A program made the position numbers and the translations under genes. The notes under the pieces are model-generated. The model worked only from the letters and a program-made list of their open reading frames with translations. It was not told where the DNA came from and ran no database searches. This document shows, piece by piece, positions 1 through 64,000 of a stretch of DNA of 64,000 nt (position 1 is its first letter; each line of letters begins with the position of its first letter). Source of the DNA: Euzebya rosea (GTDB lineage: Bacteria > Actinomycetota > Nitriliruptoria > Euzebyales > Euzebyaceae); contig NZ_PGDQ01000004.1 in NCBI RefSeq assembly GCF_003073135.1, positions 112,363-176,362 on the forward strand. Direction: 5' to 3'.

Positions 1-2506
1 CGTCGCGCCCGAGGGTCGTCCCGTACGAGGGGCCAGTCGACGACCCGTCGGTGGGAAGGGCCGGCTGCCACATCTCGACCGGGGTCAGGAGGGTCGTCAG
101 CGACGGGCGACCGTCGAGGTCGAGGGCTCGGTAGAGGCGCGACAGGGTGTTGCTGACCGTCCGGCGCGACAGCGTCATCCTGTCGGCGATCTGCTGGTCT
201 GACGCCCCGCGCGCCGCGAGGCGTCCCATCTCCAGCTGGCGTGGCGATGCAGGACCGGGCAGGTGGGGCAGGCCGGGCAGCGCCACCCCGTCCAGGGTCA
301 CCCCGACGTGCTGCGCGTCCAGCCGGTCGGACAGGTCCCCGCGGCGACGTCCCCGCAGGGCTGCCGCGGCGGGGCCGACCATGCCAGCGGCTGCCATCTC
401 GCGTGCCGCCCGGAGTGCTTCGGCCGGGTGGCCGGCACGGATGGCCTCGACCAGGCCAGGCCACCGATCGGCCGCGCCGGACGTCGACGGGGCCGGCAGC
501 GACCTGTCGACGTCACCTCCGCCATCGCCGTGCACGCCGCAGGCGGCGAGCATCCACACGACCTGGGGACGTCCGAGGCGGTCGTAGCGTTCGAGCCCGG
601 CGCCGAACGCGTCCTGCTCCAGCCGACGATGTGCACCGGCGACCTCGAGGGCCACCACGTCGATGGTCGACCGCGCCAGCGCGTTCGTCGGGGCCGCTGC
701 GGCCCGTGCCTCGGCCAGCAGCCCGGGGGCAGCGGCGGCATCGCCGGTGTGCACGGCGGCAAGGGCTGCGTAGGCGAGGCAGAACGCCCGCAGGTCATAG
801 CGATCCACGGGGCGCAGGGCCGCGGCCGCCCGTCGTGCCAGCGACCCGCCGGTGACGGGGTGGCCAGCCGCGACCAGCATGCCTGCGGCCAGGCTCCACC
901 AGGCGGCGGTGGTCGCGGCGTCGCGGCTGCGGGCGGCGATCGCCATCTCGCGCTCGTCGAGGGCCATCGTGGCGTCCGGGCCGTCGACGAAGAACGTCGA
1001 CCAGTGCACTGCGGCAAGGGTCTCCCATCGCTCGGAGGCCGCGGCACCGGCTGCCGACAGCAGGTGCTCGAGGCGATCAGCCGTCTCGTGGGGGAGCCAG
1101 CCACGCTGGACCATGACGGCCACCCCCTGCGCCTTGCCGACCTCCAGCGCTGTCCGGGGCGAGTCGGCCTCGTCGCTGTCGGGCACCTCGACGGCGTCGA
1201 GGTCGTGGCCGTAGCCGATGAGGGTGACCACGCGGGCGCGCAGCCGGCGGACGAGGTCGCGGTCGGTCACGTGCGACAGCGCACGATCGATGCAGCCCCG
1301 GGCCGCGCGCACGTCACCCAGGACGTGGGCGTGGAGCATCGCCAGCAGCATGGCGGCATCGGTCGCCACCTCCGGGGCGACGCCATCGGCTCCCAGGCGG
1401 GTCAGCTCGGCGACCGCGGTCTCCGCCTCGCCCATGGCCAGCGTCGCACGGGCGGCGACGAGGGCCAGGTCGTCGTCCAGCGGACGTGGCAGCGGGGCCA
1501 GCGCCTCGAGCACGTCGCGCGGGAGCTGCTCCGCCAACGATGCGAGCGCGTCCGCGTCGGGGACGGCGCGGTCGTCGACCTCGCTGGCGGGCAGCAGGGG
1601 AAGCGGGGTGCCCGTGTGCTCGGCGGCGTCGCGGAGCCGCGCGAGCAGGGCAGCGCGGTTCAGGCTGGCCCGCTCGAGCAGGCGGTGCTGGAGGAACCGA
1701 TCCCGGACCCTCAGCAGTCCCTCGACGTCGGTGAGCAGCTCCCCTTCCACGGCTCGACGCACGGCGCCTTCGTCGCCGATGCGGGTCAGCGCCACCGGTG
1801 CGACGACCCCGGCCACGGCAACGGCCTGCAGCACCTCCTCCATTCCGGGGGCCAGCGCGCCGATCTGGCCGTCGATGATCTCCCGCAGGACCGGGGGCAT
1901 CGGGGCGTCGTCGCCGAACCAGCCGGTGCGCAGGGCGTGCAGGAACCACAGCGGGGCCCCGTCGGCCGCGTCCAGCGCCCGCTGGACCAGCGCCGGATCG
2001 GTGCCGGACGGCGCCAGGGTGGCCAGTCCTTCGTCGTCCAGCGGAGGGATGTGGACCCGCACGAGGCTGTCATCGGCGAGCAGGCGGCCGAGCTCGTCCA
2101 GGCGCGTGTCCAGCGTGGCGGAGGCGACCAGCGCGACGACCCCTGCACGCACGCCGTCGACGAGCAGGCGTGCCGTCCACGGGTCCAGCTGTGGCCAACC
2201 CTCGACCATGACGACGAGCGGGCCGGCCTCGGCCCTGGACTCCAGCCCGCGGAGGGCGATCGCCACGCGCGCCGCAGGATCGCTGGACGTCGAGGGGGCC
2301 ACCAGGCCGCCGATGCCGGCCGCGGCGAGGGGATGGTCAACCAGCCGCGGCGAGCCGGTCACCAAGGCGGTTTCGCTGTCGACGGCGTCGATCACCGCCC
2401 GTGCCACCGTCGTCGTGCCCACGCCCGGGCGTCCGACGAGCAGCACGGACCGGCCGTCGGCGAGCAGGTCCAGCGCCAGCCCCAGCTCTCGCTCGCGTCC
2501 CTGCAC
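1..2506 (-). CDS. LuxR-family ATPase transcriptional regulator (C-terminus cut by window edge)
   Basis: The minus-strand frame from the GTG at 2506 stays open to base 1, giving at least 835 codons. Just after the start is a P-loop (LLVGRPGVGTTTVA, residues about 18-31), followed by a Walker B-like stretch (PLVVMVEGW). Near the left edge (about 110-250) a LuxR-type helix-turn-helix is readable (SPRQLEMGRLAARGASDQQI, then SRRTVSNTLSRLYRAL). This order, N-terminal AAA/STAND ATPase, long helical middle and C-terminal HTH, is that of LAL-type regulators, normally ATP-dependent activators of nearby or secondary-metabolism genes. GGAGAA lies 5 nt before the GTG. The target is unknown. The few residues after the HTH lie outside the window. 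Confidence 0.85.
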   Translation of the reverse strand, partial: MQGRERELGLALDLLADGRSVLLVGRPGVGTTTVARAVIDAVDSETALVTGSPRLVDHPLAAAGIGGLVAPSTSSDPAARVAIALRGLESRAEAGPLVVMVEGWPQLDPWTARLLVDGVRAGVVALVASATLDTRLDELGRLLADDSLVRVHIPPLDDEGLATLAPSGTDPALVQRALDAADGAPLWFLHALRTGWFGDDAPMPPVLREIIDGQIGALAPGMEEVLQAVAVAGVVAPVALTRIGDEGAVRRAVEGELLTDVEGLLRVRDRFLQHRLLERASLNRAALLARLRDAAEHTGTPLPLLPASEVDDRAVPDADALASLAEQLPRDVLEALAPLPRPLDDDLALVAARATLAMGEAETAVAELTRLGADGVAPEVATDAAMLLAMLHAHVLGDVRAARGCIDRALSHVTDRDLVRRLRARVVTLIGYGHDLDAVEVPDSDEADSPRTALEVGKAQGVAVMVQRGWLPHETADRLEHLLSAAGAAASERWETLAAVHWSTFFVDGPDATMALDEREMAIAARSRDAATTAAWWSLAAGMLVAAGHPVTGGSLARRAAAALRPVDRYDLRAFCLAYAALAAVHTGDAAAAPGLLAEARAAAAPTNALARSTIDVVALEVAGAHRRLEQDAFGAGLERYDRLGRPQVVWMLAACGVHGDGGGDVDRSLPAPSTSGAADRWPGLVEAIRAGHPAEALRAAREMAAAGMVGPAAAALRGRRRGDLSDRLDAQHVGVTLDGVALPGLPHLPGPASPRQLEMGRLAARGASDQQIADRMTLSRRTVSNTLSRLYRALDLDGRPSLTTLLTPVEMWQPALPTDGSSTGPSYGTTLGRD

Positions 2507-2637
2507 AACTTCTCCGACCGGTCCTCTTCGCGCCTGACAGGCGGTTGAGTATGTCACCGGGCGCCGTTGAGCATGTCCTCCACGCCCTCCGGACGTCACG
2601 CTGGGTCACCGATCCACCCCACGACTCGGAGACATCG

Positions 2638-2838
2638 ATGCCCCACAGCTCGTCCCTGCGCACGTGGCTCGCTGCCGCGACGAGCTTCGTGCTCGGGCTT
2701 GCCCTCCTGGTGGCTCCCGGGGCCAGGGCGAGGGCCGTCGGCGCCATCGACCGGACCGGACAGGTCACCGGCGGGACGTTCCTGGTCGACACCGATCGAA
2801 ACCTCGAACGGGCGGGGTGCCTGCAGCCGATCTGCTGA
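2638..2838 (+). CDS. small secreted protein of unknown function
   Basis: This 66-residue ORF starts at ATG 2638, preceded by GGAGACATCG. The first about 33 residues form a clear Sec-type signal: a polar start, then the core SFVLGLALLVAP, and an AlaArgAla exit. The remaining about 33 residues have two Cys (GCLQPIC at the end) that could pair. It is divergent from the LuxR-type gene and is followed by its own terminator hairpin, which supports it as a real unit. I recognise no family. Confidence 0.55.
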   Translation: MPHSSSLRTWLAAATSFVLGLALLVAPGARARAVGAIDRTGQVTGGTFLVDTDRNLERAGCLQPIC

Positions 2839-2856
2839 CACGAGGACTGAGGGGGA

Positions 2857-2885
2857 GGGGCCGGACTGAGGAGTCCGGCCCCTTT
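2857..2885 (+). terminator. rho-independent terminator
   Basis: GGGGCCGGACT and AGTCCGGCCCC form an 11-bp perfect stem with a 4-nt loop, followed by TTT. It lies 18 nt after the stop of the small secreted-protein gene and before the GGDEF/EAL gene. Confidence 0.8.
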
Positions 2886-2975
2886 CGTCGTCCATCGCCG
2901 CAGCGAGCGCGTGGGTCCGGCGGCACGTTTCGCGAATGGGGTTCAGTGGCCGGGAGTCCTGCCGATGGGCATTCC

Positions 2976-5444
2976 GTGAGATGGGTGGGCACGCATCATC
3001 GGAGCCTCCAGGCCAGGGTGGCCGGCATGGTCGCCCTCCTGGTGGTCGTCCTGTCGATGGTGTTCACGTGGCAGTGGGTCCAGCGTGAGGAGGCGTCGCT
3101 CCAGCGGGCGGTCGACACCTCCGTGATGGCGCTCGGCGAGTCGTTGTTCACCGAGTTCACCGACACGTTCGCCACCCGTGGGCTGGACGCCATGACCGAC
3201 TTCCAGCGGCGGGTCGAGGACATCCCCGACGTGGAGTCCCTCGACATCGTGCCGCTGTCGGCGTCGGCGCTGACGTTGCTTGCCGACGGGGGAGCGGCCC
3301 GCCTCGATCCGGTGACCCCGACGTCGTTCCAGTCCGTGACCCGTGACGGCATCACGACGCTGCAGGTCCCGCTCGAGGTCGACGGCGAACCCGTTGCCCG
3401 GGTCGATGTGCGCTTCCGCAGCGGGTTGATCGAGGAGCCTCAGGCCGCCGCGCGCCGAGCCGGGATCGTCAACGGCGTCGTCGTGCTGCTCGTTGGCCTG
3501 ATCGCGACCTGGTTCGTCGCACGGAGCGCCACGTCGGGTGTGCGCCAGCTCACCTCGGAGGTGCGGGACTCCGCCGAACGTCACCTGCCGGAGGTGCTGT
3601 CGGCGGTCCGCGACGGTCGACCGGTCACCCCTGCCCAGCTGCAGCCGGGCGAGATCGCGGTCCGAGGTGTCGCCGAGGTCGAGGCGCTGTCCTCGGCGTT
3701 CACGACCCATCGGGCAGCCGTCGCCGAGCTCGCCGGTGAGCTGTCGGCCAGGCTCGTCCGCAGCGACACCCGGTTCCGCATCGGCTTCGACCGGTCACCC
3801 ACGGGCATGGCGTTGATCGGGCCGCACGGTGAGGTCCAGCGCGCCAACGCCGCGCTGGCCACGCTGCTGGGGCGTGACCTCGTCGACCTCGAGAGCGCGT
3901 CGTTGCGCGACCTGCTGCATCCCGAGGACGCCGAGCGCATGCACGACCTCTTCCGCCGGCTGACCTCCGGTGAGCTCGACGGGGACGTGTCGGAGGTCCG
4001 GTACCGCACGGCTGCGGGCGACGAGGTCTGGACCATCCAGGGAGCGTCGGTGCACTTCGACGCCGACGGGCAACCGCTGACGACCTTCCTGCAGGTGCAG
4101 GACGTCACCGAGACCAAGCGTGCGCAGGAGTCGCTGCAGGTGCTGGCCTTCCGTGACGCCCTCACCGGACTGCCCAACCGTGTCGCCCTCGAACGCGAGC
4201 TGACGGCGGCGCTGGCGTCCGGACGGCCGGCCCTGGCCATGCTCGACCTGGACCGGTTCAAGCTCGTCAACGACAGTCTCGGCCACCACGCCGGTGACCG
4301 GCTGCTGCGTGCCGTCGCCGAACGCCTGGACACGTTGGTGTCACCCGACGGCCTGCTGGCGCGCCTGGGTGGTGACGAGTTCGTGGCCGTCCTCCCGTCG
4401 GTGGACTCCGACGTCGACGTCGAGCTGGCCGCGACGCAGCTGCTGGCCGGCATGGAGGCACCCTTCGAGCTCGACGGGCGACGGTTCTGGGTGCGGTGCT
4501 CGATCGGCCTCGCGGTCGCCGAGCCGGGGCAGACCGCCAACGACCTTCTGTCCAGCGCCGACGCGGCGGTCTACCACGCGAAGCGACGTGGTCGTGGTGG
4601 GTGGGCGCGGTTCGACCAGAGCCTGCAGGACAACGCCACCGAGCGGCTCGACCTCGAGCACGACCTTCGGGACGCGCTCGGCACCGACCAGCTGCAGCTG
4701 CACTACCAGCCCATCGTGGACGCCCACACCGGTCGCCTCGTGGCACTCGAGGGACTGGCCCGCTGGCAGCACCCGACGCTCGGGTTGGTGTCCCCCGGGG
4801 CGTTCGTCCCCGTCGCGGAGGAGACCGGCCTGATCACGCAGCTCGGGGACCGCGTGCTCGAGCTCGGCATGGCCGACCTCGCGCGCTGGGCGGCGACGTG
4901 TCCGGAGCAGGCCTTCCACCTCTCGTTGAACCTCTCCGGTCGCCAGCTGCACGACCGTGACCTCGTGCGTCGTGTGGGTGAGCTGCTGGAGCAGCACGAG
5001 GTCGACCCCAGCCGACTCGTCCTCGAGGTGACCGAGACCACCCTGCTCGACGATCGAGCCGTCGGCCACCTGGAGCTGCTCCGGCAGCTCGGTGTACGGA
5101 TCGCCGCGGACGACTTCGGGTCGGGCTTCACGGCGATCGGCCAGCTGGCCCGGCAACCCGTCGACATGCTGAAGGTCGACATGTCGCTGGTGCGGGACGC
5201 GGCCGAGGGCGGCAAGGCCGCTGCCATCCTCGCCTCCGTCGGGTCCCTGGGCACCGCCCTGGGTGTGGCCGTGGTCGCCGAGGGTGTGGAGGAGTGGGCC
5301 CAGTACGATGCCGCCGTGGCTGCTGGATGCGACCTGATCCAGGGATACCTCTTCGGGCGCCCGGTTCCCGCGTCGACCATCACCAGCGACGTCCTGTCGA
5401 CCGAGGACCTGATGGCCGGGGCTGCACGCGAGCCGAGCGCCTGA
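2976..5444 (+). CDS. membrane PAS-GGDEF-EAL protein (cyclic di-GMP turnover)
   Basis: With a GTG start at 2976 the protein has 822 residues. The start is uncertain, since the frame is open upstream and no strong ribosome site is visible. Two membrane segments (about 15-36 and 161-182) enclose an external sensor region. A PAS domain (about 267-381) follows, then a diguanylate cyclase domain with an intact GGDEF at 465-469, then an EAL phosphodiesterase domain (about 568-808). The EAL motif reads LEGL, but the Asn of LNLSG, Glu of EVTET, paired Asp of ADDFGSG, Lys of LKVDMS and Glu of AEGVE are all present, so hydrolysis of c-di-GMP is plausible. The inhibitory RxxD site before GGDEF is absent (VSPD). 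The stop overlaps the next start (TGATG). Confidence 0.93.
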   Translation: MRWVGTHHRSLQARVAGMVALLVVVLSMVFTWQWVQREEASLQRAVDTSVMALGESLFTEFTDTFATRGLDAMTDFQRRVEDIPDVESLDIVPLSASALTLLADGGAARLDPVTPTSFQSVTRDGITTLQVPLEVDGEPVARVDVRFRSGLIEEPQAAARRAGIVNGVVVLLVGLIATWFVARSATSGVRQLTSEVRDSAERHLPEVLSAVRDGRPVTPAQLQPGEIAVRGVAEVEALSSAFTTHRAAVAELAGELSARLVRSDTRFRIGFDRSPTGMALIGPHGEVQRANAALATLLGRDLVDLESASLRDLLHPEDAERMHDLFRRLTSGELDGDVSEVRYRTAAGDEVWTIQGASVHFDADGQPLTTFLQVQDVTETKRAQESLQVLAFRDALTGLPNRVALERELTAALASGRPALAMLDLDRFKLVNDSLGHHAGDRLLRAVAERLDTLVSPDGLLARLGGDEFVAVLPSVDSDVDVELAATQLLAGMEAPFELDGRRFWVRCSIGLAVAEPGQTANDLLSSADAAVYHAKRRGRGGWARFDQSLQDNATERLDLEHDLRDALGTDQLQLHYQPIVDAHTGRLVALEGLARWQHPTLGLVSPGAFVPVAEETGLITQLGDRVLELGMADLARWAATCPEQAFHLSLNLSGRQLHDRDLVRRVGELLEQHEVDPSRLVLEVTETTLLDDRAVGHLELLRQLGVRIAADDFGSGFTAIGQLARQPVDMLKVDMSLVRDAAEGGKAAAILASVGSLGTALGVAVVAEGVEEWAQYDAAVAAGCDLIQGYLFGRPVPASTITSDVLSTEDLMAGAAREPSA

Positions 5445-6388
5445 TGCGCCTCCTGCTGACGGGGGCGTTCGGCAACGTCGGCCGTGCCGTGCTCAGGCAG
5501 CTGGTCGACGGTCCGCACGAGGTGACGTGCCTGGACCTGCCGACGAGGGCCAACCGCCGGCTGGCGCACACCGGGGGCTGGTCGACCCGCTGGGTGGACC
5601 TGACCGACGCCCGTGCCGTCGCCGACGCCGTCGAGGGGCACGACGTCGTCCTGCACGTCGCGGCCGTCATCCCGCCGGCCAGCATCCACCGTCCCGACGT
5701 TGCCGAACGCGTCAACGTCGGCGGCACCCGCAACGTCATCGCCGCCTGTCAGCAGGCAACGGTTCCACCCCGGATCGTCTTCACCTCCTCGGTCGCCCTG
5801 TTCGGGCCGACCCAGCACCTGGCGCCACCGCGGACCGTCGCCGACCCCATCGTCGTCACCGACGACTACACCCAGCACAAGGCCGACGCCGAGAAGCTGC
5901 TGGCCGCCTCCGGGCTGGCCGTCACCATCCTGCGGCTCGGGGCAGTCATCCCCATCGAGGTCATCGGGGCCGTCGACCCGCTGATGTTCGAGGTTCCGCT
6001 GGAGGATCGCATCGAGGTCGTGCATCCCGACGACGTGGGCCGGGCCGTCGTGCACGCCGCCGAACGACCCGACACCGCGGGCCGCACGCTGCTCATCGGT
6101 GGCGGACCGGGCTGCAGGGTCCGCCAGCGGGAGCTGATGTCCCGGGCCCTCGAGGCCGTCGGCGTCGGCATGCTCCCCGACGACGCGTTCACCAGCGCCC
6201 CGTTCCACACCGACTGGCTGGACACGACCGAGAGCCAGGCGCTGCTGGACTACCAACGTCACGGCCTCGATGACCTGATCGCCGACATGACCCGCTCGGT
6301 CGGGTGGCGTCGGGCACCGGCCCGCGTGCTCGCACCGGTGATCCGTCGGGCGCTGGTGCGCCAGTCCCCGTACCACCGCAGCGCCTGA
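5444..6388 (+). CDS. NAD(P)-dependent epimerase/dehydratase-family protein (extended SDR)
   Basis: A 314-residue protein begins with a Rossmann motif (TGAFGNVG, residues 6-13). It has the extended-SDR signature: TSS (Ser of the triad) and YTQHK for the YxxxK pair. Such enzymes modify nucleotide sugars or related alcohols/ketones with NAD(P)H; the substrate cannot be read here. The ATG overlaps the stop of the GGDEF/EAL gene by one base, so the two are probably translated from one message. That pairing hints that the product may serve envelope or exopolysaccharide changes governed by c-di-GMP, which is inference. Confidence 0.85.
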   Translation: MRLLLTGAFGNVGRAVLRQLVDGPHEVTCLDLPTRANRRLAHTGGWSTRWVDLTDARAVADAVEGHDVVLHVAAVIPPASIHRPDVAERVNVGGTRNVIAACQQATVPPRIVFTSSVALFGPTQHLAPPRTVADPIVVTDDYTQHKADAEKLLAASGLAVTILRLGAVIPIEVIGAVDPLMFEVPLEDRIEVVHPDDVGRAVVHAAERPDTAGRTLLIGGGPGCRVRQRELMSRALEAVGVGMLPDDAFTSAPFHTDWLDTTESQALLDYQRHGLDDLIADMTRSVGWRRAPARVLAPVIRRALVRQSPYHRSA

Positions 6389-6436
6389 CTGCGTCGGTGA
6401 TGTGTAGGTCCGGGGGCGACGGGGAACGTCGCTGCC

Positions 6437-6577
6437 ATGAACACCAACACCTTCGGACGCATCCTCCAGCGCATCGGCTCCATGATGTCCGGCAGCCGCC
6501 GGACGAGCCATGCGCGCACGACCACCACGTCTCGTCGCGGCGGCCTCGCATCGGGCCTTCGCCGCATCTTCGGCTGA
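6437..6577 (+). CDS. small basic protein, unknown
   Basis: This 46-residue ORF (ATG 6437) is rich in Arg, Ser and Thr and ends with the hydrophobic/basic GLRRIFG. It fills the gap between the epimerase and the convergent SDR gene. The ribosome site is weak and the composition could arise from GC-rich noise, so coding status is uncertain. Confidence 0.35.
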   Translation: MNTNTFGRILQRIGSMMSGSRRTSHARTTTTSRRGGLASGLRRIFG

Positions 6578-6622
6578 CGTCGCGTCACAGGACCCGACGC
6601 GTCGGCGTCGGCCGGTGCGGGG

Positions 6623-7270
6623 TCAGCCGCCGTGGATGTCCAGGACGGTGCCGTTGATCCACCGGTTGGCCATGGTGGCGGTGACGAGCGCAGCGACGTC
6701 GCCGGGCGCGCCGGCGTGGCTGCCCGCGCCGGTGCTGCCGATGCCACCGGGCGAGATGACGTTGACGCGCAGCGGAGCCCACTCCTGGGCGAGTGCCGGG
6801 GCGAGCGCCTCCACCGCGGCGCTGACCGCCGAGACCGGTGCAGCACCGCCGGGCCGCCGGGACATCATCCCCGAGACGAACGTCATGCTGCCCTTCTCGT
6901 CCATCCGCGGACGCAGGTGCCGGGCGGTCCACATGACGCCCTTGAGCTTCACCGCGATCATCGTGTCGAGCTCGTCAGCAGTGATCTCGCTGAGCCCCTC
7001 GAAGGCGTTGACGGCCGCGGTGACGACGGCGTGGTCGAAGGGACCTGCCGCCAGCAGGGTGTCGACGGTGTCGTGGTCGGTCACGTCGAAGCCGACGCCG
7101 GTCACGTCGCCCTCGTAGGCGGCCGCCGCCCGTTCGGCCGACTCGGCCGACCGGCTCGTGATGGTGACGCGGGCCCCTGCGGACAGGACATGCCCAGCGA
7201 TGGCGCCGCCGAGCGTGCCGGTGCCCCCGACCACGAGGACGTGGGCGTCGGCGAGTACGGAATCGGTCAT
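6623..7270 (-). CDS. SDR-fold protein with altered catalytic residues
   Basis: This 215-residue protein has a classical SDR layout: GGTGTLGG cofactor loop near residue 15, a DVTD motif, an AAVN region and the SPGG turn. At the position where the active enzymes have YxxxK (normally YSASK) this one reads VSAVS, so both Tyr and Lys are lost, although the Ser region (FVSG) remains. It may bind NAD(P) without acting as a dehydrogenase, or use another mechanism. It is a single-gene unit converging on the small ORF at 6437. Confidence 0.8.
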   Translation of the reverse strand: MTDSVLADAHVLVVGGTGTLGGAIAGHVLSAGARVTITSRSAESAERAAAAYEGDVTGVGFDVTDHDTVDTLLAAGPFDHAVVTAAVNAFEGLSEITADELDTMIAVKLKGVMWTARHLRPRMDEKGSMTFVSGMMSRRPGGAAPVSAVSAAVEALAPALAQEWAPLRVNVISPGGIGSTGAGSHAGAPGDVAALVTATMANRWINGTVLDIHGG

Positions 7271-7387
7271 GGCGTGGGCTCCTGACGTGGCGAGGTGTGG
7301 GTGAGCATGTCACCGCTGGGTCCGTCCGTCAGCCCCCCCGGGGGCAACGCACCGAGCGGACCTGGGCATCCGTGGCATGGTGCGCGC

Positions 7388-8551
7388 ATGTCGCACGCCA
7401 TCGACGGGGGTGCCCTCTACGCCACCCACGACCGCTTTCCCGCTCCGAAGGGGGCGTCCACCCACATCGCCAGGTTCGCGGGCGCGTTGCTGGGCGCGGC
7501 GGACCACGGCTTGCTCCACTGCCTGGCGGGGGACACGCTCCCGCTGCACCAGCAGGAGGGAGGGATCCTGATCAGGCGCACCGCGGCGACGGAGGTCCAC
7601 CCGCTCGCCCGTGCCGAGCGGTTCGGCGCCGACGTCGCCGCGAGCGTCGCGGAGTCCGGGTGGACGACCACCCAGGGTCGGGATCCCTGGAGCGTCATGG
7701 CCCTGCTGGCCGACGACCGGACGTGGCCCGTGGTCCACGAGGTCAACGGGCTGCCGTCCATCGAGTGGGCCGAGACCTACCCCCGGGCACCACGGGCGGA
7801 CCTGCAGGCGCTCGACGAGCTCGAGCGGTGGTGCCTGGACCGGGTCGACGCGGTGATCACCCCCTCGGCGGTGACCGCGACGGCGCTGCACGACCGCGGG
7901 GTGCCGGGCGACCGGATCACCGTCATCCCCAACGGTGCCGACCTGCCCGACCCGGCGGTTGCCCGACCAGCGGACGCACCCGCGGACCCCTACCTGGTCT
8001 ACGTCGGGGGACTGCAACCGTGGCAGGGCGTCGACGTGGCCGTTCGCGCCCTGAGCCGGGTCCGGGACCTCGACGTGCCGCTCGTGCTGGTCACGGGCGC
8101 ACGCCGGCGGCAGCTCCGCCCGCTGCTGCAGCTGGCCCGCCGTCTGGACGTCGGTGACCTGCTGCACGTCCGAACCGCGCAGGACGCCACGGCGACGTCG
8201 GCGTGGCTGGTCCACGCCACAGCGTCACTGGCCCCGCTTCGCGACACACCCCGCAACACCGTGCAGGGCTGCTGTCCGCTCAAGGTCGTGGAGAGCCTGG
8301 CTGCCGGTACGCCGGTCATCGGCAGCGACCTGCCGGTCATCCGCGAGGAGGTCCCCGACGGCGTCCATGGGCTGCTGGTCCGTCCCGACCGTCCCCGTGA
8401 TCTCGCCCGGGCCATCCGCGTGGCGCTGGACGCCCCGGATGCCCTCGAACGCTGGGGGAGCGCCGGGCGCGCCCACGTCGCTGCGAACCGGACCTGGGCG
8501 GCGGCGGAGCGGGCACTCCTGGCGGTCCACCTGGGCCTCCTGGGTTCCTGA
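7388..8551 (+). CDS. glycosyltransferase family 4-like protein
   Basis: A 387-residue GT-B fold transferase. The N-terminal half has the glycine/histidine acceptor side (KGASTHIARFAGALL) and the linker VITPS, typical of GT4. The C-terminal donor half has IPNGAD, YVGGLQPWQG and, near the end, the E-x7-E region (KVVESLAAGTPVIGSDLPVI). It likely adds a sugar from a nucleotide donor to an envelope glycan or lipid; the acceptor is unknown. I chose the ATG at 7388 because homology-like sequence starts there, although upstream in-frame codons exist. It is the first gene of a rightward envelope cluster to 13,033. Confidence 0.85.
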   Translation: MSHAIDGGALYATHDRFPAPKGASTHIARFAGALLGAADHGLLHCLAGDTLPLHQQEGGILIRRTAATEVHPLARAERFGADVAASVAESGWTTTQGRDPWSVMALLADDRTWPVVHEVNGLPSIEWAETYPRAPRADLQALDELERWCLDRVDAVITPSAVTATALHDRGVPGDRITVIPNGADLPDPAVARPADAPADPYLVYVGGLQPWQGVDVAVRALSRVRDLDVPLVLVTGARRRQLRPLLQLARRLDVGDLLHVRTAQDATATSAWLVHATASLAPLRDTPRNTVQGCCPLKVVESLAAGTPVIGSDLPVIREEVPDGVHGLLVRPDRPRDLARAIRVALDAPDALERWGSAGRAHVAANRTWAAAERALLAVHLGLLGS

Positions 8552-8572
8552 CCCACACGACCCCCGATCGTG

Positions 8573-8578
8573 TATACG
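8573..8578 (+). promoter_or_regulatory. -10 element for a probably leaderless gene
   Basis: TATACG sits 8 nt before the GTG at 8587, and no Shine-Dalgarno sequence fits between them. In Actinomycetota such spacing commonly places the transcript start on the start codon (leaderless mRNA). The -35 element is not convincing. Confidence 0.45.
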
Positions 8579-8586
8579 CTGCGCCG

Positions 8587-9333
8587 GTGAGCGAGACGAC
8601 GACGGGGCCAGCGAGCAGCTGGATGCAGTCACTGACCGCGGGAGGCTGGCAGGACGCCCAGCTGCTGCCCGGTGACTGGCGCGGGGTCGTGCGGGAGGTC
8701 GCCGTGGCCAACCGTGCCGCCCGGCAGGAGCGGGACAGCGCCGGGTTCCTGCGGCGGACCTTCAAGAAGAAGTCGTTGCCCCCGGTGGCACCGGACGACT
8801 GGATGGCCCTTGCCGCCCCGCTGGTCGAGGTCCTTGCCGACGACGCCCGAGCCGACGTGCCGATGACGGTCACCGTCGACGTCCGGGGCACACAGGCGCC
8901 CGAGAAGGTCGTCTGGCAGGGCAAGCCCGCACAGCTCCCGGCTCGGGTCGTCAAGCTCGACGAGACCCGGTACAGCGACCCGATCCTCGAGCTGCACGCC
9001 AGGCTGGTCGACGGCACGCGCTGCCACCTCTCCGTCGTCCGCCGGCTGCGGACGCGGAAGATGGTCAAGCGGTCCGCCTCAGGCAAGTTCAAGCAGAAGA
9101 CCAAGGACAAGTCCAAGACGGTGGTCACGGTGAAGCTGGTCGCCGACGGCTCGCGTCCGGTCCACGACCCACCGGCGGGCGCCCCCGTGACCGTCGACCG
9201 CGCCGGCGTGCAGCCGCGTATCTCCTCCAAGGCGACGCTGACCAACGCCCGGCCCGAGCAGGTGGTCGAGGTCGCCCTCGGCCTGCTGGTCGGCGTCCAC
9301 GGACTGATCGACACAGGATCGGTGACCTCGTGA
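8587..9333 (+). CDS. conserved-looking protein of unknown function
   Basis: A 248-residue soluble protein with no signal peptide or membrane segment. The middle is strongly basic (Lys/Arg/Thr run around residues 155-178, including KFKQKTKDKSKT), and the rest is rich in beta-type stretches. I do not recognise a family. It sits between two GT4 genes, and its stop overlaps the next start by 4 nt (GTGA), so it belongs to the glycan cluster. A nucleic-acid or polyanion binding role is only a guess from charge. Confidence 0.7.
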   Translation: MSETTTGPASSWMQSLTAGGWQDAQLLPGDWRGVVREVAVANRAARQERDSAGFLRRTFKKKSLPPVAPDDWMALAAPLVEVLADDARADVPMTVTVDVRGTQAPEKVVWQGKPAQLPARVVKLDETRYSDPILELHARLVDGTRCHLSVVRRLRTRKMVKRSASGKFKQKTKDKSKTVVTVKLVADGSRPVHDPPAGAPVTVDRAGVQPRISSKATLTNARPEQVVEVALGLLVGVHGLIDTGSVTS

Positions 9334-9665
9334 GCCGCTGCGCGATACCCAAGGGGTTCGTCACCGTGCGCCGGTGCGACGTCGACGCGGCCGGGCAGTG
9401 CCCGGGCTGCGGGCGACCGGTCTGCAACGAGCACTGGACGGGGACGGCCTGCGTGGAGTGCGCGGCCGGACGAGGCCAGCTGACCGACACACACGCCGCG
9501 GCGAGCTACCGACAGCGGTTCCGGGCGCGGTTCAGCGGACCGTCGGGACACCGCACCGACGCCGGCGACCACTGGTTCGACCACGCCTGGTACGTCCAGC
9601 AGTCGGGCATCCTCGACAGCGGCGAGGACTGGACCGACGACGAGGGCAGCGGCTGGGACTCGTGA
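9330..9665 (+). CDS. Cys-rich putative zinc-binding protein
   Basis: This 111-residue protein carries about seven Cys in its first half (CAIP, CDVDAAGQCPGCGRPVCNEHW, CVEC), spaced as in treble-clef or B-box-like zinc sites. The second half is acidic and Trp-rich. It starts at a GTG overlapping the previous stop. Function is unknown. A zinc-dependent interaction partner of the upstream protein is a reasonable inference from coupling. Confidence 0.7.
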   Translation: MSRCAIPKGFVTVRRCDVDAAGQCPGCGRPVCNEHWTGTACVECAAGRGQLTDTHAAASYRQRFRARFSGPSGHRTDAGDHWFDHAWYVQQSGILDSGEDWTDDEGSGWDS

Positions 9666-9672
9666 ACGGGCG

Positions 9673-10794
9673 TTGACCACACGCGTCCTGTGGGTCACGG
9701 CCCACCATCCGCCCAGCCGGGGCGGCATGGCCACCTCCAGCGACCGGATCACCTCGAGGTTGCGTGACCTCGGGCTCGGCGTCGACCTCGTGCACCTCAC
9801 CAACGACATCGGGGAGGTGCGAGCCCGACCCGTCGGAGGAGGGGAGGAGCTGGTCGTGCCCAGCGGAGCCGACGCCGCCGACGCGGCGAGGACGGCGTGG
9901 AACCACCTCGTCGGCCGGGCCGGGCGCTACCGCGCGGTCGCGTGCTTCGGCGGTCCGCAGGCCATGGCAGTGGCCCCGGTCTACGCCGCGTGGCTGGGTG
10001 TGCCCCTGGTCACGCTGCTGCGTGGCAACGACTTCGAGACGGGGGTGTTCTCGCCCCGTCGGTCGGTGCTGATGGACGCGCTGCGGGCATCACGGATCGT
10101 GGCCACGGTGTCGCAGGACATGGCGCACCGGGTCGGCCCGCTGCTCGGACCGGGTGGGCCGACGGTCGTCACGGTCGCCAACGGCATCGACACCGCGCTG
10201 TGGGCGGTCACCGAATCCGATCGGCGACGCGCCGCGGCGTGGCGTGCCGCGACGGTGCCTGACGGCCACAGGGTCGTGGGGCTCGTCGGCCAGCTCAAGG
10301 CCAAGAAGGGTGCGGTCGACCTGCTGGAGGCCGTCCGGCGATCCGGCAGCGCCGACCGGGCCCACGTTGCCCTCGTCGGTGACCTCGACGGGGGAGTGGA
10401 GGCGTGGTTGACCGCCGACGGCGGCCGGCTGTCGTGGTCCCACGAGCCGTTCCTCGACCGCTTCGAGCTGCTCGCCCGCCTGCCGGCCATGGACGTGGTT
10501 GCGCTCCCGTCCCGCCACGACGGCCTGCCGAACGTCGCGCTGGAGGCGGCCACGGTCGGCGTCCCGCTGCTGGCCGCCCAGACCGGTGGGCTGGCCGACC
10601 TGGCGGCGGCGGGTCCGATCGGCTTCACCTTCGACGCCGGCGACGCGGACGGGCTCGCCGAGGCCCTGGTCGGCGCGCTGTCGTGTCCGGCGGCGGACCT
10701 CCACGAGCTGGGCGCCAAGGCAGCACGAACCGCCGCCGGCTTCGATGCCCACCGCGAGGCCGAGGCCTACCTGGCCCTGTTCGACGGGCTGTGA
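9673..10794 (+). CDS. glycosyltransferase family 4-like protein
   Basis: A 373-residue GT-B transferase. HPPSRGGMATSS marks the N-terminal acceptor loop. VANGIDT, VGQLKAKKG and PSRHDGLPNVALEAATVGVP mark the C-terminal donor site with the conserved Glu pair. The start is TTG at 9673, since no ATG/GTG fits the N-terminus. It follows the Cys-rich gene by 7 nt and its stop overlaps the next start (GTGA). It probably acts in the same glycan pathway as the other two transferases here. Confidence 0.85.
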   Translation: MTTRVLWVTAHHPPSRGGMATSSDRITSRLRDLGLGVDLVHLTNDIGEVRARPVGGGEELVVPSGADAADAARTAWNHLVGRAGRYRAVACFGGPQAMAVAPVYAAWLGVPLVTLLRGNDFETGVFSPRRSVLMDALRASRIVATVSQDMAHRVGPLLGPGGPTVVTVANGIDTALWAVTESDRRRAAAWRAATVPDGHRVVGLVGQLKAKKGAVDLLEAVRRSGSADRAHVALVGDLDGGVEAWLTADGGRLSWSHEPFLDRFELLARLPAMDVVALPSRHDGLPNVALEAATVGVPLLAAQTGGLADLAAAGPIGFTFDAGDADGLAEALVGALSCPAADLHELGAKAARTAAGFDAHREAEAYLALFDGL

Positions 10795-11621
10795 GCGTCG
10801 CCATCTGGTGTCCCGGCGACGGGCAGGGGCACGTGACCCGGGCGGTGGCCGCCGCCCACACCCTCGGCATGGATCCCGCCGACGTGACGCTGCTGGTCGG
10901 CGACCCGACGACGGTCGACCCGCGGGTCAGCGGTGCCCATCCGCTGGGCGTGGCCCGCCTCCCGCTGGACGGGGTCGAGGAGCTGTGGGTCGACGCGCTG
11001 CCGTGTGGCCGTGGCGAGCTGGACGTGGCCGCGCTTGCCGGGGTCGGGCGTGTCAACCACCTGGCGCGGCGGCTGGACTGGCCGCGATTCGTCGCGCTGC
11101 TGCCATCCGATCCACCGTGGTTCCGCCGGACGGTCGTGACCGAGGCACTTCCGGACGCACAGCGCGCATGGCTGGTGGAACGCAGCAGCACGGTGGTCGA
11201 CCTGGAGCTGCGTGACCCCCCGGTGCCGTCACCACCAGCCGACATCGTTGCGGCCGTCCGTGGCGCCTGGGTCGTGGTGCATGCCGGACCGCGCTCGGAG
11301 GTCGAGGAGCTCCAGGCGACGGCGCGACAGGCCGCGCGCGTCGATGGTGTGGACGAGGAGACGGTGGACGAGGACACGATCGTGCTGGGAACCGGCGGGC
11401 TGGACGTCGTGCCGGCCTGGCCGTTGTTGTCCCACGCCGCCAGGCTGTTCACGGGCGGGGGTGCCAACACCGTCCGCCAGGTGCGGATCCACGCACCACA
11501 CGTGCCCCATGTCGCCGTGCCCTTCCCGCGCCGACACGACGACCAGGTCGGTCGTGTCCGGTGGCATCGTGCGCATCCCCCGGCGCGTCCCGACGCCGAA
11601 CGCAGGACACCCTTGCCCTGA
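10791..11621 (+). CDS. GT28/MurG-like glycosyltransferase
   Basis: A 276-residue protein with the MurG-type glycine-rich start (GDGQGHVTRAVAAAHTL) and the donor-site signature GGGANTVRQ followed by PFPRRHDDQ, as in the C-terminal half of family-28 transferases. It is shorter than the usual 350-400 residues and the last about 25 residues are unusually Arg/Pro-rich, so a frameshift near 11,540 or natural shortening is possible. The GTG start overlaps the stop of the GT4 gene. Confidence 0.7.
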   Translation: MSVAIWCPGDGQGHVTRAVAAAHTLGMDPADVTLLVGDPTTVDPRVSGAHPLGVARLPLDGVEELWVDALPCGRGELDVAALAGVGRVNHLARRLDWPRFVALLPSDPPWFRRTVVTEALPDAQRAWLVERSSTVVDLELRDPPVPSPPADIVAAVRGAWVVVHAGPRSEVEELQATARQAARVDGVDEETVDEDTIVLGTGGLDVVPAWPLLSHAARLFTGGGANTVRQVRIHAPHVPHVAVPFPRRHDDQVGRVRWHRAHPPARPDAERRTPLP

Positions 11622-11713
11622 TCCCGGTGCTCGGGCAGGAACTCGGTCCGCCGACGTCGAACGACCCGGGTGATCGGTCGCGTCCGGCGACCGGACGTCG
11701 GAAGGGTTCGTGG

Positions 11714-13033
11714 ATGTCACGCTCGTTGTTCCTCGTGATCGGGTTGGTGCTGGCGCTGGGCGCCACCGGCGCGGCTGCGGGGTCGATCCTCGATGCGGCC
11801 GCTCCGGGTGTCCCGGCGCAGGTCGTCGACTTCACCCCCGACGAGATCCGCGAGGAGGCGTACGCGACCACCACGTTCACCGCCGACGGGCCCGTGGACG
11901 GGACGTCGCCGTGGCGGGTCGTGCACGGCACGGGCAACGCCGCCGAGCTGTGGCTGCACGCCACCCCCGACGGCCGGATCTACGACTTCGGCGGCCGCTA
12001 CCTGAACTACAGCGACGACGACGGCGTGACGTGGCAGTCCGTGCGCCCGCTCGAGCCGCTGGTCAACGGTGAGGGGTCGGTCGTCATGGCCCCCAACGGC
12101 GACATCGTCGGCGTGACCTGGGACCCCTACGCCGGCGACCGCATCCTCACCTTCAAGTACACCGCCGCGACCGAGACCTGGGAGTACGCCGCCGACCCGT
12201 TCCACACCCCGTTCTGGGACCGTCCGGGCATCGACGTCATCCCCGGCGACTTCACGTCACCGACGGGGGAGAAGGTGTCCTACATCACGCTGATCAAGGG
12301 GTTCCCCCACGAGCTGTGGCACTACAGCTACGACGGCCTGCACTACCCCTTCACCAGCTCCCGCGCCGTCGACCAGCGGACGACGACGTCGATCAGCAGC
12401 TGGCTGGACGTCGCCCCAGACCCCTCGCTGGACTGGATCCAGCCGCTGCCGGTCCTCGGCGGCATGGTCACACCCCTGGGCGGCGGACTGGGCCTGGGTG
12501 GCTCGATGATGTTCGATGGCGCCGACATGCGCTGGCACCCCTTCAGCCTCCCCGAGGGACCGGCGCTGGGCGGCATCACCCAGACCGACTCGCTCGGCCG
12601 GCTGCACAACGTGGTCCGCAGCGGCAACGACGCGGTCTATCGCATCTCCACCGACGGGGGGCGGACCTGGTCCGCGGAGCTCGTGCTTCCCGGCATACGA
12701 CCGGGCGACATGAAGGCCAACGCGGCGGTCGGCGTCGCGGCGGTCTCCGGCGTCGAGGGCACGCAGGACGTCCTGTACAAGCTGGACATCAGCAGCGACA
12801 CACCGCGGATCGTGCAGCGGTTCGAGATCGGTCTCGGTGACGACTGCCGCTGCTCCGGGATCGGCTTCTACGGCGTGCAGGGTGGGCACCGGTTCGACTT
12901 CCACACCGTCGTGATCCTTCCCGACGGTCGGCTGGCCGTGTCGTTCATGGACTCAACCACCATCACGGACTTCCCGACCCTCGGGCTGCCCGTGGTCGCC
13001 CCGGCGCTCGCGGTGGAGCTGGCGACCGACTGA
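11714..13033 (+). CDS. secreted Asp-box (BNR/sialidase-like propeller) protein
   Basis: This 439-residue protein starts at ATG 11714 with GGAAGG upstream. It has an N-terminal signal or anchor (SLFLVIGLVLALGATGAAAG). Two Asp-box motifs are visible, SDDDGVTW and STDGGRTW, typical of beta-propeller sialidases and related glycan-binding proteins. The triad of an active sialidase cannot be confirmed by eye. Its place after three glycosyltransferases suggests a role at the cell surface, perhaps in trimming or binding the product. It converges with the lipoprotein gene with no gap. Confidence 0.7.
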   Translation: MSRSLFLVIGLVLALGATGAAAGSILDAAAPGVPAQVVDFTPDEIREEAYATTTFTADGPVDGTSPWRVVHGTGNAAELWLHATPDGRIYDFGGRYLNYSDDDGVTWQSVRPLEPLVNGEGSVVMAPNGDIVGVTWDPYAGDRILTFKYTAATETWEYAADPFHTPFWDRPGIDVIPGDFTSPTGEKVSYITLIKGFPHELWHYSYDGLHYPFTSSRAVDQRTTTSISSWLDVAPDPSLDWIQPLPVLGGMVTPLGGGLGLGGSMMFDGADMRWHPFSLPEGPALGGITQTDSLGRLHNVVRSGNDAVYRISTDGGRTWSAELVLPGIRPGDMKANAAVGVAAVSGVEGTQDVLYKLDISSDTPRIVQRFEIGLGDDCRCSGIGFYGVQGGHRFDFHTVVILPDGRLAVSFMDSTTITDFPTLGLPVVAPALAVELATD

Positions 13034-13519
13034 TCAGGGGCCGCCGGTGCCGCCGGCCGGCGTCGGGATCATCTCCGACGCCGCCTCGGCCCCGACGGTC
13101 GCGGTGAAGTTGGAGCCGCCCGCGCAGGCGATCTGGACCTTGACGAACATGCGGTGGGTGCCGTCGGTGGCCAGGACCTCGGTCTCGATCCGCTCGTCCT
13201 CGACCCGGAGGACCTCCAGGTCCGGGTGGGACTCGTAGAACGTCCGCGCCTGCAGGGGCGTCATGTCGACCACCCCCTCCACCTGGGTCAGCGGTCCGAC
13301 CTCGGACAGCGAGAACGTGGTCGCCGAGCTGGGGAGCACCAGCCCGGGGACGTCCCGGAGGTCGGGTGGGGCCGGCTGCTCGACGCAGGCCGGGTAGGCG
13401 GACAGGTCCAGGTCGGCCGACGCGGCGTCGGTGGGGGCGTTCCCTGCGCAGCCCGCGAGGAGGACGGCCAGGCCGGTGGCCGCCGTCGTGACGACGCGCC
13501 GAGCCGATCCCGGGCTCAC
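13034..13519 (-). CDS. lipoprotein of unknown function
   Basis: This 161-residue protein has a basic start (SARR), a hydrophobic core and the lipobox LLAGC, so it should be a membrane-anchored exported lipoprotein. The mature part holds two further Cys (ACVEQ and IACAGG) that could form a disulfide. No family is recognised. Its GTG start overlaps the stop of the kinase-like gene by 4 nt, so the two are almost certainly co-translated. Confidence 0.75.
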   Translation of the reverse strand: MSPGSARRVVTTAATGLAVLLAGCAGNAPTDAASADLDLSAYPACVEQPAPPDLRDVPGLVLPSSATTFSLSEVGPLTQVEGVVDMTPLQARTFYESHPDLEVLRVEDERIETEVLATDGTHRMFVKVQIACAGGSNFTATVGAEAASEMIPTPAGGTGGP

Positions 13520-14772
13520 GGGTCCCGCGGGCTCGGTCGGGTGATGAGGATGCGTTCCTCGGCAGCCTCCGTCGGTCCGGCGTACACGCTCTCCAGGCCG
13601 TGCACGACCTCCAGGCCCGGAAGGTGCCATTCGTAGGAGTCGTAGTCCTCCATCACCTGGCTCTCGGCCGTCCGGAGCGTCGTCCACGGGCCGAACGCCG
13701 CCACCAGCTCCTCCGTGACCCACGGGGTCGCCCTCCAGTCGTGCGTCGGGATCCCGACGCACACGGAGGTGATGTGGGCCTCGGCCGCGTCGAAGGCGAG
13801 GGAGAGGTGTGCGGGACGCCGAGGGTCGGTGAAGGGACGCGTCCCCTGGATGCCGATCCAGCGGGCCTCCCGCCGATGCGGGTGCTGGCCGAGCACCTCC
13901 AGCACGGTCACGAGGTCGGTGTCCCATCCGATCCGCGAGAAGGTGTCGCCCGTGGGCACCCACACACCCTCGGCGTCGGGGAGCCGACACGGCTGCGGCA
14001 CGAACGGTCCGGGTGCCGGCTCGCGGACCGGCCGGGTGGGGGTGCCCGGCTCGAACGACCTGACGGTGGCCCCCATCGTTCTGGCGACGTCCTGCAGCGC
14101 CTCCGCGAGCTCGCGGGGGGTCCACGGGTGGCCCGGCGCCGTCGCCTTGTCCAGGACGGGTCCCAGCGGGCCGGATCCGGCGGCCCCCGTCAGCTCGACC
14201 AGCAGCTGTGCGACCGCCCGTGTGTCGGTGGTCGTGTCCCCATGCACGGTGTCCTCGGCGTCCCGCGCGACGGGGCCGAGCGGCAGCTCCACGAGCGGGG
14301 AACCGTCCGCGAAGCCGACGGTGTCGGCGTTGATCCCCCGGTGCAGCAGGCCGCCCTCGTGGAGGGTTGCGAGGGCGGCACACACGCCGATGCCGATGTC
14401 GATGGCCGTCGGGACGGGCGGCGGACCGTGCGTGGCGAGCACCCTCGACAGGGGTTGTCCGACCGGTTCCAGCTCCTGCCACAGGGTCCGGGTCTCCGGC
14501 GACGAACCCGACCGGATGCGTCGCTGGAGGCACGGATGGGCGATCGCCTCGAGGGCCTGGTCGAACCGCACGCGCGGTGTCCACGTGCCGGGATCGCCCT
14601 CGCGCCACAGCCGCACCTCGACCGGCCGGCCGTCCGCGGCCACGCCCCGCACGATGCGGATGTGTCCGCGGTCGCCGAGGACGTGCAGCCCTGTCGTGCC
14701 GCGGAGGGTCCCGTGCACCGACGTGTCCGGGGCGGCGGTCCACAACGCCGCCAGCACCTGCTCCTCCTGCAT
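13516..14772 (-). CDS. protein-kinase-like protein (probable pseudokinase)
   Basis: A 418-residue protein. Around residues 135-200 it has the layout of a Ser/Thr kinase C-lobe, but the catalytic loop HRDxKxxN reads HRGINADT and the DFG region reads VELPLGP. The N-lobe VAIK lysine is not apparent (VEVRLW). It therefore looks inactive and perhaps is a ligand or peptide sensor. A C-terminal part of about 150 residues is separate and unrecognised. I chose ATG 14772 (GGAAAGG upstream); a GTG at 14817 would add 15 residues. The stop overlaps the lipoprotein start. Confidence 0.65.
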   Translation of the reverse strand: MQEEQVLAALWTAAPDTSVHGTLRGTTGLHVLGDRGHIRIVRGVAADGRPVEVRLWREGDPGTWTPRVRFDQALEAIAHPCLQRRIRSGSSPETRTLWQELEPVGQPLSRVLATHGPPPVPTAIDIGIGVCAALATLHEGGLLHRGINADTVGFADGSPLVELPLGPVARDAEDTVHGDTTTDTRAVAQLLVELTGAAGSGPLGPVLDKATAPGHPWTPRELAEALQDVARTMGATVRSFEPGTPTRPVREPAPGPFVPQPCRLPDAEGVWVPTGDTFSRIGWDTDLVTVLEVLGQHPHRREARWIGIQGTRPFTDPRRPAHLSLAFDAAEAHITSVCVGIPTHDWRATPWVTEELVAAFGPWTTLRTAESQVMEDYDSYEWHLPGLEVVHGLESVYAGPTEAAEERILITRPSPRDP

Positions 14773-14868
14773 CGCCCGCCCTTTCCGTTCCGCTTCGCGC
14801 AGCTGCTTCTGGACCACCCAGCGGGGCCCGGGCGCCCATTCTGCTCTGCCGGGGCCGGGGCCGTTCGA

Positions 14869-15318
14869 TCACCCGGCGGCGAGGGGCTCCAGCTGGGAGG
14901 TGCAGGCCGAGCAGCGGGTCGCTTCCCTGGGCAGGACGGTGACGCAGTACGGACAGGTGCGGGTCGTGGGCGGTTCGGGCACGCCCGGGTCGGCGGGGCG
15001 GCGCAGGCGGTTGAGCAGCCGGACGACGAGGAACACGCCGAGGGCGACGAGGACCAGGTTCACGATGGCCGTGAGCAGCGCGCCGTAGCCGACCTCGGCG
15101 CCGTTGACGACCCAGACGAGCTCGGAGAAGTCGGGCTTGCCGAACACGGCGGCCACGAGGTTGAGCAGCACGTCGTTGGCGAAGCTCTGGACGACGGCGT
15201 TGAACGCCGCACCGATGACGACGCCGACCGCGAGGTCGACGACGTTGCCGCGGAGGGCGAACTCCTTGAACTCGTCCAGCAGGCGGATACGGGGGAGGGT
15301 GGGGATGAACTCGCTCAT
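14869..15318 (-). CDS. mscL: large-conductance mechanosensitive channel MscL with C-terminal zinc ribbon
   Basis: This 149-residue protein begins with the MscL signature (EFKEFALRGNVVDLAVGVVI, then GAAFNAVVQSFANDV). It has two membrane helices, the second around residues 80-103. MscL opens under membrane tension to release solutes in hypo-osmotic shock. Unusually, the cytoplasmic C-terminus continues into CPYC-x10-CSAC, a zinc-ribbon-like knuckle, instead of ending after the bundle helix. It lies alone between the pseudokinase and K+ channel genes on the same strand. Confidence 0.93.
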   Translation of the reverse strand: MSEFIPTLPRIRLLDEFKEFALRGNVVDLAVGVVIGAAFNAVVQSFANDVLLNLVAAVFGKPDFSELVWVVNGAEVGYGALLTAIVNLVLVALGVFLVVRLLNRLRRPADPGVPEPPTTRTCPYCVTVLPREATRCSACTSQLEPLAAG

Positions 15319-15376
15319 GCGCGACGTCGTTCCCCGCGGGCGTGGCGGTCAACCGCAGCGCGTCCGGGGCAGGCAG

Positions 15377-16402
15377 TCACCCCTCCCGGTCGCTGGCGCG
15401 CACCACCAGCAGCCGGTCGTCCGCCCGGAGGCGATCGGTGGCCGCGTCGGTGAACGGCAGGCGGTCGTGGCCCCGGATGACGGTCAGCACCTGTGTGCCC
15501 GGCGGCGCGGCCGGGTGGCCGTCGGCGGCGGTGACCGGGGCGACCTCGGCCAGCTCGAGGGACGTGCCGACGTCGAGCAGGTCGTCGATGACCCCCAGCG
15601 CCGCGGGTGTCTGCGTGGCAAGGCCGAGCAGCCGTCCGACCGCGGCCGAGGAATCGATGACGGCGTCGGCACCGCTCTGCCGCAGCAGGTGCTTGTTCTC
15701 GCGTTCGCGGACGGCCGTGACGATGTGCGCCGACGGGTTGGCCTCCCGGACGGTGAGGGTGATCAGCACCGCGGTGTCGTCGCGGTTGGGCGTGACGATC
15801 ACGCTTCGCGCGGAGGAGACAGCTGCGGCGTCGAGCACGGCGGTGCGGGAGGCGTCGCCGTGCACCGAGGTGAACCCGGCCTCGGTCGCGTCCTCGGTGG
15901 CCGCTGTGCTGGAGTCGACGACGACGATGGCCGACGGATCGACCCCGTCGGCGAGGAGCGCATGGGCGGCGCTGCGCCCCGTCGCCCCGAACCCACAGAT
16001 CACGAAGTGGTCCTGCACGTCATCTCTCCAGCGTCGAACGGCAAGCAGCTGTCGGTACTGCTCGGTCAGGACCTCCACCGTGGTGCCCACGACGAGGATG
16101 AGGAAGATGATCCGAGCGGGGGTGATCAGCAGCACCGTGGCCAGCCGCGTGGCCTGGGTGACCGCCGAGATGTCGCCGTAGCCGGTCGTGGTCACGGTGA
16201 CCGAGGCGTAGTACAGGGCATCAATGATGCCGACCGGGTCACCGGTCACGTCGGTGTAGCCGTCGCGGCCCACGAGCACGACCACCGCGATGAACACGAC
16301 CAGCAGCAGCGCGAAGCCCACCCGTCGGGCGACCGCGCGCCGCGGGTCATGGGGCCGGCGAGCCAACCTGACCCGGTCCAGCGGGCGTGCGTCCTCCGAC
16401 AT
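15377..16402 (-). CDS. two-TM potassium channel with RCK (TrkA-N/TrkA-C) domains
   Basis: This 341-residue protein has a first membrane helix (about 28-45), a pore helix and a selectivity filter TTTGYGD, and a second helix. A Rossmann RCK-N domain (ICGFGATGRSAAHALL, about residue 134) and an RCK-C domain at the end follow. It is the layout of MthK/Kch-type ligand-gated K+ channels. ATG 16402 was chosen because residues before it are not membrane-channel-like. It likely supports K+ or osmotic balance, in keeping with the neighbouring MscL. Confidence 0.92.
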   Translation of the reverse strand: MSEDARPLDRVRLARRPHDPRRAVARRVGFALLLVVFIAVVVLVGRDGYTDVTGDPVGIIDALYYASVTVTTTGYGDISAVTQATRLATVLLITPARIIFLILVVGTTVEVLTEQYRQLLAVRRWRDDVQDHFVICGFGATGRSAAHALLADGVDPSAIVVVDSSTAATEDATEAGFTSVHGDASRTAVLDAAAVSSARSVIVTPNRDDTAVLITLTVREANPSAHIVTAVRERENKHLLRQSGADAVIDSSAAVGRLLGLATQTPAALGVIDDLLDVGTSLELAEVAPVTAADGHPAAPPGTQVLTVIRGHDRLPFTDAATDRLRADDRLLVVRASDREG

Positions 16403-16497
16403 GGGTCGGGTTCTACCAAGCGACCGTGTGCTCGGTCGGGATCCGTGTCGCCCGGGCGTGCCGGGCCGGTGCAGGCAGTCCGGATCGATGCAAGCCG

Positions 16498-18366
16498 TCA
16501 GCAGACGATCTGGTCGACGACCTGCTGGGAGACGGCGTCGACCGTTCCGACCACGAACACGCCGGGACAGCTGCTGCCCAGGAGCTCCGTCGTTGCGGGG
16601 GGAACACTCCGGGCGTCCACCAGCAGCAGGGTCGCACGTTCGTCCGCCGCGAGGCCCGCGGCGAGGAGACCGTCCTGCCACCCGTGGGTGACATACCCGT
16701 TGAACGCCACGGCGGTGTCGAGTCCGCGTCGACTCCAGGCACGGTTCACCTCCGCCGCGGTCCCGTCCCGCCCGAGGCCGGCGAGACGCACGACGTCGCC
16801 CGGCAGGGCACCCGCAACGGTCTCGGACACCGCGGCTGGTCCACCCAGCACGTAGGTCGTGCCGATGTCCTGCCCGTCCAGCCACGCGGAGACCGCAGGG
16901 TGCAGGCTGTCGGTGGGGGTGAGGAGGAGCGGGATCTGCTCGTCGGCCAGGAAGGCACCCGACGCGATGGCGTCTGCCCACCCCGCGGTGGGATTGTCGG
17001 CAGTACCCGACGCTCGTGCGATGGCGACGCTGAACGGGGTGTCGGTCGCCGCGTCGGCGATGGCCAGCGCCGTCTCCACGCGTGACGGGCCCGAGAGCCT
17101 CCTCGTCGTGACGGCTGGGTCGAGCTGACGAACGGTCTCCTCGACCTGCCCGGAGATCGCCTGTTCGCCGCCGAGGATCGTCACCTCGAGCTCCGCGATG
17201 CCCATGGATCGGTTCAGCGCCAGCAAGCGGCGCAGCTCGTCGGCCGTCGTCGTCGGCAATGACGATGACGAGCTGTAGAGCAGGACCGCGTCGGACAGGA
17301 GGGGGCTCGCGGCAAGGGAGTCGGCCACCTCGTCGTCACGAGCCAGCAGCACCCGGGCCGGGGCCGACGTCGAGTCCGGCATCCGTCGTTGTGACACCGC
17401 TGCGGCGCGTGCAGCCACGTCGGGCTGGTCGAAGCGGGCGATCGGCATGTCTCCCGGTCCCGCACCAGGGTCCGCCGATGTCAGGAACGGGCTGTCGGCC
17501 ACGTTCCAGTGGGTGTCCAGGTAGGAACCGGGGGGCGGGTCGATGGCGAAGTAGTCGTCGTTGTTGCAGTCGGCGAGGAAGACGGCCTGCGGGTCGGGGC
17601 AGGCGCTTCCCTCGTGGAATGCCCCCATGAGGTCGAACCCATCCGAGACGTGACCCGCGCTGTCGAAGTGCGGCGCGGATTCCTGCGCCGCGCCCAGCAT
17701 GTGGAACAGCTCGTGCAGGAAGCCCTGGCCCTCGCGGGCATCGGCGCAGTCGGTCAGGGCCATGCCGTACAGGGGCTCGTCGATCGGGTGGCCGACGGGT
17801 GCAGGTCGGTCGTCCCGGCGCCGGTTCGCGAGCCCGCACGTATCGCCGTCCTCGGGTGCCGCGGCCTGGCCGTCGGCCCACGCGAGGTAGATGCGGTCAG
17901 CGCGTGAGTGTCCGGCTGCCGTGAGGGCGTCGCGTATGGCCACGACGACGTTCAGGACCCCCGGGTCAGCGGTGTAGCTCACGTGAACCACGTCCGGTCG
18001 ACAGTCCGGTGCCATCGCGAACCGGATCTGCCGCATGCCGCCATCGGCACGCGCGGACGCGACGACGTCCCCGTTCATCCACGCGGCCCCCTCGATCAGG
18101 TGCTCGCGGGCCTGCTGCTCGGGAGTACCGGGCTGGCCCTCCGGCACGGCATGGACCAGCTGCACCGCTGGGCCGGTTGTCTCGCACGGTGGCGAGACCG
18201 GGCTGCGTCCAGCGGTGGGATCATCGCCTCGAGCGGAGGTGGCATGGATGGCCACGAACGGCGGTGAGGAGTCGTGGACCCCCGCCGAGCCTGATGGCAG
18301 CGGTGTCGCTGCGAGGACGAGTAGCGCCGTGATGGCCAACCGGCGCGCGAACGACTGCGATGGCAT
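16498..18366 (-). CDS. secreted HExxH protein with cell-wall-binding repeats 2
   Basis: A 622-residue exported protein with signal peptide (residues 1-28). The first half contains HELFHMLGA at 218-226, a zincin-type HExxH, with a possible third ligand in the following 60 residues. The C-terminal half (about 340-620) holds CWB2-type repeats: ARVLLARDDEVADSL, ILGGEQAIS, RLSGPSRVETALAIAD, TYVLGGPAAVSETVAGAL and VRLAGLGRDGTAAEV. CWB2 domains hold proteins to secondary cell-wall polymers. A surface-attached metallopeptidase is the best reading, though catalysis is not shown. Confidence 0.8.
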   Translation of the reverse strand: MPSQSFARRLAITALLVLAATPLPSGSAGVHDSSPPFVAIHATSARGDDPTAGRSPVSPPCETTGPAVQLVHAVPEGQPGTPEQQAREHLIEGAAWMNGDVVASARADGGMRQIRFAMAPDCRPDVVHVSYTADPGVLNVVVAIRDALTAAGHSRADRIYLAWADGQAAAPEDGDTCGLANRRRDDRPAPVGHPIDEPLYGMALTDCADAREGQGFLHELFHMLGAAQESAPHFDSAGHVSDGFDLMGAFHEGSACPDPQAVFLADCNNDDYFAIDPPPGSYLDTHWNVADSPFLTSADPGAGPGDMPIARFDQPDVAARAAAVSQRRMPDSTSAPARVLLARDDEVADSLAASPLLSDAVLLYSSSSSLPTTTADELRRLLALNRSMGIAELEVTILGGEQAISGQVEETVRQLDPAVTTRRLSGPSRVETALAIADAATDTPFSVAIARASGTADNPTAGWADAIASGAFLADEQIPLLLTPTDSLHPAVSAWLDGQDIGTTYVLGGPAAVSETVAGALPGDVVRLAGLGRDGTAAEVNRAWSRRGLDTAVAFNGYVTHGWQDGLLAAGLAADERATLLLVDARSVPPATTELLGSSCPGVFVVGTVDAVSQQVVDQIVC

Positions 18367-18378
18367 GTGCCCTCCCGA

Positions 18379-18440
18379 GGGAACGGGGACTGCTCCGTTC
18401 CCGGGGGCAACCTAGCACCGGTTCCCGGTTGGGGGAACCG
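18379..18440. promoter_or_regulatory. paired inverted repeats in a divergent intergenic region
   Basis: Two perfect 8-bp inverted repeats lie side by side: GGGAACGG/CCGTTCCC (18379-18402) and CGGTTCCC/GGGAACCG (18419-18440). They share the GGGAAC core and lie just upstream of the minus-strand CWB2 gene, which starts at 18366, in the gap to the plus-strand gene at 18560. They could be an operator or transcript hairpins. Confidence 0.4.
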
Positions 18441-18559
18441 AATTCTCGTGGGCGCGGTGGAGGTGGTGCCCCGGACCGCTGGTCGGATGGACGAGGTTCG
18501 GCGTGCAGCCGATCGGGGATCCCTTCTGTGTCAGTTCCGAAGCATTCAGGAGGAACGTC

Positions 18560-18799
18560 ATGAGCACCACCACCCAGCAGGCCACCGACCGCCGCACCGA
18601 GCAGACGCTGCGCGCCGTTGTCCGCACCGAGTCCGGTTCCACCTACCGGCTGGACGGGGACCGGGTCGTGCTCGACGGCCCCGGCGACGAGCCCTTCCAG
18701 GAGTTCACGCTCGTGTCCCTCGACGGGTCCCGCCTGATGTACACCGACGGCGAGCAGCTGTTCCGTTCCAGCGAGATCGTGGCCCTGTCCAGCGTCTGA
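18560..18799 (+). CDS. 79-residue protein, paralogue A
   Basis: The ATG at 18560 has a strong AGGAGG site 7 nt upstream. The 79-residue protein is soluble and mostly beta-like, with the core LRAVVRTESGSTYRLDGDRV, then VLDGPG and FRSSEIVALS. A second gene at 21,015 encodes a protein of identical length with nearly the same core. Function is unknown. A terminator follows 20 nt after the stop, so it is a single-gene unit. Confidence 0.8.
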   Translation: MSTTTQQATDRRTEQTLRAVVRTESGSTYRLDGDRVVLDGPGDEPFQEFTLVSLDGSRLMYTDGEQLFRSSEIVALSSV

Positions 18800-18819
18800 C
18801 ACGCCGCCCAGACGAACGA

Positions 18820-18846
18820 CGTGACCGCCCTACGTGGGCGGTCACG
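18820..18846. terminator. rho-independent terminator, likely bidirectional
   Basis: CGTGACCGCCC and GGGCGGTCACG form an 11-bp stem with a 5-nt loop, followed by TTTCGTT. It separates paralogue A from the convergent HxlR gene. Confidence 0.8.
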
Positions 18847-18894
18847 TTTCGTTGTGGACCGCGGCGGAACTCGTCGGTCGCCTGGCGTCACCGT

Positions 18895-19434
18895 CTACTC
18901 GCCGGGGTCCACCTCCGGTTGGTCCACGACTCGCTGGTACTCGTGGTCCAGGCGGTCGAGCACGCCGCCGACGGGTCGGGGGCGTTGCTCGAGGTGGATC
19001 GTGCGGAGCTCCTCCACGAACTGGCGGCGCATGTCCTCGCCGCCGTCCGCCAGGACCTGTGCCCGGATGCTGAGGGCTGGGGTGGTCGGCAGCCAGCGAA
19101 CCCCCCACGCGCCCAGCTCGACGATCACCGGGACGAGGTCGATCGCCGCCTCGCTGAGTCGGTAGTCGATCCGCTGGCGGTGATCGGGGTTCTGATGGCG
19201 GGTCAGGAGTCCCGCGGCCACCAGCTTGGACAGCCGTGCGGACAGCACGTTGCTGGCGATCCCCTCCAGGGAGTGGTTCAGCAGCTCGCGGAAGCCGGTG
19301 CGGCTGCTGAACATCAGGTCGCGGAGCACCACGAGGCTCCACCGGTCGCCCAGCAACTCCATCGTCATGTTGATCGGGCAGCCGGATCGGCCGGCCGGGA
19401 CCGGCAGCTCTGTCCGATCCACCGGTTGCGCCAT
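18895..19434 (-). CDS. HxlR-family winged-helix regulator
   Basis: A 179-residue protein with the HxlR signature: an N-terminal Cys (GCPI), MELLGDRWSLVVLRDLMFSS, FRELLNHSLEGIASNVLSARL, LSKLVAAGLLTR. HxlR proteins bind DNA as dimers, often sensing electrophiles or redox through Cys. It is divergent from the DUF899 gene and a palindrome lies between them, so it probably controls that gene and itself. The C-terminal about 60 residues extend beyond the minimal HxlR domain. Confidence 0.88.
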   Translation of the reverse strand: MAQPVDRTELPVPAGRSGCPINMTMELLGDRWSLVVLRDLMFSSRTGFRELLNHSLEGIASNVLSARLSKLVAAGLLTRHQNPDHRQRIDYRLSEAAIDLVPVIVELGAWGVRWLPTTPALSIRAQVLADGGEDMRRQFVEELRTIHLEQRPRPVGGVLDRLDHEYQRVVDQPEVDPGE

Positions 19435-19460
19435 GCAACCAGCCTACCTACGCTCGAACC

Positions 19461-19477
19461 GGTTGCGATCCGCAACC
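19461..19477. promoter_or_regulatory. palindromic operator candidate for the HxlR regulator
   Basis: GGTTGCG-ATC-CGCAACC is a perfect 7-bp-arm inverted repeat in the 62-bp gap between the divergent HxlR and DUF899 genes. A further GCAACC half-site lies beside the HxlR start (about 19436). Confidence 0.65.
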
Positions 19478-19496
19478 AGCTAGGGGAGGAGTTGCC

Positions 19497-20156
19497 ATGG
19501 ACACGACGAGACCAGCAGCACCACCGGTGGTCGGCCGGGACGAACACGACCGGCTGCTCGCCCAGCAGGTCGAGGTCGAGAAGGAGCTGACGCGCTTCGG
19601 CGACCGCGTGTCGGCGCGGCGCCGACGCCTGCCGATGACGCCGATCGAGGACTACCGGTTCGTGGGCCCGGCCGGCACGGTTCGGCTGGTCGACCTGTTC
19701 GGGGATCGGCCGCAGCTCGTCCTGCAGTCCTTCATGTTCGACCCGGAGTGGGACGAGGGCTGCCCGAGCTGCTCGTGGGCAGCGGACAACATGCCGCGAG
19801 ACCTCGACCGCTTGCTGGCGCCCAGGGGCGTGTCCTTCGCCATGGTCTCCCGAGCGCCCATCGAGCGGCTCGAGGCCTGGCGACACCATCGCGGGTGGGA
19901 CCACCTCGTGTGGGTGTCGTCGGCAGGCACCACGTTCGACACGGACTGGGGGTGGACGATCGACGGGCAGGACCAGCCCGGCTACTCCTACCTGCTGCGC
20001 ACGGACGCCGGACTGTTCCTGACCTATCGCACCCAGCGCCGAGGCACCGAGGCGATCCTGCCGGTGCCGGCGATCTGGGACCGAACCGTGTACGGCCGTC
20101 AGCAGGACTTCGAGGACAGCCCGTCCGGCTGGCCGCAGGAGCCCACGTACGGCTGA
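19497..20156 (+). CDS. DUF899-family thioredoxin-like protein
   Basis: This 219-residue protein has the DUF899 layout: RRRLPMTPIEDYRFVGPAG, then LQSFMFDPEWDEGCPSCSW with a CxxC, and GWTIDGQDQPGYSYLLR later. The fold is thioredoxin-like and the Cys pair suggests redox chemistry, but no reaction is established for the family. A GGGGAGGAG site lies just before ATG 19497. It is likely regulated by the divergent HxlR protein through the palindrome in between. Confidence 0.85.
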   Translation: MDTTRPAAPPVVGRDEHDRLLAQQVEVEKELTRFGDRVSARRRRLPMTPIEDYRFVGPAGTVRLVDLFGDRPQLVLQSFMFDPEWDEGCPSCSWAADNMPRDLDRLLAPRGVSFAMVSRAPIERLEAWRHHRGWDHLVWVSSAGTTFDTDWGWTIDGQDQPGYSYLLRTDAGLFLTYRTQRRGTEAILPVPAIWDRTVYGRQQDFEDSPSGWPQEPTYG

Positions 20157-20197
20157 GGCGTCCAGCCCCAGCCATCGGTCACCCAGGAGGAGCACCC

Positions 20198-20485
20198 GTG
20201 ATCATCGTCGCCGGACACCTGGTGGTCCGCCCCGACCGCCGTCAGGAGATGCTCGAGCAGCACCACGTCGTGATCACCGCGGCCCGTGCGGCCCCCGGCT
20301 GCCTCGACTTCCACCTGTCCGCTGATCCGCTCGAGCCGGACCGGGTCAACGTCCACGAACGGTGGGAGAGCGTTGCCGCCGTCGAGCGCTTCAGGGGGTC
20401 GGGGCCGGACGGTGCCCGGTGGGACGCGGTCCTCGCCGCCGACGTCCGCCAGTACGACGTCGCCGCCTGGACGTCGTTGACGTGA
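20198..20485 (+). CDS. antibiotic-biosynthesis-monooxygenase (ABM) fold protein
   Basis: This 95-residue protein reads VAGHLVVRPDRRQEMLEQHH at the start, with CLDFHLSADPLEPDRVNVHE and ERWES later, as in the dimeric ferredoxin-like ABM family. These small proteins act as cofactor-free monooxygenases or quinone/quinol-modifying enzymes, or simply bind ligands. AGGAGG lies 7 nt before the GTG. It lies 41 nt after the DUF899 gene and probably shares its transcript. Confidence 0.8.
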   Translation: MIIVAGHLVVRPDRRQEMLEQHHVVITAARAAPGCLDFHLSADPLEPDRVNVHERWESVAAVERFRGSGPDGARWDAVLAADVRQYDVAAWTSLT

Positions 20486-20532
20486 CCGCGCCACGGGCCG
20501 TCCGGGGAACGCCGTGACCGAGGTCATGGTCG

Positions 20533-21018
20533 GTGATCGAGTACCTCGTCGGGTACGCCCGTCTGCTGGCCGGCGACCAGCGCCCCTTCGACGAGACGGC
20601 CTGGCGCGACCTGATCCGCCGGGACGTGGCCCGGGCGAACCGCGTGGCGTCGCTGCAGAACCACGACGTCATCGCACACGACGACGGCCCACCACGGTCG
20701 TTGTCGTCGCTCTCCGCCCCGACGGTGGTGATCCATGGGACCGCCGACCCGCTGTTCCCGCTTCCCCACGGACAGGCGCTCGCCGAGGCGATCCCCGGCG
20801 CGAGGCTGCTTGGACTCGAGGGTGCCGGACACGGCGTCGACCGAGCCGACTGGGCGGCGATCGCGAGGGCGGTCGTCGGCAACACGACACCGGCCACGAC
20901 CCGGGGACCCGCGGATTCGGCAATCGAGGGCGCACGGCGTGGTTCGGGGGAGGTGTCCGGGGGCATTGCTCGTGCACCCGAAGACGGCACGAGCGACCAC
21001 CCCGGAGGACCATCATGA
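20533..21018 (+). pseudogene. alpha/beta-hydrolase remnant (C-terminal half)
   Basis: The frame from GTG 20533 gives only the cap and C-terminal part of an alpha/beta hydrolase: the strand APTVVIHGTADPLFP with the acid residue, and LEGAGHGVD with the catalytic His. The N-terminal half with the GxSxG nucleophile is missing, and upstream sequence directly joins the ABM gene. The frame then runs on for about 45 residues of unrelated sequence to stop inside the next gene's start. I read this as a deletion remnant. Confidence 0.6.
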
Positions 21019-21254
21019 GCACGATCGCACAGCCCATCGAGGACGAGGTCATCGAGCGGACCCTGCGGGCCGTGGTCACGACGGAATCCGGCTCGACGTA
21101 CCGCCTGGACGGGGACCGTGTCGTGCTCGACGGCCCCGGCGAGCAGCCCTACCAGGAGTTCGTCCTGGTGTCCCTCGACGGCGCACGGCTGCTCTACACC
21201 GACGGCGAGCGGCTCTACCGGTCGAGCGAGATCGTCACGCTGTCAGGCGTCTGA
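21015..21254 (+). CDS. 79-residue protein, paralogue B
   Basis: Same length as the protein at 18,560 and near-identical from LRAVV to SSEIV (for example YRLDGDRVVLDGPG and EFVLVSLDGARL). GGAGGACC precedes ATG 21015. The N-termini differ. The two copies lie 2.2 kb apart in the same direction, around the HxlR/DUF899 group, suggesting local duplication. Function is unknown. Confidence 0.8.
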   Translation: MSTIAQPIEDEVIERTLRAVVTTESGSTYRLDGDRVVLDGPGEQPYQEFVLVSLDGARLLYTDGERLYRSSEIVTLSGV

Positions 21255-21317
21255 ACGAACGAGTCGGGGGGCCCGTCGAGGAACGGGGGAGGGCTGCCGG
21301 GCGGTCAGGGACTGGTC

Positions 21318-22832
21318 TCAGTCCCACTGCACCCCGTTCCAGCCCCAGCCGTTCCAGCCCCAGCCGTTCCAGCCCCAGCCGTTCCAGCCCCAGCCGTTCC
21401 AGCCCCACCCGTTCCAGGCATCGCCGTTCCAGCCCCAGCCGTTCCAGCCCCAGCCGTGCCAGCCCTCACCGTTCCAGCCCCACCCGTTCCAGGTGTTGCC
21501 GTTCCACCCCCACCCGGTCCACTGGGTGTCGTTCCAGACACCGTCGTTCCAGGCGGTCCCTGATGACGACTCGACGGCCCAGGCGGCCGAGTCGAACGCC
21601 ACGCCGTGGATGTCCTGCTCACCGGTCAGTGCCACGCCGTCCACGCTCAGCGTCGACGATCCGCGCGAGGCGTCGATGGACCCGGTTCCCGTGCTGGGCA
21701 GCCACGTCTGCGGACCGTTGGCGCTGCCGAAGTACGTCGCGTCCCAGATGTTGAGGGTCGGGCCGATGTGGCTGCTGGACGCGGCCTCGATCAGGCGGGC
21801 CTTCACTTGGTCGGGCGACAGCGAGGGGTCGTACTGCAGCATCAGGGCCACTGCACCGCCCACGATGGCCGCCGCCTGGCTCGTCCCGTTCCCGCGGAAC
21901 AGGTCACCGGGCTGACGTGCATCCGGATAGGTGGTGTCGAGGTACCCGCCCGGCACGGCGGCCGACACGATGCCGACGCCCGGGGCGTAGACGTCGGGCT
22001 GCCGGCCGTCGGTGCCGGCCGGGACGAAGCTCGGGACCTCGTCGTCGCGGACTCGCCACGTGCCCTGGGTGTCGACGGCGCCGACGGCGATGACATACGG
22101 GTTCGTCGCCGGGGTGGCCAACCTCGGGGACGCCTGGCCGGTGTTGCCGGCGCCGACGACGACGGTGATGCCGTGGCGCCACGCGCTCTCGACAGCGTGG
22201 GAGAGCGGGTCGATCCGTGGGTCCTGCGTGCTGTCGGTGCCGTAGGCGAGCACCAGGACCCGGATGTTGTGCTCGTGGCGGTGCTGGACGACCCAGTCGA
22301 TCGCTGCGATGACCTGCGTGACGTCGACCGCGCCGTCGTGGGCGCCGACCTTGAGCGACACGAGGTCGGCGTCGGGGGCGATGCCGAGCGCATCGGCCCG
22401 GTCGGACGTGATGATCCCGGCCAGATGGGTGCCGTGCCCGTAGACGTCGTAGTGCCGCGCCTCCTCCGCCTGGCTGTCGAGGGACAGGTCGGGGCCGTGC
22501 CACACGTCGGTCAGCCCCGTGACCGGGGCGACACCGGTGTCGATGAGGGCGATGCCGATGCCGTTCCCGGTGAGGCCATCGTCGTGCAGGAAGCTGGCGT
22601 CGATGGTGTCGGCGACGTGCTGGAGGGTGGCGTGCGTTCCCTCCACCGACCAGCCGATGCCCTGGCCGTTCCCGTTGTCGACGGAGGTGGTCGGGTCCTG
22701 CGTGGTGGGTTTGCCCTTGCCACCGGCGGCAAGCGCCGGACCTGCGGCGGACATGGCCAGCACGACTGCGAGGAGAAACGGAACGAGACGGGTGCGCAAG
22801 GTGAGGAACGTCATCTGAACCATGTTCGACAC
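21318..22832 (-). CDS. secreted S8 subtilisin-type protease with Trp/Gly repeat tail
   Basis: A 504-residue exported protein (signal about 12-36). The catalytic triad is intact: Asp98 in LIDTGV, His133 in YGHGTHLAG and Ser318 in GNGTSQAAA. After the protease domain comes a linker and then about 70 residues of WNGWGW-type pentad repeats to the end, ending VQWD. Such tails are known in actinobacterial secreted subtilisins but their role is unclear, perhaps wall binding. The start could be GTG 22832 or an ATG at 22823 or 22814; none has a clear ribosome site. Confidence 0.9.
   Translation of the reverse strand: MSNMVQMTFLTLRTRLVPFLLAVVLAMSAAGPALAAGGKGKPTTQDPTTSVDNGNGQGIGWSVEGTHATLQHVADTIDASFLHDDGLTGNGIGIALIDTGVAPVTGLTDVWHGPDLSLDSQAEEARHYDVYGHGTHLAGIITSDRADALGIAPDADLVSLKVGAHDGAVDVTQVIAAIDWVVQHRHEHNIRVLVLAYGTDSTQDPRIDPLSHAVESAWRHGITVVVGAGNTGQASPRLATPATNPYVIAVGAVDTQGTWRVRDDEVPSFVPAGTDGRQPDVYAPGVGIVSAAVPGGYLDTTYPDARQPGDLFRGNGTSQAAAIVGGAVALMLQYDPSLSPDQVKARLIEAASSSHIGPTLNIWDATYFGSANGPQTWLPSTGTGSIDASRGSSTLSVDGVALTGEQDIHGVAFDSAAWAVESSSGTAWNDGVWNDTQWTGWGWNGNTWNGWGWNGEGWHGWGWNGWGWNGDAWNGWGWNGWGWNGWGWNGWGWNGWGWNGVQWD
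21333..21500. repeat. 15-bp tandem repeats encoding the GWGWN tail
   Basis: The plus strand repeats a 15-bp unit (CCAGCCCCAGCCGTT and close variants) about ten times inside the subtilisin gene. Period 15 equals five codons, matching the WGWNG protein repeat. Slippage could change the copy number. Confidence 0.85.
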
Positions 22833-22924
22833 GCAGGGTAGTGTTCCTGAGCAGTACGTGAGGAAAAGTTCTCGCGGATGGTGATCGTGGCTCGCCCGAC
22901 GGCCGTCCGAGTGGTCCCGGACGC

Positions 22925-22956
22925 ACGCTGGCCCACGGTCACCCGTGGGCCAGCGT
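22925..22956 (-). terminator. strong hairpin, probable original glnA terminator
   Basis: ACGCTGGCCCACGG and CCGTGGGCCAGCGT form a 14-bp perfect stem with a TCAC loop (plus-strand reading). Read leftward it follows the glutamine-synthetase-like stop codon by 14 nt, the usual distance for a terminator. A U-run is lacking. Confidence 0.6.
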
Positions 22957-22970
22957 GGAACGTGCAGGTA

Positions 22971-22995
22971 TCAGATGTCGTAGTACAGCTCGAAC
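22971..22995 (-). other. attachment-site core: 3' end of a glnA-like gene
   Basis: On the minus strand the triplets ending at 22971 read Phe-Glu-Leu-Tyr-Tyr-Asp-Ile-stop. This is the C-terminal signature of type-I glutamine synthetase (EFELYY or EFALYYD then a hydrophobic residue). Upstream the frame breaks: the next codon is Val instead of the expected Glu, and a stop appears six codons before the Phe codon. Only the tail is therefore present. With an integrase 2 kb inside, the simplest reading is an att site at the prophage edge. Confidence 0.6.
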
Positions 22996-23109
22996 ACACA
23001 CAACCCTCACCCGACGTGCTGACCTGCGACAACACCAGACGGACTGGCTCCCAGAACCCCCCACGAGACACAGTTAGGCTCCCCGATAGGCTCCCAGCCG
23101 CCCCCCGCC

Positions 23110-24405
23110 CTACGACGTTGCGGCGGTCAGTTCTTCTAGACCGATGTCGCCGTCGGCGTAGGCCTGGATCAGGATGTAGGGCGGCATCAGAGGATCCATG
23201 AAGCGGTACTTGCGCCATTTGCCTGGATCCGTCAACTGCGTCAGGACGTTGCCGCGAGCGCCCCCCGGGGTGGAGAAGTCGCCGAGGTGCTTGGAGAAGC
23301 TCGAGATGCCCTTGTGCACGCCTATCGAATCGAGTGCAGAGCGGACGTCGGAGGTGGTGAAGCGGCCCAGGACGTCTTTTCGGGCAAGCGCGCATGCAAG
23401 CAGGACAGGACGGTAGAGGGTGTCACGGTTGGATGCGGTTGCACGGGTGTAGGCCTCGACCACCGTTTGCTGGAAGTCATCCAACGCGCGCACCAGCGCC
23501 TTCTGGAGCTGCTCCAGGCCGATGTGGTCGCTGAGATCCTCCGCAGCATTCCTCGCCGCAGCCTGAGCGATGAGGTGGGCGTAGTTGGGAAGCCCCATGC
23601 ACAGCTTGGCGGCCGCAGCGACGAACCGGGAGTCAACAGTGAAGGCACACTTCTTCATGCCACGTTCGACAATCTCACGGAGCTCGCTCTCCGCCATCCG
23701 CGGCATCTCGATCTGCACCAGCGACCGGACCACTGAAGCGTGACCCTTCATCAGGTCGTCGACATTGCGCCCAACGCCAACCAACACCACGGTTACCGGA
23801 GTCTGGTCATCGGCAAGGATCTTGATGAGATCTGCCATCAGGAGCGGCGTGCTCTCGTCTCGGACACGGTCGAACTCGTCGATGGTCACCAATACGCTGC
23901 CGCCGCTGGCCGTCAGTCGACGCAATGCGCGCTTGACATGGGACGGGCTCGGATTCTCATCGTTCTGGAGCAGCATGAGCTGTCGCACGGGCATTGGTTC
24001 GACGCGGGAATCGCCGGTGAACCCCGGTGCCTTCACCTCGTAGCGCAGCTGGACATCCAGCAGCATCTGATCCCAGATGGTGGCGAAGTTGTCGTTGCTG
24101 TGGCACGTGGCCCACATCTGCATGGTCTGGGTCGCCTGCTGACCGCCGAACTTGGCCAAGGACGTCTTGCCAACGCCTCGCTCACCGAAGATGATGGCGT
24201 GCTGGCCCGCCTGGGCAATCACGTCGTCGATACGAAAGATCTGGCGCGTCCGACCTGCGAAGAGGTCACGGGTTTGGACGGGACTTGCCGGACTGAAGGC
24301 CCTGCTGATCGCGGCCAGCCGGCGCATCACCCACTCCGCGCTGACGTCCGGATCGGCATCTGCTGAAGGCGGGGGAGTCAAGGGGCTGTCGTCCGAAGGT
24401 GTCAT
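23110..24405 (-). CDS. AAA-type ATPase, prophage cargo
   Basis: This 431-residue protein has a Walker A (GERGVGKT, residues 74-81) and Walker B with following acid (VLVTIDEFDRV, about 168-178). A sensor-like GVGRNVDDL and a C-terminal helical/winged region of about 150 residues follow. The layout resembles ORC/CDC6- or MoxR-like stand-alone ATPases rather than a phage replication helicase. It is the gene nearest the att site, where lysogenic cargo is common, and lies 35 bp downstream of the HEAGH peptidase gene. A ClpX- or FtsH-like role with that peptidase or a defence role is possible but unproven. Confidence 0.75.
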   Translation of the reverse strand: MTPSDDSPLTPPPSADADPDVSAEWVMRRLAAISRAFSPASPVQTRDLFAGRTRQIFRIDDVIAQAGQHAIIFGERGVGKTSLAKFGGQQATQTMQMWATCHSNDNFATIWDQMLLDVQLRYEVKAPGFTGDSRVEPMPVRQLMLLQNDENPSPSHVKRALRRLTASGGSVLVTIDEFDRVRDESTPLLMADLIKILADDQTPVTVVLVGVGRNVDDLMKGHASVVRSLVQIEMPRMAESELREIVERGMKKCAFTVDSRFVAAAAKLCMGLPNYAHLIAQAAARNAAEDLSDHIGLEQLQKALVRALDDFQQTVVEAYTRATASNRDTLYRPVLLACALARKDVLGRFTTSDVRSALDSIGVHKGISSFSKHLGDFSTPGGARGNVLTQLTDPGKWRKYRFMDPLMPPYILIQAYADGDIGLEELTAATS

Positions 24406-24416
24406 ACAGAGATCGT

Positions 24417-24431
24417 ATCTTACGACAAGAT
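24417..24431 (-). promoter_or_regulatory. -10 box with inverted repeat before the AAA ATPase gene
   Basis: On the minus strand TAAGAT lies 11 nt before the ATG at 24405. It is embedded in the inverted repeat ATCTT-ACGAC-AAGAT (24417-24431). No good -35 is seen. The ATPase may thus have its own promoter inside the integrase operon. Confidence 0.4.
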
Positions 24432-24440
24432 CGGTTCTGG

Positions 24441-24956
24441 TTAGGTGTTCACCCCGTCGTCTTGACCCTCCGACCACTCGTATACCCGGTCGGCCACGAG
24501 GGTGTTTGCGATCGCTTGCAGCTGACCCTGCGACTCGGCCAGCAGGCCGTAGGCAGTCGCGACCGCCCAAGCGATCCCAAGGACCAGATCCTTGTACTCC
24601 TCGTCCTCGGGAAGGGTCGTGCCATCGACGACGCCGCTGAGCAGCTTGCGCAGATCCTCGATGCTCAAGGTGAATTCCGGAATCCAGTCGGTCACACCCT
24701 CCCACAGTTGCGTCATGTCGGTGTGCAGCCCGTCGGGAGGGTCCGCGCCTGCTACCTCGGCGAGAAAGCCAGCGACCGCGACACTTGCTCGCGTCGACGG
24801 CGATATCCCGCCAGGTATGACCATGGCACCCCTCCACCCCTCCCCCGATTCGGAGACCGTGACCCTCCCCGACTCGACCCCGAGCGCGCGAGCGACAACC
24901 ACGTGGCCAGCCTCGTGCCGAGCCGTGGATTCGAGGCTCTCCCGGCTGCACGTCAT
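24441..24956 (-). CDS. M41 (FtsH-peptidase)-like HEAGH protein
   Basis: This 171-residue protein has STARHEAGHVVVARALGV at the start (HEAGH at 14-18), the zinc motif of the FtsH peptidase family. A later HTDMTQLW sits where FtsH has its third zinc ligand Asp. Unlike FtsH it has no AAA domain or membrane helix, so only the peptidase half is present. Its ATG overlaps the integrase stop (ATGA), and the next gene encodes an AAA ATPase. It could be a stand-alone phage peptidase acting on a repressor or host protein, or a split partner of that ATPase. Confidence 0.75.
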   Translation of the reverse strand: MTCSRESLESTARHEAGHVVVARALGVESGRVTVSESGEGWRGAMVIPGGISPSTRASVAVAGFLAEVAGADPPDGLHTDMTQLWEGVTDWIPEFTLSIEDLRKLLSGVVDGTTLPEDEEYKDLVLGIAWAVATAYGLLAESQGQLQAIANTLVADRVYEWSEGQDDGVNT

Positions 24957-26194
24957 CGCTGCCCGAACAGCTCGTCCATCGCCTGGGCTGCTTCTGCCTG
25001 ACTTGCCTTGGTGGCGCGGGCGTACACCTCCAGGGCAACCTTGGCGGACCGCCAACCGAGGATCTGCATCACCTGGGGGAGCGGGACCCCCTTGGCCAGC
25101 AGGAACGACGCCGCGGAGCGGCGCAAGGCGTGCGGGGTGGCACGGGGGATGCCGGCCCGCTCGCAAGTGGCCGTCAGGTGCCGGCGGACCTGGTCGGTCC
25201 AGACCGGCCCGCCGTCCCTGCCGGACAGCACCAGGTCCCACCGGCCATCCCACACCCCGTCGAGGGCCAGACGCCGCTCCAGCTGTGCCCTGCGGACGGC
25301 ACGGAGCTCACCGACGACGAACTGGGGCAGGACGATCCTGCGGCTCTCACCCGCCCGGCGCCGCTTGAGCCGCGGCTTCATCGCCCACGACATCTCCCCC
25401 GTCCGCGGATCCCTCGCCCGGACCAGCTGGTTGCGCAACGTCATCGACGGCTCGTCACCGTCCAGGTCGACATCCGACCACTGCAGCGCGACCGCCTCCC
25501 CCACCCGAAGGCCCAACGGCAACCCGACGACGTAGAAGGCCCGGAACGGATCCGACGTCGGGACCGCAGCCAGCAGCTGCTCGGCCTCCTCCAGCTCCAA
25601 CCATCGCTGGTCCTCCACCGGCCCCGGCGGCAGGTCGACCAGCTGGGCCGGGTTGTCACCGATCCGCTTGTAGCGGACCGCGACCTTCAACGCTGCACGC
25701 AGCTGCACCAGCACCGTCCGCTGCGTCGAACCGGCCAGTCCCTTGCCGGCATCGACCCCTCGCCGTCCCTGCGGGCCCCGGCCACGACGATCGTGCCGGC
25801 CCAGCCACACCAGCAGGTCCTCGATGTCCTCCGCAGTCAGCTGCGACAGCTTCACGTGACCGATCCCCGCGCTGACGTGCCCGACGAGGTTCTGCCGGTA
25901 CGACCGCCACGTCCCCGGATCCATCGCGCCCCGGTCGACCTGCCGCTGCAGATGCGTGTCGCAGAACCACACCAGGTACTCGCCGAGGGTCTCCCGCGGC
26001 TTGCCGCCCCGCCGCGGCCCCCGATTTCGGGCCTCCTCCAACAACGCCCACGCCGCCGCCTCGCTGTCGGCCTGCACCCGGAACCGACGACGCTTGCCAC
26101 CGGGCCCCGCCGGCGCCGGCGCCTGCCCCTTCCACACCCCACGCGACGCGTCGAAGAACACCGACCCCGACCCACGCGGCCGCCGCGCCGTCAT
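24953..26194 (-). CDS. int: tyrosine-type site-specific integrase
   Basis: A 413-residue recombinase with all three domains: N-terminal arm-binding (1-60), core-binding SAM-like (65-185) and catalytic (190-400). Catalytic residues are Arg230 (GLRVGEAVAL), Lys near 273-277, His355 and Arg358 (HALRRSAA), Trp381 in the second His position and the nucleophile Tyr391 (LEVYARAT). It catalyses integration between phage and host att sites. The gene is joined by ATGA overlaps to the lipoprotein upstream and the HEAGH peptidase downstream. Confidence 0.95.
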   Translation of the reverse strand: MTARRPRGSGSVFFDASRGVWKGQAPAPAGPGGKRRRFRVQADSEAAAWALLEEARNRGPRRGGKPRETLGEYLVWFCDTHLQRQVDRGAMDPGTWRSYRQNLVGHVSAGIGHVKLSQLTAEDIEDLLVWLGRHDRRGRGPQGRRGVDAGKGLAGSTQRTVLVQLRAALKVAVRYKRIGDNPAQLVDLPPGPVEDQRWLELEEAEQLLAAVPTSDPFRAFYVVGLPLGLRVGEAVALQWSDVDLDGDEPSMTLRNQLVRARDPRTGEMSWAMKPRLKRRRAGESRRIVLPQFVVGELRAVRRAQLERRLALDGVWDGRWDLVLSGRDGGPVWTDQVRRHLTATCERAGIPRATPHALRRSAASFLLAKGVPLPQVMQILGWRSAKVALEVYARATKASQAEAAQAMDELFGQR

Positions 26195-26856
26195 GCCGGC
26201 GACCAGGTGCCGCAGTCCTCGGTCCGGAAGATCTCTCCGTCCCGGACCGTGGCCACCGCGGGGGAGGACCCGAAGTGGTTGTCGATGATGCCGTCACCAT
26301 CGGCGGTGTTGCGCTCCCAGTAGCAGCCGTTCCCGGTGCCGTCGGACCGGTAACGGCCCGCCGGAATGTCCTGACCGACGATGAACGTGCCGTTCCCGAA
26401 CGTGCTCGCCGCGATCGCCGCCTCCGTGCCCGACACCGCCGCCTCGCGGGCCTCCAGCTCCGATGCCCGCTCCTCCAACCCGTTCGCACGGGCATCCAGA
26501 TCAGCTGCCAGGTCATCGAGTTCCGACGCCCGATCCGCCAGTACCTCCTGCGGCTCCAGATCCGCGACCGCTGCGTCGCGCTCGGACTCCGCCACGACGA
26601 TCGCACCCTCCGCGTCAGCGAGCTCCGACTCCAACCCGCTCAACCGATCCGCTGCACTGTCGGCCGCCTCGCTGGCCGCTTCCGCCGCGGCTTCCGCCTC
26701 CGACGCCGCCTCGTCCAACAGATCGCGCAGAGACGCCTCCGCATCAGCGGCCTCGCTTCGCACCGCGGCCAGGTCCTCCTCGGAGATCCCCGACCCGCAC
26801 CCCACCAGCCCGACAGCCAACACGACCGTCACCAGCACCCAACCACGACCACTCAT
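26191..26856 (-). CDS. prophage coiled-coil lipoprotein
   Basis: This 221-residue protein (ATG 26856, GGGGGAGGGG upstream) has a signal peptide ending in lipobox VGLVGC. About 130 residues of Ala/Glu-rich coiled coil follow, then a compact C-terminal domain (GTFIVGQDIPAGRYRSDG, GCYWER) also found on many actinobacterial surface proteins. It should sit on the outer face of the membrane. Because it is expressed with integrase from the prophage, a lysogenic conversion or superinfection-exclusion role is plausible; this is inference. Confidence 0.8.
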   Translation of the reverse strand: MSGRGWVLVTVVLAVGLVGCGSGISEEDLAAVRSEAADAEASLRDLLDEAASEAEAAAEAASEAADSAADRLSGLESELADAEGAIVVAESERDAAVADLEPQEVLADRASELDDLAADLDARANGLEERASELEAREAAVSGTEAAIAASTFGNGTFIVGQDIPAGRYRSDGTGNGCYWERNTADGDGIIDNHFGSSPAVATVRDGEIFRTEDCGTWSPA

Positions 26857-27035
26857 CCGCAACCCCTCCCCCGATCGATCCATGCAGGCAACGCCGATCC
26901 GACGTGCCGGTTCCCAAGGTTTTCCACCAGCCCCATTCGACAGATGCGTCGCTCCGACAACAATCCGATGAAGATGAACCGGCGGTATCGACACCGAGAC
27001 GGCCGCCCCAACTTCCCTGAGGGGGCCACTGCGCC

Positions 27036-27188
27036 ATGAACAACGACCACGACGCCCGCATCACCGCCAACGAGGACGACATCGACGACCTCCGTCGCGA
27101 CCACACCACCGCCGCCCGTCTCGCGGGCGACCTCGACCGGCGCATGCGCGAAATCGAAGCGCTCCTCCGCAGGAGGATGGCTCAGTAG
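27036..27188 (+). CDS. small helical protein, unknown
   Basis: A 50-residue ORF (ATG 27036; GAGGGGG 10 nt upstream), highly charged with heptad-like Leu/Ile spacing (IDDLRRDH, DLDRRMREIEALLRRRM), so probably a short coiled coil. It is divergent from the lipoprotein operon. Confidence 0.45.
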   Translation: MNNDHDARITANEDDIDDLRRDHTTAARLAGDLDRRMREIEALLRRRMAQ

Positions 27189-27220
27189 GTCGAGACGTCG
27201 CCTCCCCTGATAAGGATCGT

Positions 27221-28015
27221 TCACAGCAGTCCCGGCGCACCGACGTCCACGGAACGTCGGGAGATCAGGGAGGGCAGGTATCGACGGTCACTCCACGAGA
27301 CCACACGTGCGACCTCCGCCAGGTCCCGGACCTCACGCGCCGGCCACTCCTCCTTGTCCCCGGCAAGGACCGCCAACGTGCTGGTGATCGTGGGGTGCTC
27401 ACGAACCCGCAGCAGCGTCCGGTAGGCCTCGGACACATAGAGGCTGGTGCTGCCGCCGGCGGGGAGAGTCTGCACCGCAGCCGTGTGACCGTTGGGCGTC
27501 ACGGTCAACGAGGGCCTGTACGTCCACTCCTCCGACAGCGATAGGGATGGACGACGCTTGACGGTCGCGTCGGGCATCGACCGCTCGATGAACCTCGCGA
27601 CCTGCTCATCGAAGGTCAGGTCATCGTCCACGGCAGCTCTGGTGCGGTGGTGGGAGCCGGCGGCCAGCATCGCCGAAGCCAGGTCGAGGAGGAGGGCGCC
27701 GACGTCGTTCGTCAGCCCCCGGACCGTGAGCGCCATGTCGGAGTTGACCTCGACCCCCCACGGCTTGGTCGCGAGGTTCATGGAGTACGTCGAGAACGCT
27801 CGCCCGTGGTCTCGGAGGTAGGCAGCGGTCTCCGATAGATCGGTGATCATCACCCGTTCGCCGTACTCGGCCAGCAACACGGTGAGACCGTCGCCGTCGG
27901 CACGGAACATCGGCAGGTCCAGCAAGTACTCGTTGGGACGGTCAGACGTCTGAGAGCACCCCATCCCGAGCCATGTGGTGGCCAGCTGGTCTCGCCAGTC
28001 GCCGCATTGGGTCAT
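27221..28015 (-). CDS. DUF1828-like protein
   Basis: This 264-residue soluble protein has an N-terminal part with PMFRADGDGLTVLLAEYGER and DLSETAAYLRDHG, resembling the DUF1828 pattern. A second part (about 180-260) has repeated Ser/Arg-rich strands. DUF1828 proteins occur beside restriction, toxin-antitoxin and phage regulatory genes, but their activity is not known to me. Its ATG overlaps the stop of the gene at 28012 (ATGA), forming a three-gene operon with the XRE regulator. Confidence 0.6.
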   Translation of the reverse strand: MTQCGDWRDQLATTWLGMGCSQTSDRPNEYLLDLPMFRADGDGLTVLLAEYGERVMITDLSETAAYLRDHGRAFSTYSMNLATKPWGVEVNSDMALTVRGLTNDVGALLLDLASAMLAAGSHHRTRAAVDDDLTFDEQVARFIERSMPDATVKRRPSLSLSEEWTYRPSLTVTPNGHTAAVQTLPAGGSTSLYVSEAYRTLLRVREHPTITSTLAVLAGDKEEWPAREVRDLAEVARVVSWSDRRYLPSLISRRSVDVGAPGLL

Positions 28016-28542
28016 GGCCCCTCCACCAGCAGCGGGCCGCTCTCGTTCAGCGGCGGGTACCAGCGGACGTCGGTCTCGATGCGAATCTCCTCGCAGAAGG
28101 CGTAGAACACCCCGCGCATCCGCTGGCGTGCCCGCTGGCGGTCGTCCACGACCTCTGGGATGTCGTCGGGGAGGTACCGACTCCTGTCACCCAGCGCGTC
28201 GGTGTGCTGGTGTTTGTGCGTCGTCGGCACCAGCACTCGGGTGCGCTGGCCACGGGGGGTGCGCTCCTCAGCATGGGTGCTGTTGACGCACAGACGCCAC
28301 AGGTTCTGTCCGGACACCCGGTGACAGACCAGCATCACCGGTCGGTGGAGCACCCGCGGCGCCACGTGCGCCACGAACTGCAGCGGGGCGCCCAGGTCGT
28401 TGTCAACGGGCAGCCGGAACTCCCATTTGCCGTTCACCCAACGCCAGATGATCTCACCGGCCATCTTCATGCCCTGTCGCTTCAGCTCCTTGCGTGTGCG
28501 CTCATCGATCTCTCGATCCGGCACCCCCGGCCCCCCAGCCAT
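28012..28542 (-). CDS. unknown protein of the repressor operon
   Basis: This 176-residue protein is basic at the start (KELKRQGMKMAG), with WRWVNGKWEFRLPVDN and a central beta-rich part. A His-rich patch (THKHQH) is followed by a C-terminal charged helix (QRARQRMRGVFYAF). No family is recognised and no HExxH is present. It lies 2 nt after the XRE gene and overlaps the DUF1828 gene, so it most likely works with both. Confidence 0.7.
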   Translation of the reverse strand: MAGGPGVPDREIDERTRKELKRQGMKMAGEIIWRWVNGKWEFRLPVDNDLGAPLQFVAHVAPRVLHRPVMLVCHRVSGQNLWRLCVNSTHAEERTPRGQRTRVLVPTTHKHQHTDALGDRSRYLPDDIPEVVDDRQRARQRMRGVFYAFCEEIRIETDVRWYPPLNESGPLLVEGP

Positions 28543-28544
28543 CG

Positions 28545-28919
28545 CTACTCCCTGCCGCCGGTGAAGTGCAGGTACAGCGCCACCAGCGCCCGGGCGGCCT
28601 GCCGGTCCAGCCGCGGGTCGGAGTGGACGAACTCGCTGAACGACGGCCGCCGCTGCATCATCAGCTGCTGCTCGGCGGTCAACCGTCCCGACACCTCCAG
28701 CAACTCGAGCGGGTCGAGCTCCAGAGCGTGAGCCAGCTTCTTCAGCCGCTCTTCCCCAGGGGTCTTGATCCGACCGGATTCCACGTTGGACAGCCAAGGC
28801 TGCGAGACGCCTGCCCGTCGTGCGGCCTCGGTGACTGTGAGCCCAAGACGATCGCGCGCTTCCATCAGCTGCGCACCCAGGGTTGTTGTCGACGTCACAC
28901 GCCCAGCATCGCTGGGCAT
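28545..28919 (-). CDS. XRE/Cro-CI-type regulator, probable prophage repressor
   Basis: This 124-residue protein contains a complete HTH_3: LGAQLMEARDRLGLTVTEAA, then RAGVSQPWLSNVESGRIKTP and LKKLAHALELDP. A C-terminal helical tail has RPSFSEFV. It faces leftward, away from the rightward Cro-like gene at 29093, as in a lambda-type switch. The annotated ATG 28919 lies within a palindrome. A GTG at 28898 (7 residues in) is an equally good start and would leave the palindrome upstream as an operator. Confidence 0.85.
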   Translation of the reverse strand: MPSDAGRVTSTTTLGAQLMEARDRLGLTVTEAARRAGVSQPWLSNVESGRIKTPGEERLKKLAHALELDPLELLEVSGRLTAEQQLMMQRRPSFSEFVHSDPRLDRQAARALVALYLHFTGGRE

Positions 28920-28940
28920 CGAGATCCCACGATCGTGGGA
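28901..28940. promoter_or_regulatory. operator palindromes at the repressor start
   Basis: Two palindromes lie 7 bp apart: GCCCAGC-ATC-GCTGGGC (28901-28917) and the perfect 16-mer TCCCACGATCGTGGGA (28925-28940). They cover the XRE gene start and are good candidates for autoregulatory sites. Confidence 0.55.
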
Positions 28941-29049
28941 ACGAGGTCCCGTGTGTCACATCGGCCGGATCCACCAAGGGTGATTCCTCCGTGAGCAGGT
29001 CGTCCTGCGGTGTCAAGGGACGGATGGCCAGCTGATGATCCATGCACAC

Positions 29050-29084
29050 ATGCTTGCATAACTATCGAAGGCATGAAAGTATGC
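29050..29084 (+). promoter_or_regulatory. early rightward promoter with operator half-sites
   Basis: TTGCAT (29054-29059), a 17-bp spacer and AAGTAT (29077-29082) could be the -35/-10 of the early operon. The -35 lies in the palindrome ATGC-TT-GCAT (29050-29059), and the -10 lies in GCATG-AAA-GTATGC (29071-29084). This is just upstream of the likely leaderless ATG at 29093. Confidence 0.45.
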
Positions 29085-29092
29085 CCGCTGTG

Positions 29093-29389
29093 ATGAGCCC
29101 AACTGAGCGAGTTCCGACGTCGACATGGCCCCCGCCGGTCGTGGCTGATGTGCCGCTGCCCCAGGTGATCGTCCTCGACGCCGACATGGTGGCCGCGCAG
29201 TTGCGGTTCATCGGGCAGTCCAAGAGCCACGTCGCCAAGCAGTGGTGGGGACTCCACCCTTCGCAGGGGAGCCGGATCCTGGATGGGCTGCAGCCGTGCA
29301 CGCCGGACCGTTTGCGGCTCCTGTCGCTGGCGCTGGGTTGCGACCCGCGCCTGTTGATCGTTTCCGCCAGGAAGGTCGTGGCGGCGTGA
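29093..29389 (+). CDS. Cro-like HTH protein
   Basis: From ATG 29093 the protein has 98 residues. The C-terminal two thirds form a HTH_3-like bundle (MVAAQLRFIGQSKSHVAKQW, then GSRILDGLQPCTPDRLRLLSL, ALGCDPRLL). It is the first rightward gene opposite the XRE repressor, the usual place of cro. Other in-frame starts exist at 29042 and 29081. It overlaps the excisionase-like gene by GTGA. Confidence 0.65.
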   Translation: MSPTERVPTSTWPPPVVADVPLPQVIVLDADMVAAQLRFIGQSKSHVAKQWWGLHPSQGSRILDGLQPCTPDRLRLLSLALGCDPRLLIVSARKVVAA

Positions 29390-29679
29390 GTGCGCCGGTG
29401 GTGTCTGCTGACGAGCCGGGTCTGGACTTCGGTCGTGAGGGCCGTCGGGCGTTGAAGGTGCCGGAGTTCGCACGGTTGGCGTCCTGCTCGGCCTCCACGG
29501 TCCGCAAGATGATCCAGGCTGGTCAGCTGCACGCGGTCCGTGTGGGTGAGTCGGCCTGGCGCATCCCTCCGGCGGTGGTGGAGGCGTTCCTTGCGGGAGA
29601 CGTGGCGGGCTACATGCCGGTGCAGCCGGGGGAGCGGTGCCGTGCGTGTGGCCAGCAGGTGTGGGCGGAGGCGACCTGA
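29386..29679 (+). CDS. excisionase-like MerR/HTH_17 DNA-binding protein
   Basis: A 97-residue protein with a winged-helix excisionase motif: LKVPEFARLASCSASTVRKM, IQAGQLHAVRVGESAWRIPP, VVEAFLAG. Such proteins direct excision by the integrase or repress promoters. It ends with CRACG, a half zinc knuckle. The GTG start overlaps the Cro-like stop. Confidence 0.75.
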   Translation: MSAPVVSADEPGLDFGREGRRALKVPEFARLASCSASTVRKMIQAGQLHAVRVGESAWRIPPAVVEAFLAGDVAGYMPVQPGERCRACGQQVWAEAT

Positions 29680-29786
29680 TGGGCGCCCGCCGGAGTTCGT
29701 CGATGGGCCGGTCAAGCGCGGCCGCGGTACCTGACCCCCTGACCCCTGGGGTGGGAGAACGCGGCACGTCCGAGGGGCCGCCCTGA
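29679..29786 (+). CDS. very small ORF, doubtful
   Basis: A 35-residue ORF whose ATG overlaps the excisionase-like stop (TGATG), the coupling style of this operon. Composition is Arg/Ser/Pro-rich with no recognisable feature. It ends 8 nt before a terminator hairpin. Confidence 0.3.
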   Translation: MGARRSSSMGRSSAAAVPDPLTPGVGERGTSEGPP

Positions 29787-29793
29787 CAACGAG

Positions 29794-29827
29794 ACGACCC
29801 CTCTCCGTAGGACCGGGGAGGGGTCGT
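29794..29827 (+). terminator. terminator-like hairpin in the early region
   Basis: ACGACCCCTC and GAGGGGTCGT pair over 10 bp, with CCG/CGG adding an inner stem. It lies between the regulatory genes and the gene at 29870 and may act as an attenuator or antitermination site. No U-run follows. Confidence 0.55.
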
Positions 29828-29869
29828 GGGGTCATCCATCAGCACGACGAATGCAGGAGACGAGAATAC

Positions 29870-30277
29870 ATGAGTACTGCGACATCGACCAGCCCCAGTG
29901 GGACGGTCACGCCGATCAGGTCCGGTGGTCCGGATGCCGACACGACCAGGAGGGCGCAGGTCAACGCGATCGATGCGTTGTCGACGCTGGCCGCGACCCT
30001 CGGGCCGGTGAGGATCGGCACGGTCCGACGGGAGTACTCCTCCCGCGACGAGTTCATCGCGGCCGCGGCCGTCCTCGGTGCGGCACAGATCAGCTGGCAC
30101 GCCACCCCGGCGGGCCGCCCGAAGCTCGTCGCGACCAAGGCGCTCGGCGCCGGCGTCACGGTGGAGCTCTACATCTACGACGTCGCCCTGCGCGAGGACG
30201 ACGAGTACCAGGTCCTCACCTCCCTGGAGGGTGACCTGCAGGCCGACCTCGACCGGGCCCGCGGGGTGACGACGTGA
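29870..30277 (+). CDS. phage early protein, unknown
   Basis: A 135-residue soluble protein with GGAGACGAGAATAC before the ATG. After a Ser/Thr-rich start it has a mixed alpha/beta part (VRIGTVRREYSSRDEFIAAA, VELYIYDVA). It is the first gene of a run of overlapping early genes reaching 34,848. No family is recognised. Confidence 0.75.
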   Translation: MSTATSTSPSGTVTPIRSGGPDADTTRRAQVNAIDALSTLAATLGPVRIGTVRREYSSRDEFIAAAAVLGAAQISWHATPAGRPKLVATKALGAGVTVELYIYDVALREDDEYQVLTSLEGDLQADLDRARGVTT

Positions 30278-30486
30278 CCGCCGAACCGATGATGGTCGTG
30301 GCGCTGCGCTGTCGTGACCTGCCCGTCCCGGCCGTGCCGTCGATCCGGCGGTCCTGTCTGGACTGCGACCAGATGGTCTGGGTGTCGCAGCGGACCGTGC
30401 GGACCGCGTTGCGTGCGGGGCCGTTGCTGCTGCCGCTGTGCGTGCGGTGCGCCGCGTCCCGGACGGCCTCGGCGGGGGTGCGGTGA
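30274..30486 (+). CDS. small zinc-ribbon protein
   Basis: A 70-residue protein with CLDC and, 36 residues later, CVRC, a two-knuckle zinc ribbon. The GTG start overlaps the previous stop by 4 nt. The partner is unknown; such early ribbons may bind host RNA polymerase or DNA. Confidence 0.65.
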   Translation: MTAEPMMVVALRCRDLPVPAVPSIRRSCLDCDQMVWVSQRTVRTALRAGPLLLPLCVRCAASRTASAGVR

Positions 30487-30749
30487 TGGATCTGTCGACC
30501 ACGGTCTCGGTGCGTCTGGACGGCGAGTTGCCGCCGTTGACGGTGCATCGCTACCACACCGATGTCGAGGGTTGGGGCGAGCAGACGTCGGTGCACCTGC
30601 ACGACAGCATGCGGGGCCTGACGTTGTATCGGACGGGGTCGCCCGCCGACCTGGCCGCGCGGCTGCGGGAGCTGGCGGATGCCATCGAGGCCGCATACGT
30701 CCTCGATCGTCGCCAGCCCGCCGATGCGACCGCGGGGGTGGTGTCGTGA
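30486..30749 (+). CDS. phage early protein, unknown
   Basis: An 87-residue protein starting one base into the previous stop (TGATG). It begins with beta-type sequence (TTVSVRLDGELPPLTVHRYH) and ends in a helix (LAARLRELADAIEAAYV). No family is recognised. Confidence 0.6.
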   Translation: MDLSTTVSVRLDGELPPLTVHRYHTDVEGWGEQTSVHLHDSMRGLTLYRTGSPADLAARLRELADAIEAAYVLDRRQPADATAGVVS

Positions 30750-31153
30750 TGGCGGGTCCGGTGTATGTCGGGGTCCGTCGTGATGGTGGTGGGGCGGTGC
30801 TGATGCGGTTCCCGTCACGTCCGTGGTTGGAGGAGGTCGTGGACCGGCCGCTGGCCGACGGGCTGGTGTGTCCGCTGGGGCACGGTGGTCCGCCGGCGTG
30901 GCTGGTGGTGTCGCGGGCAGGGGCGGTGTCGTGTGTGCGGTGCCGCAACGTGTGGCCGTTCCCGGTGCAGGCCCAGGTCGATGTCGTCGGCGGCCGGGCG
31001 GTGCTGGTCGCCGGCGACCTCGATGCGTATCCGACGGCCTGCCGGATATGTGGCTGTTCGGATGATCGGGCGTGTGGCCCACCGGAGGGTCCGTGCTGGT
31101 GGATCGCCCCGGGTGTGTGTTCCAGCCACGACGTCCGGCGGGTGGCGTCGTGA
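30749..31153 (+). CDS. Cys-rich early protein
   Basis: A 134-residue protein with two zinc-type groups: CPLGHGG...CVRC in the middle and CRICGCSDDRACGPPEGPCW ...GVCSSH near the end. The second group is a motif I have seen on actinophage small proteins, of unknown activity. The ATG overlaps the preceding stop. Confidence 0.65.
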   Translation: MAGPVYVGVRRDGGGAVLMRFPSRPWLEEVVDRPLADGLVCPLGHGGPPAWLVVSRAGAVSCVRCRNVWPFPVQAQVDVVGGRAVLVAGDLDAYPTACRICGCSDDRACGPPEGPCWWIAPGVCSSHDVRRVAS

Positions 31154-31323
31154 GACCGCTCGTGGTGTGTCAGCTGGCCGGGTCGGCGACGTCGGCCGGG
31201 CCGATGCTGCAGCGGCCGTGTGGCGGCTGTGGCCGGCCGGTCCTGCTGGCCGCGGCCGCCGTCGGCCGGCCGGTGTGTGCATGGTGTGCTGCCCGGCTGT
31301 CGGTGTTCGGGACGGTGGCCTAG
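31150..31323 (+). CDS. small zinc-ribbon protein
   Basis: A 57-residue protein with CGGCG and CAWC knuckles about 20 residues apart. GTG start overlapping the previous stop by 4 nt. Role unknown. Confidence 0.55.
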   Translation: MRPLVVCQLAGSATSAGPMLQRPCGGCGRPVLLAAAAVGRPVCAWCAARLSVFGTVA

Positions 31324-31578
31324 GTGCACGGCTGCCGGATCGCCGATGACCTGGCCTGGACCCTCGCAGGCACGCACGACGACGTCGACGACGTCGGGGT
31401 GCGCGGCCGGATGCGGGAGCTGCAGCGGGCCAGCGCAGCGCTGGTGGAGGAGGTCATGGCCGTCGCGATGGACGACCCGCTGTCCCGCCGGCTGCGGGCC
31501 GTCGTGGACGCCGCGTCGGATGTTGCGGAGCTGCTGGCCGACCAGGGCCTGCGCGTTCGAGAGGGAGATGGTCTGTGA
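31324..31578 (+). CDS. helical early protein, unknown
   Basis: An 84-residue, mostly helical acidic protein (GVRGRMRELQRASAALVEEV, VVDAASDVAELLADQ). It starts at the GTG directly after the previous stop. No family is recognised. Confidence 0.55.
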   Translation: MHGCRIADDLAWTLAGTHDDVDDVGVRGRMRELQRASAALVEEVMAVAMDDPLSRRLRAVVDAASDVAELLADQGLRVREGDGL

Positions 31579-31832
31579 AACCGACATGTGCGAGCTGCGG
31601 AGCCCGGATCCGGTGGGTCAAGGCGGCCACGACCGGCCGGCCGATCCCCTTGGACGTCGACCCGGTGGCCGACGGCAACCTGGTGCTGGAGACCAACCTG
31701 CTGCAGGAGACCGTCGTCCGGGTCGTCCAGCCGGGAACCGGGACCCACCGAACCCACTTCGCGTCGTGCCAGTTCGCCGGTCAGCACCGGCATCCCCGAC
31801 ACCGCCGACGCCGGGCCGGGGGATCGTCGTGA
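31575..31832 (+). CDS. phage zinc-finger-type early protein
   Basis: An 85-residue protein opening with CASCGARIRWVKAATTGRPI and later THFASC, a Cys4/His-type site seen in many actinophage early proteins. A very basic tail (HRHPRHRRRR) suggests nucleic-acid contact. GTG start overlapping the previous stop. Confidence 0.65.
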   Translation: MKPTCASCGARIRWVKAATTGRPIPLDVDPVADGNLVLETNLLQETVVRVVQPGTGTHRTHFASCQFAGQHRHPRHRRRRAGGSS

Positions 31833-31924
31833 ACCTGTACGACATGGCGGAGGAGCCGGCTCTGAGCGCGGAAGAGCTGATCGACAGCGCGGCGGAGCTG
31901 CTCGACAGGGGTGATGCGGCGTGA
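31829..31924 (+). CDS. tiny acidic early protein
   Basis: A 31-residue ORF (GTG overlapping the previous stop), nearly all acidic helix (EEPALSAEELIDSAAELLDR). Coding is supported only by its position in the overlap chain. Confidence 0.4.
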   Translation: MNLYDMAEEPALSAEELIDSAAELLDRGDAA

Positions 31925-32172
31925 CCGATCCGGCGTCGTTCCTGTTCGGGCTGCTGTGCGGCGGACTGGTGTGCCCGTTGATGCTCGTCGGTGGCATCGC
32001 GATCACCCAGGTCGTCGAGCGGTGGCGTGCCGATCGACGGCCCATTCATCCACACGTGGTCTACGGCCGCCTTCGCGGCCGTGGGCCCGGGGACCGGCCG
32101 GTCGGCGCCCACCCGATCCCCGGCCGTCCGGTCCCGCTCGATCTCCACCCGCTCCTCGAGGGAGGCACCTGA
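31921..32172 (+). CDS. small membrane protein
   Basis: An 83-residue protein with one N-terminal membrane segment (residues 7-28, FLFGLLCGGLVCPLMLVGGI) and a basic, Pro-rich cytoplasmic tail. It sits in the early operon, with a GTG overlap to the gene before. Function unknown. Confidence 0.55.
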   Translation: MTDPASFLFGLLCGGLVCPLMLVGGIAITQVVERWRADRRPIHPHVVYGRLRGRGPGDRPVGAHPIPGRPVPLDLHPLLEGGT

Positions 32173-32273
32173 TGCAGTCCAGCAGCCTGGTCCATTACCC
32201 GTCCGGCTGGTACCAGACGGGCCGCACCCCGGTCGGGCACACCCGACGGAGCCTGTCGCGGGGGTGGTGGTGA
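32172..32273 (+). CDS. tiny basic early protein
   Basis: A 33-residue ORF (ATG 32172, TGATG overlap), basic and aromatic (HYPSGWYQTGRTPVGHTRRS). Position and overlap on both sides are its only support. Confidence 0.35.
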   Translation: MQSSSLVHYPSGWYQTGRTPVGHTRRSLSRGWW

Positions 32274-32728
32274 TGCGGGCGGTCACCATCCACCAGCCGT
32301 GGGCCTCCCTCGTCGCGGTCGGCATCAAGACGGTGGAGACCCGCAGCCGTCGCGTCACCCATCGCGGACCGCTGCTGATCCATGCCGGCCAGCGAATGTG
32401 GGACGCCGCCACCTACCAGCAGATCCTCACCGAGCTGGACCGGTCGGACCATCCACCGCCCGGCGGGTCGTGGGCGGTGTGGCTGTCCACCCTCGAGCTG
32501 GGTGTCGTCGTCGCCATCGCCGACCTGTCAGGGGTGCTGCCTGCCGATCGGGCATTGCGGGACCGGCCCGACCAGGCGCCCTGGGGATGGTTCGGCCGTG
32601 GCCGGCACGGCTGGATGCTCGACGACGTCCGCCCGGTCGCCCCGCCGGTGCCGGCCCGCGGCCGGCAGGGCCTGTGGATCCCCGACGACCAGCTGATCGC
32701 CCGTCTGGGGGTCAGTGCCGATGGCTGA
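32273..32728 (+). CDS. ASCH-domain protein
   Basis: A 151-residue protein with AVTIHQPWASLVAVGIKTVE, ETRSRRV and GPLLIHAG at the start, the ASCH fold (PUA-related). ASCH proteins bind or cut RNA or modified nucleosides. In phages they are frequent but poorly understood. A later WGWFGRGRHGWML is a typical C-terminal strand pair. The stop overlaps the next gene. Confidence 0.8.
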   Translation: MRAVTIHQPWASLVAVGIKTVETRSRRVTHRGPLLIHAGQRMWDAATYQQILTELDRSDHPPPGGSWAVWLSTLELGVVVAIADLSGVLPADRALRDRPDQAPWGWFGRGRHGWMLDDVRPVAPPVPARGRQGLWIPDDQLIARLGVSADG

Positions 32729-33851
32729 CCGAAGGTTCGATCCGGACCGGGCATGCACGTCCCAGCGGTACCTGTGGGACCTGGCCCGGGCCCTCCACGA
32801 CGGTCACGACTGGCCGGCGATCGCCGAACGGCTCGGCGTGCCGGTACGGGCCTACCGGTCGTTCTACCGGCCCAGGGTGGCCAGCTACTGCCTGCGACTG
32901 CTGCCCGATGCCGATGGCCACGGGACGCTCGCCGGGTACAGCCGCGGTGGCTGCCATCCCGACGGCCGTCGGTGCGAGCCGTGCCTGGCCGCGAAGGCCG
33001 CCCACCTGCGGCGGGCCCGCAACCGGGCCCCGATCCGGACCGACCCGGCATTCCTGGCCGGGCTGGCCCGACGACTCGTCGACGGCGAGTCGTGGGAGGC
33101 GATCGCCATCGAGATGGGCCGCAGCCGTGGGCATCTGCAGGACCGGGTCCGGCAGCTGGTCCAGCCGTGGTGCCTGCAGCTGATCGAGGCCGAGCAGCCC
33201 TCGACCAGCCACCGGGCCCACGGCACCTACGTCAAGTCGGTGCAGGACGACTGCCGCTGTGAGTGCTGCCGTTACGCCAACGTCGTGTACGAACGCGACC
33301 GGCAGCTCCGCCACCGGCGGGGCACCCACGACCTGGTCGATGCCGACCCGGTCCGGGCCCGGCTGGCCGAGCTCGCCGCCGACGGGATCGGCCTCAAGCA
33401 GGTCGCCCGCCTCTCCGGGGTGTCCCACGGGGCCCTGTCCAAGCTCGTCCACGGCCAGTCGGGACGGCCACCCTCCAGGCGGTGCCGCACCGCCACCGCC
33501 GAACGGATCATGGCGGTCACCGCCTCCCTGGACGACCTCGCCGACGGCGCCCTCGTCGATGCCACCATCACCCATGCCCGCATCGCCGACCTGCTCGCCG
33601 CCGGCGCCACCAGGCCGTGGATCGCCAGCCGCATCGCCGGCCGTCCCGTCCCCTCCCTGCAGCTGGGCAGATCGACCGTCACCGCCCGCAACGCCCGGGC
33701 CGTCCGCGACCTCCACACCGCCGTGGTCGTCGCCGGCGACGTCGTGCCCGGCGAACACCACCGGCCCCTCGCCGAGGTCCGCCAGCTCGCCCTCGGCCGG
33801 CCGGCGCTGCCTGCCGGCTGGACCCACCGTCGGGAGGCCATCGGTGCCTGA
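32721..33851 (+). CDS. large early protein with two Cys knuckles and HTH segments
   Basis: A 376-residue protein (ATG 32721; GTG 32715 is possible). It contains two His/Cys clusters, AGYSRGGCHPDGRRCEPC and SVQDDCRCECCRYANVVYER, resembling the Cys motifs of actinophage proteins preceded by HG(T). It also has several helix-turn-helix-like stretches, among them LKQVARLSGVSHGALSKLVH. It probably binds DNA and may regulate early or late genes. It overlaps the replication gene by 8 nt. Confidence 0.65.
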   Translation: MADRRFDPDRACTSQRYLWDLARALHDGHDWPAIAERLGVPVRAYRSFYRPRVASYCLRLLPDADGHGTLAGYSRGGCHPDGRRCEPCLAAKAAHLRRARNRAPIRTDPAFLAGLARRLVDGESWEAIAIEMGRSRGHLQDRVRQLVQPWCLQLIEAEQPSTSHRAHGTYVKSVQDDCRCECCRYANVVYERDRQLRHRRGTHDLVDADPVRARLAELAADGIGLKQVARLSGVSHGALSKLVHGQSGRPPSRRCRTATAERIMAVTASLDDLADGALVDATITHARIADLLAAGATRPWIASRIAGRPVPSLQLGRSTVTARNARAVRDLHTAVVVAGDVVPGEHHRPLAEVRQLALGRPALPAGWTHRREAIGA

Positions 33852-34848
33852 ACGACGCCCCCGGGTCCGGCTGGCCGACAAGGTCATCGGCCCCATCATG
33901 CGACGGGTCATCGTCCGCGCCGGCGAGCTCGGCATCATCGACGTCCGCGGCCGCGTCCTCCTCGCCGTCCTCGCCCTCACCGTCTCGTGGAACCGGGTGG
34001 AGGACACCGTCGACCTCCGCCAGGTCATGTACTACGCCGGGCTGTGCCGCGACCAGGGCGGCCGCGACAACAAGCACGGCCGGCGGATGGCACGCGAAGC
34101 GCTCTACGAACTCCGGGAGGCCGGCATGATCACCCTCGTCGAACCCGACCAGCGACTCGGGTCGTGGTGGATCGCGGTGCCCGACTGGGCCCTCGGCACC
34201 CCCGACGAAGCTGTGGACAACCCGGCCGGACAGCCTGTGGACAACCCTGGTGAAGGGGGTCAATCGCCCCCCTTCACCCGACCCGAGAGGGGGCGATCAG
34301 CCCCCTCAAGGGGGTCAATCGCCCCCCTTCAAGGGGGTCAATCACCCCCCGACTACGTACCGAAGAGTTCCGAAGGAATCCCGAGTCGCGCGCCCGCGCG
34401 CACGCGAGGCCCCACCCGTCCCGTCCAGCTGCAGCTCGCCCTCGTCTGGATCCGCGAACTCACCGGCGACGGCCTCGACACCGACGACCCGATCTGCACC
34501 CTGCTGCTCGAGCTCGACGAGGCGGACCATCAGGCACTCGCCGACCTCGCCCGCGAACTCGCCGACCCCGCCGTCGCCCACCTCCTCGACGACGACGACC
34601 TCGCCGACTGGATCCCCGAACTGCTCCACGAGCTCCACCCCGACCGCATCCCCCCACCAGCCGGCGTCCAACAACTCGCCACCATGCACGGACCCCTCGC
34701 CCACCGGCTGCTCGCCGCCGCAGCCCCCACCGCCCGCCAACGCCTCAGCGAGATCTCCGGCGGCCTCGTCCGACCCATGTCCGACCGGCCCGACGACCCC
34801 GTCATCCGCCCCTACCTCGCCGACGCCATCACCAACCTGACCGGATGA
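33844..34848 (+). CDS. replication-initiator-like winged-helix protein containing the origin
   Basis: A 334-residue protein (GTG 33844). Residues 1-115 form a winged-helix-type domain (VIGPIMRRVIVRAGELGIID, ARRALYELREAGMI-like helices), as in phage O- or DnaD-type initiators. A low-complexity linker (about 122-170) follows, whose DNA carries DnaA boxes and iterons. Then comes a C-terminal helical acidic domain. Having the origin inside the initiator gene is the lambda O arrangement. The family is inferred from layout, not from a confident match. Confidence 0.6.
   Translation: MPERRPRVRLADKVIGPIMRRVIVRAGELGIIDVRGRVLLAVLALTVSWNRVEDTVDLRQVMYYAGLCRDQGGRDNKHGRRMAREALYELREAGMITLVEPDQRLGSWWIAVPDWALGTPDEAVDNPAGQPVDNPGEGGQSPPFTRPERGRSAPSRGSIAPLQGGQSPPDYVPKSSEGIPSRAPARTRGPTRPVQLQLALVWIRELTGDGLDTDDPICTLLLELDEADHQALADLARELADPAVAHLLDDDDLADWIPELLHELHPDRIPPPAGVQQLATMHGPLAHRLLAAAAPTARQRLSEISGGLVRPMSDRPDDPVIRPYLADAITNLTG
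34212..34350. other. probable phage replication origin (DnaA boxes plus iterons)
   Basis: Two exact TGTGGACAA boxes (34212-34220 and 34236-34244), the GC-rich form of the DnaA box, are followed by four inverted-repeat units of the type GGGGG-TCAATCG-CCCCCC. Their G-runs start at 34255, 34289, 34310 and 34333. Unit 1 has 9-bp arms (TGAAGGGGG/CCCCCTTCA). Spacing of 34, 21 and 23 bp and near-identical sequence mark them as iterons for the initiator protein encoded here. Confidence 0.7.
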
Positions 34849-34922
34849 CCCCCGATGCCGCCTCCGCTGGGCCAATTGGGAAACTTTCATCGATCGAGCA
34901 GGGAACTGCGTACGTAAGAAGC

Positions 34923-35402
34923 ATGATCATCGAACAAGCAAGCGCCGTTCTGTCCGACGACAACGTCTATCGCTACCGGCTCGACCGCTGGTGGGGCGCC
35001 GGCCCACGCCTGGTCTGGGTCATGCTCAACCCATCCACAGCCGACGCCACCGACGACGACCCAACCATCCGCCGGGTGCGCGGATTCACCCAACGAGAGG
35101 GCTACGACGGGTTCACCGTCGTCAATCTCTACAGCCTCCGCGCCACCGACCCCAGCGCGCTGACCGATCACGACGACCCGGTCGGCAGGCAAGGCGATTC
35201 GATCCCTCACCAGGTCATCGAACGCGCTGCTGCAGTCGTCGTCGCCTGGGGAGCACACCCGATGGCCACCGAGAGGGCATCACTGATCCGACGAGCCCGT
35301 CCCGACGCGCTGTGCCTGGGGCACGCCAAGGCCGGAGCGCCCCGTCATCCCCTACTCATCTGCAAGACCCAACCGCTCGTCCCCGCGTGGCCGTCGACCT
35401 GA
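34923..35402 (+). CDS. DUF1643-family protein
   Basis: From ATG 34923 the protein has 159 residues with the family signature: YRYRLDRWWGAGPRLVWVML, NPSTADATDDDPTIRRVRGF, VVNLYSLRATDP and WGAHP. DUF1643 proteins are widespread in phages and plasmids; the activity is unknown to me. An upstream ATG at 34845 would add 26 residues outside the family pattern. The gap before it (34849-34922) is less GC-rich and may hold a promoter. Confidence 0.85.
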   Translation: MIIEQASAVLSDDNVYRYRLDRWWGAGPRLVWVMLNPSTADATDDDPTIRRVRGFTQREGYDGFTVVNLYSLRATDPSALTDHDDPVGRQGDSIPHQVIERAAAVVVAWGAHPMATERASLIRRARPDALCLGHAKAGAPRHPLLICKTQPLVPAWPST

Positions 35403-35434
35403 CGCCAGGACATCAACGAAGGAGAGTGAGGCAC

Positions 35435-35839
35435 ATGAACAGGGGAACCATCATCCGGTCGTGGACCGAGGGACTGGTCGCCGAGGTCTGCTGCAACTGT
35501 GGGATGGCCTTCGCCATGCCCATCTCGTTCAAGGATCAACGGCTTGCGGACGGCAAGACCTTCTCGTGTCCCGCGGGGCACGAGCAGCACTACACCGCCC
35601 GGAAGGATGAGGTCGACAGCCTCAAGAGGCAGCTGGCTGCCGAGCGTGGGAATCGTCGGCACACCGAGGAGCTGCTGGACCGGGAGAAGCGGAGCAAGGC
35701 GGCCTACAAGGGGCAGCTGACCAGGACCAGAAAGCGGGTGGCTGCTGGCGTGTGTCCGTGCTGCAACCGGTCGTTCGAGAATCTGGCCCGTCACATGTCC
35801 GGCCAGCATCCCGAATGGTCAGGCAACGATCCGGCCTGA
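35435..35839 (+). CDS. zinc-finger protein with a C2H2-type C-terminus
   Basis: A 134-residue protein (GGAGAGTGAGGCAC before the ATG). CCNCG and CPAGHEQH form one zinc site near the N-terminus. A charged coiled coil (about 60-95) follows, and CPCCNRSFENLARHMSGQH forms a C2H2-like finger at the end. Probably DNA- or RNA-binding. It is the last rightward early gene before the hairpins. Confidence 0.75.
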   Translation: MNRGTIIRSWTEGLVAEVCCNCGMAFAMPISFKDQRLADGKTFSCPAGHEQHYTARKDEVDSLKRQLAAERGNRRHTEELLDREKRSKAAYKGQLTRTRKRVAAGVCPCCNRSFENLARHMSGQHPEWSGNDPA

Positions 35840-35848
35840 TTGTCGGGA

Positions 35849-35923
35849 GACCCGAGGGGACCGACGCCCGGTGGTCGCCGGGGGTGGGTTGGCGACCGAC
35901 GTGGGAATGGTCCCCTCGGGGTC
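35849..35923. ncRNA. nested long hairpin, structured RNA or terminator candidate
   Basis: GACCCGAGGGGACC (35849-35862) pairs with GGTCCCCTCGGGGTC (35909-35923) apart from one bulged G. Inside, GGTCGCC (35873-35879) pairs with GGCGACC (35891-35897). The whole could fold into one extended rod. It lies between the convergent early and late clusters. RNA status is a guess. Confidence 0.4.
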
Positions 35924-35962
35924 GACGGAGGATAGCGGCAGGATGGAGGCCGGGCACGACGT

Positions 35963-35986
35963 TGCCCCCACCGTGGTGGGGGCAAG
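35963..35986. terminator. bidirectional terminator between early and late operons
   Basis: TTGCCCCCACC-GT-GGTGGGGGCAA is a near-perfect palindrome at the point where rightward early and leftward late transcription meet. Confidence 0.75.
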
Positions 35987-35989
35987 GGA

Positions 35990-36490
35990 TCAGCAGATGG
36001 GCAGCAGGTCACAGACGGTGTCGAGGAGGGGTGGCGGCACGGGGCCGCGGTCGGGATCGGTGTCCGGCGGTGGGACGTCCGACGGCGCGGTGGGTTCCGG
36101 TGGAATCGACGGTGCCGGGGGTGACGGGTCTGCTGCTGCCGGTGGAGGGGGCTCGGCTGCAGGCGGTGGCGCCGCCGGCGCTGGTGCCGGTGGGGCTGGT
36201 TGGGTGGGGGAGAGGGGGATGCCGCCGAGGTCGCGGACCTGTTGGGAGAGCACGTCGACCTGTTCGGAGAGGCTGTGGACCTCGTCGGTGAGGCGGGAGA
36301 TCTCCTGGAGGAGTTCGTCCTCGCGTGTCTGGGCGGTGTCGGCCTGGGTGTCGAGTTCGGTGACGAGGACCCGGATGCGTTTCTGGTCCACGGCGGTGAC
36401 GGCGAGGAGTCCGATGACGAGCAGGCCGATGACGAGCAGGCCGGAGCGGCGGGCGAGGTCGTCGAGGCGGGGCAGGTTCATCCGGCCCAT
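35990..36490 (-). CDS. membrane-anchored coiled-coil, Pro-rich protein
   Basis: A 166-residue protein with one membrane segment (about 17-34), a coiled coil (about 40-90, with ISRLTDEVHSLSEQVDVLSQ), a long Pro/Ala linker and a short Cys-containing tail (VCDLLPIC). It is the last gene of the lysis end. Layout would suit a spanin-like or wall-spanning lysis factor, but no match is recognised. ATG 36481 is an alternative start. Confidence 0.6.
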   Translation of the reverse strand: MGRMNLPRLDDLARRSGLLVIGLLVIGLLAVTAVDQKRIRVLVTELDTQADTAQTREDELLQEISRLTDEVHSLSEQVDVLSQQVRDLGGIPLSPTQPAPPAPAPAAPPPAAEPPPPAAADPSPPAPSIPPEPTAPSDVPPPDTDPDRGPVPPPLLDTVCDLLPIC

Positions 36491-36558
36491 CGGGCGAGCT
36501 CCAGCGCGACGGTGACGGCCATCGTGTACAGCACCAGGCCCTCTCGGCGGGTGATCAG
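36478..36558 (-). CDS. tiny protein with possible CTG start
   Basis: A 26-residue frame (ITRREGLVLYTMAVTVALEL, then ARWAG) continues from a CTG that overlaps the upstream stop by 4 nt (CTGA), mimicking the ATGA/GTGA overlaps of this operon. It holds one hydrophobic helix. No ATG/GTG start of useful length exists. Uncertain. Confidence 0.3.
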   Translation of the reverse strand: MITRREGLVLYTMAVTVALELARWAG

Positions 36559-36770
36559 GACCGGTCGGTCGGCAGGCGCAGAACGGCTGGGAGGCCGAGC
36601 ATGGCTGCGGCGATGACCAGCAGCTCTGTTCGGGGGCCGGTGGCCAGCACCGTCTCGTGGACGAGGAGGGCGAGTCCGGCGAGGAACAGCATCACGTCCC
36701 GGGCGGTCTGCCAGGTCGGCGGGTCCGGTCTGGTCGGGGGTCGTGGTGGCGGTGGTGGTGGGGCGGTCAT
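36555..36770 (-). CDS. small membrane protein of the lysis region
   Basis: A 71-residue protein with a Pro-rich start and two hydrophobic helices (DVMLFLAGLALLVHETVLA; LLVIAAAMLGLPAVL). ATG overlaps the upstream stop. Possibly a second holin or antiholin; the role is inferred from position. Confidence 0.55.
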   Translation of the reverse strand: MTAPPPPPPRPPTRPDPPTWQTARDVMLFLAGLALLVHETVLATGPRTELLVIAAAMLGLPAVLRLPTDRS

Positions 36771-37150
36771 GCATGTCCCTCGTGCTCCCTTGCGGCCTCT
36801 GGCTCGGTGGACCAGACCGTGACCATGACGATGCCGATCCACAGGCCGACGGCGAGGAGGGTGGAGTCGGCGAAGCGGCCGTCGACGACGGCGTCGACGG
36901 CGACGGCGACGGCCCGGACGAGCGCGAAGCCGCGGATGAGGTGGACGGTCTCGGTGTGGACGGGACGGCCGCGCAGCAGCGCGGTGGTGCAGCCGTAGGC
37001 GGCGATGCCGGCCACGATCGGCCACAGCTGGGGTGCGGGCAGCGGCACGTTGTAGGGCGGGACAAGGATGACTGCCGCCCAGGCGAAGAACCCGGCGAGG
37101 AACGCCACTCTCGGCCGCTGGCGTACCTGTCCGATGGTTCGGCGGATCAC
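36767..37150 (-). CDS. multi-pass membrane protein of the lysis region
   Basis: A 127-residue protein with about four hydrophobic segments (AFLAGFFAWAAVILV; LWPIVAGIAAYGCTTALL; FALVRAVAVAVDAVV; LLAVGLWIGIVMVTVW). GTG start overlapping the upstream stop. A holin-type function is possible. Confidence 0.6.
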   Translation of the reverse strand: MIRRTIGQVRQRPRVAFLAGFFAWAAVILVPPYNVPLPAPQLWPIVAGIAAYGCTTALLRGRPVHTETVHLIRGFALVRAVAVAVDAVVDGRFADSTLLAVGLWIGIVMVTVWSTEPEAAREHEGHA

Positions 37151-37368
37151 CGGCTGCGCTTGACGGCAGCCCGGACGGCGCCGTAGCCGATGGCCTGCGC
37201 GGTGATGGCCGCCAGGGCGGCCTCGCCCTCGATGCGTCCGGCGAGGGCCAGCAGCAGGGCGCACACCATCACGGCGACGGTCACGGAGAACTCGCTGGTC
37301 CGGTGTCCCGGCTTCACGCCGTCGTCTGCGGCTGGGCTGTCGGGTGTCGGGGTCGGGGGGTCCCACAT
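37147..37368 (-). CDS. holin candidate
   Basis: A 73-residue protein (ATG 37368, GGAGACACC upstream; GTG 37383 would overlap the endolysin stop). It has one clear membrane helix (TVAVMVCALLLALAGRI), a second weakly hydrophobic helix and a basic C-terminus (AAVKRSR), directly after the endolysin gene. Small size, charge and place fit a holin that lets endolysin through the membrane. Confidence 0.6.
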   Translation of the reverse strand: MWDPPTPTPDSPAADDGVKPGHRTSEFSVTVAVMVCALLLALAGRIEGEAALAAITAQAIGYGAVRAAVKRSR

Positions 37369-37379
37369 GGTGTCTCCGG

Positions 37380-38399
37380 TCACAGGCTGTTGAGGTGGTC
37401 GGACTCGATGGCGTGAGCCCGGTCGTGGGTGTCGTGCCGGTCGGTACCGGCGACGGTGACGACCCGGTCGGCGAGCTGCCGGTCGTACCCGCCGGCGGCG
37501 GCCCGCCCGACGAGGTAGACGGTGCCGACCCGCTGGCGGGCGGCGAGCGACCCGACGTGGGCGTGGAGGTGGGCGGCAAGGCCACGGGCGATCCGCTCGT
37601 CGGCGGCCACGCCGTCGGCGTAGCGGACCGCTTCGCGGAGCGGGGCGGGCAGGTCGGGCACGACCGGCTGGCGGGCAGCGGCCATCGCGGCGTAGACGGC
37701 CTCCATGGCAGCGATGTCGCCGGCGCCCACCATCCCGGAGGTCGGCAGGCCGAGGGTGGCCTGCCAGGCGCGGGTCGCGGCGGCGGTCAACGGGCCGAAG
37801 TCGCCATCGACGACCAGGTCGGCACCGCCGGCGTGGACCAGCTGCTGCTGCCAGACGACGACCGCGTCGCCGGCGTCGCCCTCCATCAGCAGCGCCCCCT
37901 CGGGCCGGACCGGCCCCCCGCCGGCGGTCGCGCCGGTGTAACGGGGCCGGAACACCACGCTGGTGACCATCGCACCGAGGTCTCGCCGCTTGCGGAGCAC
38001 CGCACCGCCGTTGGTCTGGGAGCCCGCGGAGGAGGTGTTGCCCTCGATGGTCTGCCAGACGGTGCCGCCCAGGTGCTGCTCGAGGATGATGTAGTGCTCG
38101 ATGCGTCCCTTCCCGCCGGGGAAGTCCACGACCGCATGGTCGCCCGGGCGGGCGTCGGCCAGCCGGACGGTCCGGCCGGCTGCGGCGGCGTCGACGGCGA
38201 CCCGTGGTGTGTAGGCGGACCGCGAGACCGGTTCGAGCCCGGCGAGGATCTGCATGGCGACGCCGAACGTGGCGCACCAGGCGTAGCCGTTGGCGTGGCC
38301 GGCGATCGCAGCGAACGGCTGCCGGTTGGAACCTGCAGGCGACTCCGTGACCCCCAGGTGGGACCGGGCGTGGGCGAGCAGCTGGTCAGGGGTAGTCAT
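37380..38399 (-). CDS. endolysin: CHAP amidase/peptidase, peptidoglycan-binding domain, CWB2-like tail
   Basis: A 339-residue lysin. The CHAP-type domain (1-150) keeps Cys42 (YAWCATFGV), His102 (IEHYIILEQ) and Asn121. A peptidoglycan-binding-1 domain (about 172-225) has VDGDFGPLTAAATRAWQ. The C-terminus (about 290-335) reads GTVYLVGRAAAGG, then VVTVAGTDRHDTHDRAHAI, close to a CWB2 repeat. It should cleave peptidoglycan cross-links at lysis. ATG 38399 was chosen because AAGGGAA lies upstream. Confidence 0.85.
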   Translation of the reverse strand: MTTPDQLLAHARSHLGVTESPAGSNRQPFAAIAGHANGYAWCATFGVAMQILAGLEPVSRSAYTPRVAVDAAAAGRTVRLADARPGDHAVVDFPGGKGRIEHYIILEQHLGGTVWQTIEGNTSSAGSQTNGGAVLRKRRDLGAMVTSVVFRPRYTGATAGGGPVRPEGALLMEGDAGDAVVVWQQQLVHAGGADLVVDGDFGPLTAAATRAWQATLGLPTSGMVGAGDIAAMEAVYAAMAAARQPVVPDLPAPLREAVRYADGVAADERIARGLAAHLHAHVGSLAARQRVGTVYLVGRAAAGGYDRQLADRVVTVAGTDRHDTHDRAHAIESDHLNSL

Positions 38400-38427
38400 G
38401 ACGGGGGTTCCCTTCTTCGGGCATGGC

Positions 38428-38453
38428 AACGCCCACCTCGGCGGGTGGGCGTT
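38428..38453 (-). terminator. terminator-like hairpin
   Basis: AACGCCCACC and GGTGGGCGTT form a 10-bp stem with a 6-nt loop between the endolysin and the recombinase-like gene, so the lysis genes probably need read-through or their own promoter. Confidence 0.6.
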
Positions 38454-38477
38454 CGGGGGCAGTCGTTGTGGGAGGGG

Positions 38478-38930
38478 TCAGGTCCGCATGGATGCGGCGA
38501 CCTGCTGGGCCACGACGTGGGTGGCGTGGCGGGCCAGTTCTCGGCGTCGCCGGTCGTAGCGCATCGGTTCGTCGTGGACCTTGGGCCGACGGACCCGTGC
38601 TGCAGGGTCGCTGGGCAGGTGACCCTCCTCGAAGGCGTACCGGTACCACAGCCGGACCGTGGAGATGCGCCGGGCCACGGTTGCCGGCTTCAGGTGCCGG
38701 TCCTCCTCGTGACGCATCCACAGCTCGATGTGGGCACGCTGCACCTCGAGCGGGTCGACGTCATGGGTGGCGAGGAACCGCGACCAGAGCCGCAGGTCGA
38801 TGGTGTAGGCCTCGCGGGTGGTGCGCTTGTAGCCGGCCAGGAACCCGGCGGTGATCATCTCCGCCACGTTGTCGGTGAGCGGCATGAGTGTGATGGCGCC
38901 GTGCGGGCGCGCGGGAGTACCGTCGTTCAT
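38478..38930 (-). CDS. truncated tyrosine-recombinase-like protein (core-binding domain only)
   Basis: A 150-residue protein (ATG 38930 with GGAGG 8 nt upstream). Residues 20-120 match the SAM-like core-binding domain of tyrosine recombinases (YKRTTREAYTIDLRLWSRFL, then PATVARRISTVRLWYRYAFE and DPAARVRRPKV). It stops where the catalytic domain would begin. The strong ribosome site suggests it is translated. It could be a decayed integrase or a DNA-binding protein derived from one. Confidence 0.7.
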   Translation of the reverse strand: MNDGTPARPHGAITLMPLTDNVAEMITAGFLAGYKRTTREAYTIDLRLWSRFLATHDVDPLEVQRAHIELWMRHEEDRHLKPATVARRISTVRLWYRYAFEEGHLPSDPAARVRRPKVHDEPMRYDRRRRELARHATHVVAQQVAASMRT

Positions 38931-39237
38931 GATCAAGACCTCCACGTCTTGGTCCGGGCCCGGGGTGTTGCAAGCACCGCCGGGCCGCTTCATCTGGTTG
39001 ACAGGACCACGCTAGTCACCGGTGAGGGCCATGGGAACGGCCGTTCCAGGATTGTGGACAGCTATTCGTGGTCCGCACCGTCCCGCCAGGGCGGCCGGCT
39101 CCTGCAGGTATCCGTCGCTGGCCGGCTCGTGGGAGCGGCCCGACCTGCGCCTACGCGGCGCGGACTGCGCTAATCACGGACGGCCGAGGACGGCCCCATC
39201 AGGTGTGCGGATACCGCAAATAATATTTGCGCGTCGG
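38931..39237. promoter_or_regulatory. 307-bp gap with two palindromes
   Basis: No gene is seen here. It holds the perfect 14-mer GGAACGGCCGTTCC (39034-39047) and, within an AT-rich patch unusual for this DNA, GCAAATA-A-TATTTGC (39216-39230) just after the stop of the gene at 39238. Either could be an operator, and the second could be a recombination or termination site. Confidence 0.4.
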
Positions 39238-39624
39238 CTAGCTCTGCTCGGCCTCGCGGCGGCGGGTGACCCATCCGTGGATCGTCCGGTGCGAGATGCC
39301 GGTGACCCGCTCCAGCGTGCGGAAGCTGATCCCCAGGTCGGCGGCCTCCTGGAGCGCGGCGTGCAGCTCCTCCTCCGCGTCCTGCCAGCGGGCCGCGAGC
39401 TTGGCCAGCCGCTCGGCGGTCGGCGGGTCGATGTAGCCGGACGGTGACATGGACGGGGAGGGTATCCCGAGCGCGTCGGGCGGCGGGTTGAGGAGTTCCT
39501 GCACGCGGGCGTCGAACGCGGCCCGCTGGTAGTCGTACATGTGGACCTTGCGCGGGGTGCGCCGCGACTGGATGTCCTGCGCGACCAGCCTGGCGGCTTC
39601 CTCCAGCCGCTTCGAGAGCGTCAC
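39238..39624 (-). CDS. HTH-containing phage protein
   Basis: A 128-residue protein (GTG 39624). The C-terminus (about 90-125) has a homeodomain-like HTH (SFRTLERVTGISHRTIHGWV) followed by a basic tail. The rest is helical. Likely DNA-binding, perhaps a late-gene or terminase-related regulator. Confidence 0.6.
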   Translation of the reverse strand: MTLSKRLEEAARLVAQDIQSRRTPRKVHMYDYQRAAFDARVQELLNPPPDALGIPSPSMSPSGYIDPPTAERLAKLAARWQDAEEELHAALQEAADLGISFRTLERVTGISHRTIHGWVTRRREAEQS

Positions 39625-39842
39625 GGCGTGCCCCAGAGGTCGCCGTCCTCGGTTCGGTGCATCCCGTCGTGGAAGGGCGGCAGGACGCAGGCGAACAGCT
39701 CGACGCCGATGCCGAGGTCGAGCCTGGCGTCGCACGTGCCCGACGTCGACCCGGTCGCCGCAGCTTCCTCCTCGGTGATCGGCCGTCGCCGGTCGGGGTC
39801 GCCCGTGGGCTCGACCGCGGTCCAGCGGCTGCGGCCGGTCAT
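39621..39842 (-). CDS. small phage protein, unknown
   Basis: A 73-residue protein with a possible metal site near the end (CDAR...CVLPPFHDGMHRTEDGDLWG), a motif I know from actinophage small proteins without a known role. ATG overlaps the upstream stop (ATGA). Confidence 0.55.
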   Translation of the reverse strand: MTGRSRWTAVEPTGDPDRRRPITEEEAAATGSTSGTCDARLDLGIGVELFACVLPPFHDGMHRTEDGDLWGTP

Positions 39843-40321
39843 GACCCCGCCATCAGCTGCGGCAGCCCGGGGCCGCCGACCTGTAGGTCGCCACGGTCGA
39901 TCGCGACCTTGGCCGTCTCGTAGAGGGTGCGGCCGGTGGCCGGGTCCACGAGGTGGGCAAGCCATGCCTCGTGGAACGTCTCCACACCCTCCTCGACCGA
40001 CTCCATGCGTGCCTTGATCGACCAGTAGAGGACTCGCCAGATGCGGCGTTCCTCCTGCTCGTAGTGCTCGCCCTCGAAGTCCGCGCGGGTCTTGGACCGT
40101 GCGCGGGACAGCTTGGCCTTGATGGCCTTCTCGTCGGGCTGGCTCATGGGGACGCGCATCCGCACGCGGGTGGCGTCGAGCACGAACTCCAGCGCGGCCC
40201 AGCGGGTGCCCTGGATGTCGGCTTCACCGAACTGGAACGTGTCGGCTCCGTGCTTGCGGAGGATCCTGCGGATCTCCGATTGGGACTTGTCGACGGCGAC
40301 ACTGGTGTTCTCGTAGGCCAT
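39839..40321 (-). CDS. conserved phage protein, unknown
   Basis: A 160-residue protein beginning YENTSVAVDKSQSEIRRILR and KHGADTFQFGE, a start common to a widespread phage protein of unknown function. A basic middle (KAIKAKLSRARSKTRADF) and a Trp-rich helix (RRIWRVLYWSIKARMES) follow. Probably single-domain and cytoplasmic. Confidence 0.7.
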   Translation of the reverse strand: MAYENTSVAVDKSQSEIRRILRKHGADTFQFGEADIQGTRWAALEFVLDATRVRMRVPMSQPDEKAIKAKLSRARSKTRADFEGEHYEQEERRIWRVLYWSIKARMESVEEGVETFHEAWLAHLVDPATGRTLYETAKVAIDRGDLQVGGPGLPQLMAGS

Positions 40322-40419
40322 GCGTGCAGCCTACACCGTTCACGATCGGAACACTACGTTCCACTCATGAACATATCCGTCGATCAGTCGGGGTTGGCAG
40401 ACTGTGTGCGACAGCCGAA

Positions 40420-40590
40420 CTACTGCAGTGCGTGGTCGTCGTAGGCGGCCGTGATCTCTTGGGTGGTGTCGGCCTGCAAGTGCCATTTCCCACAGACGCA
40501 GTAGCCGAAGTAGGGTCCCTCGGGAACCTCATCGTTCATGAACGACAGGCCCACGAGCAGGTGGTCGACGGGTGGTGGTAGATCGTTCAT
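40420..40590 (-). CDS. small phage protein, unknown
   Basis: A 56-residue protein (ATG 40590 to TAG 40420) with CVCG in the middle (YFGYCVCGKWHLQADTT) and an acidic rest. The ATG overlaps the stop of the gene at 40587 by 4 nt, the coupling used throughout this operon, which supports it as real. The about 100 bp downstream (40322-40419) show no feature. Confidence 0.6.
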   Translation of the reverse strand: MNDLPPPVDHLLVGLSFMNDEVPEGPYFGYCVCGKWHLQADTTQEITAAYDDHALQ

Positions 40591-41102
40591 GCGCTAGGGT
40601 TCCTCGACGGTCGCGGGTACAGTCCGGTGTCGGACAGGCTCACCGGTTCGAACCGGACCTCCAGGGTGAGGCGGCCGATGTGGGCGGTATTGGAGCCGAG
40701 CCTTTCGACCTGAACGGCGAGGGTGTTGAGTGCCATCGCTGACACGGCGATCGGCACGACCGCCTTGCCGACGAACGTGGCTCGCTCCCCACTGGCCGCC
40801 GGAGTGGTGCAGGACCCATAGGCCATCGACTGAGCGACACCGTTGAGCAGCAGGGTGGCATTGACTCGGGTGGCAGTACCCCCCGAGATGGCATAGCCGG
40901 CGATGTCGACGAACATGCGACCGTCGAAGGGCCACACGACCTTCAGGTCGGTGGCCGTGGACGGGTTTTCCTGAGAGGTGATGTCGAACTGGAAGGGGGC
41001 GGAGGCAACGTCGAGGAGCGACCCACCAGCGGCGATCGAGGTGGACGAGTCCGGAACCTGCCGCAGTCCGTAGACCGTCGACGCGAAGGGTGTGGCGATC
41101 AC
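40587..41102 (-). CDS. tail-tip or fibre-associated structural protein
   Basis: A 171-residue beta-rich protein (FQFDITSQENPSTATDLKVV; LLLNGVAQSM; IAVSAMALNTLAVQVERLGS) resembling small jelly-roll tail or receptor-binding proteins. GTG start overlaps the M14 gene's stop. Assignment rests on position after the fibre genes and composition. Confidence 0.5.
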   Translation of the reverse strand: MIATPFASTVYGLRQVPDSSTSIAAGGSLLDVASAPFQFDITSQENPSTATDLKVVWPFDGRMFVDIAGYAISGGTATRVNATLLLNGVAQSMAYGSCTTPAASGERATFVGKAVVPIAVSAMALNTLAVQVERLGSNTAHIGRLTLEVRFEPVSLSDTGLYPRPSRNPSA

Positions 41103-42250
41103 GTGGCCTCCAGCCAAGTCAGTAGGTAGGTGGAGATGAACCCGCAGTACAACCTCAGCGCTGCCTGGGTGGTGCGATGGCGAGCCGACCCCCCCACGGA
41201 GCCCTCAAGGGTGGAGGACGCCTCCACGGTGATCGCTGCGCCATCGAGGCGACCGGCGACGTGTCTGGCGTAGTAGCCGGCCCAGTTTCCCAGCAGGGGC
41301 TTGCCCTGGTTGGGTTGGGCAACCGAGTACGTGGCCGCCGGGGTGTAGACCCCCAGCCAGGTCCGCAACGCTCTGGAGGCAAGATCTCTCCGGCTACCGA
41401 CGACGATGTGGTTCGTTGGCGGGACGATCTGCAGTTCGTTCGCAGGGCTGGAACCGAAGTTGTGGCAGTCGATGACGCAGGAACTGGAGCGCGCGTCGAT
41501 CAGGTCGCGGATGAAGTCGGTCTCAGGCTCCGAGAGAGCCGCGGACCCCTTGGCCGCCAGGGTTGCGCCGAGAGCGTCGTCGGCTGGCACGAACGGGGTC
41601 CACAGGAACGGGTAGTTGCGGTTCGGGTCGACGTCGTTGGCGTTGAGCCGGCCCGGTTCGTTGGGGGAACCGGGATAGGCCCGGTAGCCGTAGGGGTTTG
41701 CGGTGGGTACCCACTCGATCTGGATGCGTGACCGCAGGTAGCGCATCGTCGGATGGTTGGACTGCACGAACCCCTGGAAGAACCGCATCGCCGCGTGCTG
41801 GGACAGCACTTCCTCACCGTGCTGCCCCGCGACCAGCAACACCCGACGGCCAACGGCTGGGCCGAACCGGTAGGAATACATGTTGTTGACCCCGTCGGAA
41901 CAGAGCCCTCCGTCGGTCTTGACCACCGTACCTGCGCCGATCTCGGTGGCGAACAGGGCGTCGATGCCTGTGATCCAGTCGGGGTAGGTCTGGGCCAGCC
42001 ACGATTCTCCGTAGACGTTGGCAGTGTCGAACTCTGCCCAAATCGCCAGCGGGTTGCGGAGGTGTGCGTCGAGGCCGAGGTACCCATCGGCGGCATCGTC
42101 CTGCGCCAAATATGTGGCGATATCTTCCTGCCGACGTGCCTCGATGACCTGCTCGACGGCGAGGGCGAGGTCGGCCAGGTTGGTGCGGCCGAGGCCGGCA
42201 ACGTCGTCGCCGCCCGGGTAGGGCAGCTCGTGGATCGGGGTGGTGGCCAT
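41099..42250 (-). CDS. tail-associated protein fused to an M14-type carboxypeptidase
   Basis: A 383-residue protein. Residues 1-40 (TPIHELPYPGGDDVAGLGRT) match the attachment start of actinophage tail fibres. Residues about 110-375 form an M14 zinc carboxypeptidase: His144 and Glu147 (GQHGEE), Asn210-Arg211 (DPNRNYPF), His263 (IDCHNFG) and Glu343 (TVEAS). All key residues appear present. It may trim peptide stems or surface peptides during adsorption; the substrate is unknown. Confidence 0.75.
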   Translation of the reverse strand: MATTPIHELPYPGGDDVAGLGRTNLADLALAVEQVIEARRQEDIATYLAQDDAADGYLGLDAHLRNPLAIWAEFDTANVYGESWLAQTYPDWITGIDALFATEIGAGTVVKTDGGLCSDGVNNMYSYRFGPAVGRRVLLVAGQHGEEVLSQHAAMRFFQGFVQSNHPTMRYLRSRIQIEWVPTANPYGYRAYPGSPNEPGRLNANDVDPNRNYPFLWTPFVPADDALGATLAAKGSAALSEPETDFIRDLIDARSSSCVIDCHNFGSSPANELQIVPPTNHIVVGSRRDLASRALRTWLGVYTPAATYSVAQPNQGKPLLGNWAGYYARHVAGRLDGAAITVEASSTLEGSVGGSARHRTTQAALRLYCGFISTYLLTWLEAT

Positions 42251-42985
42251 CTACAGCTGCTCCTGCAGTTCGAGAGGGGTGGTGCCGGCCAGCTCGTCCC
42301 AGCTGATCCCGGTGGTCTCGAGCTCGTCCCAGCTGATGCCGAGTTCGGCGAGCCGGTTCCAGGTGAGGCCCGAGATGACCCGGACGGTCAGCCCCACCCG
42401 AAGCCCGGCGGGGGTGGCCTCGATGGCGCGTGCAAGGGCGGTGTCGGGGTCGGGCGTCTGGGCGGTGTAGGTGTCGACGATCAGGTCGTAGGGACGGTCG
42501 GTGTCATCGTTGGGTCGGCGCCGTTCGCGGATGTCGACCTCGCGGTCGCCCTCGAGGACGTCGGCGACGGCAGCCTGGATGGTGTCGGTGCGCCCACGGG
42601 CCCAGCTGTCGGGACGGCGGATCCGGTTTCGTTGCTCGGTGACACCGAGACCCGGTGGCAGTCGGACGCCAACCCACTGCGACAGCCAGTCGAGCCACTC
42701 GGCTGGAATCTCGTCGACGTCGAGGAGCAGCTGCAGGCCGGGCTCGCCGCCCCGCCAGCGGATGGCCCTGTCGGTCTCCTGGGCGAGGTGGCCGACGCCG
42801 TCCATCCATGCCAGAGCGACCCAGCCGGTCGTGGCGTCGTCGGCCCGGGCAGTCGGGCCGATCGCCTCGTACCACTCGAGGGTGGCGTCGGCGATGCCGG
42901 TGATGCCCCATGCGAACGGGGAGGCCCACCCCCTGGTGGCGGTCCAGTCGGCGTCGCCGAGCCCGATCCGGTCGGCGCGGCTCAC
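42251..42985 (-). CDS. baseplate/tail protein gpI-like
   Basis: A 244-residue protein directly downstream of gpJ and the fibre gene. It has PAEWLDWLSQWVGVRLPPGL and RIRRPDSWARGRTDTIQAAV, as in P2 gpI-type tail proteins, and a short repeat at the end (LGISWDELETTGISWDELAG). It should connect baseplate and fibres. Confidence 0.7.
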   Translation of the reverse strand: MSRADRIGLGDADWTATRGWASPFAWGITGIADATLEWYEAIGPTARADDATTGWVALAWMDGVGHLAQETDRAIRWRGGEPGLQLLLDVDEIPAEWLDWLSQWVGVRLPPGLGVTEQRNRIRRPDSWARGRTDTIQAAVADVLEGDREVDIRERRRPNDDTDRPYDLIVDTYTAQTPDPDTALARAIEATPAGLRVGLTVRVISGLTWNRLAELGISWDELETTGISWDELAGTTPLELQEQL

Positions 42986-43860
42986 GAGGCGATGACCTCG
43001 CTGTCGCGGAGCCGGTCGAGGATCGTGTTGACGGTGCTCTCCAGGGCCGTGAGGGCGGTACCGATGTCGGCCAGCGCACCGGTGGCCAGGTCGTCACGCA
43101 GTGTGTCGGCGTCCACGGGGCTGTCAGCCGGGGCAGTGATGGCGCCGAGGGAGACGTCGGCGACGGCTGGCTGCTGGTCGATGTGGCCACCGTCACCAGC
43201 GGTGCCGGCGTGGCTGGACAGGGCGTCGGCGACGGTGGTGACGGCCCCGGTGGTGGCGGCGCCGATGTCGGCGGGGGCGATCGCGTCGGATCCGCCGGTT
43301 GCGTGGGACGCCGTGTGGGCCGTGGGGGGGCGGGCGTTGGTCAGGCGGCTGTCGTTTCCGGCGCAGGCCTGGGTGGCGCCGGTCCCTAGGGTGCGGCGTG
43401 ACGGGGTGCCTGCGGCGGCGTCGGACGCCAGGTCGAGCTTGGACTCGGCGATCGCCGCGTCGTCGGCGACCTTGGCGTTGGTGACGGTCCCATCGGCAGG
43501 CGTGACGTCGGCGAACTCAAGCGCCGTGCCGGCGTCGTTGACCCGGACGACCTGTCCGGCGGTGCCGCCGGTGGTCCCCCAGGCGGTGGCGGCGATCTGG
43601 GCGGGTGCGGTCCAGGTCGTGGCGCTGCCGGTGCCGCCGCGCAGCAGGTAGCCGTTTGCGGGGGTGGAGGCGGACCGGCCGACCTTGGCCTCCAGTGCCA
43701 GGAGGGCGGTGGTGATGACCCCGAGGAGGTTCTCGGCGTTGCGGGCCGGGTCGTTGTCGCCCCCCACGATGGGGTCGCCGGTCATGTCGTAGCCGACGAT
43801 GGACGGCAGGTTGTCGGTCTCGTCGAGCTGGGCTGGGTAGCGGGTCTGTCCGTCGGTCAC
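42982..43860 (-). CDS. tail fibre/collar-type protein
   Basis: A 292-residue protein rich in Ala, Thr, Asp and Gly. It has phage-fibre motifs such as GYLLRGGTGSATTWTAPAQI, DDAAIAESKLDLASDA and SHATGGSDAI. It probably trimerises. ATG overlaps the gpI-like gene by 4 nt. Host specificity determinants may lie here or in the M14 fusion. Confidence 0.75.
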   Translation of the reverse strand: MTDGQTRYPAQLDETDNLPSIVGYDMTGDPIVGGDNDPARNAENLLGVITTALLALEAKVGRSASTPANGYLLRGGTGSATTWTAPAQIAATAWGTTGGTAGQVVRVNDAGTALEFADVTPADGTVTNAKVADDAAIAESKLDLASDAAAGTPSRRTLGTGATQACAGNDSRLTNARPPTAHTASHATGGSDAIAPADIGAATTGAVTTVADALSSHAGTAGDGGHIDQQPAVADVSLGAITAPADSPVDADTLRDDLATGALADIGTALTALESTVNTILDRLRDSEVIAS

Positions 43861-43875
43861 GCAGGGCTCCTCGGG

Positions 43876-45033
43876 TCAGGCGGCGATGCCGGTGATCACG
43901 GTCGGGGTGTCGGCATCCAGGGGGGCGGGCAGCCCGGCTGGGCCGTCGAGCTGCACGTCGGCGGTGCCGCCATCGAGGGTGAGCGCGGTGACGTGGTCGA
44001 CCCCGTCGGCGGCGTCGATCCGGGCGGCCAGCTCGAGGTAGCGGACGGTCCGGTCGTCACGCCAGGCGGGCGGCTCCTCGTCACCGCCGGCCCATCGTCC
44101 GGGCGACAGGTAGATCGCCGCGGCCAGGGTGGCGTTGGCCACGACGACCGCCGGGTCGTAACCGGTCAGAACGGTGACGGTGAACGCCACCGCCAGCGGG
44201 GTGTAGGTGGGCGGGCCGACGCGGACGACGAAGTTGGTTTCGCGTTCGGCCTGCAGGTAGGCGTCGACCGTCGCCGTGACGCCGCCGGATGGGACATGCC
44301 CGTCTGCGTCGACGATGCCGACCCAGACCGTCCGGGCGTTGTCGTGGGTGTCGGTGTCGGGGTCGTAGCCGTCGAGGGCGACGGCGCGGTGGACCCCGTC
44401 GATGCGTCGGGCGAGACGGGCGAAGTCGTCGGGTCGGATCGCGCGTGGGGACATGAGCTCGAACTCGTCGGTCAGCCGGCTCAGGTAGGCCTCGGTGGTC
44501 TCGGCGTCGGTGCCGCCCGACGCGACGCTGTCGGCGACGATGCCGGCGACGACCGCGGGCGCCTGGACCAGCGTCATCGTGCCCGGGCCGAGGCCGTTTG
44601 CATGCACGCCGGCCAGGACGGCCTGCATGGTCACCTCCACGGTGGTCTCGTCGGCGTCGACGACGCTGTCGGCGATCGTGGTGAACGCTGTGAACGTGCC
44701 GTCGCCGGTCGCGAACGCGGCGAGGGTGCCGGCGGGGATGGTGTGGCCGTTGGTGTTGGCGACGGTGATGGTCGCCTCGATCGTGGCGGGGGTGGCGGCG
44801 CCGCGGGCGATGGCGACCTGCTGGGACCCGAACCGGTCGAGCTCGGCGTCGGTGCGGGCGATCGCCACGACACGGGTCTCGCGTTGCAGCCGCACGAACT
44901 CCTCCAGGAGGGCGGCGTCCAGCGAAGCGGTGTCGAGGACCCACCGGCCGGCGGTGCGCTGCTTGATCCGCTCCACTGCACGGGTCAGCAGGCTGGTGTG
45001 GTCGGTGTCGAGCGGCAGCTGGGTGTAGGCCAT
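43876..45033 (-). CDS. baseplate assembly protein J
   Basis: A 385-residue protein with gpJ layout: an N-terminal helical part, PAGTLAAFATGDGTFTAF, then SGGTDAETTEAYLSRLTDEF (the family signature), RIDGVHRAVALDGYDPDTDT and a C-terminal ferredoxin-like region. gpJ forms the baseplate wedge in contractile tails. Confidence 0.9.
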   Translation of the reverse strand: MAYTQLPLDTDHTSLLTRAVERIKQRTAGRWVLDTASLDAALLEEFVRLQRETRVVAIARTDAELDRFGSQQVAIARGAATPATIEATITVANTNGHTIPAGTLAAFATGDGTFTAFTTIADSVVDADETTVEVTMQAVLAGVHANGLGPGTMTLVQAPAVVAGIVADSVASGGTDAETTEAYLSRLTDEFELMSPRAIRPDDFARLARRIDGVHRAVALDGYDPDTDTHDNARTVWVGIVDADGHVPSGGVTATVDAYLQAERETNFVVRVGPPTYTPLAVAFTVTVLTGYDPAVVVANATLAAAIYLSPGRWAGGDEEPPAWRDDRTVRYLELAARIDAADGVDHVTALTLDGGTADVQLDGPAGLPAPLDADTPTVITGIAA

Positions 45034-45342
45034 CTATCGGACTCCGGTGACGACGATGCGGACGGGCTGGATGCCGTGGCCGTCGGCCTGGCCGACGGTG
45101 ACGTCGAGGAGGGCGCGGGGCACCCATCGGCGGATGCGGCTGCGCAGCTCGGTCTCGTCCAGACCGCTGTAGGTGGGGTCGGGCGTCCCGAAGGTGGGGG
45201 AGACGGTCCGCTCGCCCGGGTCGGTGACCACGGTGAGCCGGACGGCCTGTGCGGTACCGGGGATGCTGTCCCGGTCGACGGTGGCGATGCGGCCGGTGTG
45301 GTCCAGCCGCATCGGCCAGGCGAGCTGGTCGGCCATGGTCAT
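45034..45342 (-). CDS. gp25/gpW-like baseplate wedge protein
   Basis: A 102-residue protein located just before gpJ. SPTFGTPDPTYSGLDETELR and RIRRWVPRALLDVTVGQAD match the gp25/lysozyme-fold wedge family pattern. ATG 45342 overlaps the preceding stop (ATGA). Confidence 0.7.
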   Translation of the reverse strand: MTMADQLAWPMRLDHTGRIATVDRDSIPGTAQAVRLTVVTDPGERTVSPTFGTPDPTYSGLDETELRSRIRRWVPRALLDVTVGQADGHGIQPVRIVVTGVR

Positions 45343-45620
45343 GCTCCTGTGGGCCAGCCGATGAAGGCGATCACCCATGGTTGGGACTCGTCGCCGTCGA
45401 CGAACCCGACGAGGCACTCGGTCCCGACCGGCGGGGTGCCGGCGTCGGCGAGGTGGACGTGCCCGTCGGCGGTGGCGACGGGGATGCGGCGGGGTTCGTA
45501 GCGGCACGGCCCGACAGGGGCGTCGCCCCGACGGTTGATGACGACGAGCAGCGGATCAGGGGACGCCACCCTGCCGGCGAGCAGGCCCACTGTGGGACGT
45601 TCCGGGTCGAACAGGCTCAT
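45339..45620 (-). CDS. baseplate spike/OB-fold protein (gpV/gp5-N-like)
   Basis: A 93-residue protein with GTPPVGTECLVGFVDGDESQ and WVIAFIGW, the OB-fold strands of the gp5/gpV central-spike family, but without the beta-helix spike. A separate needle protein is not evident in the window. Confidence 0.65.
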   Translation of the reverse strand: MSLFDPERPTVGLLAGRVASPDPLLVVINRRGDAPVGPCRYEPRRIPVATADGHVHLADAGTPPVGTECLVGFVDGDESQPWVIAFIGWPTGA

Positions 45621-46891
45621 CGGTACGCCACGCCGGGGACGAGCCCACCATGTGTCCAGGACCGTCCGGCGGTGGCCGACCATGACCCGACGCCGTACCG
45701 GCGGCCGCGCGCCTCGATGGTCTGGCCGTTGCCGAGGCTGATGGCGACGTGGCCGGGCTGGCCCGGGGTGCGGAACAGCAGCGCCCCGTATGTGCGGACG
45801 GCATCGGCGACTGAGATCTCCCGTCCGGCGCGGGCGCAGGCCAGGTACTGGTTGTAGGACCCGTCGACGAATCGGACGCCGACGCGGGCCAGCGCCCACT
45901 CCACCAGCTCCGAGCAGTCGAACGCTCGCGGGGAGGGGTTGGACGGTGCAGCCTCGGCCCCGAACACGTACGCGGTGCCGGTCTGGGAGAGGGCCACCGA
46001 CACGAAGTCGGGGGTGAGGAGCCCCGAGCCGCCACCGGACACGTGGACGGTCCCGTCGAAGCCGAAGGCAGTGACCGCCTCGTGGTCGGGTTCGGGCAGC
46101 GGTTCCTGTGGGCGGGTCAGGTCGACGTTGGTGACGCCGGTGACGTGGTTGCGGGTCACCGTGGCGGTCAGCCACTCGCCGGCCACCAGCCCGACCCCGG
46201 CCGGGATGTCGACGGGGTCACCCACCAGTCCGACCCACGGCTCGGTGGTGTGGAAGCTGGCCGCGGCGGCGGGCATTCCGTGGTCGATGGTGAACCCGAA
46301 CCGGCTGATCCCGTCGACACCCTCGCGGACGACGATGGGGGTGCGGCGGGACCGCAGCCAGCCGTCGGAGCCGAACAGCAACGTCTGACCGTCGGAGAAG
46401 CAGCGGCGGCGCACGTCACGGGCCAGGCGGACCAGCGCATCCCACGACGTCTCGTTCGGGTCGGCGATGCCCCGCCCGATCTGGCCCCCGTGGGGTTCCT
46501 CGCCCGGCTCGAACTCACACGCCACGCCGGCCTCCTCGGCCAGGCGGGCGGCGAACTCGCCACGGGTCGTGGTGCCCGCCGCGGCGGTGAGGGCTCCGGT
46601 CCGGTCGCGAAGCGCGGCGACGATGACGTCCTCCCACTCCACGTTCAGCACCGCCGACGTCGCGGCGCCGACCAGCCGCACGAGGTCGTAGCGACGTCCG
46701 GCGAGGGTCACGATCGACCGCTGCGTCGCCGCCGGCGACGCCAGGAACGTCCGATCGTTGTCGAGGAGGGCGAACCGGGCAGTGCCGGCCCGTTCCATCG
46801 ACTCCAGGGTCTCCACCGTGCCGCCGGCCAGGGCCTCCCGGAGGCTGCCGGTCACCCGGTCACCGTCCAGGAACAGCTGGTCGAGGCTCAC
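45617..46891 (-). CDS. baseplate hub protein with C-terminal NlpC/P60 peptidase
   Basis: A 424-residue protein (GTG 46891). The first about 290 residues resemble the gpD/gp27-type hub. The last about 115 form an NlpC/P60 domain: Cys in FDCSELVEWAL (about residue 325), His in GHVAISLG and an Asn/Gln third residue. It is a virion-bound cell-wall peptidase that could open the wall during DNA injection. Confidence 0.8.
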   Translation of the reverse strand: MSLDQLFLDGDRVTGSLREALAGGTVETLESMERAGTARFALLDNDRTFLASPAATQRSIVTLAGRRYDLVRLVGAATSAVLNVEWEDVIVAALRDRTGALTAAAGTTTRGEFAARLAEEAGVACEFEPGEEPHGGQIGRGIADPNETSWDALVRLARDVRRRCFSDGQTLLFGSDGWLRSRRTPIVVREGVDGISRFGFTIDHGMPAAAASFHTTEPWVGLVGDPVDIPAGVGLVAGEWLTATVTRNHVTGVTNVDLTRPQEPLPEPDHEAVTAFGFDGTVHVSGGGSGLLTPDFVSVALSQTGTAYVFGAEAAPSNPSPRAFDCSELVEWALARVGVRFVDGSYNQYLACARAGREISVADAVRTYGALLFRTPGQPGHVAISLGNGQTIEARGRRYGVGSWSATAGRSWTHGGLVPGVAYR

Positions 46892-47559
46892 GGGATCCTC
46901 AGCTCCTGGCCGGCCTGGATCTGCCGGGGGTCGACGATGCCGTTGAGGGCCGCGATCTCGGTCCAGTGTTCCCAGCCGCCGAGCAGGGCCGCGGCGATCG
47001 ACGACAGCGTGTCGCCGGGCCGGACGACGTAGGTCTGCTCCTGGCCCGCGTCGGTGTCGGTGGTGGCGGCGTCGGCCTCCTCCGCAGCGGTCAACGCCAG
47101 GTCGGGGTCGACGGCCTCGACGAGGTCGATGGTGACCTGCAGCCCGGTGGGATGCCCGTCGGCACGGGTGTCCATCGGCCCCCACACCATCCGGTCGACC
47201 TGCCATACCTGCTGCTGCCACATGCCCCAGCGGATCCGCAGCCGCGGCGGGGCGACACCGGCGTCGGGGTTGCCCTGCCATCCGCGGATCAGGTCGTACT
47301 CGCCGAGGACCGACCCGCCGGCGGGTGTCCGGTTGATCTCGATGTCCAGACGACGCTCGTGGGCGTCGTTGCCGACCCACACCCGCGCGGTCTTGCGGTG
47401 CGGACGCGCCACCGTCTCCCAGATCGGATCGCCACCCTGACGCTGGATCTCCTCCGCATCGAAGCCGAGAAGCTCCAGCGTCGGGCCGCCGTCGAGGTTC
47501 TCCACGACCATCAGCTCCGGCGGCTTCTGTCGGGCCCAGTACTCGATCGTGGCCGACAT
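46888..47559 (-). CDS. LysM-containing tail (gp53-like) protein
   Basis: A 223-residue protein with a C-terminal LysM (YVVRPGDTLSSIAAALLGGW, then ALNGIVDPRQI). The N-terminal part contains DIEINRTPAGGSV and LRIRWGMWQQQVWQVD. It links the tape measure end to the hub in contractile tails. Confidence 0.85.
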   Translation of the reverse strand: MSATIEYWARQKPPELMVVENLDGGPTLELLGFDAEEIQRQGGDPIWETVARPHRKTARVWVGNDAHERRLDIEINRTPAGGSVLGEYDLIRGWQGNPDAGVAPPRLRIRWGMWQQQVWQVDRMVWGPMDTRADGHPTGLQVTIDLVEAVDPDLALTAAEEADAATTDTDAGQEQTYVVRPGDTLSSIAAALLGGWEHWTEIAALNGIVDPRQIQAGQELRIP

Positions 47560-50009
47560 CAGCGTCGGGCCCGCAAGTGGTCGACCTCGTCGACGACGAG
47601 CTGGGCGAGCGCACGCACGTCCGGGTCATTCGCCGCCACAGTCCGACCACCGATCGTGACAGGACCGTGGAACTGGACGCTGGTGCCGGCCTCGCCGAGG
47701 GAGCGGGGTGCGGCGGCGACGTCGATCCGGCCGGCGGTCAGCACGGGTGTGGCGTCGAACGCGGCGGTGTCCACGCCGGCACCGGAGAGGGCTTCTCGGG
47801 CTCCTGCGGGCAGTTGCACGGGTCCGGTGGGGGTCACGCCGGACAGGGCGACGCCGGCACGGCGGGCTGCGGTCTCGACCTCGCCGAGACGGCTGACGAT
47901 CGCGTCGTAGGTCTCCTCCGTCAGGCGTCCCTGCTCGACCTGGCGGCGCAGCTCCTCCCGGAAGTCGGCGCCGGAGGTCTCGCCGTCGTTGTGGGCGCCG
48001 CGAAGGTCGACGAGGGCACCCTCGAGGTCCAGGGCGGCGGTGGCGGCGTCCTCCTGGGCGGCTTGGATGTCGGACTGGGTTGAGGTCCCGTCGGCCTGGA
48101 CCGTGTCGAGTCGTTCCTGGGCGTCGGCCAGGTTGCGCTGGGCGGTCGTGGCGGCAAAGACCGGGTCGACGGCGGCGCGGGCCTGGTCGAGGCGGGCCTG
48201 CATCGCCTGGGTGGTCAGCTCGATGGCCGAACGGGTGGTGTCCTCGCTGCCCCGCAGCCGGTCCAGCGTCCCGATCCACCCGTCGTGTCCGGCCATCGCA
48301 CGGGCGGCTGCGGCGGCGGCGGTGTCGGTGGCGTCTGCGGTGTCGCGGGCGGCGGCGGCGGCAAGCCCCTGCGCGGCGGCGTGGGCGGTGTGATGGGGGA
48401 TGCCCATCTCCACGAGTTCCTGGTAGCGGACGGCGGCGTCGGTGGCGTTGGACTGGTCGATCTGCAGCTGGCGTTGCTGTTCCTGCGCGCCGGTGAGGGC
48501 GTCGCGCTGGTCACCGAACACGCGGGTGACCGCGTCGATTGCCTCACGCTGGGCGTACAGGCCGCCCTCGAAGTCGCTGCCGGCGTCCAGGGCTGCGTTC
48601 AGCGCATCGTCGACCGCAGCGACGGCGTCTGTCTCGTTGCGGACAGCGGCGACGAAGGTGTCGGTGGAGATGCCGAGGGCAGCGAGGTCGTCGTACAGCT
48701 CGGCCTTGGCGATCGCGTTCTCGATCGTCGCCCGGGTGTTGTCGCCCAGCGCGCCGGAGTCGGCCTCCAGCGCCGCGGTGTAGGTCTCCAGACGCTGCTT
48801 GGCGTCCATGTGCCGGCTCATCAGGACACCGACGCCGACTGCGGCGCCGGTCAGTGCCAGCCCCCACGGGCCGGTCATGAACACCGCAGCGGACATGGCG
48901 GCGGTGCGGAGCCGACCGACGTTGGTGATCAGCGCGCCGATGCCCTGGATGGCCGGGCCGGCACCGGCGGCCAGACCGGCGATCGCGAATCCGGCGTCGC
49001 TGAACGGGGCGATCGACGCCTCAGCCGAGGCCCATGCCATGCCGATTCGGTCGGACAGGGTCAGGGTCTCCGCGTGCGCGTCGGCGATGGTGTCGGTGGA
49101 CGTCAGCAGGGTCTGTCGCATCGCGTCGAGGTCGAACCGGCCCTCCTGGATGGCGCGGGACAGGTCAACGCCGGCGCGGGCCCCGAAGGTCTCCATGGCG
49201 ATGCCATTGGCCTCTGCGGCCGATCCGGCGTTCTCGATCTGCTCCATGACGTCGACGAGGGCCTCCTCCGGGTCACGCAGGTCGCGGGCCCACCGCGACA
49301 TCGCGACGCGCAGGCCACCCATGACCAGCTCGAGGTTGACACCCTCCTGCTTCCACTTGCCCATCAGCAGGGCGGCGTCCTCCATGCCGTAGCCGAGCTC
49401 GCGCAGCGGTGCGCCGTACTGGACGATGGTCTGGCCGAGCTCGTCGATGCTGGGGCCGGTCAGCTGGCTGATCCGAAACATCATGTCGAGGCTGTCGGAG
49501 GCCTGGTCGGTGGCGACACCCCAGTCACCGAAGGTGCGGCGGAGGGTGCCGACGTCCAGCTGGTTACCGATCTCGCCGACCTGGGCCATCTGGCGTGTCA
49601 GCTCCTCGAGATTCTCGCCGGTCGCCCCGAACCGGGTGTTGAGCTCCGCAACGATGTCGCCGAGCTCGCCCATGTCGGTACGCACCGATCCGGCGACGCC
49701 ACGAACGACGTCGGTCATCGCCTCCAGGTCGTCTCCGGTGGCGCCGGTGCCTGCCCGGATGGCCCGCTCCGCCTCGCCCCACTCCTGCGCGACCTCACGG
49801 AACCCCGCCGACAGCACCCCGGCGGCAGGCGTCACCCGGCGAGTCATCGTCGACCCGACCCGGCTCCAGCTCTCCCCGGCCCGTCGGGTGGATGCGTCGA
49901 CGTCGGCCGCGGCACGCTGCGTGTCGGACAGGGCTGCCTGGACGTCGCGGGTGGCGCCGACCACCTGGTTCTGGCCGCGGGCGATGAACTGGAAGAACAG
50001 GTCAGGCAC
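47559..50009 (-). CDS. tail tape measure protein
   Basis: An 816-residue helical protein (GTG 50009) with the PhageMin-type N-terminus (GDWGVATDQASDSLDMMFRI, IVQYGAPLRELGYGMEDAAL), hydrophobic stretches around 345-400 and long coiled coils. It sets tail length and acts in ejection; 816 residues would give a tail of roughly 120 nm by the usual 0.15 nm per residue rule. Confidence 0.9.
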   Translation of the reverse strand: MPDLFFQFIARGQNQVVGATRDVQAALSDTQRAAADVDASTRRAGESWSRVGSTMTRRVTPAAGVLSAGFREVAQEWGEAERAIRAGTGATGDDLEAMTDVVRGVAGSVRTDMGELGDIVAELNTRFGATGENLEELTRQMAQVGEIGNQLDVGTLRRTFGDWGVATDQASDSLDMMFRISQLTGPSIDELGQTIVQYGAPLRELGYGMEDAALLMGKWKQEGVNLELVMGGLRVAMSRWARDLRDPEEALVDVMEQIENAGSAAEANGIAMETFGARAGVDLSRAIQEGRFDLDAMRQTLLTSTDTIADAHAETLTLSDRIGMAWASAEASIAPFSDAGFAIAGLAAGAGPAIQGIGALITNVGRLRTAAMSAAVFMTGPWGLALTGAAVGVGVLMSRHMDAKQRLETYTAALEADSGALGDNTRATIENAIAKAELYDDLAALGISTDTFVAAVRNETDAVAAVDDALNAALDAGSDFEGGLYAQREAIDAVTRVFGDQRDALTGAQEQQRQLQIDQSNATDAAVRYQELVEMGIPHHTAHAAAQGLAAAAARDTADATDTAAAAAARAMAGHDGWIGTLDRLRGSEDTTRSAIELTTQAMQARLDQARAAVDPVFAATTAQRNLADAQERLDTVQADGTSTQSDIQAAQEDAATAALDLEGALVDLRGAHNDGETSGADFREELRRQVEQGRLTEETYDAIVSRLGEVETAARRAGVALSGVTPTGPVQLPAGAREALSGAGVDTAAFDATPVLTAGRIDVAAAPRSLGEAGTSVQFHGPVTIGGRTVAANDPDVRALAQLVVDEVDHLRARR

Positions 50010-50229
50010 GGCTGGAGTCCTTCCATCTCAGGTCCTGGGCGCCGAGGCCACGGGCAACGTTCTCCACCAGCCAGCGTCGCCGGGCCAGGTCGGCCTGGGC
50101 GACACCAGTGGTGACGTGATCGATCCACACCCGCTCGACGTCGTCGGTGTGGGCGTAGGTGAGCGCGTCGGCCACCCCGTGCAGGGCCGCGGTGACGGCC
50201 GCTGCGGCTACGGGGTGGCCGGCGATTTC
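50002..50229 (-). CDS. -1 frame extension of the tail assembly chaperone
   Basis: The -1 frame relative to the gene at 50208 is open for about 75 codons (EIAGHPVAAAAVTAALHGVA, then TYAHTDDVERVWIDHV and WLVENVARGLG). It has no ATG, and its first GTG lies 23 codons in with no ribosome site. It ends 8 nt inside the tape measure gene. This is the position and shape of the gpT part of G/GT-type chaperones, expressed by ribosomal frameshift. Confidence 0.6.
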   Translation of the reverse strand, partial: EIAGHPVAAAAVTAALHGVADALTYAHTDDVERVWIDHVTTGVAQADLARRRWLVENVARGLGAQDLRWKDSSRA

Positions 50230-50678
50230 CCCGCGACGGCCTTCAGGGCGATCCGACGGCCGTAGCCGGTGAACCCCAGGACGGCGTCCATGGCCGCGGC
50301 GATGTCGGCCTCGGTGGCGAACAGTGCACGGACCAGCTCGACGGCACCGCCGGTCTCGGCGCCCACCAGCGGAGCGACCCGTCCATCGGTGAACGTCGGC
50401 GGGTCACCTCCGTCGGCACAGGCCGGCTCGGTGACGCCGGTCGTGGGGTCGTGCAGGTACACACCGACGCAGGCCGTCGCGACGATGCGGGCGGCGTAGT
50501 CGATCCGGTCGCTGTCGGTGCTGCCGGCCCGTTCGCTGGCCTCCAGATAGGTGTCGTCGTCCAGCGGACGAACACGCACCAACACCTGGGGGCGGCTGTA
50601 CCGAGGGACCGGCAGATCACGGACGAGGCCGTCGAGGACCTCCGTGCGATGCCGGACGAACTCCTCCAGCAGGCTCAT
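50208..50678 (-). CDS. tail assembly chaperone (zero frame)
   Basis: A 156-residue, mostly helical protein (ATG 50678 overlapping the tube gene's stop). It lies between tube and tape measure, the standard place for the tail chaperone. Motifs include TYLEASERAGSTDSDRIDYA and ADIAAAMDAVLGFTGYGRRI. It ends AVAGKSPATP after the slippery site. It should hold the tape measure protein during assembly. Confidence 0.7.
   Translation of the reverse strand: MSLLEEFVRHRTEVLDGLVRDLPVPRYSRPQVLVRVRPLDDDTYLEASERAGSTDSDRIDYAARIVATACVGVYLHDPTTGVTEPACADGGDPPTFTDGRVAPLVGAETGGAVELVRALFATEADIAAAMDAVLGFTGYGRRIALKAVAGKSPATP
50226..50232 (-). promoter_or_regulatory. probable -1 frameshift slippery site
   Basis: On the minus strand GGGGAAA is read as GCG-GGG-AAA. 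A one-base backward slip re-pairs GGG exactly and moves to GAA. It lies 16 nt before the stop of the chaperone's zero frame. Confidence 0.55.
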
Positions 50679-51115
50679 CGGCGCATCGGCTCCTGGCAGG
50701 ACAGGGTGAGCGACAGCATCCCGAGCTCGTCGCTGTCGCTGTCCGGCTCGAAGGTGTTGACCAGCTCCAGCCGGCACGACGGCCACCGCTTGGGACGGAT
50801 GTCGGTGCGGGGCTTGCGGTTGACGTCGAGCTCGGGCTCGATGACCTCGCAGCCCTCCAGCTTGCCCTGTCGGGTCTCCAGGTAGGCGGCGAGGGCAGAG
50901 TCGACGTCGGGGTCGTGCTGGCGGGTGACGACGATGTCCTCGATGGTGGCCGGTCCGGACCGGCCACCCGTGCGGTAGCCCGAGCCGGCACGGGCCCGCT
51001 TGTTGGTGGTGCGCGACAGCGTGCCACCGCTGCGGGTCTCGAACAGCAGGATGCCGGCGACACCGGGGATGCGGACCTGGACGATGGCGTCGGAACGGGT
51101 GAGCGTTGCGCCCAT
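50675..51115 (-). CDS. tail tube protein
   Basis: A 146-residue beta-rich protein directly after the sheath gene: SDAIVQVRIPGVAGILLFET, ATIEDIVVTRQHDPDVDS, LVNTFEPDSDS and LTLSCQEP. Size and order match contractile tail tube proteins. Confidence 0.8.
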   Translation of the reverse strand: MGATLTRSDAIVQVRIPGVAGILLFETRSGGTLSRTTNKRARAGSGYRTGGRSGPATIEDIVVTRQHDPDVDSALAAYLETRQGKLEGCEVIEPELDVNRKPRTDIRPKRWPSCRLELVNTFEPDSDSDELGMLSLTLSCQEPMRR

Positions 51116-51153
51116 GGGAGATCTCCTCTACGACTCGGACGGGTGGGGACAGG

Positions 51154-52599
51154 TCAGGCGATGGTGGAGCGGACGAAGTCCAGGGCGATGGTCTCCGCGG
51201 TCCCGGCGAGGGTGTAGGGCAGCTGCGCGACGATGCGGCCCTGACCGATCACCGTCGCGGTGGTGCCGGACAGGTCGACGTCGTAGACGGCGTCGGCCGG
51301 GTCGCCCGTTGGGCTGTAGAAGGCCCGCTTGGCGGCGTTGCGGTCCATCATCGACAGAAGGGTCCCGCGGAGGCCGGACAGCTTGAATCCGCCGGGCCCG
51401 TCGATGGGGGGCCCGTTGAGGAACTCGTGGGCGATCTCCTTGCCCTCCGCGATCAGCTTCATGGCGGTGCGGACGTCGGCGAGGAACGCCCACTTGCCCG
51501 GGTCGCCGTTGGGCTTGGGCTGGTAGGTGTTGCGCCACGTGGCCATGTGGATGCCGTGACGGCGGTCGGAGAGGACCACGTTGACGCCTGCCTCCCGCAG
51601 GGTGGTCTGCTCGGTCTCGGTGAACGTCTGCTCGACGTCGATGACGATGGAGGTCTCCGCGAGCCGGCCGTGACGGCCGGCGGGCGAGTTGATCGGATGG
51701 GCGGTCGCGTCGTTGCGTGACGCCAACGCCGCCGCAAGGGCCGACGGGGGCACGAGACGGCGGGTGCCGCCGGCGATCCCTCGGACCCACAGCCAGTTGC
51801 CGAACACCGGCTTGCGGATCTCCGCGGCGGCATGCTGAGTCGCCGCGATCGCCGCCAGTGCGGCCGCGCCGGTGCCGGCGGGGACGTCCAGCAACGGGGT
51901 CCGGTTGGTGATCGACCCGTCGCAGTGGGCCCGGATCGCCGCGCGGGCCGCATCGGTCGTGCCGAGCGGGACGACGACCTGGCCGGGACCGTAGTCCTCG
52001 GTGATGCGGGCCAGGTCGGCAGCGATGGTGTCGTCGTCGACGTTGGCACGGTCGTCGTCGCCGTCGGCCAGCGCCGTCGCGGCGACCACCGCCGGGTTGT
52101 CGCCGGCCTCTGCGGTCCCGCGCACCCAGCTGGAGTCGACCAGCCGTGCCTCGGCATCGGCCGGAGAGGCAAGGTCGACCCACCGTTCGACCTCGACGTC
52201 GTCGTAGGACACGACGAGGGTGAACAGGCTGCCGGTGGAGCCGGCGACCACCTGGACCTTGATCCGGTCGCCGTGCCCGCCCGGGTCGCGCGCGTCGACG
52301 GTCAGCGCATCGGCGGTGTCGCCGTCGACCAGCGTCAGCGTCGACCGTGCCGCCGACGGGCCGACACGGCGGAGCAGCCAGGCGCCCCCGAGTCCGTCGG
52401 CGAAGGCGGTGTCCAGCCAGTCGTAGGCGAGACCGTAGGTGACCCGGTCACCATGGGAGCGGACGGCCTCGTCGAGGTTGCGGACCCACGTCGGTTCGGT
52501 GGGTCCGCGCTCGAACAGGTCGACGACGAAGACGACGCCGGTGTTGGTGGCTGGACCGGATGCCGCCTCGACGGCCCGGTCGGTGATCTCCACTGGCAT
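51154..52599 (-). CDS. tail sheath protein
   Basis: A 481-residue protein with the phage tail sheath features: PATNTGVVFVVDLFERGPTE, GLAYDWLDTAF, PGQVVVPLGTTDAARAAIRA, and the conserved C-terminal domain with NVVLSDRRHGIHMATWRNTY and VRTAMKLIAEGKEIAHEFLN. It establishes that the prophage belongs to a contractile-tailed (myovirus) type. Confidence 0.93.
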   Translation of the reverse strand: MPVEITDRAVEAASGPATNTGVVFVVDLFERGPTEPTWVRNLDEAVRSHGDRVTYGLAYDWLDTAFADGLGGAWLLRRVGPSAARSTLTLVDGDTADALTVDARDPGGHGDRIKVQVVAGSTGSLFTLVVSYDDVEVERWVDLASPADAEARLVDSSWVRGTAEAGDNPAVVAATALADGDDDRANVDDDTIAADLARITEDYGPGQVVVPLGTTDAARAAIRAHCDGSITNRTPLLDVPAGTGAAALAAIAATQHAAAEIRKPVFGNWLWVRGIAGGTRRLVPPSALAAALASRNDATAHPINSPAGRHGRLAETSIVIDVEQTFTETEQTTLREAGVNVVLSDRRHGIHMATWRNTYQPKPNGDPGKWAFLADVRTAMKLIAEGKEIAHEFLNGPPIDGPGGFKLSGLRGTLLSMMDRNAAKRAFYSPTGDPADAVYDVDLSGTTATVIGQGRIVAQLPYTLAGTAETIALDFVRSTIA

Positions 52600-52601
52600 G
52601 G

Positions 52602-52880
52602 TCAGCTCTCCTCGGTGTGGGCCGCCACGGCGGCCTTGATCTGGTCACGGGTTGCGTCGTCGGGCAGCTCCACGCCGATGGAGGCGGCGTGGGCAGCCCA
52701 CTGGTCGGTGCGGGCATTCCCGGCCGGCGGCCGCGGCCCTGTCGGAGGCCGGACGGGCCGCAGACCGGGCGTGTCGAGGTCCTCCTCGGCGACGTCGGTT
52801 CTCTCGCCGGCGCCGACGACCCGGCCGGTCCCCTGCAGGACCACGGGGCGGGGTCCCGGGTTGGTCATGGGGGTGGTCAT
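52602..52880 (-). CDS. small structural or HeH-type protein
   Basis: A 92-residue protein. Pro/Arg-rich start and a C-terminal HeH/SAP-like helix pair (WAAHAASIGVELPDDATRDQ, IKAAVAAHTEE), typical of small proteins next to tail terminators. Function uncertain. Confidence 0.55.
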   Translation of the reverse strand: MTTPMTNPGPRPVVLQGTGRVVGAGERTDVAEEDLDTPGLRPVRPPTGPRPPAGNARTDQWAAHAASIGVELPDDATRDQIKAAVAAHTEES

Positions 52881-53479
52881 CAGCTGCGCTCCTGCGGGTC
52901 GACGGACAGCTCGAGGTCGGTGGGGACCGTCCAGGGCGGCATGCCCTGCATGGGGTCGGGGGGTTCGCCTGGTGCCTCGTGGGCCGGTGGGGTGATGTCG
53001 TCGACGCGGGTGTCGGCGTAGACGCGCCCGTACAGGAGGGTGCGTGCGACGTCGCCGGCGACGGGCCGGTAGTTGGATCGACGCACCCGGGTGTCGCCGG
53101 CGAACCCGCCGAGGCTGGGCTGTTGCACGAGGACCATCCGGATGGCGGCCCGGTAGAGGTCGTTGACGGTGACGGTGTCGTCGAATCCGACGCCGCGGGT
53201 GACGACGCCCACGATGATCTGGTAGCGGCCCTGGTGGCGGCGGGTGTCGGCGTACTCCTCATCGGGGATGACGACGGCGCCGGCGGGGATCTTGGCGGCG
53301 GCAGTGATGAGCTCCTCGACGTCATGGAGCTCGTGCCAGGCGTCGTCGTCCGGGACGGTGAGGTGATCGCGTGGCAGGTCGTTTGCGGCGCAGGCCTCCG
53401 CCAGCGCCCATGGGAGCCACAGCTTCAGGGTGTCCTCGACGGCGTGGCGCAGCTGGGCGGTGGTGACGAGGGGGGTCAT
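52880..53479 (-). CDS. tail terminator-like protein
   Basis: A 199-residue protein between neck and sheath genes. It contains RYQIIVGVVTRGVGFDDTVT, VNDLYRAAIRMVLVQQPSLG and DTRVRRSNYRPV, a pattern of tail-terminator or completion proteins. The Pro/Glu-rich tail is unstructured. Confidence 0.6.
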   Translation of the reverse strand: MTPLVTTAQLRHAVEDTLKLWLPWALAEACAANDLPRDHLTVPDDDAWHELHDVEELITAAAKIPAGAVVIPDEEYADTRRHQGRYQIIVGVVTRGVGFDDTVTVNDLYRAAIRMVLVQQPSLGGFAGDTRVRRSNYRPVAGDVARTLLYGRVYADTRVDDITPPAHEAPGEPPDPMQGMPPWTVPTDLELSVDPQERS

Positions 53480-53480
53480 C

Positions 53481-53897
53481 TCACACCATTCCGTCGAACT
53501 GTCCGCCGGCGGCGCCGGTGAGGTGCTGCTCGGCCATGGGGATCCACCGCCGGACCAGGTCGTCGTCGGTCGGGGCGATGGGCCGGGCGGCGGTGAAGTA
53601 GCGGACGTGGGGCGGCGCGTCGAGGCCGATTCGGTCCGCGCCGATGGTCGCGTCGCCGGTCACGGCACGCTGCAGCATCCCGGTGAAGACACCCGGTGGG
53701 CCGGTCTTGCGGGCCGCCCAGTCCGGATCCAGCGCCGGCCAGGGCTGTCCGGGGGGTCCGTGTGCGGCGAACGCCTGATGGGTGAGAGCGGTGAAGTCCT
53801 CAGCGATGCGTTGCAGCAGCGGCCGCAGGTCCGATGCGCGGTCGATCAGGCCATCACATGCGGCCAGGCCTTCGCTGAGGTCAGCCTCGAGCGACAT
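53481..53897 (-). CDS. virion morphogenesis (Mu gpG-like) protein
   Basis: A 138-residue protein with LRPLLQRIAEDFTALTHQAF, GQPWPALDPDWAARKTGPP and GVFTGMLQRAVTG, the signature of the phage virion morphogenesis family that closes the tail or head-tail joint. Confidence 0.75.
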   Translation of the reverse strand: MSLEADLSEGLAACDGLIDRASDLRPLLQRIAEDFTALTHQAFAAHGPPGQPWPALDPDWAARKTGPPGVFTGMLQRAVTGDATIGADRIGLDAPPHVRYFTAARPIAPTDDDLVRRWIPMAEQHLTGAAGGQFDGMV

Positions 53898-54321
53898 CGG
53901 AAGGTCCTCGACCGACGGTCGGCAGGGTCATCCGCACCGATCCGGTGACCGGTTCGCCGTGACCGATGCGGCCGTGCATGCCGACGTTGGTGCGGAGCCG
54001 CTCGACGGCCTCGGTGTAGCGGTCCTGCAGCTGCTGGACGATCCCCGCGGTGGCGCCGGCCCGTTCGGGCATGTAGCCGCTGGCCCACTGCTGGGCGGCG
54101 CGGAGCGCCGCGGCGTTGCGGGCGAGATCGCCGAGAGTGATCCGGTCGGAGGCGGCAGCGCGCGGGTTGATCGGCCGGGTCGGGTCGAAGGCGCCGACGT
54201 CGGCGCCGACGTCGGCGGTTGCCCGGACGGCCACGGCGCCGGCCAGGTCGTCCTGGATGGCGTTGGCCCACGACGGGAGCAACGACCTGATGTCGTCGGG
54301 GGTCGGCGTCCAGGTCGCCAT
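53881..54321 (-). CDS. head-tail connector protein
   Basis: A 146-residue protein (TPTPDDIRSLLPSWANAIQD; QQWASGYMPERAGATAGIVQ, QLQDRYTEAVERL) in the usual position for a connector/adaptor. It overlaps the next gene by 17 nt. Confidence 0.6.
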   Translation of the reverse strand: MATWTPTPDDIRSLLPSWANAIQDDLAGAVAVRATADVGADVGAFDPTRPINPRAAASDRITLGDLARNAAALRAAQQWASGYMPERAGATAGIVQQLQDRYTEAVERLRTNVGMHGRIGHGEPVTGSVRMTLPTVGRGPSDVARG

Positions 54322-54324
54322 CGG

Positions 54325-54714
54325 CTACTCCTCGGGGTCGATGAGTGCCTGCTCGAGCAGCAGGGCGATCAGGTCGTCGCGTCCCCGTCCACCCGGATCG
54401 ACACCGAGGTCGGTGGCGAACCGGGCCCACGCGTCGGTCGTGGCGCCCTTGCCCGAACGGGGCGGTTCCTGGCCGGCGGGTGACGGCCCATCGGCCGGCC
54501 CGTCTTCCGGCCCGTCCGACGGGACCGGCAGGCTGTCGGCCGGCATGTCGTCGTCGGGCAGGTCGAGGTCGGTCCAGGCCGCGGGGTTGGACACCAGGTC
54601 GGCGAGCGTGGCGTCGCCGACCTGGTGTGTGTCTGGGGTGCCGGCGTCCAGCTGCAGCCAGAAGCCGGGCCGGTCGGGGTCGGGCAGGCTGACGGATGTG
54701 GCGAGTACTCGCAT
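54325..54714 (-). CDS. head-proximal protein, unknown
   Basis: A 129-residue protein just after the capsid gene (TGATG overlap). Beta-type start (LATSVSLPDPDRPGFWLQLD), an acidic Pro/Asp linker and a C-terminal helical segment (DAWARFATDLGVDPGGRGRD, DLIALLLEQAL). Possibly another connector subunit. Confidence 0.55.
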   Translation of the reverse strand: MRVLATSVSLPDPDRPGFWLQLDAGTPDTHQVGDATLADLVSNPAAWTDLDLPDDDMPADSLPVPSDGPEDGPADGPSPAGQEPPRSGKGATTDAWARFATDLGVDPGGRGRDDLIALLLEQALIDPEE

Positions 54715-55757
54715 CAGGCGGCGGGCCACAGGGTGGCAGTGAGGATCTTGCGGGGCTGCTTGATGACGGGCAGCGCGATCCCCGACACCTTGGTGTAGGT
54801 GGTGGACGTCAGGTCGTCCTTGAGGGTGACCGCGACGACACCGGGGGCGTCGTCGGCGTCGATGATCTGCCGTTCGGCCAGCTCCGCGGACTCCTCGGTG
54901 ACACCCCACTGGGTCTCGCCGACACGGCGGGACGGGTCGGTCTCACCGGAGCCGGGCAGGTAGACCAGCTTGTTCTCCGCGATGACCCGCTGCAGGTTGC
55001 CGTCGGCGTCCTCGACCTGACGGTCGTACACCCGGATCGGCGGGAGCCCGTGGGAGCGGCGGAAGTCGTTGAGCTGGGAGGGGGTGACGATCGAGGGGAC
55101 GGTCCCACCGACCGACAGCTGTTCGCGGACCGCAGCGTTGCGCAGCATCAGCGACAGCGCCTGGAAGGACGTGACGGCCTCGCCGGGGGCACCGCCGGCG
55201 GCGAGCCGGTAGGCGGCCAGCCAGCCGAGCTCCTCGGTGAGGATGTCGTTGCCGGTCACCGTCGTCCATGCGGTCGCGGCGGTCTTCTTCGATCCCGAGG
55301 GGACACCGAAGTCGATGGTGACGGTGACGCCGCCCTCGTCGATGACGACCTCGCCGGTGGACAGCGCCTCGCCGCGGAGCATCTCCACCCGGTTGGCGAT
55401 CGCTGATGTGCCGAGCGCGGAGTCGGTGTAGACGCTGCGGCGGATGACGTCCAGCGCGCCGCCACGCATGCGACGCAGCCGGACACGTTCGGACTCCGTC
55501 AGCGGGTAGATCTCGCTGATGGGCGGCAGGCCGCCCCGACGCTCGGTGACGCCGGGCCGCTTGCCGACCTCCGGCGGAGCGTCGTAGGCACGGATGCGGG
55601 CGGCACGGTTGGAGCGCGACACCTCCGCGAAGCGGTAGTCGACGTCCTCGACCATCACGTTGGGCAGGTAGGCCTGGAGCTCGTTCTCGCCGAACTCCAG
55701 CTCACGGATGGTGGCGGTCAGGACATCGAGGGGGACCAGGTTGGTGACGAGGTTCAC
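54714..55757 (-). CDS. major capsid protein (gpE type)
   Basis: A 347-residue protein with LTATIRELEFGENELQAYLP, YDAPPEVGKRPGVTERRGGL, ESERVRLRRMRGGALDVIRR and EELGWLAAYRLAAGGAP, as in lambda gpE/HK97-fold capsids of actinophages. It is preceded by decoration and scaffold genes. Confidence 0.9.
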   Translation of the reverse strand: MNLVTNLVPLDVLTATIRELEFGENELQAYLPNVMVEDVDYRFAEVSRSNRAARIRAYDAPPEVGKRPGVTERRGGLPPISEIYPLTESERVRLRRMRGGALDVIRRSVYTDSALGTSAIANRVEMLRGEALSTGEVVIDEGGVTVTIDFGVPSGSKKTAATAWTTVTGNDILTEELGWLAAYRLAAGGAPGEAVTSFQALSLMLRNAAVREQLSVGGTVPSIVTPSQLNDFRRSHGLPPIRVYDRQVEDADGNLQRVIAENKLVYLPGSGETDPSRRVGETQWGVTEESAELAERQIIDADDAPGVVAVTLKDDLTSTTYTKVSGIALPVIKQPRKILTATLWPAA

Positions 55758-55808
55758 GGCGGATCAGCTCCTGTTGGCAGGGGGGTTGGTGGTTGGGGTT
55801 CCGCCGGG

Positions 55809-56519
55809 TCAGCGGTAGAGGACCTCGGACAGCTGCCGCTTGGCGGCGGCGTCCAGGCCGTGCCCGTCGGGCAGACGGGCCTCGTGGACGACGTAGGGGC
55901 CACGGATGACGACCGCGGGGATGTGCTTGCCGGCGGTCAGCCCGATGACGGTGGTCAGCAGGTGCCCGCGGGCGAGGTTGGTGTCGTCGTCGACGTCGGT
56001 GCCGCCGTCGGTGACCGCGGCGAGGACGGTGCCGCCGGTGGCGTCGGTGTCGTCGATGACCAGGTCGGGCGCGTCGACGCCGGCGTAGGGGCCGGCAACG
56101 AAGGTGACGGTGAACGGGCCGCCGGCGTCTCCGGTGACGGTGACGTCGCCGGCGTCGACGTTGGACAGCGCCTCCAGGGCAGCCAGGACCTGTGCGGCGG
56201 TGGTGGCGGCCACGATCGACACGCCGGCGTTGGTCTCGCCGTCCAGGGTGATGTCGACGGTCCCACCGGTGGCGGTGCGGGTGATCACCACCACCTCGTT
56301 GGGGTTGCCGGCGTAGGGGCCACCGAGCTCACCGACTGCGGCACCGATGACAACCCCGGAGGGGACGTGGCCGTCGGTGAAGTCGGTGAACAGGTCACCG
56401 TCGAGGGTGATGGTCTCCCTGGCGCCGTACATCAGCAGCTGGGACGACGCCCAGCTGCGGTCTTCGTCGGCGTAGGTCGTCTCGGAGACGGCGAAGTCGT
56501 TGGGGTCGGTGGTGGTCAT
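55809..56519 (-). CDS. head decoration protein with inserted beta domains
   Basis: A 236-residue protein. The ends match a gpD-type decoration fold (ETITLDGDLFTDFTDGHVPS and AGKHIPAVVIRGPYVVHEARL). The middle (about 65-185) is an insertion with a repeated element (GGPYAG...GGTVDIT and AGPYAG...GGTVLAAV), probably surface-exposed Ig-like loops. Confidence 0.75.
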   Translation of the reverse strand: MTTTDPNDFAVSETTYADEDRSWASSQLLMYGARETITLDGDLFTDFTDGHVPSGVVIGAAVGELGGPYAGNPNEVVVITRTATGGTVDITLDGETNAGVSIVAATTAAQVLAALEALSNVDAGDVTVTGDAGGPFTVTFVAGPYAGVDAPDLVIDDTDATGGTVLAAVTDGGTDVDDDTNLARGHLLTTVIGLTAGKHIPAVVIRGPYVVHEARLPDGHGLDAAAKRQLSEVLYR

Positions 56520-56573
56520 GACGATGCTCCCTTGCAGGTGGATCGGGTTCGGGTGAGCGGGTCGGGGCGCGGG

Positions 56574-57311
56574 TCAGCGCAGCCCGGTGGTCTGTTCGAT
56601 GAGCGCCAGGCCTTCCTTGACCTGCTCGCCGATGGGTGTGCGACGGGTCCGTCGGGCGCCACGGTTGGGCTGGCCACGCCGCTCGCGTTCACGTCCACGA
56701 CGGCGACCGCGGTCGTCCCCGTCGTCGTCGTTGTTGCCACCACCGGCGGAGTCGATGAACTCGGGCACGTCCTCTATGGCGTCCTCGATGGCCTCGGCAA
56801 GGGCGTCCTCGTCGATGTCGCCGTCGGCATCCATCAGGTCCTCGTCGTCGAGGTCGACGTGGCGAAGGAACTGCTCGACGCGATCACGACGCACATCCGA
56901 CTCGAGGGCCAGCGCCTTGGCCTCCGCCCGCAGGGCCCGCCGGTTGGCTCGGGCGATCCTGGTCCGCGACGTGCGGCGCTCCTGCCGGCGGCGTTCGTCG
57001 CCGTCGTCCTCGTCGTCGTCGTCCTCGTCGTCGTCGTTGTCGCCCTCCTGGGCGCGACGTCGGGCCTTGCGGGCCTTGCGTTCGGCCCGGCGACGACGGG
57101 TGCGTTCCCTGGCGAGGTCGGCCTCGAGCTCGGCGACACGGTTGTCCTCGTCGTCCCCGTCCTCCTCGTCGTCGTCCTCGTCGTCCTCGTCGTCGTCCTC
57201 GTCGTCGGTGTCGCCGCCGTCGGTGTCGAACAGGGCGAGGGTGAGCAGCGGCAGCACCGCGGCGGCTGGGCCGAGCAGGCGGGCGAGCAGCGTGAGCAGC
57301 AGACGGGTCAT
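56574..57311 (-). CDS. scaffold protein
   Basis: A 245-residue protein before the capsid genes. Alternating highly acidic (runs of Asp/Glu around residues 30-55 and 90-105) and basic blocks (RTRRRRAERKARKARRRA) with long helices is typical of scaffolds. The C-terminal basic region would contact the capsid protein. A hydrophobic start (LLLTLLARLLGPAAAVLPLL) is unusual. Confidence 0.75.
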   Translation of the reverse strand: MTRLLLTLLARLLGPAAAVLPLLTLALFDTDGGDTDDEDDDEDDEDDDEEDGDDEDNRVAELEADLARERTRRRRAERKARKARRRAQEGDNDDDEDDDDEDDGDERRRQERRTSRTRIARANRRALRAEAKALALESDVRRDRVEQFLRHVDLDDEDLMDADGDIDEDALAEAIEDAIEDVPEFIDSAGGGNNDDDGDDRGRRRGRERERRGQPNRGARRTRRTPIGEQVKEGLALIEQTTGLR

Positions 57312-57326
57312 CGGGTCTCCGTGGGG

Positions 57327-58814
57327 TCATGCGGCCGGCGGCGGCGCCGGTACCGGGGTGGTCGGGCCGCGGCGTGGCGGCGTGGGAAGGTCCAGCCCGT
57401 CCTGGCGGTCGTCGCCGGCGAGGAGGTGGGCGTTGAGCTCGACGGCGTGGCGGATGGCCCGCTCGCCGAATCCGGCGCGGCGCATGGCCTCGTCCAGGGG
57501 GACGCCGGCGGTGTGGAACTTGCTGAAGGCGTCGGCGTCCTGGGAGTCCGCGCGGGTCTCGGTGTCTGCCCACGCGGTCCGCAGCGGTGCCCTGGCCAGG
57601 TCGGGGGACTCGATGGTGAGGGCCAGCTGCTGGAGGCGGGCCCACTGTGGCCCGAGGGCGCGTTCCTCGGCGGCCATGGCACGGACCAACGGGCCCTCCA
57701 GCGCCTTGAGCATCTCCGCGCCGACACCGGAGGTGCCACCGAGGTCGAAGTAGTGGATGGGCACCCTGGACAGGCCGCGGACGCCGGTGAGGATCTCCGC
57801 GCGGGTCTTGATGATCTCACCGAGGTTGCCGGGCTGGAGAGTCCCGAACTTGGTGTCCTTGTCCGGCGACACCCAGTTGCGGTCCCCACGCTTGTCGAAG
57901 GGGCGTGTGGGGTTGCCGTCCTCGTCGACGGGGTTGCCGTCCTTGTCGACGCGGATGATGGCGCCAGCGATGGTGTGGATCGGGATCGCGGAGAAGTTGC
58001 CGGCGATGACCAACTGGGCCATCGTGACGTCGTAGGCGTCGTGCAGGGGGGCGATGTCGTACAGGTCGGACTGCGGGTCCTTCAGCAGTCGTGCCCGGGT
58101 GGTGAGCTCCACCACGGGCACCAGGCCACCGAAGGGGTTGCGGCCGTCACGGCCGTTGACGTCGGTGCCGGGGGCGGGCCGCCAGCCCGACGCGATGCGG
58201 ACGCTGGAGGGAACCCACAGCTCGCCGGCGAGCCGCTTGCCCCCGACGAACCGGTGGATCCCGTCGGGCAGATACAGCTCGCAGAAGCGTGTGCCGTCCC
58301 AGTCGTCCTCCCACACCTTCATGGCGGCGACGACGTCGTAGGGCGGCCAGGGGCGCCGCTCGACGACCATCTGGGTGGCGTCCTCGATCGACACGGTGGC
58401 ACGGTCGTCGTCGTCGGGCCACACGACACCGAAGCTGACCGCCTTGATGGCTCGCTCGAGGTGGGCGATGCCGGCCATTTCGTCGAGCTGGTTGCGACGC
58501 CAGATGGCTGCGGCGGTGCGGGCCACCCTGTTGGCGTCCACGGCGTCGGCACCGTCGTCGTCGTCGACGGCGAACCCGTCGATGGCGAGTCGTTCCACCC
58601 GGGCGTCGACGACGATGCGGGACAGGTTGACCCGGACGCTGTCGAGCAGGCCGTTGAAGATGTCCCGGAAGTCGCGTTCGACCAGCAGGAGCCGCCGGTC
58701 GCCGGAGTAGAAGCTGTCGTGCAGCTCGGCGTGCTCGGCCTGGTCCCTCAGTCGTGGTTCGAGCTTGCGGATCCAGTCCGTGGGGGAGCGGGCCAGCAGG
58801 TCGTCGTCGTCCAC
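57327..58814 (-). CDS. portal protein (SPP1 gp6-like)
   Basis: A 495-residue protein (GTG 58814 with AGGAGG 9 nt upstream). It shows VRVNLSRIVVDARVERLAID, RNQLDEMAGIAHLERAIKAV, NPFGGLVPVVELTTR and GVRGLSRVPIHYFDLGGTSG, the SPP1 gp6-type portal pattern. It forms the DNA entry ring. Confidence 0.9.
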   Translation of the reverse strand: MDDDDLLARSPTDWIRKLEPRLRDQAEHAELHDSFYSGDRRLLLVERDFRDIFNGLLDSVRVNLSRIVVDARVERLAIDGFAVDDDDGADAVDANRVARTAAAIWRRNQLDEMAGIAHLERAIKAVSFGVVWPDDDDRATVSIEDATQMVVERRPWPPYDVVAAMKVWEDDWDGTRFCELYLPDGIHRFVGGKRLAGELWVPSSVRIASGWRPAPGTDVNGRDGRNPFGGLVPVVELTTRARLLKDPQSDLYDIAPLHDAYDVTMAQLVIAGNFSAIPIHTIAGAIIRVDKDGNPVDEDGNPTRPFDKRGDRNWVSPDKDTKFGTLQPGNLGEIIKTRAEILTGVRGLSRVPIHYFDLGGTSGVGAEMLKALEGPLVRAMAAEERALGPQWARLQQLALTIESPDLARAPLRTAWADTETRADSQDADAFSKFHTAGVPLDEAMRRAGFGERAIRHAVELNAHLLAGDDRQDGLDLPTPPRRGPTTPVPAPPPAA

Positions 58815-58840
58815 CTGCGGGCCTCCTGCTCGTCGGTCGG

Positions 58841-60397
58841 TCAGTACGTGATCAGCACCGGGGCGTCGGCGCGGTTGCGGCCCCACGACTTCGGCGGCTT
58901 GGTGAGCGCCACCGCGCGGGCGGCGCGGGCGATGGCGGTGGACACCGCGGCGGTGTGCGGCTGGGCCCGGCCGGCGCGGACGAGGGTGGTGTAGCCCGAC
59001 GCGGTGGACTTGCGGGCGTTGCCGATGTGGCGGGCGTGACGCTCGTCGACGTCGGCGGCGAACGTGACGCCGCGGAGCTCCTCCAGGAAGGCGTCGACGT
59101 GGGGGCCGAACTGGGCTGGCTTCTGGGTCTGCACCGCCAGGACCGGTCCGTCGCGGTAGGGCTTCCACCGTCTGGTCCAGCGCAGCAGCATCGACCGCCA
59201 GTGCGGCGGATCAACGGCGAGGATCGCCACCCGGTAGATCTCCATGGCGGCGCTGACGGCCCGGTCGACGACGTCCTCGCCGATCTCCCAGTCCTCTCCC
59301 GCCGATCCCTCGGGTCGTTCCCACAGGTTCTGCAGCCGGACCTTGCCGTCGTGCAATCGGCACACGACCAGTGCGGCAGCGTCGTCGCGGCGGCCGTGCC
59401 ATCCCAGCACGACCTTGTCGCCGGCGCTGACGGGGTCTGCCTTGCGTTCGAACACGGCCGTCCAGCGGTCCTTGGTGCAGGGCTGGTCGGCCGATTCCGC
59501 CCACAGGCCGGTGTACCAGCGGATCCATTCCGCCAGGTCCACCGTCGGGTCATCGGCGTCGTCCAGAAGGCCCTCGACGTCGATCCAGTCGGCATCACCG
59601 CGGGCCTGCAGCAGCGCGTCGCGGCGGCCGCGGCGAGTGGACACGTCGTGGGTGCCGTCGGAGGCGCGGACGTCGACCAGGGCGGTGGGGGAGGGCTTGC
59701 GGGCCTCCTCTGCGACCGACCCGCCGCCGGGGGATCCGGCGTTGGCCAGGTCCAGCCGCAGCCCGGAGCGCTTGGCGGCCTGTCGGGTGGCCTCCTCGGC
59801 CAGCTTGGTCAGGTCGTGGGTGGTCCACGACTCGGTCTGGTCGAGCATGACCAGGTCGGCGCCGTCACCGATCTTGGACTTCATGCGGGAGGACTGGGGG
59901 CTGAACTCCCCCGACCCGTCAGCGGTGGCGATGCGGTCCATCGTCACGTCGAAGCGGCTGGCGATGTCGGATCCCAGGGCCATGCCGCGGGCCGGCTTGA
60001 ACATGAAATCGGCCTGATCCTCCGACACCGCGTAGGCCAGCACACGCGCCGAGCGGATCGGGACGCCGACGGGGTCGCCGTAGCTGTCCAGCCCGTCGTA
60101 CCGCCACGGCCCGGCGAGGGCGGCCAGACCCAGGGCGCCGGCCAGCGGGCTCTTCATCCACTGCTTGATCCGCTCCAGGTGTGCGCGGCGCCACCGCCAC
60201 CGCACGCCGACACCCCACGGTCCCGGGTCGCCGTCGGGCAGGACCTGCAGCTCCAGGAGTCGGCAGACGAACGCCCGATGCTCCACCGGAAGGACGAACG
60301 GGTCACCCTCGATCGGGCCCGGTCCGTGGACCAGGTGGTCCTCCATCCAGTCGATGACGACCGGGCCCAGGGTGGGCGGCAGCTCCTCCTCGCTCAC
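58841..60397 (-). CDS. terminase large subunit
   Basis: A 518-residue protein of the actinophage TerL type. The Walker A region reads KQWMKSPLAGALGLAAL (related proteins have G-W-G-K-S-P here). Walker B reads DLVMLDQTESW, and the C-terminal nuclease half carries the acidic residues (GWHGRRDDAAALVV, AVDPPHWRS). It cuts and packages DNA with the small subunit. Confidence 0.88.
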   Translation of the reverse strand: MSEEELPPTLGPVVIDWMEDHLVHGPGPIEGDPFVLPVEHRAFVCRLLELQVLPDGDPGPWGVGVRWRWRRAHLERIKQWMKSPLAGALGLAALAGPWRYDGLDSYGDPVGVPIRSARVLAYAVSEDQADFMFKPARGMALGSDIASRFDVTMDRIATADGSGEFSPQSSRMKSKIGDGADLVMLDQTESWTTHDLTKLAEEATRQAAKRSGLRLDLANAGSPGGGSVAEEARKPSPTALVDVRASDGTHDVSTRRGRRDALLQARGDADWIDVEGLLDDADDPTVDLAEWIRWYTGLWAESADQPCTKDRWTAVFERKADPVSAGDKVVLGWHGRRDDAAALVVCRLHDGKVRLQNLWERPEGSAGEDWEIGEDVVDRAVSAAMEIYRVAILAVDPPHWRSMLLRWTRRWKPYRDGPVLAVQTQKPAQFGPHVDAFLEELRGVTFAADVDERHARHIGNARKSTASGYTTLVRAGRAQPHTAAVSTAIARAARAVALTKPPKSWGRNRADAPVLITY

Positions 60398-60843
60398 GTC
60401 CTGCCACCCTCGATCGGTCGCAACCGGCGGGGATCGTCACCGCGCTGGCGGGACCGGCCGGCCGCCTCGGCCCGGCGGGCCTCGTCCGGCCCGCGCTCAT
60501 CACCCGTGTCGGGCATCGCCCACCGCAGCGTCCGCCGCGACTTGGGGGTCAGGCCGTAGTGCTGCATCCAGTGGCGGAGCTCCTTGAGGCTGTCCAGGTC
60601 CCCCCGGAGCCAGTCGTCAAGCAGCACCGCGATCGACACCAGCTGGTAGTAGTCCGAGGCGTCCCACTCGTGCGCCATCGGCGATCGCCACCAGCGCGCC
60701 CACGCGTCCCGGGTGGCCTTCAACCAGCCACGCCCGTTGGGGCGGGGCAGCGTCGGCACCTCATCGGTCCCGCGTGGCAGATCCACCCATGCCGACTCGC
60801 GATTGCGCCGCACCGGGTTGCGTTTGCCCTCCGGTCCAGGCAC
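60394..60843 (-). CDS. terminase small subunit-like protein
   Basis: A 149-residue protein (GTG 60843 with AGGAGG upstream) starting PGPEGKRNPVRRNRE, with GRGWLKATRDAWARWWRSP and DYYQLVSIAVLLDDWLRGDL, a pattern of actinophage small terminase subunits. It overlaps TerL by 4 nt. Confidence 0.75.
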   Translation of the reverse strand: MPGPEGKRNPVRRNRESAWVDLPRGTDEVPTLPRPNGRGWLKATRDAWARWWRSPMAHEWDASDYYQLVSIAVLLDDWLRGDLDSLKELRHWMQHYGLTPKSRRTLRWAMPDTGDERGPDEARRAEAAGRSRQRGDDPRRLRPIEGGRT

Positions 60844-60971
60844 GTCCACCTCCTCAGATTGGCGACAGGTCCCCCAGCCGCCGAAGCCGGCTGGTTCACG
60901 GACGATCCGGGCCCCCCAAGCAGGCTTCGGCGGACTCCCGAACCCGTACAACCTCCCGATGGTCTGGCGAG
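60844..60971. other. 128-bp gap before the terminase genes, possible packaging site
   Basis: No gene is seen. The gap between HNH endonuclease and small terminase is the common place for cos in HNH-carrying phages. It contains GCCGAAGCCGGC and several short palindromes but no feature I can fix as cos. Confidence 0.3.
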
Positions 60972-61349
60972 TCACTCCCCAGACGAGGACCCGCTCCCCC
61001 CACCCCCCCGTCTGCGGCGATGCTGTGTCGCGCGGCGGTGACAGGTCGAGCAGAGGTGCTGGAGGTTGGCCCAGTCGTGGCCGTGCGGGCCGAGCGGACC
61101 GAGGCCGTCGACGTGGTCGACCTCGCGCGGCTGCACCGTGCAGCTGCCGGCCGGATGGTCGCAGCGGTCATAGCCTCCGCACTCGCAGTCCGGGTGGGCA
61201 GCGGCGTAGGCGTTGCGCGTCCGCGTCCAGTGGTGGTCATACCCCAGCTCGGTGGCGGTGGGGCCGGTGTTGCGCCGGCGTCGCCGACGCGGGCAGACCT
61301 CGTCGGCCTGGTGGACGTCACCGCAGCCGCAGAGACGAGGCAGCTGCAT
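60972..61349 (-). CDS. HNH endonuclease
   Basis: A 125-residue protein with two CxC/CxxC pairs and the HNH core REVDHVDGLGPLGPHGHDWA, NLQHLCSTCHRRATQH. HNH proteins next to terminase support DNA cleavage in cos-type packaging. The Gly/Ser tail is disordered. Confidence 0.88.
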   Translation of the reverse strand: MQLPRLCGCGDVHQADEVCPRRRRRRNTGPTATELGYDHHWTRTRNAYAAAHPDCECGGYDRCDHPAGSCTVQPREVDHVDGLGPLGPHGHDWANLQHLCSTCHRRATQHRRRRGGGGSGSSSGE

Positions 61350-61813
61350 CAGGGGACGCTGTCGATGACCTCGTCGACGGTGAACCGTGTGCCGAGCCAG
61401 CCCTCGAGACCTTCGCGAAACCCGGCAGTCGGCAGCTCGAGTGTGGGGGCGATGATGCCAGCCAGGCGGTCGACCATTGCTTCGACCTGCGTGCGGATCA
61501 CCTCGCGCATCGGTGCGGATCCATGCGCGTCCAGAAGCTCGTCGACGTAGCTGGTCAGGGGGTGGTGGAGGATGTGCAGCAGCTCGTGGACCAGCGTGTT
61601 GCGCTGGGCCTCGGCGGTGTAGTCCGACCAGTCCGCCGCGATGTGCAGCTCGGCGTACCAGGTGGCGTAGGTGACATCGATATGGGCAGTGGCGCCGTCC
61701 CTCGCCGCCGCAGGCCGGACGTCAATCGTCCACCGCTCCAACCCGAGCTCCTGCATCAGGTAAGGCAGGTAGGTCCGCAGCACCTGCTGCGCATCGGGTT
61801 GCAGGTGACGCAT
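61349..61813 (-). CDS. HExxH zincin-like protein
   Basis: A 154-residue protein with LVHELLHILHHPL (His76, Glu77, His80), as in SprT-like or phage zincins. The first half is a beta-type domain (IDVTYATWYAELHIAADWSD). It lacks the fourth-ligand Cys motif of SprT. GAGGAG lies before the ATG. Its target is unknown. Confidence 0.75.
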   Translation of the reverse strand: MRHLQPDAQQVLRTYLPYLMQELGLERWTIDVRPAAARDGATAHIDVTYATWYAELHIAADWSDYTAEAQRNTLVHELLHILHHPLTSYVDELLDAHGSAPMREVIRTQVEAMVDRLAGIIAPTLELPTAGFREGLEGWLGTRFTVDEVIDSVP

Positions 61814-61826
61814 GGCTCGGTACTCC

Positions 61827-61967
61827 TCAGGTGACCATCGGCCACAGCGTTTGAAGGCTGACCGCGGCCAGGACCACGAGAAGGGCCAGGACAGCGGTCA
61901 GCCGGTGCTCCAGCAGCAGGCGTCGTGTGCGCCGCTGGGTCCGCACCTCTTGATGCAGGCGGGTCAT
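61827..61967 (-). CDS. small membrane protein
   Basis: A 46-residue ORF (ATG 61967, ATGA overlap with the preceding gene's stop) with a basic start (QRRTRRLLL) and one membrane helix (LTAVLALLVVLAAVSLQTLW). Too short for the usual gene finders but well placed. Confidence 0.55.
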   Translation of the reverse strand: MTRLHQEVRTQRRTRRLLLEHRLTAVLALLVVLAAVSLQTLWPMVT

Positions 61968-62245
61968 TCGGTGGGGCCGACGTAGCTGAGGACCAGCTGC
62001 TCGTTCTCCACTCGGGCTGCTTCGATCTGCTCCTCGGTCAGGTAGCCGAGCTCGAGTGCCTTGGTCTGGCTGAAGCGTCGGGCCGAGCGTCGCGCGCAGG
62101 CGATGGTGCGCCGGTACAGGGCGGTGCCCTTCTTCTGGAAGCGCCGTCGGAGCACGCGCTTTGCGTCCTCGAACTCCTTCACGCGCGCGGGCAGCTGCTC
62201 GCGGTGGAACCGTTCGAAGATGTCTGCGGCTTCAGCGTCGGTCAT
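61964..62245 (-). CDS. first gene of the late operon, unknown
   Basis: A 93-residue, highly basic helical protein (FHREQLPARVKEFEDAKRVL, RRRFQKKGTALYRRT). GGAGGGGCC lies before ATG 62245. Being first in the leftward late operon it might bind DNA or RNA. Confidence 0.65.
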   Translation of the reverse strand: MTDAEAADIFERFHREQLPARVKEFEDAKRVLRRRFQKKGTALYRRTIACARRSARRFSQTKALELGYLTEEQIEAARVENEQLVLSYVGPTE

Positions 62246-62287
62246 GGCCCCTCCGGGGGAAGACGAGGGGATGGGCTACCCAACCGA

Positions 62288-62319
62288 GTATGCGGGAGGC
62301 ATACGACATCACGATGTCG
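62288..62319. promoter_or_regulatory. tandem palindromes in the late/right-arm divergent region
   Basis: GTATGC-GGGAG-GCATAC (62288-62304) is followed directly by CGACATC-AC-GATGTCG (62304-62319). They lie between the leftward late operon and the rightward gene at 62465. The rest of the 219-bp gap (62246-62464) shows only a possible TAGCGT -10 seven nt before ATG 62465. Confidence 0.5.
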
Positions 62320-62464
62320 CTGCTGCCGCAGGGGTGGTGCCGGTGGGCCTGGGCGGTCGAGTGGCCACACTGACAATCTGCACTCTGCCGCGGTCGGACA
62401 CGGGCTGCAACAATTCGGGTTCCAGCCCTGTTGGTATCCGTCGAGCAGGAATAGCGTGCGTCGC

Positions 62465-62791
62465 ATGAAGTCGACGGTGCGTCTGCACCTTCAGGTGGTT
62501 CGCTTTCCGGGCGGCGACCGGGGCCCGACGCTGCTGTGTGATTTGCTGGTTGACGGGTTCCCTCGCGAGACGGCCTTCTGCGTTTCTGTCTCCCGTGAGC
62601 CGGTCGGGTTCGGCCACAGTCTTCATGGGTTGCTGTCCGGAACGAACCCCACGTTCCGTTTTCCCCAGGACTGGCACCCCTCCGACGCCCTGAAGGCTGG
62701 CCGCTATACCGTCCGCGGCACCGTCCATGCCCCGCACGGCGTGCTGGAGTCCAGCCAGTCCATCCTGATCGATGAGTCAGACCTTGACTGA
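62465..62791 (+). CDS. unknown protein, sole rightward gene of the right arm
   Basis: A 108-residue beta-rich protein (STVRLHLQVVRFPGGDRGPT; AGRYTVRGTVHAPHGVLESS). No ribosome site is seen but TAGCGT lies 7 nt before the ATG, suggesting leaderless expression. It faces away from the late operon, so it may be expressed in the lysogen. Confidence 0.6.
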   Translation: MKSTVRLHLQVVRFPGGDRGPTLLCDLLVDGFPRETAFCVSVSREPVGFGHSLHGLLSGTNPTFRFPQDWHPSDALKAGRYTVRGTVHAPHGVLESSQSILIDESDLD

Positions 62792-62815
62792 TCCGGACTG
62801 GAGGAAGGCGGGAAC

Positions 62816-63037
62816 TCAGCGGTCATCGCTGAGAAATCGTCGGCGTTGCAGCTCGATCAGGTCCATCGGGCGTGGCCGTCCTTCGTGGGTGCGTTCGTAC
62901 TCGCGGCAGGTGTCGCAGACCTGCCCGACGCGCACCTCCTTGACGTCGCAGTGTGTGCACCACATGTCTACCGCGCACCGGCCGTAGAACGACTCGCCGT
63001 CCGCCGGACGGGTGCATCCGCGGGTCCTGCAGGTCAT
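62816..63037 (-). CDS. small Cys-rich protein
   Basis: A 73-residue protein with eight Cys/His-type ligands (CRTRGC, CAVDMWCTHC, CDTCREYER), probably two zinc sites, and a basic C-terminus (LIELQRRRFL). It overlaps the serine recombinase gene's stop (ATGA). Perhaps a recombination directionality or accessory factor; this is inference. Confidence 0.65.
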   Translation of the reverse strand: MTCRTRGCTRPADGESFYGRCAVDMWCTHCDVKEVRVGQVCDTCREYERTHEGRPRPMDLIELQRRRFLSDDR

Positions 63038-63732
63038 CCGTCATCTCCGCGTCGGGCGAACTCCTCGGCCCGGGCCCGGGCCCGGTCGTTGAGACGGGCG
63101 GTCTTGACCGCGCTCGCAACGCTGGACTTGCCCCAACGTGCGGCGCGGCCGGCGGTGGGGATGCCATCGGCGTTGAGCGCGTCGGCGATCGCCTGGTAGG
63201 ACCGGCCGGCGCCGCGCAGCCCCACGATGCGGGCGAGGACGTCATCTGGGATGGCCGATGGGCGACCCAGCCGGTGACCCTCGGCGGCCTTGCGTGCCAG
63301 GGCCGTGATTGTGCGGTCGGCGATCTGTCGACGTTCCCACTGGGCAAGCGCGGCCATGATCGTGGCGAGCAGCTCGCCGGCGGGTGTGGAGGTGTCGATG
63401 CCGACGTCGAGGGCGACCAGATGCCAGCCCTGTCTACGGGACTGCTCCATCAGTCCCGCGAAGTCAACGACCGAGCGGGTCAGCCGGTCGAGCTTGCACA
63501 CCACCAGCGTCCCGGTGCCGGCGGCCTCCAACTCCGTCAGGGCCTCGGCGATCGCCGGACGCTTGAGCGTCTTTCCCGAATGGCCCTGGTCGACCCGGAT
63601 CTGAAGGTCATCGATGCCGCGGCTGACAGCCCACGCGTGCAGACGGTCGCGCTGCGCGTCGATCGAGATCTCCTGCTCGTCCGTGGACACACGGGCATAC
63701 CCCAATCGTGGACGAGGGGGGGCGTCCAACAT
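63034..63732 (-). CDS. serine recombinase (resolvase/invertase type)
   Basis: A 232-residue small serine recombinase. The catalytic Ser16 lies in GYARVSTDEQ, with KLDRLTRSVVDFAGLM and the ALAQWERRQIADR long helix. A C-terminal HTH follows (SYQAIADALNADGIPT). It resolves or inverts DNA between paired sites. It is a second recombinase beside the tyrosine integrase, so it could control a phage-variation segment or mark another element joined on the right. Confidence 0.92.
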   Translation of the reverse strand: MLDAPPRPRLGYARVSTDEQEISIDAQRDRLHAWAVSRGIDDLQIRVDQGHSGKTLKRPAIAEALTELEAAGTGTLVVCKLDRLTRSVVDFAGLMEQSRRQGWHLVALDVGIDTSTPAGELLATIMAALAQWERRQIADRTITALARKAAEGHRLGRPSAIPDDVLARIVGLRGAGRSYQAIADALNADGIPTAGRAARWGKSSVASAVKTARLNDRARARAEEFARRGDDG

Positions 63733-63981
63733 CTACCCGTCCACGATCGCTGTGAGGATGATGTAGCCGCCTTCTCGCGGGCCGCTGGAAGCTCGCAGAC
63801 GCTCGTCCAGCCACTCGTCGATCAGCTGTGGATCCGCGCCGATCTCTCGAAGCCGGGCGACCTCGGAATTGCACACCGCGATCCACTCTCGGCGGGTCCC
63901 GACACGGGCGTCGATGTGCACCGTCGGGCTGTCGTCCACGAAAGGTGCGTCCGGGGTACGGGATCCGGTCGAATCACGCAC
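63733..63981 (-). CDS. small protein, unknown
   Basis: An 82-residue acidic protein (GTG 63981) with EWIAVCNSEVARLREIGADP and LIDEWLDERLRASSG. Its stop directly precedes the serine recombinase start, so it may be co-expressed. No family recognised. Confidence 0.5.
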   Translation of the reverse strand: MRDSTGSRTPDAPFVDDSPTVHIDARVGTRREWIAVCNSEVARLREIGADPQLIDEWLDERLRASSGPREGGYIILTAIVDG

Positions 63982-64000
63982 GCTGCAGCGCCTCTGGAGA

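Follow-up and report, generated by a model that had tools for sequence, protein, structure and literature searches.

A temperate prophage in the 3' end of the glutamine synthetase gene glnA of Euzebya rosea and the probable wider use of this site by actinobacterial integrases

Phage 21 and e14, located in the icd gene of E. coli, are prophages that occupy the 3' end of a metabolic gene and restore it. The prophage analysed here resembles them in its predicted attP carrying the gene 3' end, in the gene being functional after integration and in the tyrosine integrase; it differs in the target, which is glnA in actinobacteria, in the core, which is only 21 bp long and spans the last seven codons, and in the identical protein end. 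The PAISt island of Streptomyces turgidiscabies sits in the 3' end of bacA through a tyrosine recombinase and shows a duplicated gene end at the far junction; its crossover was assigned to an 8-bp palindrome inside a 141-bp duplication and the island is conjugative (PMC4057263). Both are actinobacterial elements with a tyrosine recombinase, a protein-coding gene 3' end as target and a duplicated end far off, whereas the Euzebya element is a phage at glnA and PAISt a conjugative island at bacA. In the AICE survey the tyrosine integrases were found almost all at tRNA genes and glnA is absent from the text (PMC3218068). The AICEs share with the present element a tyrosine integrase beside one att site and the preference for gene 3' ends, but their tyrosine integrases use tRNA genes almost always while the Euzebya prophage uses glnA.

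The surveys of actinobacterial prophages and ICEs examined made no mention of glnA. In the TIGER/Islander catalogue, coding sequences hold 43.4% of the roughly 1.75 million islands, and no passage was found that names glnA as a hotspot (PMC12424338). The glnA islands are probably among its rows, and as coding-sequence targets are common in island catalogues, they may be catalogued without comment. No report of glnA as attB or integration site was found in literature searches, in which the subscription literature was incompletely covered. Gene-restoring integration at a gene 3' end is thus a known principle, while the glnA site and the dedicated integrase clade described below appear undescribed.

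The window, that is the whole stretch of 64,000 nucleotides analysed (G000:C4:112363-176362), carries on the minus strand at 22994-22971 the sequence TTCGAGCTGTACTACGACATCTGA, which reads FELYYDI followed by a stop codon. The preliminary description had given the same reading, with the coding frame broken upstream, and the frame 5' of this orphan tail was indeed seen to be phage sequence and not GlnA. The 25-mer 22971-22995 occurs once in the window, with 0 occurrences expected even at 3 mismatches. The whole-genome search with the tail stretch revealed one other copy, C4:178947-178971, identical at 24/25 bases, and this sole genomic partner is the 3' end of a full-length glnA. The gene is located immediately right of the window, where a leftward glnA had been predicted (G000:C4:178947-180365, minus strand, window-equivalent 66585-68003), and encodes a product of 472 aa with a Gln-synt_C match at E = 6.5e-138. 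Its last 25 bp repeat 22971-22995 as anticipated, with one mismatch; the exact block common to both copies is ATGTCGTAGTACAGCTCGAAC, which reduces the expected 25 bp to 21 bp (22975-22995 and window-equivalent 66589-66609).

The two tail copies have the same orientation and a separation of 43,614 bp, so that the gene 3' end is directly repeated at both ends of the element (22971-22995 and window-equivalent 66585-66609). The single mismatch lies next to the stop codon and consists of ATC versus ATT; both codons encode Ile and the GlnA protein is therefore unaltered. The target gene after integration is complete and in frame, ending PHEFELYYDI-stop, and the C-terminus given by the phage-borne tail is identical to that of the orphan tail. 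The proposal that an identical phage-borne tail keeps GlnA intact was hence borne out, GlnA being restored exactly. The features of the locus are given below; the phage genes were assigned by family search.

22924-22957, minus strand: presumed original glnA terminator hairpin, now downstream of the prophage integrase-side transcript
22971-22994, minus strand: original glnA 3' end, now displaced, an orphan tail reading FELYYDI-stop
22975-22995, minus strand: attL core, 21 bp identical to the glnA 3' end; extended by the stop codon, the repeat spans 22971-22995 (24/25)
22971-64000, no strand: part of the prophage within the window, continuing to window-equivalent 66585 (G000:C4:178947), where glnA begins
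23018-23095, plus strand: putative phage attP arm, with the CTGACCTGC motif at 23019 and GGCTCCC arm-type sites at 23046, 23077 and 23089
23110-24405, minus strand: AAA/STAND-type ATPase gene (phrog_6841), between attL and the integrase
24953-26194, minus strand: 413-aa tyrosine integrase (Phage_integrase PF00589, phrog_1), the recombinase presumed to target glnA
28545-28919, minus strand: HTH (Cro/C1-type) regulator, candidate repressor
37380-38402, minus strand: endolysin with peptidoglycan-binding domain
43876-45033, minus strand: baseplate wedge protein
47559-50009, minus strand: tail tape-measure protein
51154-52599, minus strand: tail sheath (contractile tail)
54714-55757, minus strand: major capsid protein (Phage_cap_E)
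57327-59054, minus strand: portal protein
58841-60397, minus strand: terminase large subunit
63034-63732, minus strand: small serine resolvase/invertase-type recombinase in the prophage, 232 aa, partial Recombinase-domain match
Window-equivalent 66528 and 66540, beyond the window: GGCTCTC/GGCTCCC of the other putative attP arm

The gene calls and family searches also revealed scaffold and tail tube genes. The gene set of a contractile-tailed phage is represented by head and portal, packaging (terminase), tail (sheath, tape measure, baseplate) and lysis functions, and the element between the repeats is a complete-looking contractile-tailed temperate prophage. The tyrosine integrase is located 2 kb from attL, with GGCTCCC clusters close to the core at both ends. 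On the plus strand GGCTCCC occurs five times in 43.8 kb, and at four of these sites an att core is no more than 120 bp away; the motif is likely to be an arm-type integrase site. There is no tRNA or tmRNA gene within the window and the att core lies in glnA, so the element falls outside the tRNA/tmRNA-targeting class. The nearest proteins among sequenced phages were capsid proteins of Arthrobacter phages (about 34% identical) and integrases at 26-30% identity; the free attP of this prophage was not found, the integrase matches in sequenced phages being only at that level, and genome_contigs and viral_contigs gave no close relatives of the integrase.

Some further genes and repeats were noted in the element. 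The ATPase (23110-24405, minus strand) could be cargo, for example a defence gene, or an integration partner. A short ORF of the late region (38478-38993, minus strand) resembles a tyrosine integrase only in the N-terminal SAM-like domain and lacks the catalytic domain, and a protein of the structural region (41099-42250, minus strand) matches a phage zinc carboxypeptidase family (phrog_4722). The 24-bp repeat AAGGGGGTCAATCGCCCCCCTTCA, itself largely self-complementary, is present three times at 34253-34354.

The presence of a prophage in the glnA 3' end, as suggested earlier, was substantiated by the repeat pair, the full-length glnA and a prophage-free relative. The suggested comparison with such a genome was carried out using G003 of the same genus, in which glnA is uninterrupted and 95% identical, and both flanks are collinear without the 43.6 kb. 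The nearest left-flank gene common to both genomes (21015-21254) has its G003 homologue about 215 bp from the glnA stop. At the corresponding place G003 lacks the 1.7 kb directly left of attL, which include the subtilase gene 21318-22832, and because of this difference the pre-integration junction is supported by gene order and not base by base. The subtilase-family (Peptidase_S8) gene, on the minus strand and adjoining attL, may represent a separate gain.

A temperate contractile-tailed phage has almost certainly been integrated into the last codons of glnA (attB) by a tyrosine recombinase with restoration of GlnA, the phage hairpin most likely ending the glnA transcript. In the proposed mechanism the recombinase, predicted from its family and position to be the integrase 24953-26194, would carry out the crossover between the 21-bp attP core and its identical counterpart within the final codons of host glnA. 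The gene body would thereby gain the phage-borne tail and stop codon, and as attP carries both, GlnA would be encoded unaltered. The old tail, stop codon and terminator hairpin would have been moved 43.6 kb off to the other junction, and both the tail and the hairpin were located at attL, as the preliminary description had proposed.

The resemblance of 22971-22995 to glnA could be due to chance or to a decayed second glnA copy unrelated to the prophage, and further GlnA-family matches do lie in the vicinity, at C4:101119-102117 and, as a partial match, at C4:111560-112000. The match however extends over only about 25 bp and ends abruptly where phage sequence begins, the glnA 3' end is its only genomic partner, the interval is missing in G003 and the same tail pairing is found in other genomes; the genome-wide partner search and the empty site of G003 refute such an origin, the probability of which is negligible. 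Integration at the glnA codons being retained, insertion by the small serine recombinase (63034-63732) or by homologous recombination in place of the tyrosine integrase is very improbable. The serine recombinase gene is only about 2.9 kb from the glnA-side end, but its product of 232 aa has the size of a resolvase or invertase with only a partial Recombinase-domain match, and because of this size it is not the likely integrase. A short identity core at a gene 3' end with arm-type repeats fits tyrosine integrases, and all other glnA-tail integrases found were of the tyrosine type.

The preferred reading, integration by the tyrosine integrase, also bears on the termination of glnA, as the prophage might deregulate the gene through removal of its terminator. 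The hairpin after the orphan tail is real and consists of CACGCTGGCCCACGG-TCAC-CCGTGGGCCAGCGTG (22924-22957), with a 4-nt loop and a perfect stem of 15 bp and not 14 bp as described before. The 100-nt stretch containing it gave z = -4.5 against shuffles; the hairpin lacks a T-tract and goes unflagged in the consensus terminator scan. The earlier statement that this hairpin is cut off from glnA holds for the position, now 43.6 kb away, but the consequence drawn from it is unlikely. A strong phage hairpin (GGCCTCCTCGA-loop-TCGAGGAGGCC, about window-equivalent 66479-66504) stands about 80 nt past the restored stop codon of glnA, ahead of the first phage gene, and this gene is codirectional with glnA; the hairpin stretch gave z = -3.7 against shuffles, and a T-tract is absent here as well. 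As neither Euzebya hairpin has a T-tract, we infer termination at both from their structure and position. TTTTT follows the replacement hairpin downstream of glnA in the Streptomyces thermodiastaticus element, where a very strong hairpin also comes after the displaced tail. Loss of glnA termination, and with it deregulation, is unlikely because the phage brings its own hairpin between the new stop and the first phage gene; glnA has probably kept its termination through a replacement hairpin carried on attP. This phage hairpin would most likely end the glnA transcript before the codirectional phage genes, and the old host hairpin would now end the leftward integrase-side transcript.

The use of the glnA 3' end by other integrases was analysed with an alignment of one integrase lineage (A1) as query, which gave 126 relatives in genome_contigs, of which 80 were kept (clade C). 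Among these best 80 of 126 relatives, 59 integrases are convergent with glnA and have their end no more than 250 bp from its 3' end, a count which is not phylogenetically independent and which describes clade C and not integrases generally, since the loci are the best matches to a query of glnA-adjacent integrases. No tRNA gene was found near the clade C integrases of the same best 80. The in-frame glnA end is kept in all 59 adjacent loci, and most of them show tandem 7-8-bp repeats, for example AGTCCGCA, just after the glnA stop. Two of the remaining loci are within 400 bp of glnA and four at 1.2-2.2 kb; a full tail is present at the integrase in two and a partial tail in two.

Besides Euzebya, 14 genomes were verified to carry the distal orphan tail, namely Streptomyces thermodiastaticus (26-bp exact repeat, 14.8-kb element), Mycobacterium colombiense (20-bp repeat, 20.3-kb element) and 12 more. 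These 12 came from 15 further genomes and have exact blocks of 18-34 bp at on-contig distances of 5-87 kb; of the three outside the verified set (G426, G428, G437), G426 and G428 show a suitable pair. The small elements of S. thermodiastaticus and M. colombiense carry terminase-small/D5-primase-like and prohead-protease genes, which suggests that they are phage satellites or small prophages.

The Euzebya integrase is only 25-29% identical to clade C members and does not belong to this clade. In a quick FastTree, which is approximate and in which the Euzebya integrase has a long branch, clade C formed one supported group with the Euzebya integrase outside, in a separate supported set; this position suggests that glnA has been adopted as a target more than once. 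The arrangement also differs, as 59 of the 80 clade C integrases abut glnA and the Euzebya integrase is at the far end from glnA, separated from attL by the ATPase gene. Four genomes of the same order (G001, G010, G011, G016) contain remnants of another tyrosine integrase family (clade B). These integrases are 54-77% identical mutually and to two viral contigs and 25-29% identical to the Euzebya prophage integrase; three of the four are directly after glnA, convergent, and one is about 7 kb downstream. As they look broken and their relatives outside the order are mostly not at glnA, clade B represents remnants in one order and not a phylum-wide rule. G017, another genome of the order, carries an orphan tail of 16 bp, and the same arm-type repeats lie close to each of its two tail copies.

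In the IMG/VR contigs L096, L097 and L108 the glnA tail is at the integrase gene with the glnA end attached. The viral contigs L098, L099 and L116 have the tail by the integrase, repeats on both sides and no glnA body; these tails appear attP-like, as an attP should look. The integrases with glnA tails belong to several lineages, about 33% identical or less over long alignments. The glnA 3' end is very likely a phylum-wide actinobacterial hotspot on which at least three or four integrase lineages have converged, one of them a large clade mostly dedicated to this site and carried by prophages, satellites or other islands in Streptomyces, Micromonospora, Nocardia, Mycobacterium, Rhodococcus and numerous further genera; each element would bring the codons that are restored and, where this was looked at, a terminator-like hairpin as replacement.

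The motif CTGACC[AT]GC was suspected to be a host feature, as it is present about 12 nt past the glnA stop in 7 of 42 relatives, all of one order. This was rejected, since the motif is also beside glnA-targeting integrases in other families and its reverse complement adjoins an integrase at a tRNA-Cys gene; being beside glnA-site and tRNA-Cys-site integrases alike, it goes with integrase att regions. The pattern matches in the AT-rich viral contigs L112-L114 had no glnA context and were treated as chance.

GlnA is central to nitrogen assimilation and its C-terminus is strongly conserved, which makes the last codons of glnA a dependable landing site; such a site would explain the convergence of unrelated integrases. 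For annotation, elements can be delimited by searching the region after an actinobacterial glnA for an orphan F-x-[LM]-Y-[YF]-D tail. For the genetic engineering of laboratory and industrial actinobacteria, the integrase family addresses a widely present site with predicted harmlessness to the gene, and some of the integrases of engineering interest adjoin attP-like sites. It also raises the question whether the terminator swap after glnA changes the output of the gene in lysogens.

Other loci with glnA-type ends were also observed. The viral contig L109 lacks a GlnA body but contains FSLYYDI-stop with a T-tract terminator after it, and possibly reflects the same strategy at a GlnA-family gene of another phylum, outside actinobacteria. 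Nocardia australiensis DSM 111727 has near-identical glnA-type integrases on several contigs (L211, L212, L213, L235, L241), some at glnA and others at orphan tails, and tandem or circular copies of an element are possible. Short tandem copies of the glnA end are present right after the stop in L073, L081, L090 and L095, for example GACATCTAG repeated or ...GACATCTGA repeated, and are possibly scars of past integration and excision.
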